A stretch of DNA of 27,722 nt, from the IMG/VR virus record IMGVR_UViG_3300020442_002968, positions 1 to 27,722 of that record; one strand, written 5' to 3'. The stretch comes from a virus. Below the pieces are notes generated by a model, which did not search any database, was not told the origin of the DNA, and worked only from the letters and a program-made list of their open reading frames with translations. The position numbers were made by a program, and so were the translations under genes. Position 1 is the stretch's first letter; every line of letters begins with the position of its first letter. This document shows, piece by piece, positions 1 through 27,722 of this stretch.

Positions 1-87
1 CATGAAAAACTGATTCGTGAGGTCGTTGGTGACAATAAAAACACCGATAAAGACGATGAACCTCAAAATTTGACTGAAGAAGCGTAA
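1..87 (+). CDS. 3' end of an unidentified upstream gene (partial)
   Basis: The window opens inside a reading frame. Frame 1 runs 28 codons and stops at TAA 85-87. The visible C-terminus is strongly acidic and polar, with a KNTDKDDEPQNLTEEA tail, and looks like a flexible end rather than a folded domain. The next gene starts 62 nt downstream behind its own promoter-like box. In related marine T4-like phages the genes before gp25 usually encode baseplate hub or hub-assembly proteins, so that is a plausible identity, but it is inferred from position only. The visible residues do not identify a family. Confidence 0.6.
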   Translation, partial: HEKLIREVVGDNKNTDKDDEPQNLTEEA

Positions 88-95
88 AATAAATA
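88..95 (+). promoter_or_regulatory. Late-promoter-like box before the 47-aa gene
   Basis: The sequence AATAAATA matches the T4 late promoter consensus TATAAATA at 7 of 8 positions and fits the NATAAATA form described for cyanophages. It lies one base after the stop codon of the preceding gene. By T4 spacing (box at -13 to -6), transcription would start near base 101, leaving a leader of about 49 nt before the 47-aa gene. Confidence 0.55.
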
Positions 96-123
96 CGTTT
101 AGGGATAGCAACCCCTCAAAAAG

Positions 124-144
124 TTCTGTTTTTACAAAACAGGA
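124..144 (+). promoter_or_regulatory. Hairpin that contains the ribosome binding site of the 47-aa gene
   Basis: TTCTGTTTT (124-132) pairs with AAAACAGGA (136-144) around a 3-nt TAC loop, giving nine pairs including one G-T wobble. The 3' arm contains the first four bases of the AGGAG ribosome binding site (141-145) of the gene starting at 150. There is no T-run after the stem, so it does not look like a terminator. Pairing would hide the ribosome binding site, but the stem is mostly A-T and may be weak. Confidence 0.5.
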
Positions 145-149
145 GCAAA

Positions 150-293
150 ATGGCAAAGTATCACGTCGATAGAGATACTGAGTACATGTACAAAATGTGG
201 GGAACCACTAGTTTGATAACAGATTATTGGTGTAAACCCAAAAAAACCAATGATCCAGAAGACATAAACTTAGAAAAGAGAGAAAATCAATAA
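150..293 (+). CDS. Small hypothetical protein (47 aa)
   Basis: The open frame runs ATG 150 to TAA 291-293. A good AGGAG ribosome binding site (141-145) lies four bases before the start. The protein is soluble in character and rich in Tyr, Trp and charged residues: MAKYHVDRDTEYMYKMWG, then a TDYWCKPKK segment and an acidic-basic tail. There is no signal peptide or membrane segment, and I do not recognise a family. Its place between a late-promoter-like box and gp25, and its strong ribosome binding site, argue that it is a real late gene. A structural or assembly role is suggested only by its neighbours. The ribosome binding site is part of a hairpin (124-144). Confidence 0.6.
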   Translation: MAKYHVDRDTEYMYKMWGTTSLITDYWCKPKKTNDPEDINLEKRENQ

Positions 294-307
294 TTTCTGG
301 TACAAGG

Positions 308-315
308 TATAAATA
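308..315 (+). promoter_or_regulatory. T4-type late promoter for gp25
   Basis: Exact TATAAATA, the -10 element recognised in T4 by the gp55 late sigma factor with the gp33/gp45 co-activation system. It lies 23 nt before the gp25 start codon. By T4 spacing the start of transcription would be near base 321, giving a leader of about 18 nt that contains no Shine-Dalgarno-like purine tract. It probably drives gp25, gp6 and gp7 as one operon, because only 3-nt gaps separate them. Confidence 0.85.
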
Positions 316-338
316 AATCTATAGAAAATACACGCTCA

Positions 339-740
339 ATGCCTACTCAGAGGGTTTCTCGCGCTTTTAAGGATATTAGTTTCTCATTTGATCCACATCC
401 AGTGACGAAGGACCTCCCTGTACTGGTTAATGCGCGTGCTATCACCAGATCAATTCGTAATTTAGTTGAAACCATTCCAACTGAAAGGTTTTTTAACTCT
501 AAACTGGGTTCTGATGTACGTAAAAGTCTCTTTAACTTCGTTGATGTTGCAACTGCTAGTGTAATTCGTACTCAAATCATAAACACAATCAAATTTTACG
601 ACCCAAGAGTCGAAAATTTGCGTGTTCAAGTTGATCCAAGACCTGATGATAATAGTTTTAATGTCATAGTTTTCTTTGACATTGTGGGACAAGACCTCCC
701 ATCACAACAGTTTTCATTCATATTAGAATCGACAAGGTAA
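339..740 (+). CDS. gp25: Baseplate wedge subunit gp25 (gpW/gp25 family)
   Basis: The product is 133 aa, almost the same length as T4 gp25 (132 aa). It follows the family pattern of an N-terminal segment, a central NARAITRSIRNLVETIPTER helix and strand, then 'RFFNSKLGSDVRKSLF', which matches the 'RPFDPEFGCDLSDQLF' region of T4, and then 'YDPRVENLRVQVDP', which matches 'YEPRIDKLAVNVIP'. In T4 and other contractile systems gp25/gpW sits in the wedge core next to the gp6-gp7 bundle and links the baseplate to the first sheath ring. The single available ATG at 339 gives the correct length. No ribosome binding site precedes it in the short promoter-derived leader. gp6 begins three bases after its stop, so the two are co-transcribed. 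Confidence 0.93.
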   Translation: MPTQRVSRAFKDISFSFDPHPVTKDLPVLVNARAITRSIRNLVETIPTERFFNSKLGSDVRKSLFNFVDVATASVIRTQIINTIKFYDPRVENLRVQVDPRPDDNSFNVIVFFDIVGQDLPSQQFSFILESTR

Positions 741-743
741 AAT

Positions 744-2645
744 ATGCCTTTTACACAGTTTACCAATCTAGATTTCGATCAAATCAAGACTCAAATCAAA
801 GATTATCTTCGTGCAAATTCAAATTTCACGGATTTTGACTTTGAAGGGTCTAATTTTTCTGTCTTGATTGACACTTTAGCATACAATACGTACATCAATG
901 CGTTTAACGCTAATCTTGTCGTAAATGAATCGTTCTTAGATGCAGCAACAGTACGTGAGAATGTTGTTTCCCTTGCTAGAAACATCGGGTATGTACCACG
1001 CTCTAAAACCGCTGCTACGGCGAATGTGACATTCACAGTACCCACTACCACTAGTAGCGGTTTCATCACCCTTACAGCGGGTCTGGTGTGTGTTGGAGCA
1101 TTTGATAACACATCATATCGCTTCTCAATTCCAGAGGATATAACTGCTCAAGTTGTTAATGGACAAGCACAATTTGGCACTACCGATAAACCTGTTAAAA
1201 TATATCAAGGATCATCACTCTCAAGACAGTTTTTAGTCAATACATCAACTGATCAAAGGTTCGTTATTGATAACCCTAATGTTGATTCCTCGACAATTAG
1301 AGTTTATGTGAAAGGTATTAATGATAGTGGACTTGGAAGAGAGTATCGTAGAGCTGATAATATATTAGAAGTAGATAAAAATTCAGAAATCTACCTCATT
1401 CAAGAGATTCAAGATGAAAAATATGAACTCTTGTTTGGTGATGGTTACTTTGGAAGACCATTAGAGAACAATGCTATCATCACCGTAAGATATATCATCA
1501 CTGAAGGCAAAGCAGGTAATGGTCCATCACAATTTAATTTTCAAGGTAATTTTGTAGATGAAAAAAATCTAAGAGTAATCCCCACTGATACAATCAATGT
1601 AACCACCACTCAGAAGGCGATGAACGGTGGTGATATTGAGAATGTGTCCTCTATCAAGTATTTTGCTCCTAGACTCTATGCAGCTCAATCTAGAGCGGTT
1701 ACAGCGAGGGATTATGAAGCAATCATTCAATCGATTTACCCAACTACCGAATCTGTAGCGGTTGTTGGTGGTGAAGAGTTAAGTCCGCCAAAATTTGGAA
1801 CGGTTCAAATAAGCATCAAACCAAAAAATGGTACATATATTTCGGACTTTGATAAGCAAAACATTTTAAATAAACTGAAGCAATATGCTATTGCAGGAAT
1901 CAATCAAAACATAGTTGATCTTAAAGTTCTTTATGTTGAAATTGATTCTTCAATTTACTTCAACAATAATCAAGTTTCCGATGTTGATGATTTAAGAACA
2001 AGTGTTGTAGATGCATTATCAATCTATTCACAAGATGTTGATATTAATAAGTTTGGTGGAAGATTTAAGTATAGTAAGATGCTTCAATTAATTGATAGAG
2101 TTGATTCTGCAATTACTTCTAATATAACAAAAGTAAAAATTAGAAGAGATTTAAGAGCACTTACTAATCAATTTGCACAATATGAATTGTGCTTTGGTAA
2201 TAAGTTCCATGTGAATCCAAAAGGTATGAATATTAAGAGTACCGGTTTTAAAATTGCAGGAGATCCCTCAACAGTATTTCTTACCGATACTCCAAGTGAT
2301 ACAAAAACTGGCGTTCTCTCTGTTGTAAAACAAACAAGCACCGGTCAAAGAATAGTTGTTAGTAAAGATGCCGGAATAGTTGATTATGAAAAGGGAGAAA
2401 TAATTCTAAACACAATTAATATTGTAGAAACTTCTCTTTCAGATAATATTGTTGAAATTCAAGCATTCCCAGAATCAAATGATATTGTTGGACTGAAAGA
2501 TCTTTATCTCAGTTTTGATGTTTCAAATAGTACAATAAATATGATTAAAGATGTTATTGCATCTGGTGAAGATATTTCTGGCGTTTCTTTCACGAGAGAT
2601 TACTATACTTCAAGTTACTCAAACGGAGCATTAGAGAGGAAATAA
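744..2645 (+). CDS. gp6: Baseplate wedge subunit gp6 (Baseplate_J family)
   Basis: The product is 633 aa; T4 gp6 is 660 aa. The N-terminal 120 residues are characteristic: 'DFDFEGSNFSVLIDTLAYNT' at about 32-51 aligns with 'DYDFEGSRLNVLCDLLAYNT' in T4, followed by 'ESFLDAATVRENVVSLARNIGYVPRS', which matches 'ESFMRTANLRSSVVQAAQDNGYLPTS'. Further on, 'ARDYEAIIQSIYP' and 'VQISIKPKNG' match T4 'ATDYDTFVSERFG' and 'AFIAAKPKSG'. Two gp6 copies plus one gp7 form the heterotrimeric wedge core in T4, and gp6 dimers form the inner ring of the baseplate; P2 gpJ is the equivalent. The start is supported by AAGG at 734-737, six bases before ATG. The first 500 bases use CGT/CGC arginine codons more often than the rest of the operon. 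Confidence 0.93.
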   Translation: MPFTQFTNLDFDQIKTQIKDYLRANSNFTDFDFEGSNFSVLIDTLAYNTYINAFNANLVVNESFLDAATVRENVVSLARNIGYVPRSKTAATANVTFTVPTTTSSGFITLTAGLVCVGAFDNTSYRFSIPEDITAQVVNGQAQFGTTDKPVKIYQGSSLSRQFLVNTSTDQRFVIDNPNVDSSTIRVYVKGINDSGLGREYRRADNILEVDKNSEIYLIQEIQDEKYELLFGDGYFGRPLENNAIITVRYIITEGKAGNGPSQFNFQGNFVDEKNLRVIPTDTINVTTTQKAMNGGDIENVSSIKYFAPRLYAAQSRAVTARDYEAIIQSIYPTTESVAVVGGEELSPPKFGTVQISIKPKNGTYISDFDKQNILNKLKQYAIAGINQNIVDLKVLYVEIDSSIYFNNNQVSDVDDLRTSVVDALSIYSQDVDINKFGGRFKYSKMLQLIDRVDSAITSNITKVKIRRDLRALTNQFAQYELCFGNKFHVNPKGMNIKSTGFKIAGDPSTVFLTDTPSDTKTGVLSVVKQTSTGQRIVVSKDAGIVDYEKGEIILNTINIVETSLSDNIVEIQAFPESNDIVGLKDLYLSFDVSNSTINMIKDVIASGEDISGVSFTRDYYTSSYSNGALERK

Positions 2646-2648
2646 AAT

Positions 2649-5600
2649 ATGTCGCATTTTGATAGAAAGTTGCAAATCAATAAAATTATTGAGAGTCAAC
2701 TTCCAGAATTTTTAGTTGCCGAATTTCCAAAGGCGGTAGATTTTTTCAAGCAATATTATATTTCTCAAGAAAATCAAGGTGCCCCCGACGATTTAATTAC
2801 TAATCTTGACAGATATCTTAAATTAGATAATTTAATTCCAGAGGTTCTAATTGGAAAGACTACTCTTTCTAATGATATCACTTCTTCAGATACTACTATC
2901 ACTGTATCTTCTACAAAGGGTTATCCAGAGGAGTATGGTCTTTTAAAGATTGGCAATGAGATCATTACTTATACATCAAAAACTGATACTGAGTTCTTAG
3001 GATGTATTAGAGGATTTTCAGGTATTGATGGTTATAAGGATAATATTGAAAGAGATTTTAATAATGTAAACAAACAGACAGTATCTTTTTCCGACACTGA
3101 AGCAGAATCTCACACTCAAGGGGATAGTGTATCTAATTTAAGTTCACTATTTTTACAAGAGTTTTATAAAAAAATTAAAACTGCATTTGCTCCAGGATTT
3201 GAAAATCAAAAATTTGTTTCTGATTTAGATGTAGCAAATTTTATCAGACAAATTAAAGACTTTTATCAAGGTAAAGGTATTGCAGAATCGATAAGAATTC
3301 TTTTTAAAGTTCTTTATGGTGTTAAAGCAGATGTTCTGGATCTGGAAAATAGACTTATAAAATCATCTGGTGCAGAATATCTTAGAAGAGAAGTAGTCGT
3401 TGCAGAAATTATTTCTGGTGACCCATTTGAACTTGAAGGTCAAGCAATCTATAGATCTCTTGACGACTCCACAATTCCTATTGCTACAGCATCTGTATCT
3501 AATGTAGAAGTTTTTACAAGAGATGGTAAAACATATTATAAACTCGAACTCTTTGTAGGATATGATGACAATTCAAGTTTTGAAAACGCATTTATTGTAC
3601 CTGGATTTACAAAAGCAATAGAATCTGCTGCAATAGGTACAGACGTAATCACTGTAGATTCCACGATTGGTTTTGATAGCTCTGGAACTATTATTTCTGG
3701 AAATAATACGATTAACTTTACTTCAAAGAGTATAAACCAATTCTTTGGATGCACTGGAATTACTGAGGCAATTGATGCAACTGATGAAGTTAGATCTGAA
3801 GTATTTGTTTATGGATTTGGTAATGGAGATCCAGAAAGAAAAGTAACTATCCGTTTGACTGGAGTTTTAAATAATTTTGTAGAGATTGATACTGTTTCTC
3901 TTTTAGAAAATGGGGAAGAAATTAGAGTATTATCTTCTGGAGAAAATATTCAAAATCCAGAAAATAATGCTTCTTATAAAGAAATTTTTGCTAACTCTTG
4001 GATTTACAATACTAGCTCAAGATATTTCGTTGAGTCTATCAATGGTTCAACATTCACATTATCCTCTAAAATTGATAAATCAAGTTTAAAAGTTGGAGAT
4101 ACTGTTGATGTAATGGTTGGTGCTGCTTTATCCGCCTCCAACGCCACAATTACATCAATTAACAACACACTTAATCAAGTTGTCATCAGTAACTTAGGTT
4201 CATTCGTTGGAAGCCCTTTCTATGATTATAGTATCAGAAGAAAAATTGAAAAGGTTACAAGTTCAAATGTTCCGTTAGTTTTAGGAAACGATAAGTATTT
4301 TGCCAATGTTCAAAATCTTTATTGTAATGACAATTCTACCTTTGGATATGTTACGTCACTTTCTTTACCTGAATATGATATTGAAGATTCTATAATTGAA
4401 GCACAACTTTCAGATGGAAAAGAAACAAATTTTGAGGGATATAATACAGTTAATAAAACATATTCAGTATTAAAATTTTCATCTGCAGTAAACTTTATTG
4501 ATGGTGATAGAGTTAGGTATATTTCAGACAAACCTCTTGTAGGTTTGCAGTCTGGAGAATCTTATATTGTTGATGTAGTTGCATCAAACAAAATTAGACT
4601 TTATGTTTCTAGTTCCTTACTATTAGATGGAACTGATTATGTCGAATTTAATGAAAATCCAGATACTTCTGCAACACATACATTTACATTATTATCTCAA
4701 AAATCTAGATTAATATCACCATCATCAATATTAAGAAAATATCCACTTGATAGGGCAATAACAAACTCAGACAATTCTGATAGAGGAACTTTACACATTG
4801 GTCAACTAATTGATGGAGTTCAGATTTTAAGTCCTAAGTCGAGTGATAAAATTTATTTTGGACCTTTAACAGACTTTGAAGTCTTTAATGGTGGCATGAA
4901 TTATGATGTAATTAATCCTCCACAATTAGTTGTTACTGCTGGAGCTGGTTCTTCTGCTCTTGTAGAACCAATTATTTCTGGTTCCGTTTCAGAAGTTTTG
5001 ATTGATCCACAAAACTTTGATGTTAGTGGAATTACAGCGATAACATTAGAAGGTGGTAATGGTAGTGGATGTATTTTAGAACCTGTAATTGGTGATAGAT
5101 TTAGAACATTAGAATTCGATAGTAGAGCACTTGGACTAGGTGGTGGTATTGATATCAACGACGAAACAATAACTTTTCTTAAACCACACAATTTAGTACA
5201 ATTCCAAAAAGTTACTTATAACTCAAATGGAAACACTGAAGTTGGTATTGGTGATTTCCAAGATCCGACAAATACTCTTGATAACAGACTTGTATCTGGC
5301 GAGGAATATTTTATTAGGTTGGTGAACACATCAACTATTAAACTTTTTAATAATTTTTCAGATGCTTCTGCTGGCATCAATACAATTGGATTCGCTGCTG
5401 CAACTACAGAGAGTGGTATTCATCAATTTAGAACTATTCCAACTCCAACTCTCAAAAAAGTTAAAATAGTAAATTCAGGTTCTGGATATCAGCATAGAAA
5501 ATTAAGAGTTAAGTCTTCTGGAATATCAACTCAATATAATAAATTAACTTTTAAAAATCATGGATTTAATAGTGGAGACATTGTTGAATACTCTACTGAG

Positions 5601-8600
5601 GAAACATCTGAAGGAAATCAATTAATTCCCGATCTTTCAACGAGTAATCAATATTCAATTCAAAAACTCGATAATGACAATTTTAGATTAATTGATGTTG
5701 GTGTTGGTGCAACACTTACAAATGATTTGATAAGATCTAAGCATGTGGAAATATCTGGTATTGGTTCTGGATATCATGTTTTCCAATATCCACCAATTAC
5801 AGTATCTGCAACTGTTTCTTTCGGTTCAACTTTAACTGGAACTCTCAATTTCACACCAATTGTCACTGGTCAGATTGTAGATTCATACATGTATGAGACT
5901 GGTACTGGATATGGTTCTACTGTATTAAATTTACAAAAACAACCAATTGTTAGCATAAAGAATGGTAGACTTGCACAGTTAAATCCAATCATATCAAATG
6001 GGAGAATTATTGAAGTTCAAATACTTGGTTCCGGAAAAGAATATTTCTCTACTCCAGAGTTAATTGTTGAAGACAAAGATAATGTTGGCACTGGTGCAAT
6101 ATTAAGACCAGTAGTTGTTGACGGAAAAATTGATGATGTAATTGTTATTAATGAGGGTATTGGATACGATCCAAACACCACGACCATTAGAGTAAAACCA
6201 AGAGGTTCGGGTGCTATTTTTAACACCAAGATTAGGAGTCTTTGTGTAAATGATGCCGAAAGATATGCACAGTATTCTATTTTAAATAATCAAAAAATAT
6301 TTGGAAGTCTAAGGGAAAATGCTGCTGAAGATGGATTAGAATATTCTGTTTATGGGTATTCTGAGGATTTGGCAAATGTCTTTGATGATAATCTAAACAC
6401 CAATCATTCTAAAATTATTGGTTGGGCATTTGATGGTAATCCAATTTATGGACCATATGGATACACCGATGCAGATAATATTCAATCTGGAATATCTTTG
6501 ATTACTCCTGGTTATTCTTTAGATCCATCTTCGGTTTTTGATAGACCAAGCACATCTACATTTGGACCGGGATACTTTATTGATGATTATAAGTATGCTG
6601 ACAATGGAAAGTTGGATGTTCATAATGGAAGATTCTGCAAAACTCCAGAATTTCCTAACGGAATTTATGCATACTTTGCAGGTGTAACAACCAGTAATGT
6701 TGTTAACAAACTTGTTCCACAATATCCATATTTTGTCGGAAATACTTTTAAATCAAAGATTGATGAAGATAATTTGTATTTGGATCAGTCATTTGATTTT
6801 AATAATTCAGATCTGGTCAGAAATGTATTCCCATATAAGATTGCTGATAAAAATGCAGATTATGATTTTATTGATGAGGGTTATGAAACTTTCCCACAAA
6901 GAACTTTTGTTACTTCCGTCACTAGAGGTTCTATAGAAAAAATTAATATTCTTTCTGGCGGTAAAGATTATAAGGTAGGAGATAAAGTTAATTTTGATCA
7001 GACTGAATCTGGTGGTTCTGGACTGTCGGTTGAAGTATCTGAACTCGTAGGTAAAAATCTCACCACAATTGATACAAATTTAGATCAATATCCAAACTCA
7101 GTTTTTGTTCGTGATAGTGAATTCCAAGTATCAGCATATTTTAGAAGTGGATTTGATGTTAATAACAATGAGAATATTTTAGTCAGTGGATTAACAACAT
7201 CCATCTTAAATCTTAAAGGAAATCATAAAGCAGGAATTTCTTCAGATACTGTTGGTCTTGCAGCAACAATGAGTTCTCATACCACAAATGGTGGTATAAC
7301 TGAAGATATTTTTATAGATCAATTAGCAAATATTTCTGTTGGAAGCACTATTGTTATTCATTCTGATGATGGTAGTACCGTAACAGATGAAACTGTAAGA
7401 GTTCTGAATAATTATGGTACTGGTGTTGTCAAAGTCAAAAGATTTGGAAATACTGGTGTTGCTCATACTCTTGGCAGTGAAGTTAATATAATTCCAGATA
7501 GAATTAAAATTCAAGCAAAGACACCATATTTTAAATCATCACGTTCTAAACTAGTCTATTTTAACGCAGATAATGCAGTTGGATTTGGAACCACAACCAA
7601 TGGTGCAATTCAAAAGACTATTACTATTGGTGGTGTAAGCAAAGTAATTCAGATTCCAACTAGAACAATTTACGTTCCCAATCATGGATTCAAAACTGGT
7701 GAGGAACTTTCATTTAGTATGAATGATAGTGCAGTTACTGGTGCTAATGTTCTTATTGTTTCAAACGAATCAAATTCAACTCAGTTTAACTTACCTGATA
7801 ATAGAGCAACTACAGCAACTGTATATGCTATTAATAAAGGTCCAAACTATATCGGATTAACAACTACAGTAGGTCTCTCAACTTTTACCGACGGACTATA
7901 TTTCCGTAGTGGAGGATCAGATAATGCAGAATATTTACTTAAGAATAATCCATCACAAGTTATTGGTGATGTTGATAGAATTATCACCACTGTTAGTGCC
8001 TCTTCAACACATGGATTGAGAAATAATGACGTAATCACTCTTGAAGTAAAACCAAACACTATTGTTGGACTTGGAACAACTGCTGCAGCTACTGTAGTAT
8101 TCAAGGAAAGAACAAAATCATTGGTAATCAATCCTGTTGGTATTAATTCTAGTGCAATTGATACAGCAACAAATACAATTACTCTTACTAATCATGGATT
8201 TGAAACTGGTGAAAAAATTTATTATGAGAGCACAGAAGTTGCAACAGGATTAACTACAGGTGCATATTATGCTATAAGAGATGGTAGAAATACATTTAGA
8301 CTCGCAGAAACTTTATACGAATCAAATCCAAACACAGAAAAAGTAATTAATATTGTTGGAACAGGTGCAAGTATTCATACTCTTGCTAAAATCAATCCAA
8401 GAATTGATGTCATCAAAAATTCTGACATTAAATTCCTTCTGGGTGATCCCTCTCTCAGTGGTTATAACTTTAAAATTTTCTATGACCAGAATTTTAAAAA
8501 TGAATTTATAACATCATATGGTGACACTAACTTCAACGTTGAAAAAATTGGTGTTGCTGGAGTTGGAACTGCATCATTAACTTTAAAATATTCAGAAAAT

Positions 8601-11600
8601 ATTCCAGCAAGACTTTTCTATGCAGTAGAGAAGGGAGGATATATTAGTACTGCAGATACTGATATTAGAAATTATTCCGAAATTAACTACCAAAAGAGTG
8701 AATATAATGGAACTTATAATATTAGTGGTGTCACTTCAACGACCTTTAATGTTTCTCCGTTCAAATTACCATCTGTACTGAAATATAATGTTAGAGAGGA
8801 ATGTGATGAAGCATCATATAGAACTAAATCAAATACTGCAAGAAGTTCTATTGGGTCTGTCAAAATATTATCTCCAGGATTTAATTACCAAAGATTACCA
8901 GTATTTACAGATGTTTCTTCCGAGAGTGGAATAAATGCCAATTTAGTTGCAATTTCAACAACCATTGGTAAACTGAATAAATTTAGAATTGATAATATTG
9001 GATATGCTTATCCTTCAGATAAAACCTTAAGACCTGAAGCATCACTTCCTACAAGACTTAATATTGATAATCTTGACACTATCTCTAGATTTAATATTAT
9101 AAGTGGTGGTTTAAAATATATTACACCTCCAAATCTTTTACTTTGGAATGACACAAGTAATTTTATTGTAGATGATTCTTCTTTATTACCCATCATACCA
9201 AATACAACAATTTTAGATGTTGAACAAATTGCACCAATTCGTGGGTTAGAATCAGAACCTCACAGAATAGTTGCAATAAACAATTCGAATGGTGTTGGAA
9301 TTAGTTCTATTATCTCTGGACCTAGTGGAGTTGCATCATGCACATTGAAGACTCCTGTTTTAGGATTTACCACAGCACTTTTTGCAGATGGTGATGAAAT
9401 TTTTGTTGAAGGTATTGAATTAATAGGAACTAATGGTCAAGGATATAATTCTGAAAATTACAACTATAGATTCTTCAAAGTTGATAGTTTTGTCAATTCC
9501 AATCCAGCACAACTTACATTCTCACTTGTGGATGAAAATGGTGTTGGTCTAACAACTAATCCAGGTATTGCAAAAACTAATCAATCTGGATATGCAACTA
9601 TTATTAACAAAAAAGATTATCCAGATATTGAAGTTATTCAATCTAGATCATCATTTGAAATAAATGAAGGTTTATTTGTTGATAGTGGATCTGGTTTTGT
9701 GGAAACTGATGCATTTGTTTCTTTAGTAAGATCTGACTTCATCAAAACAGTTGGACCTCAAAATTTCCAAACTGGAGATAAGGTTAAGGGAAAAGTTACT
9801 GGAACTATTGCCGAAATTATCTCAATTGGTAAAGATAGAGCTAAGTTCAGTATCAGTTATTCTTCCAGACAAGAGTCTGGATGGAAAGATGATAGGGGCA
9901 AATTGAGTGAAGATTATCAAGTTACCCCAAATAATGATTATTATCAAAATCTTTCTTACTCTGTAAAGAGTCCTATACCATGGTCTGTAATGTCTGGACC
10001 AGTCAACTCTATCGTTCACCCCGCAGGCATGAAGAATTTTGCCGATGTTGGCATTACATCATCGGTGAATAGTGCAGTTGGATTGGCAGGTACTACTACT
10101 GCAATAAGTGTTCTTGATGTTTCTAGTGAATCTAGAGTTTGGACTATTAATAATTTTGATATATCAGTTGATGATGATGTTAGAACAACAACTTCTGGTG
10201 CTAAGCAGTCTAAGTTCCTCAAAATTGGCAATAGAAAATTAGCAAATTATACAGAATGTAGAACTAATAGAGTTCTTATTCATGATGATATTAGTGGTCA
10301 GTTTTCTAGTAAAGGATTCCAAGGTACTTCAATAGAAATTGAAGAAATTGATATTAATGACACAAATGTCAAGTATTTAATCCAAATTATAAATCCAGAC
10401 ACTCTTGATGTTCAGATTTCAGAGTTAATTGCACAAACAACAACTCTTGATACATATCTCTTTGAAAAAAATCTTGCAGTTTCTGCAGGACTATCCACAA
10501 ATACCAATAATAAACTTGGAGAATTTTCTCTTAATGTCCAGAACGGTATAAAAACTTTATTGTTCACACCATCAGATCCTTTTGATATTGATTTAGACAT
10601 TAAAGTTCTTAAAAAAACATATTCAAATTCTTTTGCAGGAATCGGAACTCATACTGTTGGATCAATTGATTTAGTCAATTCAAATGTTCTTGGTATTAGC
10701 AGTGTAGGAACTGCATCTAGTGAAAAACCATTATATCAAATTGACTCTACAGACTTCAATGCTGCGTTTATAAGTATTGAGATGATCAATCGATTTGATT
10801 TAGGTGACTTTGTAAATATTGAAGCATTTGTTGATTTTGATGGTACTGATACTTATCTAAGTGAGTATTATTTTGATTCTAATAGTCTTTCTTACAGTTC
10901 TTCAAACGTTGGTATTATAACCACAGTATATGATGGTGTAGGAATTATCACTGTTAGTGTTAAAAATCCAGGTATTGAAACATCTACTTATGATGTTCGT
11001 TCAAGTATTATTGAATTTACACAATCTGGAGTAGATGATACATATAGGTTCTTAAGAAGCGGACAACCTGCAGGATCTGAAAGAAGTGCCCTATTTGACT
11101 GTGTATCTGACACTCATGTAGGCATTACAACCATTGCAGAATATAACAAAAATGTTATATCTTCAGTTTCCTCGATTGTTAGAGTTTCTGTTGGATCAAG
11201 TTCGGCAATACATCAGGTAACTGCCTTGTGTGATGGTTCAGAAGTTACTGTTATACCTGGAATGTTTGTGGCAACCACTGGTTCTGCAGGATTAGGTTCA
11301 TTTGGTGGTAAGATTGTAGGTAGTAACTTCTTTGTTAATTTCTATCCAGATGATAGTTCTGTAAACTACTCAACCCAATCTTTTAATGAAGTATTCTATA
11401 CTTCAAATGATTTTGATAATGTACCAAATACTTTAGTATATAATTCAATTGAACAAGACTTATTCCTTTCGTCTTTCGATTCCCTTAATGGATCTAGAGC
11501 AAATAGGACTGCGTTTAATCTGAGACATGAAGGTGTCCCCATTTATCAAAAAGTCTTTAACCCAGCAGATACTACTGCCCTTGATCCAGTAACAGGAATC

Positions 11601-14600
11601 TTTACTATTAAAGATCACTTCTTCAACACTGGTGAGGAATTAACTTACACTCCAGGATCTACATTTATTGGTGTTGGACAAACAGAAGTTGGTATTGGAG
11701 AGACTTCAAATTATCTCGGTGTTGTTGTAGATCAATTACCTGAAAAAGTATATCCGATTGTTATTAATGCCAATACTTTCAGATTAGCAACAACCAGAGA
11801 ATTTGCAAACTTGGGCATTGGAGTAACCTTTACAAACCTTGGTGAGGGTAATGCCCATAAACTTGATGTCACTAAAAAATTATCTAAAACTGTTATCAGT
11901 CTTGATGGCATTGTTCAACAACCAATTACATTTACTCCAGTTTCACATATTCTTGAAAATAATGGTTTCTTTAATGTTGCCGGAGTTGGAACAATTCCTG
12001 TAGGTCTTTCAACCTTTAATATCAGTGGTATTTCTTCTATTCAACCAAGAGATTTGATTAAGATTGATGATGAGTATATGAAGGTTGTTGAAGTTGGTCT
12101 CAGCACCAACGTTGCGGGAGAACTTCTTGGACCAATCAATGGAATTATTCAGGCAGGATCTGCAGCGACATTTAATACTGTATCCGTTGTCAGAGCGTCT
12201 GTTGGATCCACTGCTGCTCCACATGATGATGGTGCAAATGTGCAGGTATTTAAGGGTTCATTTAATATTGTAGATTCCAAAGTACACTTTACTGATCCTC
12301 CTACTGGAAGTGCTAGAACACGAAGAGATGATAGTAATCTTCCTTTCGTAACTTCAGTATTCTCAGGAAGAACTTTCTTGAGATCTAACTATGATACCAA
12401 CATGGTATTTGATGATATATCAAATCAATTTACCGGAGTTGGTCAGACTTTCACAATGAAAGTTGGTGGTGCAAATACAACAGGTGTTGATATTGGAAAT
12501 GGTATTCTGTTCTTGAATGGTGTTTTCCAAACACCAACCACTATTAATAATCTTGGTAATAACTATAAATTTGAAAACTCAAGTGCTCTTGGAATTTCCA
12601 GTGTTGTATTCTCTGGTATTACTTCAGAGAATGGTTCATATATACAATCCGATTTTGATATAAATCAAAACCAATTGCCTAGAGGTGGACTGATTGTATC
12701 TCTTGGTTCAACACCAGGTCTTGGATATGCACCACTTTATGGTGCAAAAGTAAAGGCAGATTTAACTAATGGTGCAATTAGTGATATTGTTGGTGTTAAT
12801 ACTTATCGCAAACCTGTAGGTATCACAACCGCAGACTATGATCATATTACAGGTGTTATTGAGATTGAAACCAGTTCAAATCACTACCTGAAAGGTGGTG
12901 AAAGAGTTCAACTGGTCGGTCTTCACTTTACGTGTGCTCAAGCACACGCTGGTGTAACTACAACAGTATTCCCAGATCATGATCGCTCTTTTGATATTGT
13001 AAATATTCTTTCTGCCAATAAACTGACAGTTCAGGTTGGACCTAGTACAATTATTCATAATTATGTTGGATTTGGTAGCGTATTTAAGCACTTCTCACTC
13101 TCCAATGGTTCTGGTTACAGAGATCCAGTTTCTATTGGTGTTACTGACTTAGCATTTGATCATAGATTTGTTCGTTCCGTTTCAGATTCAATCTTTGTTG
13201 GTTCTGCAGGAACTAGCACATTCACAGCAACTAATGCAGAATACACATCACATACCGGAAAACTATTATTAACTATTCCATCACATGGTTTAACAGTTGG
13301 AAATCAAATTGGTATTGATACTGGTGGAATTATCTTTACATGTTCCGAAGACAACTTCTTTACAGAACAACCATATCCAAGAGCAACTGATCCAATCGCT
13401 GGTATTACCACAGAAGTTACATCAGTAACTACTAACACTATCACAGTTAATGTCGGTCCTGGTGGTGGTGCAGGAACAGGTGCTCAGGTTTCTGCAACGG
13501 TTGGTATAGGTGGAACATTAATCTTTAGTATCGATAATCCTGGTTCTGGTTATGTAAATCCAAGAATTCAAATTCCAGAACCAACATATGAGAACATGGA
13601 AGTTGTGGGTGTCTCAAGACTTGGTATTGGTGCAACCACAGAAACAGGTGAAAATCTTTTACTGAATGTAACTATTGGTGCAGCAGGCACTAATGTTGGT
13701 ATTGGTTCAACTCTCTTTGAGGTAGAATCTTTCAACATTAGAAGAAATGGATATGCATTCCAAGTTGGAGACGTATTTAAGGTATCTGGTCTTGTTACAG
13801 CATCACATCTGAGTCAACCAATTTCAGAATTTGAACTTGAAGTTACTGAAACTTTTAATGACTCAATGTCTGCATGGTCATTTGGTGAGATGAACTACAT
13901 TGATAGTATTGAAGCATTCCAGAATGGTTCAAGACAAAGATTCCCACTAATCTATCAGGGAGAACTTCTGAGTTTTGAATTGGATCCCAACAATGCACTT
14001 TCAAATGAAATTGATTTGAATGCGGTTTTAGTTATTTTTGTTAATGGTGTTCTTCAGCAACCTGGTTCTTCTTATACATTTGATGGTGGCACATCATTCA
14101 TATTTGAACAGGCACCATCAGATTCTGATAAGATTGATATTTTCTTCTATCTTGGACAGGACGGTGTTGATGTTCTTATCGTTGATATTGATGAAACATT
14201 CAAGATTGGTGATGAGATTCTTGTTAAAAAGCATCCAGGTTTTGTATTAACGCAGGATCAAAATAGAGATAGAACTATTCTTGATATCTTATCTGCAGAT
14301 AAAATTGAAACTGACATCTATACTGGTCCAGGAATCAATGAAAATGATTTCAAACCTCTTAGCTGGACTAAGCAAAAACTTGATAAATTTGTCAAAGGTG
14401 ATTTTGTTTATAAGACAAGAGATTCTATTGAACCAAGAGTTCTCCCAGTAGCGAAAGTGATTGGTGATGTCGATGGAAGTTCTAACGAAATTTTTGTTGA
14501 TAATGCACAGTTCTTCAACTATGAAGAAAATAATTATGCTATTTCAATCAATGCTTTAAAAGGACTACTTGTAGAAGGAGTCGATCCAGTTTCTGCTGCA

Positions 14601-15497
14601 ATCACGGCAACCGTTAGCGCAGCATCGACACTAGTTCCTGGTACAATTGGTGCTCTTACAATCAATAATGTTGGTTCTGGTTATTCTGGTTCCACACTTG
14701 ACCTTAAATTTACCGCGCCTCCATTCGGTATTGGTGTTGGTATTGGTACAACTGCAACTGCTACAGTAAGTATTGTAAATGGTTCTGTTGATTCTGCAAC
14801 TATCACAAATCCAGGTTTTGGTTACTCTCTTGCCAATCCTCCTCAAGTAATTGTTGAAGTTCCTAAAGGAAAGCAAGAATTGGTTGAGAGTATTACGAAC
14901 ATTGAAGGATTTACTGGTATCATCACTGGAATCAGCACAACTGCAGGCAGTGGTGATTGTGGATTGGCACTTAATATTGATTATGATCGTATTGATTTTT
15001 CTAATAATTCAAGCGCAACAAGTAGTTTGCTTGCAGGATATCCAGTCTACATTTATGACACTTCAGTTGGTAATGGAGTAACCACTGTTGATGGAAATGA
15101 TAACTCTACCGTTGGTATTGGAACTACATTCTTAGATGCCGTCTATATGGTACATGCCGTTTCAAATAGCGGAAACAAAGGTAGAATAACTTGTAACATC
15201 CATTCAAATACAAACATTGTTGGTATTGCAACAACAGGAAGTTACGCAGCAAATAATCCTGACGCAACAATTTCCGCAGGTAGGATATCTTGGGGAAAAT
15301 TATATAATGCAGTTGATGGCATATCTAGAACCAATCCAATTTCAATAGGAGTAACTGGTCTCACAATTGATTCTGGATTGTCCACATTCCCATCAATTCA
15401 AAGAAGAGACTTTGGATTTAAGAATAGTGGTGCATTAAGGAAGACATCAAATGGTCCTGATGCGTCTGAAAACTCCTCTGGTTTTATTATATTATAA
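2649..15497 (+). CDS. gp7: Giant gp7-like baseplate wedge protein (4282 aa) with YHYH domain and repeat arrays
   Basis: This intact frame lies between gp6 and gp8, where T4 has gp7 (1032 aa). An AGGA site (2637-2640) precedes ATG by eight bases. Residues about 190-305 resemble the C-terminal core of T4 gp7: 'FYQGKGIAESIRILFKVLYG' (205-224) against T4 'FYSTKGIEASYKFLFKVLYN', then 'FELEGQAIYRS' against 'EDLVGQTIYTA'. A second core segment, 'NDYYQNLSYSVKSPIPW' followed by VHPAGM (2456-2461), matches T4 'IDYINRSRSYYVMKIKS' with FVHPVGF. In T4 these segments are about 140 residues apart; here about 2230. The intervening part holds a YHYH domain (about 1240-1366), 'GSGY' modules and 'HG[FL]' modules, and about 1800 further repeat-rich residues follow. 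There is no T4-like gp7 N-terminal part. No transmembrane or signal segment is evident. It probably forms an enlarged wedge with an outward extension. The gp7 assignment is strong for the core; the function of the added parts is unknown. Confidence 0.82.
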   Translation: MSHFDRKLQINKIIESQLPEFLVAEFPKAVDFFKQYYISQENQGAPDDLITNLDRYLKLDNLIPEVLIGKTTLSNDITSSDTTITVSSTKGYPEEYGLLKIGNEIITYTSKTDTEFLGCIRGFSGIDGYKDNIERDFNNVNKQTVSFSDTEAESHTQGDSVSNLSSLFLQEFYKKIKTAFAPGFENQKFVSDLDVANFIRQIKDFYQGKGIAESIRILFKVLYGVKADVLDLENRLIKSSGAEYLRREVVVAEIISGDPFELEGQAIYRSLDDSTIPIATASVSNVEVFTRDGKTYYKLELFVGYDDNSSFENAFIVPGFTKAIESAAIGTDVITVDSTIGFDSSGTIISGNNTINFTSKSINQFFGCTGITEAIDATDEVRSEVFVYGFGNGDPERKVTIRLTGVLNNFVEIDTVSLLENGEEIRVLSSGENIQNPENNASYKEIFANSWIYNTSSRYFVESINGSTFTLSSKIDKSSLKVGDTVDVMVGAALSASNATITSINNTLNQVVISNLGSFVGSPFYDYSIRRKIEKVTSSNVPLVLGNDKYFANVQNLYCNDNSTFGYVTSLSLPEYDIEDSIIEAQLSDGKETNFEGYNTVNKTYSVLKFSSAVNFIDGDRVRYISDKPLVGLQSGESYIVDVVASNKIRLYVSSSLLLDGTDYVEFNENPDTSATHTFTLLSQKSRLISPSSILRKYPLDRAITNSDNSDRGTLHIGQLIDGVQILSPKSSDKIYFGPLTDFEVFNGGMNYDVINPPQLVVTAGAGSSALVEPIISGSVSEVLIDPQNFDVSGITAITLEGGNGSGCILEPVIGDRFRTLEFDSRALGLGGGIDINDETITFLKPHNLVQFQKVTYNSNGNTEVGIGDFQDPTNTLDNRLVSGEEYFIRLVNTSTIKLFNNFSDASAGINTIGFAAATTESGIHQFRTIPTPTLKKVKIVNSGSGYQHRKLRVKSSGISTQYNKLTFKNHGFNSGDIVEYSTEETSEGNQLIPDLSTSNQYSIQKLDNDNFRLIDVGVGATLTNDLIRSKHVEISGIGSGYHVFQYPPITVSATVSFGSTLTGTLNFTPIVTGQIVDSYMYETGTGYGSTVLNLQKQPIVSIKNGRLAQLNPIISNGRIIEVQILGSGKEYFSTPELIVEDKDNVGTGAILRPVVVDGKIDDVIVINEGIGYDPNTTTIRVKPRGSGAIFNTKIRSLCVNDAERYAQYSILNNQKIFGSLRENAAEDGLEYSVYGYSEDLANVFDDNLNTNHSKIIGWAFDGNPIYGPYGYTDADNIQSGISLITPGYSLDPSSVFDRPSTSTFGPGYFIDDYKYADNGKLDVHNGRFCKTPEFPNGIYAYFAGVTTSNVVNKLVPQYPYFVGNTFKSKIDEDNLYLDQSFDFNNSDLVRNVFPYKIADKNADYDFIDEGYETFPQRTFVTSVTRGSIEKINILSGGKDYKVGDKVNFDQTESGGSGLSVEVSELVGKNLTTIDTNLDQYPNSVFVRDSEFQVSAYFRSGFDVNNNENILVSGLTTSILNLKGNHKAGISSDTVGLAATMSSHTTNGGITEDIFIDQLANISVGSTIVIHSDDGSTVTDETVRVLNNYGTGVVKVKRFGNTGVAHTLGSEVNIIPDRIKIQAKTPYFKSSRSKLVYFNADNAVGFGTTTNGAIQKTITIGGVSKVIQIPTRTIYVPNHGFKTGEELSFSMNDSAVTGANVLIVSNESNSTQFNLPDNRATTATVYAINKGPNYIGLTTTVGLSTFTDGLYFRSGGSDNAEYLLKNNPSQVIGDVDRIITTVSASSTHGLRNNDVITLEVKPNTIVGLGTTAAATVVFKERTKSLVINPVGINSSAIDTATNTITLTNHGFETGEKIYYESTEVATGLTTGAYYAIRDGRNTFRLAETLYESNPNTEKVINIVGTGASIHTLAKINPRIDVIKNSDIKFLLGDPSLSGYNFKIFYDQNFKNEFITSYGDTNFNVEKIGVAGVGTASLTLKYSENIPARLFYAVEKGGYISTADTDIRNYSEINYQKSEYNGTYNISGVTSTTFNVSPFKLPSVLKYNVREECDEASYRTKSNTARSSIGSVKILSPGFNYQRLPVFTDVSSESGINANLVAISTTIGKLNKFRIDNIGYAYPSDKTLRPEASLPTRLNIDNLDTISRFNIISGGLKYITPPNLLLWNDTSNFIVDDSSLLPIIPNTTILDVEQIAPIRGLESEPHRIVAINNSNGVGISSIISGPSGVASCTLKTPVLGFTTALFADGDEIFVEGIELIGTNGQGYNSENYNYRFFKVDSFVNSNPAQLTFSLVDENGVGLTTNPGIAKTNQSGYATIINKKDYPDIEVIQSRSSFEINEGLFVDSGSGFVETDAFVSLVRSDFIKTVGPQNFQTGDKVKGKVTGTIAEIISIGKDRAKFSISYSSRQESGWKDDRGKLSEDYQVTPNNDYYQNLSYSVKSPIPWSVMSGPVNSIVHPAGMKNFADVGITSSVNSAVGLAGTTTAISVLDVSSESRVWTINNFDISVDDDVRTTTSGAKQSKFLKIGNRKLANYTECRTNRVLIHDDISGQFSSKGFQGTSIEIEEIDINDTNVKYLIQIINPDTLDVQISELIAQTTTLDTYLFEKNLAVSAGLSTNTNNKLGEFSLNVQNGIKTLLFTPSDPFDIDLDIKVLKKTYSNSFAGIGTHTVGSIDLVNSNVLGISSVGTASSEKPLYQIDSTDFNAAFISIEMINRFDLGDFVNIEAFVDFDGTDTYLSEYYFDSNSLSYSSSNVGIITTVYDGVGIITVSVKNPGIETSTYDVRSSIIEFTQSGVDDTYRFLRSGQPAGSERSALFDCVSDTHVGITTIAEYNKNVISSVSSIVRVSVGSSSAIHQVTALCDGSEVTVIPGMFVATTGSAGLGSFGGKIVGSNFFVNFYPDDSSVNYSTQSFNEVFYTSNDFDNVPNTLVYNSIEQDLFLSSFDSLNGSRANRTAFNLRHEGVPIYQKVFNPADTTALDPVTGIFTIKDHFFNTGEELTYTPGSTFIGVGQTEVGIGETSNYLGVVVDQLPEKVYPIVINANTFRLATTREFANLGIGVTFTNLGEGNAHKLDVTKKLSKTVISLDGIVQQPITFTPVSHILENNGFFNVAGVGTIPVGLSTFNISGISSIQPRDLIKIDDEYMKVVEVGLSTNVAGELLGPINGIIQAGSAATFNTVSVVRASVGSTAAPHDDGANVQVFKGSFNIVDSKVHFTDPPTGSARTRRDDSNLPFVTSVFSGRTFLRSNYDTNMVFDDISNQFTGVGQTFTMKVGGANTTGVDIGNGILFLNGVFQTPTTINNLGNNYKFENSSALGISSVVFSGITSENGSYIQSDFDINQNQLPRGGLIVSLGSTPGLGYAPLYGAKVKADLTNGAISDIVGVNTYRKPVGITTADYDHITGVIEIETSSNHYLKGGERVQLVGLHFTCAQAHAGVTTTVFPDHDRSFDIVNILSANKLTVQVGPSTIIHNYVGFGSVFKHFSLSNGSGYRDPVSIGVTDLAFDHRFVRSVSDSIFVGSAGTSTFTATNAEYTSHTGKLLLTIPSHGLTVGNQIGIDTGGIIFTCSEDNFFTEQPYPRATDPIAGITTEVTSVTTNTITVNVGPGGGAGTGAQVSATVGIGGTLIFSIDNPGSGYVNPRIQIPEPTYENMEVVGVSRLGIGATTETGENLLLNVTIGAAGTNVGIGSTLFEVESFNIRRNGYAFQVGDVFKVSGLVTASHLSQPISEFELEVTETFNDSMSAWSFGEMNYIDSIEAFQNGSRQRFPLIYQGELLSFELDPNNALSNEIDLNAVLVIFVNGVLQQPGSSYTFDGGTSFIFEQAPSDSDKIDIFFYLGQDGVDVLIVDIDETFKIGDEILVKKHPGFVLTQDQNRDRTILDILSADKIETDIYTGPGINENDFKPLSWTKQKLDKFVKGDFVYKTRDSIEPRVLPVAKVIGDVDGSSNEIFVDNAQFFNYEENNYAISINALKGLLVEGVDPVSAAITATVSAASTLVPGTIGALTINNVGSGYSGSTLDLKFTAPPFGIGVGIGTTATATVSIVNGSVDSATITNPGFGYSLANPPQVIVEVPKGKQELVESITNIEGFTGIITGISTTAGSGDCGLALNIDYDRIDFSNNSSATSSLLAGYPVYIYDTSVGNGVTTVDGNDNSTVGIGTTFLDAVYMVHAVSNSGNKGRITCNIHSNTNIVGIATTGSYAANNPDATISAGRISWGKLYNAVDGISRTNPISIGVTGLTIDSGLSTFPSIQRRDFGFKNSGALRKTSNGPDASENSSGFIIL
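2859..3780 (+). repeat. Two copies of an 'IGNEIITY...GC.RG' beta module in the gp7-like protein
   Basis: Copy 1 (about residues 71-128) reads 'DTTITVSSTKGYPEEYGLLK' then 'IGNEIITYTSKTDTEFLGCIRG'-like sequence. Copy 2 (about residues 325-377) reads 'TDVITVDSTIGFDSSGTIIS' then 'NNTINFTSKSINQFFGCTGI'. The two share the order 'TxITVxSTxGFxxxGxI', then a polar strand ending in YT or FTSK, then FxGC. A related third copy lies in the DUF4815 protein at about residues 2051-2110 ('YAKIANEIVEYSGI' then 'IVTRGVDSTT'). The segment between the two copies holds the gp7 core. Confidence 0.6.
5559..13292 (+). repeat. Dispersed 'HG[FL]xxGE' modules in the gp7-like protein
   Basis: Eight or so units have a strand, then NHGF-TGE-like sequence, then a strand, then a Y-x-I/V and N-x-FRL segment. 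The histidines lie at residues 971 (NHGFNSGD), 1679 (NHGFKTGE), 1788 (THGLRNND), 1849 (NHGFETGE), 2990 (DHFFNTGE), 3412 (NHYLKGGE) and 3546 (SHGLTVGN), with a weaker copy near 848 (PHNLVQF). Units at 971, 1849 and 2990 continue with 'Y.I.k.d.dnFRL' or 'inanTFRLA'. They look like beta-sandwich building blocks of a long fibre-like extension. The family name is unknown to me. Confidence 0.65.
6366..6745 (+). other. YHYH domain embedded in the gp7-like protein
   Basis: Residues about 1240-1366 of the giant protein show the signature of the YHYH domain family: 'HSKIIGWAFDGNPIYGPYGY', whose glycine G1258 precedes W1259 and D1262, then 'GKLDVHNGRF' with H1325, then 'KTPEFPNGIYAYF', and finally 'QYPYFVG'. 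This order (GxAxDGxPIYGPYG, LDxxNGRF, TPExPxGxYxY, PYFxG) is the family pattern. YHYH domains are mostly known from bacterial secreted or surface proteins and have no settled function. Where the family often has Cys before NGRF, this copy has His. Confidence 0.8.
11901..14075 (+). repeat. Three 'NGVxQxP' modules near the C-terminal part of the gp7-like protein
   Basis: 'LDGIVQQP' (residues 3085-3092), 'LNGVFQTP' (from N3290) and 'VNGVLQQP' (from N3799, followed by 'GSSYTFDGGTSFIFEQAPSD') share a hydrophobic strand, an Asn/Asp-Gly turn, V-x-Q-x-P, and a following Y-x(F)-G-x-F strand pattern. Units of this type recur in phage fibre and appendage proteins. The third copy is the most complete. 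Confidence 0.6.
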
Positions 15498-15503
15498 ACC
15501 CCA

Positions 15504-15511
15504 TATAAATA
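15504..15511 (+). promoter_or_regulatory. T4-type late promoter for gp8
   Basis: Exact TATAAATA in the 33-nt gap between the gp7-like gene and gp8. By T4 spacing the transcript would start near 15517, leaving about 14 nt of A-rich leader (AAAACATATAAGCA) with no Shine-Dalgarno-like tract before the ATG at 15531. It offers a fresh start for gp8 and the DUF4815 gene after the 12.8-kb gp7-like gene. Confidence 0.85.
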
Positions 15512-15530
15512 CATAAAAAACATATAAGCA

Positions 15531-17090
15531 ATGTCAGCTATTGTTACCGATCAATTTAGAATTCTGAATGCAGGCAATTTTGTCGAATCGGTTGAAAATT
15601 CTTCTAACTCATACTATGTTACTGTAGGTCTCCCTAATCCGACTATTGTTGGATATGGAAGAAGTTCTACATGGAATACTAATCCACCCGCACCATTAGA
15701 CAATCAAACCAACAATTCACATGCTGGTGACGTTGTACTGTTTGGTAAAAAAATATCTTCTGCTAACGTAAAGCGAATTGTTAGAAGAATTGATTGGGTT
15801 GCTGGAAGTAGATATGAAATGTACAGAGATGATTATAGTATTGCATCTCCATCACCATTAACTAATGCAGCAAGATTATATGATGCAAACTATTATGTTA
15901 TTAACTCCGATTTTAGAGTTTATATTTGTATAGAAAATGGTTCTAGTGGTACTAATCCTAAAGGAAACGTATCTCAAGATGAACCAACTTTTACAGATTT
16001 AGAACCAACTAGAGCTGGCACTAGTGGTGATGGTTATATTTGGAAATACTTATTTACAGTTTCTCCTAGTGATATTATCAAATTTGACTCTACAGAATAT
16101 ATTACTTTACCAAGTAATTGGACAACAACAACTGATACTCAAATACAAGCAATAAGAGATTCTGCTAATTCCCAAGTTAATCTTAATCAAATTAAAACTG
16201 TTTATATTGATAAAGCTGGCTCAGGTTATGCTGGTGGATTGAGTCAGGAGATGAATATTATTGGAGATGGAAGTGGTGGCAAAGTCAGAATTGATGTTGA
16301 AAGTGGCAAAATTACAAATACCATAGTCACTGCAGGTGGAAATGATTATTCATATGCCCTTGTAGATCTTGGATCTATTAACTCCAGTACAGGTGGTTCA
16401 AGTGCAAAACTTGTACCTATAATTCCTCCTGCAAGGGGTCATGGTGATGACATTTATGTGGAATTAGGTTCTGATAAAGTTTTAGTCTACGCTAGATTTG
16501 ACGATTCAACCAAAGATTTTCCGGTTGATACCAGTTTTGCACAAGTTTCTATTATAAAAAATCCAACGGCAGTTGGGACAAATAATATTTTTACAGGTTC
16601 AACTTTTAGTGGATTGAATTCTATAAAATTCTCATCTGTCGTTGGAACTCCTCAAATTGGAGAAAAAATTGAGCAAAGTCTTGTAAGTGGTGTAGGGAAA
16701 GCATATGGATATGTTTCCTCTTATGATACTGAAACAAAGGTGCTTAAATACATACAAGATCGTTCATTATATTTTAATCAAACTACCTTAGATCATCAAG
16801 ATTATGTTGGAATTTCTACTAATGGTAGAAATTATGCTTTTGAATCTAGTGCTAACGAAATTACTGGACAATCATCTGGATTTAAGGGTTCCGTAGATCG
16901 TAATTTCTCTGGTATCACTACAAATCCAACAGGAAGTAAACTTATCAATCTCGGTGTTAACTTCTCAAGCGGCATGGCCGTTCCTGAAATAAATAAAGGG
17001 TCAGGACAATTAATTTATCTTGATAACAGACCTAGTATTGCTAGGAATTTGAGACAAAAAGAAGACATCAAAATTATACTGGAATTCTAA
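15531..17090 (+). CDS. gp8: Baseplate wedge subunit gp8, enlarged
   Basis: The product is 519 aa; T4 gp8 is 334 aa. The start 'SAIVTDQFRILNAGNFVESV' corresponds to T4 'RAIVTSKFRTEKMLNFYNSI', 'VGYGRSSTWN' to 'ITFGRSEPWS', 'GDGYIWKYLFTVSPSDIIKF' to 'GDGYVWEYLFEIPPDVSINR', 'AQVSIIKNP' (ending about residue 345) to 'RQISIITNP', and the C-terminus 'GQLIYLDNRPSIARN' to 'GEMIYMENRPPIIMA', ending in 'EDIKIILEF' against 'EEINILFTF'. gp8 is a dimer in the T4 wedge and contacts gp6, gp7 and gp10. Compared with T4, two insertions stand out: residues about 220-335, containing 'GSGY' units, and about 345-485, containing 'AYGYVSSYDTETKVLKYIQD'. No ribosome binding site precedes the start, which follows a late promoter closely. 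Confidence 0.92.
   Translation: MSAIVTDQFRILNAGNFVESVENSSNSYYVTVGLPNPTIVGYGRSSTWNTNPPAPLDNQTNNSHAGDVVLFGKKISSANVKRIVRRIDWVAGSRYEMYRDDYSIASPSPLTNAARLYDANYYVINSDFRVYICIENGSSGTNPKGNVSQDEPTFTDLEPTRAGTSGDGYIWKYLFTVSPSDIIKFDSTEYITLPSNWTTTTDTQIQAIRDSANSQVNLNQIKTVYIDKAGSGYAGGLSQEMNIIGDGSGGKVRIDVESGKITNTIVTAGGNDYSYALVDLGSINSSTGGSSAKLVPIIPPARGHGDDIYVELGSDKVLVYARFDDSTKDFPVDTSFAQVSIIKNPTAVGTNNIFTGSTFSGLNSIKFSSVVGTPQIGEKIEQSLVSGVGKAYGYVSSYDTETKVLKYIQDRSLYFNQTTLDHQDYVGISTNGRNYAFESSANEITGQSSGFKGSVDRNFSGITTNPTGSKLINLGVNFSSGMAVPEINKGSGQLIYLDNRPSIARNLRQKEDIKIILEF
16218..16349 (+). repeat. 'GSGY' module pair inside gp8
   Basis: GSGY at residues 230-233 and GGNDY at 269-273 of gp8 are spaced and decorated as in the gp7-like protein: 'GDGSGGKVRIDVESGKITN' links them. 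In T4 gp8 the corresponding place, before 'RQISIITNP', holds only a short loop, so this is an inserted module. Confidence 0.7.
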
Positions 17091-17093
17091 AAA

Positions 17094-20000
17094 ATGCCAC
17101 AGAAGACTAACTTAAACGTAAATCCTTATTATGATGATTTTGATAGGGATAATAATTTTTACAAGGTTCTTTTCAAACCTGGATATCCTGTTCAGGCAAG
17201 AGAACTAACAGGTCTTCAGTCTATTCTGCAGAATCAAGTAGAATCTTTTGGAACACATATGTTCAAAGAGGGTTCTATGGTGATTCCTGGTGGAATCACA
17301 TGCGATAGTGAATTTACTACTATCAAAGTAAATGAGACTCATTTGGGTCTAGACATTAGTATTTACCTTGATGCTCTTGTTAATGCTAATAATGGAAGGG
17401 GAACAGAAGTAAGAGGGCAAGATACTGATATAACGGCAACAATTAAAGGTTATGTTCTTCCACCAAATATGGATGCGGAAGACATCACTCTTTTTGTAAA
17501 GTATGATACGACATCAGAAGATGGTGAGACTGAGTTCTTTGCTAATTCTGAAGTATTAATTATTGAAGAAAATGTAACATATGGTAATACAACATTAAAT
17601 GCGGGTGATACTATTCTTTCTTTGGTTTCAAATGATGCTTCAAAGATTGGATATGCTGTCGGTGTAGCTGCAGGTGTATATTTTATAAGGGGATATTTTG
17701 TTGATGTTCCAGATACACAGTTAGTTCTTGATTTATATAATAATGAACCATCATTTAGAGTTGGTTTTGAAGTTATAGAACAAGTTGTCAATTCAGATCA
17801 GGATTCATCACTGAATGACAACGCAAAAGGATATACTAATTTTGCAGCACCGGGTGCTGATAGATTAAAAATTAGTACTAGATTAACTAAAAAAAGTCTT
17901 CAAGACTTTAATGACACCAACTTCATTGAACTTGTAAGAATCAATGAAGGTGAAATCAAACAATTAGAAGCAAAAACACAATATAATTTTATTAAAGATT
18001 ATTTCGCAAAGAGAACATTTGAAGAATCAGGAAACTACGCCGTTGATAGTTTTACTGTAGATGTTTTAGATTCTTTGAATAATGAGACTGGTGGTGCTGG
18101 TCTATTTGCAGAAAATCAACTCACTGATGAAGGTAATAGTCCTAGTGAAGACTTGATGTGTATCAAGGTTTCTGCAGGAACTGCATATGTTAAAGGTTAT
18201 GATGTAGATTTGGTTGGATCAACTATTATTGATGTCCCAAAACCAAGAACTACCAAAACAATTGCAGAGACTAGAGTTCCTTTTGGGATGGGAAGTCTTC
18301 TCAGAGTTAATAACGTTACTGGTGTTCCATATATTTCAATTGGAACTCAAGCAGGGCAAAATACATTTGATAACGTAATTCAATTATTCGATTCGAGGAG
18401 AAATACCAGCACAAATAATGCAGGAACTGGTAGAAAGATTGGTGAAGCTAGAGTTTATTGGTATGGTGTAACTGATGCATCATATGTTGGAGATACGACT
18501 AGTTGGGATCTGTATCTCTTTGATATTCAAACATATACAGATGTCTATGTATCAAGTAATATAAGTGATAACATTGTAATTCCACTTGGTTCCTACGTAA
18601 GAGGTCTCTCTAGTGGTGCTACGGGATATCTTGATAGTAAGAGAAGTCCTCTATGTATGAGTTTAACTCAAACTTCTGGTACTTTCCAGAGGGGAGAACA
18701 GGTTATTGTCAATGAAATTGAAGAATATACTTTTGGTGTAAGTGCAGTTGAAGAGTTCACTGTAGAAGATATTAAATCTGTTTATCAGGATTCTACAAAT
18801 CTTGATTCAAATATTCAAAGAGACTTTATTGCAGATACAATTCTATATGAAAAGAGTTTACCAGATTTTAGTAAGAATGACAAATTACTTGTAACTGGTG
18901 GCAATACTGGTAAAGTTCCTGGAAGATTTTTTGCAGGTGTAACTGGAATTAAAACAGGTGCAATCTTAAAATATCAAAATGCATCTGGAACAGATCCAAA
19001 CTTTAACGTCATTTCTTCAATCAATTCTACTGGAAATGAATTATCTTTGGCAAGTCCAGATAGTTCTATTACAGGTATTTGTGTTAAGACTGTAACTAAT
19101 GGTGAATCAAATTTCTCATTAATGGTTCCAAAGATTCATGCTTCACAGCAATCCGGTCTTTATTCAGAACTTCCAAGATTTAACGTATCTTCTGTTGATT
19201 TGTCTGATGCTGAATTAATCATAACAAAACAAATTACTGGACGTTCTACTGATTCTAATGGTGAAATGATACTCACTGTTGGAGATTTCTTAGGTAGTGC
19301 TGTTGGTATCAATAGTGTGTTCTTTGAAGCATTTGATGCTGAAAGATATTCTGTTCACTATTCTGACGGAACCACAGAAGATTTAACTTCTGATCAATTC
19401 TCATACGGACCAACTCAAGTTACATTTAAGGGTTTAACAGGAACTCAAACTAACGTCACTGTTATTGGAACTTTAAGAAAAACTGATGTTACTCATAAAT
19501 CAAATAATTTTATAAAGAGTAACATTGTTTCGGTTACAAGAACAAATGGAAAGTCCCCAGCTACTGCAGGTCTTACCACAAGTAAGTTCTATGGATTAAG
19601 AATTGAAGATGAGGATATTTCACTCAATACTGCAGATGTAGTTAACATTGTTGCAGTATATGAATCAACTAATGATGCTGCTCCTACTTTAGATGCCTTA
19701 ACTTTTGCAACTGGTCTTGCTTTAAATCAAAATGCAATTGTGGGTGAAAAAATTGTAGGTCAAACTAGTAGAGCGGTCGGTCAGATCGTTGAATTAACTG
19801 CAACTACTGCTACATACGTTCCTCTTAATGACAATGAATTTGCAGTTGGTGAGGAAGTTGTATTTAAGGATTCATCATTGAGTCTGGTAATTCAAGAAAG
19901 CACACCTGGTAGTTACATTGACAGAACTGACAACTACGTTCTTGATAAAGGACACACAAATCAAATTGCAGATTTTTCACGTATCAAGAGAAGAGATGGA

Positions 20001-23000
20001 TTTGCAATTCCATCCAAGCAGTTAAAAATTATTCATAACCAGTATAAAGTGAGTGCTGGTTCTACAAACACTGGAGACATCTTTACAGTCAATTCATACA
20101 CTGCAGACAGATATAAGAGTGATATTCCAACAATTGTAAATGGAACAAGAGTATCTGATTTATTAGACTTCAGACCAAGAGTAAGAGATTTTGATGCATC
20201 AACGGCAACAATGTCTCCTTTCACTTATGATGCAAGGGAATTCTCAACAAATTATAGATTTGTTGTTACACCAGAAGAAACCACTAGAGTTGGTCTCAGT
20301 TATTATCTGCCTAGAGTTGATTTAGTATCAATTAATCGTCTTGGGCAGGTTGAAGTTATTCAGGGTGAACCTGCAGAAGATCCTCAAGTACCTCAACTTG
20401 CAGATGATGCAATGGAAGTTGCACTTATCGCTTATCCAGCATACCTTTACAATCCTATCAGAGATCCTGGAATTCTGTTGAGAGACAATAGAAGATTTAC
20501 GATGAGAGATATTTCAAAACTTGAAGATAGAATTGAAAATCTTGAAGAAGCTACTTCTTTAAGTCTTCTCGAACTGAATACTGCTACAGTTGAAGTTACA
20601 GATGCAAATGGATTGAATAGATTTAAGTCAGGATTTATTGTCTCTGACTTTAAAGATAAGTCTCTTACAGATCCAAGATATTCAAGAATGGATATCAACT
20701 CAGAACAACAAATGGCAATTTCACCTGTTGAGTTCTGGTCTCTGAATGCAGAACTTGCATGGGATTCTTCGGTTGATGTTGAAAACGATGATCTTGATGA
20801 TAATCTTCCATTGCTTGATAAAAATATTCAAAAAACTGGAGATTTATTAACACTTAAGTATAAAGAAGTTGACTGGTTAGATCAACCTCATGCAACTAAT
20901 GTTGAAAATGTAAATCCATTTAATGTTATTGTTTATGTCGGTGGCGTTCAACTAACTCCACCATCTGATAATTGGACTCGCACAATTTATATTAACCATT
21001 CTAGAGTAGAATCTACTGGTGCTAAATGGATTCAGGCAGTTGATAAAGTTACTACTGATGTTAGAAGAAAAGTTGAATATGTAACTTATAGAAAGGGTCG
21101 TGGTAGAAATGAAAGGAAGACAAGAAGATTTGTCACCACAATTACTACAAAGAAAACTTCATATAAACCAAAACTTGTTGGTGGATCTACTAGAGAATTT
21201 GATTATGTTGAAAATGTCAAAATTACTAGTAGTGTAGATCCTTATATGCGTTCTAGGGAAGTGTTTTTCCTTGCAAATGGACTAAAACCAAACACAAAAC
21301 ACTATCATTATTTGGATAGTCAACAAGTAGATATTATTCCAAAGTTGGTCCAAATTGATATGCAATCTGGCACCTTCAATAAAACTGAAAAGGTTGATAT
21401 TTTCCAGGGTGGCAAGAAAATCGGTCATATGAGACTGAGAGAACCAAATCACAAGTCTGGTAACGTAGTATCTAACCCAACTGCTACCAATTCACCTGCT
21501 TATGAAGCATATACTGTTAATCCATATGACAAAAAAGGTGGAGCACCACCAGCAAATTATTCTGCAACTTCCAAACTTATTAATTTTGACCTTAAAAAAT
21601 TAGCAAGTGAAGAAGAATTTTATGGTTATATTTCAAATGGTTGTAAAATTGTAGGTAAAACAAGTGGTGCTGTTGCTTTAGTTAAAGATTTTTCACTGAT
21701 TAGTGATAATTGGGGAGATATTCTCGCTGCTTTCCACTTCCGCGATCCAAACCAAAAACCTGTACCAGCAGTAAGAGTTAAGAGTGGAACTAAAACTGTA
21801 AAAATTACTGCTGTTCCTCCAGGTGTAACTCCAATTCCAGGTTCTACAACACAAGCATCTCAAGCTATTGGTAGTTACAGTGGCACTGGTGTTGTTCTTA
21901 CTCAAGAAACCACAAAAGTTAGTGTAAGGAATCCACCCAAACCAGCAACAAAACCACCAAAGGTTGAACGGACTGTTAAAGCACCACATAGGGATCCTCT
22001 TGCACAGTCTTTCCTTGTTGATGGTACTGGAATATTCTTGACATCATTTGATTTGTTCTTTGCATCGAAAGATCCTAAGAAAAAAATCTTTATTGAACTT
22101 AGAACAGTAGAATTAGGTACTCCTACAAATCTTCTCGTTCAAGACTTTACTCAAATTGCATTAAACCCCACAGACATTAAAACATCTGATGATGCTTCTG
22201 TAGCAACAACTGTTAGATTCCCATCACCAGTATATCTTGAAGCAGATAGAGAATATGCAATTGTTATTCTTGCACCTTCTTCTGATAAGTATGAGATGTG
22301 GACAGCAACTATGGGTAAGAAGACAGTTCAATCATCAGTTCTTCCCAACTCAGAAAATGTTGTTGTTTCTAAGCAATATATTGGTGGATCTCTGTTTAAG
22401 TCTCAGAATGGTACAATTTGGACTCCTAGTCAGTATCAAGATTTAACTTTCAAAATTAGAAAAGCAGAGTTTGTAAGCAAAGGCACACTGATTGCTTATA
22501 ATAGTGGTATTGGACCTAAGGGTACTAATGCTTCTAATCTTCCTAAGAATCCAATTGAACTTCTCCCAAGAAAACTGAAAGTGAGATGCACAGATACTAC
22601 CGCAGCTGATACTCAAAAGTTCGTTCCAGGAGCAATGGTATCAGCTGGTTCTGATGATGAATTATATGGATTTATTGAGAAAGTTGGTGGTGGTATTGTA
22701 TTGGGTACAAATTCTGGTGAAATTACAAATCCTGGTATTGGATATAGTGCTAGTGTAACACCAGATTTAGTAAGTCTATACACTCTTACCGGTAAAGGTA
22801 GTGGCGCAACTGCTAAAGTAACCACAAATGGAAGTGGTGAAGTCACTGAAATTGATGTTCTTACTCGCGGTGAAGGATATGCAGTTGGTGATTTGTTAGG
22901 AATCACAACAGCACATGTTCAGAAAGGAACTGGTGCAATTTTTGCTGTTAATAACATTGGTGTAACCAGTACTCTGTATCTTAATAATGTACAGGGTGAG

Positions 23001-24464
23001 CACTTCCCAGTAGGTAATATTATTCAAGTATTTGGTACAGACTACGATGTATCCAGTAAGACTTCTGGAGACGGTACTGTTGAAGCATCATCAATTGTTG
23101 ATGAAAAATTTGATGGTAATGTAATGAAGATTCTTCAGTATAATCATGCACATCATGGTGCAAATAACGATATTGAAATTGTTGATGTTGAACCAGATAG
23201 AGAGAAAATTAAAATTACTGCCAATTTGGATAAAAATGGTAGCGTTGTTTCAGTTGCAGATACAACACCATTTGCTACTTATGAGGGTATTTCAACCTCT
23301 GGTGGATATGCAAAAATTGCAAATGAAATCGTAGAATATAGTGGAATCACCAATACTTCAGGTAATGCTGGAACTTTAACCATCGTTACTAGAGGAGTTG
23401 ATTCTACAACACAATCAGCACATAGCACTAATGACTTTATTCAACCATATGAAATTGGTGGAGTTAATTTGAGAAGGATTAATACAATTCATGATTTACC
23501 TGCAACATATTATACTGATGAAAATGATAACTTCGATCATTATCATTTAAGATTTAATAGAAGCACCTCTTATTCAACCAGAAATTCTGGTGCAAGTAGA
23601 ATTAACTTCAGCGGACAAAAAGCAGTTGGTGGTAATACCGTTGGAATTTCGCAAAACTATCAGTTTAGTTCTGTTACTCCACAGTTTAATTACATTACTC
23701 CAGGAAAGGGAACTAAAGTACAAGCATTAGTCAGAACCATTTCTGGAACTAGTGCTGGAGGAAATGAAGTTTCATTTATTGATCAAGGTTATGAACCAAT
23801 CAATATTAATCAGGTATTACATTTTGACACTCCTAGATTGGTTGCATCAAAGGTAAATGAAAGAGAGCAACTAACAAGTTTGCCCAGAAATAAGTCATTA
23901 ACTTTGCGTGTCGATTTCACATCGGAGGATAAGAATTTATCCCCAGTGATGGATATTCAAAATGCAAATTGGATTCTTGGTAGAAATAAGATTAATAATC
24001 CAATTGGTGATTATGTTACAGATGCAAGGGCAAATACTGTAGATAACGATCCTCATAGCACTGTTATTGTGACAAGGATGACATCTATTGAACAACCAGC
24101 AACTAGTTTGAGAGTTCTTATTGCAGCATGTGTTCAGGAAGATGCAGATATCAGAGTTCTGTATAGACTTCATAGAGCAGATTCTGCAGAAATTGATCAA
24201 TCATTTACACCATTCCCTGGTTATGATAATACTAAAGATACTGATGGTGATGGATTTGGAGATCAAATTATTGATGTAACTAAAAATAGTGGAAGACCAG
24301 ATGCTAGAAATTCACCAAATGATCCGGAGACTTTCTCAGAGTATCAATTCTCTGCAAATAATCTGGAACAATTTGATGGATTTAGTATCAAGATTGTTAC
24401 CTCTTCCACTAATGAGTCCACTCCAGTTAAACTGAAGGACTTTAGATGTATCGCACTAGCATAA
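17094..24464 (+). CDS. DUF4815-type giant virion protein (2456 aa)
   Basis: The N-terminus 'NPYYDDFDRDNNFYKVLFKP' then 'GYPVQARELTGLQSILQNQV' then 'FGTHMFKEGSMVIPGG' is the signature of the DUF4815 family found in T4-like marine phages and other myoviruses. Other landmarks are a helical 'MRDISKLEDRIENLEE' segment near 1130-1150, a basic stretch near 1322-1362, 'YMRSREVFFLANGLKPNTKH' (M1385), a Pro/Lys-rich linker, and 'DPLAQSFLVDGTGIFLTSFD' from D1634 leading into 'QNGTIWTPSQYQDLTFKIRK'. 'GSGY' units sit at 1881-1884 and 1926-1929. Near the C-terminus D2382-T-D-G-D-G-F-G-D2390 resembles a calcium-binding loop. There is no signal peptide or membrane segment. It follows gp8, in the place of T4 gp9-gp12, so a peripheral baseplate or fibre-attachment role is likely but inferred. 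A weak GGAA site (17081-17084) precedes the start, which lies three bases after the gp8 stop. Confidence 0.8.
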   Translation: MPQKTNLNVNPYYDDFDRDNNFYKVLFKPGYPVQARELTGLQSILQNQVESFGTHMFKEGSMVIPGGITCDSEFTTIKVNETHLGLDISIYLDALVNANNGRGTEVRGQDTDITATIKGYVLPPNMDAEDITLFVKYDTTSEDGETEFFANSEVLIIEENVTYGNTTLNAGDTILSLVSNDASKIGYAVGVAAGVYFIRGYFVDVPDTQLVLDLYNNEPSFRVGFEVIEQVVNSDQDSSLNDNAKGYTNFAAPGADRLKISTRLTKKSLQDFNDTNFIELVRINEGEIKQLEAKTQYNFIKDYFAKRTFEESGNYAVDSFTVDVLDSLNNETGGAGLFAENQLTDEGNSPSEDLMCIKVSAGTAYVKGYDVDLVGSTIIDVPKPRTTKTIAETRVPFGMGSLLRVNNVTGVPYISIGTQAGQNTFDNVIQLFDSRRNTSTNNAGTGRKIGEARVYWYGVTDASYVGDTTSWDLYLFDIQTYTDVYVSSNISDNIVIPLGSYVRGLSSGATGYLDSKRSPLCMSLTQTSGTFQRGEQVIVNEIEEYTFGVSAVEEFTVEDIKSVYQDSTNLDSNIQRDFIADTILYEKSLPDFSKNDKLLVTGGNTGKVPGRFFAGVTGIKTGAILKYQNASGTDPNFNVISSINSTGNELSLASPDSSITGICVKTVTNGESNFSLMVPKIHASQQSGLYSELPRFNVSSVDLSDAELIITKQITGRSTDSNGEMILTVGDFLGSAVGINSVFFEAFDAERYSVHYSDGTTEDLTSDQFSYGPTQVTFKGLTGTQTNVTVIGTLRKTDVTHKSNNFIKSNIVSVTRTNGKSPATAGLTTSKFYGLRIEDEDISLNTADVVNIVAVYESTNDAAPTLDALTFATGLALNQNAIVGEKIVGQTSRAVGQIVELTATTATYVPLNDNEFAVGEEVVFKDSSLSLVIQESTPGSYIDRTDNYVLDKGHTNQIADFSRIKRRDGFAIPSKQLKIIHNQYKVSAGSTNTGDIFTVNSYTADRYKSDIPTIVNGTRVSDLLDFRPRVRDFDASTATMSPFTYDAREFSTNYRFVVTPEETTRVGLSYYLPRVDLVSINRLGQVEVIQGEPAEDPQVPQLADDAMEVALIAYPAYLYNPIRDPGILLRDNRRFTMRDISKLEDRIENLEEATSLSLLELNTATVEVTDANGLNRFKSGFIVSDFKDKSLTDPRYSRMDINSEQQMAISPVEFWSLNAELAWDSSVDVENDDLDDNLPLLDKNIQKTGDLLTLKYKEVDWLDQPHATNVENVNPFNVIVYVGGVQLTPPSDNWTRTIYINHSRVESTGAKWIQAVDKVTTDVRRKVEYVTYRKGRGRNERKTRRFVTTITTKKTSYKPKLVGGSTREFDYVENVKITSSVDPYMRSREVFFLANGLKPNTKHYHYLDSQQVDIIPKLVQIDMQSGTFNKTEKVDIFQGGKKIGHMRLREPNHKSGNVVSNPTATNSPAYEAYTVNPYDKKGGAPPANYSATSKLINFDLKKLASEEEFYGYISNGCKIVGKTSGAVALVKDFSLISDNWGDILAAFHFRDPNQKPVPAVRVKSGTKTVKITAVPPGVTPIPGSTTQASQAIGSYSGTGVVLTQETTKVSVRNPPKPATKPPKVERTVKAPHRDPLAQSFLVDGTGIFLTSFDLFFASKDPKKKIFIELRTVELGTPTNLLVQDFTQIALNPTDIKTSDDASVATTVRFPSPVYLEADREYAIVILAPSSDKYEMWTATMGKKTVQSSVLPNSENVVVSKQYIGGSLFKSQNGTIWTPSQYQDLTFKIRKAEFVSKGTLIAYNSGIGPKGTNASNLPKNPIELLPRKLKVRCTDTTAADTQKFVPGAMVSAGSDDELYGFIEKVGGGIVLGTNSGEITNPGIGYSASVTPDLVSLYTLTGKGSGATAKVTTNGSGEVTEIDVLTRGEGYAVGDLLGITTAHVQKGTGAIFAVNNIGVTSTLYLNNVQGEHFPVGNIIQVFGTDYDVSSKTSGDGTVEASSIVDEKFDGNVMKILQYNHAHHGANNDIEIVDVEPDREKIKITANLDKNGSVVSVADTTPFATYEGISTSGGYAKIANEIVEYSGITNTSGNAGTLTIVTRGVDSTTQSAHSTNDFIQPYEIGGVNLRRINTIHDLPATYYTDENDNFDHYHLRFNRSTSYSTRNSGASRINFSGQKAVGGNTVGISQNYQFSSVTPQFNYITPGKGTKVQALVRTISGTSAGGNEVSFIDQGYEPININQVLHFDTPRLVASKVNEREQLTSLPRNKSLTLRVDFTSEDKNLSPVMDIQNANWILGRNKINNPIGDYVTDARANTVDNDPHSTVIVTRMTSIEQPATSLRVLIAACVQEDADIRVLYRLHRADSAEIDQSFTPFPGYDNTKDTDGDGFGDQIIDVTKNSGRPDARNSPNDPETFSEYQFSANNLEQFDGFSIKIVTSSTNESTPVKLKDFRCIALA
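22734..22880 (+). repeat. 'GSGY' module pair inside the DUF4815 protein
   Basis: GIGY (residues 1881-1884) and GEGY (1926-1929) are linked by 'TGKGSGATAKVTTNGSGEVT', the same 'G-gA...nG.v..i.v' connector seen in the gp7-like protein. This shows that the module is shared by three consecutive baseplate-region proteins. Confidence 0.7.
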
Positions 24465-24465
24465 C

Positions 24466-24696
24466 ATGCCACATTCAGAATATGAAGATTTGATTCCTGT
24501 TGAGGGACATAATAACTTATACCGAGACAGGAATAATGGTTCTATTGTCAATTTTGACAAAAGTAACTATGATAACTACATGAAATTGAAACGATTGAAA
24601 CAAAATGAAAAGGATGAACTTGATACAATTAAATCTGATATAGAAGAAATCAAATCTCTACTTCGGGAGCTTACTAATGGATCCAGATCAAATTGA
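24466..24696 (+). CDS. Small coiled-coil hypothetical protein (76 aa)
   Basis: The start codon lies one base after the stop of the DUF4815 gene, and no ribosome binding site is evident, so translation is probably coupled. The first half, 'EDLIPVEGHNNLYRDRNNGS' then 'IVNFDKSNYDNYMKLK', is compact and Tyr/Asn-rich. The second half, 'LKQNEKDELDTIKSDIEEIK' then 'SLLREL', has heptad spacing of Leu/Ile and should form a short coiled coil. Similar small proteins follow large tail proteins in marine T4-like phages, usually without an assigned function. It may be a chaperone, an assembly factor or a small virion part; the sequence does not decide. It overlaps the next gene by 20 bases. Confidence 0.75.
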   Translation: MPHSEYEDLIPVEGHNNLYRDRNNGSIVNFDKSNYDNYMKLKRLKQNEKDELDTIKSDIEEIKSLLRELTNGSRSN

Positions 24697-24856
24697 ATTG
24701 AAAAATCTTTCAAAAAGTTTTGCATATCAAAAAATAGCAAATGAATTAGATAGTTGTGATAGTGTTTCTGTAATGAGAGACATTGCAAAATCATATGCAA
24801 AGCTTTATTTGAAGCAGCAAGAAGTAGTTGCTGGACTAGGACTTGAAGGAATATAA
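24677..24856 (+). CDS. Small helical hypothetical protein (59 aa)
   Basis: The frame runs ATG 24677 to TAA 24854-24856. A strong GGGAG site (24665-24669), seven bases before the start, lies inside the preceding gene, which overlaps it by 20 bases in another frame. The product begins MDPDQIELKNLSKSFAYQKI and continues 'ANELDSCDSVSVMRDIAKSY' and 'AKLYLKQQEVVAGLGLEGI'. It is predicted to be helical and soluble with no membrane segment. I do not recognise a family with certainty. The overlap and ribosome binding site argue for real, coupled translation with the 76-aa gene. Its stop codon overlaps the next late promoter. Confidence 0.72.
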   Translation: MDPDQIELKNLSKSFAYQKIANELDSCDSVSVMRDIAKSYAKLYLKQQEVVAGLGLEGI

Positions 24857-24859
24857 ATA
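24852..24859 (+). promoter_or_regulatory. T4-type late promoter for the fibre genes
   Basis: Exact TATAAATA, overlapping the stop codon of the 59-aa gene. By T4 spacing the transcript would start near 24865, leaving about 21 nt before the ATG at 24886, again with no clear ribosome binding site. It probably drives the 75-aa gene, the fibre-like gene, the coiled-coil gene and gp13. Confidence 0.83.
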
Positions 24860-24885
24860 TTTCTACAATCCTGAACTGTATATAA

Positions 24886-25113
24886 ATGGCTGAAATTAAA
24901 GTCAGAGTAGGAGCGAAACCAGCAACAAAAGTTATTTCATCACTTGCTGGTGCTCAAGGTCTGTCTTTGGCTGAGCTGAGTGATGTTAATGCCGATAATT
25001 TATCTAATGGCATGGTTCTTGTATATAACAGCGGCACAAAGAAATGGGATGCGACCCTGACGCTTACCCCAGGTGCAACGCAGAATTTAGACATCAACGG
25101 AGGAAGCTTCTAA
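24886..25113 (+). CDS. Small virion-associated, fibre-partner protein (75 aa)
   Basis: The central part, 'LAELSDVNADNLSNGMVLVY' followed by 'NSGTKKWDATLTL', is the 'LSDV...L.NG..LVY.s.t.KW.A' unit often found in phage tail-fibre and virion proteins. The N-terminus MAEIKVRVGAKPATKVISS is a short basic strand region, and the C-terminus is NLDINGGSF. A very similar ending (DTLDGGTF) closes the next gene. The protein is too short for a fibre by itself; it may be an adaptor or a tip for the fibre encoded next. It begins directly after a late promoter without a visible ribosome binding site. Its last codons supply the GGAGGA ribosome binding site of the following gene. Confidence 0.75.
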   Translation: MAEIKVRVGAKPATKVISSLAGAQGLSLAELSDVNADNLSNGMVLVYNSGTKKWDATLTLTPGATQNLDINGGSF

Positions 25114-25114
25114 A

Positions 25115-26815
25115 ATGGCAAGTATTATCAGGATCAAAAGATCCTCAGGCACGTCTAAACCATCAAGCCTGAATTGGGGTGAATTTGGATATGTGACTGG
25201 TATTGGTAGTTATGGAGGAACTAACCAATACAAGGATAGAATCTTTTTAGGAGATGATGGTACTAATGCAAATCCAGTAGGAGGATTTTACTACACCTCG
25301 ATGATGGAGCACACTCCAGGTGCTATTCAGGGTGTTCAAAATACAAGAAATTCAGACAATGGTGTTGTCGCTGTTCTTGCTCCAGCATCAAATACTGGTT
25401 TAGGTGGAGCGAATTCACTTAAAGTTGATCAGTGGAACGTAGATAATATCAGAATTGATGGAAATGTAATTTCATCGACAGACACTGATGGTGATATTGA
25501 CCTAGATCCTAACGGTTCTGGAGAGGTTCATATTCCAGATGATACTTTCTTATCATTTGGTGATGATAAGGATGCAAAAATTGAATATGATGAAAATGGT
25601 GTTAATCAGTTATCCTTCACCGGTGCTGATATAAGAATCAATATTGCTACAGAGTCTGATACTAAAGATACCGGTGCTCTGATTGTTGAAGGTGGTGTTG
25701 GCATTGAGAAAAATCTCAACGTTGGAGGAAATCTTAATCTTGAAGGTGGTGCTGTCATTGATGACATCAAAATTCAAGACAATGTTATATCTTCACTTTC
25801 TGATAGTAGTGATATTCTATACTTAGATCCATATCCCGATGGATTAAGTAATGAAGGTACTGTTATTATTAAAGGTAGTCTTCAAGTTGATGGTACAACA
25901 ACATCAATCAACTCAACTACCTCCACTTTAAACGATCCAATCTTTCACATTGGTGATTTAACAAGTGAAAGAACCGTAATGACAACGGTTGTTTCTGGTG
26001 TCAGCACTATTAGATTAGATTCTGTAGTTGGTATTAATACAGGTGATATTGTATCTGGAAATGCAGGTCTGAACGCAGGTGCCGCAAATACAGTTTCATC
26101 TTATGATTCTACTAATAAAATTATTACTTTGCAAGACGCCACTATTTCTGGCATTGCAACTGCTACACAATTAACTATCACCCATGCATTTGACACCAAT
26201 ACCGATAGAGGTATTTCTTTTGCATATAATGATAGTCAATCACAAGTAGGTGGTGGAACCACTGGTAACAAGACTGGTTTCTTTGGATATATTGATCAAG
26301 GAAATGTTGGAAGTGGAGCAACGAATAGATCCTGGACTTATATTCCAGAAGCAACTATTGCAAATAGTCTCGTAAGTGGGACAAGAGGATACTTAGATAT
26401 TAAGGGTATCTACTACCAGACCGGTGATTTTAATCACAATGGAATGGTTTATTTTGACGTTGATGGTTTACAAACCTCAACGGGTGCTCCATCATCACCT
26501 GTAAATTCTTCAAAACAGGTAATGACTGCAGTAACAAAGAGAGTTCTCAATCTTCCTAGCAACGTTACTTTAGCAAAAGGTGATATTGTTAAGCAAGATA
26601 CTTCAGATGCTTATGGTGTAGTTGAGAGTGCTGTAAGCAATGCTGCAGTGGTTCCACTTGTTGGGGTTGAAGGTACATTCAACACAACAAATAACTTGAG
26701 AAAAGAGGGTGAAAATGGATCCATATCTAACTTATCTTTATCTCCCGACAGTGTTGGTGTAATATATACTGATAGACCACAATGGACTGACACTCTCGAT
26801 GGAGGTACTTTCTGA
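25115..26815 (+). CDS. Tail-fibre-like structural protein (566 aa)
   Basis: The N-terminus 'IIRIKRSSGTSKPSSLNWGE' with 'FGYV' and then 'DRIFLGDDGTNANPVGG' resembles the start of phage adhesins of the Mtd N-terminal type (ikRs....P..L..GElgy......i.iGdG). The middle has fibre units common in T4-like cyanophages: 'DTDGDIDLDPNGSGEVHIPD', 'TGALIVEGGVGIEKNLNVGG', and 'IKGSLQVDGTTTSINSTTST' leading to 'LNDPIFHIG'. The last third contains 'DRGISFAYND', 'KTGFFGYID' and 'LPSNVTLAKGDIVKQDTSDA', and the protein ends DTLDGGTF. It is beta-rich with no catalytic motif seen. A trimeric fibre or short spike on the baseplate is likely; receptor binding is inferred. GGAGGA at 25099-25104 precedes the start by ten bases. 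The stop is four bases before the coiled-coil gene. Confidence 0.82.
   Translation: MASIIRIKRSSGTSKPSSLNWGEFGYVTGIGSYGGTNQYKDRIFLGDDGTNANPVGGFYYTSMMEHTPGAIQGVQNTRNSDNGVVAVLAPASNTGLGGANSLKVDQWNVDNIRIDGNVISSTDTDGDIDLDPNGSGEVHIPDDTFLSFGDDKDAKIEYDENGVNQLSFTGADIRINIATESDTKDTGALIVEGGVGIEKNLNVGGNLNLEGGAVIDDIKIQDNVISSLSDSSDILYLDPYPDGLSNEGTVIIKGSLQVDGTTTSINSTTSTLNDPIFHIGDLTSERTVMTTVVSGVSTIRLDSVVGINTGDIVSGNAGLNAGAANTVSSYDSTNKIITLQDATISGIATATQLTITHAFDTNTDRGISFAYNDSQSQVGGGTTGNKTGFFGYIDQGNVGSGATNRSWTYIPEATIANSLVSGTRGYLDIKGIYYQTGDFNHNGMVYFDVDGLQTSTGAPSSPVNSSKQVMTAVTKRVLNLPSNVTLAKGDIVKQDTSDAYGVVESAVSNAAVVPLVGVEGTFNTTNNLRKEGENGSISNLSLSPDSVGVIYTDRPQWTDTLDGGTF
26801..26806 (+). promoter_or_regulatory. Ribosome binding site that favours the 26820 start
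   Basis: GGAGGT lies at the end of the fibre-like gene, where it encodes the Gly-Gly of its DGGTF terminus. It is 13 bases from the ATG at 26820, which is long but usable. The alternative ATG at 26799 overlaps this site and has no purine tract of its own upstream, so 26820 is the better start. Confidence 0.5.
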
Positions 26816-26819
26816 TAAT

Positions 26820-27011
26820 ATGGACAATCAAGGTGAAGTGGATGTAAATGTTCTTGTTAAACTTTATAATTCAAAATTAGCAGCATTAACAAATCAAAAT
26901 GTTCTTCTTGAGGCAAAACTCACAACTTTATCTCAGGACTTTCGCGAAAAATATGAAGAACTTAAGCAAGAGAATGCTGAATTAAAATCAAAGTTAGAAG
27001 TACAGGAGTAA
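26820..27011 (+). CDS. Short coiled-coil protein before gp13 (63 aa)
   Basis: From ATG 26820 the product is MDNQGEVDVNVLVKLYNSKL, then 'AALTNQNVLLEAKLTTLSQD' and 'FREKYEELKQENAELKSKLE'. Nearly the whole length shows heptad spacing of Leu, Val and Ile with charged residues between, so it should be a parallel coiled coil. An in-frame ATG at 26799 would add seven residues but would overlap the fibre-like gene by 17 bases and lacks a ribosome binding site. Short proteins of this 'VDVNVLV...LL.AKL' kind precede gp13 in T4-like cyanophages as far as I recall. The function is unknown; an assembly or fibre-trimerisation helper is possible. Confidence 0.7.
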   Translation: MDNQGEVDVNVLVKLYNSKLAALTNQNVLLEAKLTTLSQDFREKYEELKQENAELKSKLEVQE

Positions 27012-27012
27012 T

Positions 27013-27722
27013 ATGGCAAAGCCATCAACTAGACAAGGTTTAATTGACTATTGCTTACGTCAACTTGGTGCTCCCGTTTTAGAGATTAACGTGGATGACG
27101 ACCAGATTGATGATCTAGTTGATGATGCCATTCAATATTTTAACGAACGTCATTTTGACGGCGTTGAAAAGATGTATTTAAAATATAAGATAACACAAGA
27201 TGATGTAAATCGTGGTCAGGCAAAAGGCACCACTGGTGTTGGTATTGTAACTACTACAGCAACTTCTGTAGATAGTGGATCCGGATCTTTTACGTCAAGT
27301 TTTTACGAAACATCAAATTTCATTCAAGTACCAGACTCTGTTATTGGTGTCGAGAAAATTTTTAAATTTGATACTAGTAGCATTTCTGGTGGAATGTTTA
27401 GTATTAAATATCAACTTTTCCTGAATGACTTATATTATTTCAATTCAGTTGAACTGTTGCAATATGCAATGACAAAGAGTTATCTTGAAGATATTGATTT
27501 CTTATTGACTCCAGATAAACAGATTAGATTTAATAAGCGACAAGATAGATTATATCTTGATATTGATTGGGGTTCTCAAGAGGTGGGTGAGTTTATTATT
27601 TTAGAGTGCTATAGAGCACTAGATCCAGAATCATTTACTCAAATCTATAATGATAGTTGGATGAAACAATATCTTACTGCACTTATTAAGAGGCAGTGGG
27701 GAAGAAATCTCAGTAAGTTTAG
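27013..27722 (+). CDS. gp13: Neck protein gp13 (5' part, runs off the window)
   Basis: The start ATG 27013 has AGGAG (27004-27008) four bases upstream and follows the coiled-coil gene's stop by one base. The 236 visible residues begin 'MAKPSTRQGLIDYCLRQLGA' then 'PVLEINVDDDQIDDLVDDAI' and 'QYFNERHFDGVEKMYLKYKI', the usual N-terminus of gp13-type neck proteins in marine T4-like phages. It continues with 'VPDSVIGVEKIFKFD' and 'TPDKQIRFNKRQDRLYLDID' and ends in the window at about 'LIKRQWGRNLSKF'. In T4, gp13 and gp14 form the neck that seals the filled head and lets the tail attach. T4 gp13 is 309 aa, so most of the gene is present. Its position after the fibre genes agrees with the T4 order wac-13-14. 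Confidence 0.85.
   Translation, partial: MAKPSTRQGLIDYCLRQLGAPVLEINVDDDQIDDLVDDAIQYFNERHFDGVEKMYLKYKITQDDVNRGQAKGTTGVGIVTTTATSVDSGSGSFTSSFYETSNFIQVPDSVIGVEKIFKFDTSSISGGMFSIKYQLFLNDLYYFNSVELLQYAMTKSYLEDIDFLLTPDKQIRFNKRQDRLYLDIDWGSQEVGEFIILECYRALDPESFTQIYNDSWMKQYLTALIKRQWGRNLSKF

Follow-up and report, generated by a model that had tools for sequence, protein, structure and literature searches.

In phage T4, gp7 is a monomer that occurs six times per baseplate and takes part in a strictly ordered assembly of the wedge; its domains contact gp10, gp8, gp6 and gp9, and a swivelling of domain A accompanies the change of baseplate shape (PMC3004832). For the cyanophages the literature is in conflict over the existence of this protein, because one study calls T4 gp7 absent in pelagi- and cyanomyophages and apparently substituted by VrlC (PMC7029224), whereas a core-protein table of 2017 has entries for gp7 in the cyanophages, with 4-7% similarity to DLP6 (PMC5349666). 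In PMC3037559, gp7 is one of the core genes termed non-cyanophage. The name is already found in sequence records, as gp7 (P-SSM2, P-HM2) or as baseplate wedge initiator (S-SRM01, S-CAM9 and several ACG-2014f), and PHROG classes the family of these giant proteins (phrog_2885) as a baseplate wedge subunit. The gp7 of PMC10966104 is a neck protein with a likeness in name only, and two cyanophage evolution experiments report mutations in structural genes that are not resolved to the gp7 protein (PMC9910659, PMC6224464).

The stretch of DNA analysed here (the window) spans the 27,722 bases of an IMG/VR record from an ocean virus and carries a T4-like baseplate operon on the + strand. Its genes are, in order, gp25, gp6, an ORF of 4282 aa, gp8 and a VrlC/DUF4815 protein of 2456 aa; after these come a protein of 566 aa and the beginning of gp13. 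The named records that match segments of the window are mostly Synechococcus and Prochlorococcus phages, with a few from Acinetobacter, Stenotrophomonas and others. We conclude, with a probability of about 0.9, that the 4282-aa protein is the gp7 of a cyanophage-like relative of T4, with a core that is split by an insert of about 2000 residues and with some 1800 further residues after the second half.

Layout of the 4282-residue protein

The ORF is open throughout and lies between gp6 and gp8, the place of the gene for the wedge initiator gp7 (Table 1). The motif LFKVLYG starts at aa 218 and VHPAGM at aa 2456. From LFK to HP this amounts to 2239 residues (218, 2457), against 137 in T4 gp7 (747, 884), in agreement with the original prediction, which had put the two segments about 2230 residues apart here and about 140 in T4; by HMM positions, the spacing of the segments (A and B in the following) is 2228. 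The predicted insertion of roughly 2000 residues between A and B was recovered as well, but it is not the sole expansion: the helical part holds another of about 100 aa, and about 1800 aa follow B. The right border of the main insertion is uncertain (about aa 2311-2410), and DNA repeats within the ORF are short and diverged.

Table 1. Features of the baseplate operon in the window and parts of the 4282-aa protein
Feature	Position	Strand	Evidence or content
gp25, baseplate wedge	339..740	+	PF04965 E 3.1e-10; phrog_261 E 2e-48
gp6, baseplate wedge	744..2645	+	PF21379 E 5.7e-18; phrog_219 E 7.6e-199
Probable giant gp7 (baseplate wedge initiator), 4282 aa, 462.6 kDa	2649..15497	+	phrog_2885 E 0; hold-out HMMs
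Helical core, first part, aa ~10-65	2676..2843	+	hhalign and blastp
Smaller insertion in helical part, aa ~66-163	2844..3137	+	gap against compact gp7s; one C module at aa 77-124, E 6.5e-24
Segment A, aa ~164-325	3138..3623	+	second helical part with KGIAES-LFKVLYG, then the initial barrel strands (T4 domain V)
Main insertion, aa ~326-2409	3624..9875	+	C, H and G modules and YHYH domain
YHYH domain, aa 1225-1355	6321..6713	+	PF14240 E 1.5e-26 at aa 1232-1350
Segment B, aa ~2410-2480: NDYYQNLSYSVKS...VHPAG	9876..10088	+	HMM and profile comparison; T4 counterpart YVMKIKSNLPSSRWKSDVIRFVHPVGF
C-terminal extension, aa ~2481-4282	10089..15494	+	one H module at aa 2979-3028, one G module at aa 4000-4059
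gp8, baseplate wedge, with G module	15531..17090	+	PF09215 E 4.8e-15
VrlC/DUF4815 baseplate protein, 2456 aa	17094..24464	+	PF16075 E 2e-50; PDB 9euf ORF65 E 1.1e-42

The first helical part is also tied by blastp to DLP6 (7-65 on window aa 10-68), and Pfam Baseplate_wedge (PF23786) gives a match below its cut-off at window aa 192-229 (E 5e-5 for the fragment). The gp7 of Melnitz carries an insertion at about the same place of the helical part as the ~100-aa insertion of the window. As a source of the C-terminal tail we considered the fusion of neighbouring small genes and rejected it, for neither S-CRM01 g6 and g7 nor Melnitz 162-164 matched any member of the gp7 set by blastp at E 1e-3. A comparison of the full giant protein with PDB sequences (phmmer) returned zero matches at E<=1. 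The solved relative of the VrlC/DUF4815 protein (17094-24464), ORF65 in PDB 9euf, is a possible template for the periphery of the baseplate.

Two halves of one gp7 core

We built hold-out HMMs from compact and mid-size gp7s only (six seeds for A, seven for B; giants, T4 and the window left out) and ran them on 788 ORFs and reversed ORFs from the window and 19 loci, with E-values scaled to 10,000 sequences. Within the window they matched solely the giant ORF, A at aa 198-245 (E 2e-4) and B at aa 2418-2474 (E 3.9e-7). Over all sources the gp7 gene was matched by A in 20 of 20 and by B in 18 of 20, the two missed being T4 and D525; the noise level is given by one reversed sequence at 0.0058 with A, the sole non-gp7 match. 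Both segments were located by these models in S-SZBM1, S-CREM1 and S-H34 too.

Single short proteins connect the two segments as well. The PHROG profiles phrog_26741 (497 aa; at 84-191 and 369-443) and phrog_17744 (765 aa; at 64-133 and 667-748) align A and then B, and blastp ties both segments of Mendera (503 aa), ACP17 (482), pf16 (523), BUCT-ZZ01 (607), Melnitz (896), phiM9 (903), DLP6 (1288) and S-CRM01 (1454) to the giants. In hhalign comparisons (pairwise E-values) the giants align with the compact forms at 4.4e-24 for A (window aa 6-317 on Mendera 1-200) and 1.4e-13 for B, and with T4 directly at 8.8e-9 and 2.1e-3, while 48 compact and mid-size forms align in order with the T4 family at 2.4e-14 (A) and 2.2e-4 (B). 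Segment B against T4 alone is weak (hhalign probability 13-45), and the direct match carries weight because of the intermediates and the order of the segments. The T4 counterpart of A is gp7 ~644-828 and that of B is YVMKIKSNLPSSRWKSDVIRFVHPVGFGFIAIT, directly after Pfam domain V (766-861). The Pfam profiles of T4 gp7 domains V and VI (PF21427, PF21456) found no match in the window, although the initial portion of domain V lies within the profile alignment; the best alignment to T4 stops shortly past B, where domain VI follows in T4.

The hold-out HMMs, hhalign, the PHROG profiles and the order in the survey described below thus uphold the proposal that both segments are parts of one gp7 core, with A before B in one chain as in T4. 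The proposed kinship to P2 gpI fared differently, as the profile comparison that placed both segments in order on T4 gp7 gave nothing significant for 48 gp7s against the single P2 gpI sequence (hhalign, E 0.22). Among the fold-comparison rows listed gpI did not occur either, which does not speak against a kinship. The large N-terminal part of T4 gp7 had been predicted to be missing, and indeed 640 aa are without a detectable counterpart in the window: T4 1-640 and an HMM of five sequences found no match in 15 gp7s that are not of the T4 type, window included. As judged from sequence comparison, the window protein shares the gp7 core but is not a T4-type (Straboviridae) gp7, being devoid of the N-terminal ~640 aa. 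T4 gp7 (PDB 5iv5, 5hx2) has the same gene position and the same succession of helical part, KG...LFKVLY segment, barrel domain and HPxG segment; it differs by the short LFK-HP distance, by its own 640 N-terminal aa and by having no tail of 1800 aa.

Predicted structures are consistent with this picture. For a compact contig gp7 (L222, 592 aa), AF2 with 48 sequences gave a model with a pLDDT of 59.9 and a pTM of 0.41, in which residues ~141-240 are near 90. Three of its 627 Foldseek matches to the PDB reached E<=0.001: 9f4a_A0, 5iv5_BJ and 5hx2_A, all chains of T4-type baseplates and, from chain length and numbering, presumably gp7. VIA-align 2 scored these three at Z 11.2, 11.2 and 8.7 (rmsd 17.4, 17.6 and 16.0; 184, 175 and 183 residues aligned), with the next row at Z 5.9, and placed model residues 52-387 on chain residues 683-898, which covers both segments. 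Many of the lower Foldseek rows are EF-Tu-type barrels, with 65-83 residues aligned over model ~140-328, as if barrel strands might lie on both sides of the spacer between A and B. The window's own model (aa 1-500; pLDDT 56.0, pTM 0.33) is poor and has T4 chain 5iv5_BJ as its first PDB match, though at no better than E 4e-3 (probability 0.38). The models would be consistent with an insert that exits from a loop of the barrel domain while the core fold is kept; the packing of A on B is unproven, because the rmsd is 16-18 A and the confidence of the model is modest.

Spacing, modules and origin of the insertion

We surveyed the related loci (the best 80 of 145, 246 and 203 confirmed stretches) with A and B models of 13 seeds each, the window among the seeds; the set is redundant, as certain phages occur twice, and the window was counted separately. 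Of the ORFs with A, 217/261 also contained B, always after A and in one copy each, at a spacing of 228-2405 aa: 228-310 in 59 compact forms, 383-632 in 103 mid-size forms, 854-1139 in 3 intermediates and 2197-2405 in 52 giants. The remaining 44 comprise 38 that run off the 3' end of their stretch, one closed contig ORF and 5 closed ORFs in named records, which by elimination are of the T4 type; B alone was found in 2 ORFs. Spacings beyond the survey are 1664 in S-H34, about 2664 in S-CREM1, 2792 in S-ShM2 and 2840 in S-SZBM1. Because of these four further cyanophages, S-H34 in particular, the series is graded and the survey gap between 1139 and 2197 is not real. Scans of viral contigs yielded 3 loci with the S-CRM01 gp7 and 1 locus with the ACP17 gp7 as query.

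A close likeness is to the cyanophage gp7s of phrog_2885 (P-SSM2, P-HM2, S-SRM01, S-CAM9, ACG-2014f), which share family and split with an A-B spacing of 2197-2405; they differ by diverged sequence, by an off-centre YHYH domain in P-HM2 and by a longer tail in P-SSM2 (5195 aa). S-ShM2_093 (6198 aa), S-SZBM1_208 (6619 aa) and S-CREM1_163 likewise hold A and B in one ORF, but with about 500 aa more ahead of A, a spacing of ~2664-2840 and YHYH nearer to A. The compact gp7s of Mendera, ACP17, pf16 and BUCT-ZZ01 (482-607 aa) have both segments in order, the first two with G modules at the site of the insert; their spacing is only 252-310, and YHYH, H and C modules were not found in them in the module survey. 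The Melnitz-type gp7s (~900-1030 aa; Methylophilales phage and viral contigs) share the insertion in the helical part and differ by a spacing of 439-476 and the lack of YHYH.

Labels and segments do not always coincide in the records. In S-ShM2 both segments lie in the 6198-aa SShM2_093 (L266:17910-36506), labelled 'virion structural protein', and the gp7 label 'baseplate wedge initiator' is on SShM2_094 (573 aa; L266:36531-38252), which has neither segment and does have YHYH. Two genes of S-SZBM1 are labelled 'baseplate wedge initiator', 208 (L269:21249-41108) with both segments and 205 (615 aa; L269:16260-18107) with neither; a G module is present in the latter.

The insert was searched with G, H and C modules that were built iteratively from window seeds, reversed copies serving as control and giving zero matches. 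G, a GxGY beta module, occurs between A and B in 32/59 compact, 102/103 mid-size and 2/3 intermediate forms, in all 52 giants and in the window. Within the survey, H is limited to giants (between A and B in 51/52, and in the window) and C to giants and 2/3 intermediates. Because compact relatives already have G at this place, the long forms would seem to have arisen by strong expansion at a site tolerant of beta modules. The G module is common to gp7 and gp8 of the window phage, and it is found in gp8 of Mendera and S-CRM01 as well, which hints at an exchange of modules between adjacent baseplate genes.

The YHYH domain was found in 52/52 giants and in the window (94 bits, against a PF14240 cut-off of 25) but not in any of the survey's 165 shorter forms; S-ShM2, S-SZBM1, S-CREM1 and S-H34 (1942 aa; E 2.8e-10) have it too. 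It lies at a fraction of 0.482-0.512 of the A-B interval in 52/53 long forms of the survey, window included, a constancy that goes with their shared ancestry. It is off centre in 5/57 long forms in total: P-HM2 (0.35), S-ShM2 and S-SZBM1 (~0.27 each), S-CREM1 (~0.29) and S-H34 (~0.37). H1253, D1262, D1313 and D1323 are invariant in 55/55 aligned copies, and the position of H1325 is His in 43/55. The Tyr-x-Tyr-x end, the motif that gave the domain its name, is YAYF in the window, with Phe as last residue in 55/55 copies. A published prediction makes YHYH a metal-dependent hydrolase whose Zn site consists of three His and one Asp (PMC7824862). Because here one His is invariant, a second is found in 43/55 copies and the motif ends in Phe, binding would seem at least as likely as catalysis. 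A piece of ~52 bases within the domain (6414-6466) is 96% identical to ACG-2014d records, the sole piece to match those in a megablast of 744-17090; it is possibly a recombination patch or the result of codon-level constraint.

A gp6 tree (FastTree, 81 of 188 gp6 sequences, rooted on T4 types) has compact forms at its base, the Melnitz-type forms as sister group of the cyanophage clade, and 20/20 giants within a single 21-tip clade (local support 0.983), the remaining tip being S-CRM01. The split is thus general in the cyanophage clade; since the giants fall together, the most likely place of origin of the large insert is the cyanophage lineage, in which its length then changed further. Purifying selection acts on the insert, for the most part a little less strongly than on aa 1-310: the dN/dS of the insert is 0.14-0.20 in the five closer of seven comparisons (2056-2057 of 2057 codons aligned) and 0.31-0.36 in the two distant ones, the values for aa 1-310 being 0.06-0.17 (close) and 0.19 (distant).

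Readings of the split core and their meaning

In the reading that we prefer, the core (helical part, A, barrel domain and B) is homologous to T4 gp7 residues ~644-890, and between its barrel strands and B some 2000 residues were inserted, made up of repeated beta modules and a single YHYH domain. The two halves would fold together as in T4. The insert would leave the barrel as an arm on each of the six wedges, and arm and tail may replace the peripheral scaffold role of the missing N-terminal domains of T4 gp7 by touching VrlC, gp8 and the fibres, and signals from the fibres would in this way reach the wedge core; insert and tail would form an outer scaffold that couples the fibres and VrlC, encoded two genes downstream, to the wedge. 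That the giant form belongs to the particle is indicated by S-SZBM1_208, in which the hold-out HMMs find A (E 2.1e-16) and B (E 2.1e-14) and which was detected in virions by mass spectrometry with 71 peptides at 13.5% coverage (PMC9146016). S-CREM2 ORF122 (1937 aa by its coordinates) was reported from virions with 91 unique peptides (PMC10665884).

The statements on gp7 absence with VrlC as substitute (PMC7029224) and on a non-cyanophage core (PMC3037559) would suit a scenario in which gp7 was lost in cyanophages and replaced by VrlC, and in which the 4282-aa ORF encodes some unrelated structural protein that bears the motifs by chance. We hold this to be very improbable in view of the hold-out HMMs, the profile comparison, the gene order and the 217 ORFs with both segments, and VrlC is encoded by a separate gene of the same operon. 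The protein could also be a gp7 that is processed in the virion, with insert or tail cut off and A and B assembling separately. Its size and the partial peptide coverage published for S-SZBM1_208 leave some room for this, but the length of the insert is nearly constant among close relatives, its sequence is under purifying selection, and the Pfam and PHROG matches of the full protein include no intein or protease, which makes such cutting improbable. Comparably small is the chance that the long form is ancestral and that the compact and T4 forms were derived by deletion. The position of S-CRM01 (A-B 1139) inside the giant gp6 clade and the spacing in S-H34 speak for it to the extent that lengths inside the clade must have shrunk or grown in parallel; the basal position of the compact forms in the T4-rooted gp6 tree and the union of the tree's 20 giants in one clade argue against it.

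Starting from the preferred reading of a split gp7 core, one may imagine the insert of the window's clade as an arm that runs out and back, with ~1040 residues up, ~1060 down and YHYH at the tip, six such arms being cast in one piece with the wedge core. We consider this particular shape improbable, as the off-centre YHYH in 5/57 long forms speaks against it; if true, a tip touching the cell envelope would exert a direct pull on the core responsible for triggering sheath contraction, with no chain of separate connector proteins, unlike in T4.

For the split of the gp7 core we found no describing paper in the open-access literature; the name gp7 was already present in annotations. The cutting of the core in two by the insert may be the reason that gp7 has been reported missing from cyanophage-like viruses. 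A core that is split but present, with 137 to ~2840 residues between its halves across the relatives, settles the identity of gp7, predicts the place where a large density would join the baseplate, and shows in what way the rebuilding of an internal wedge protein can spare its core.
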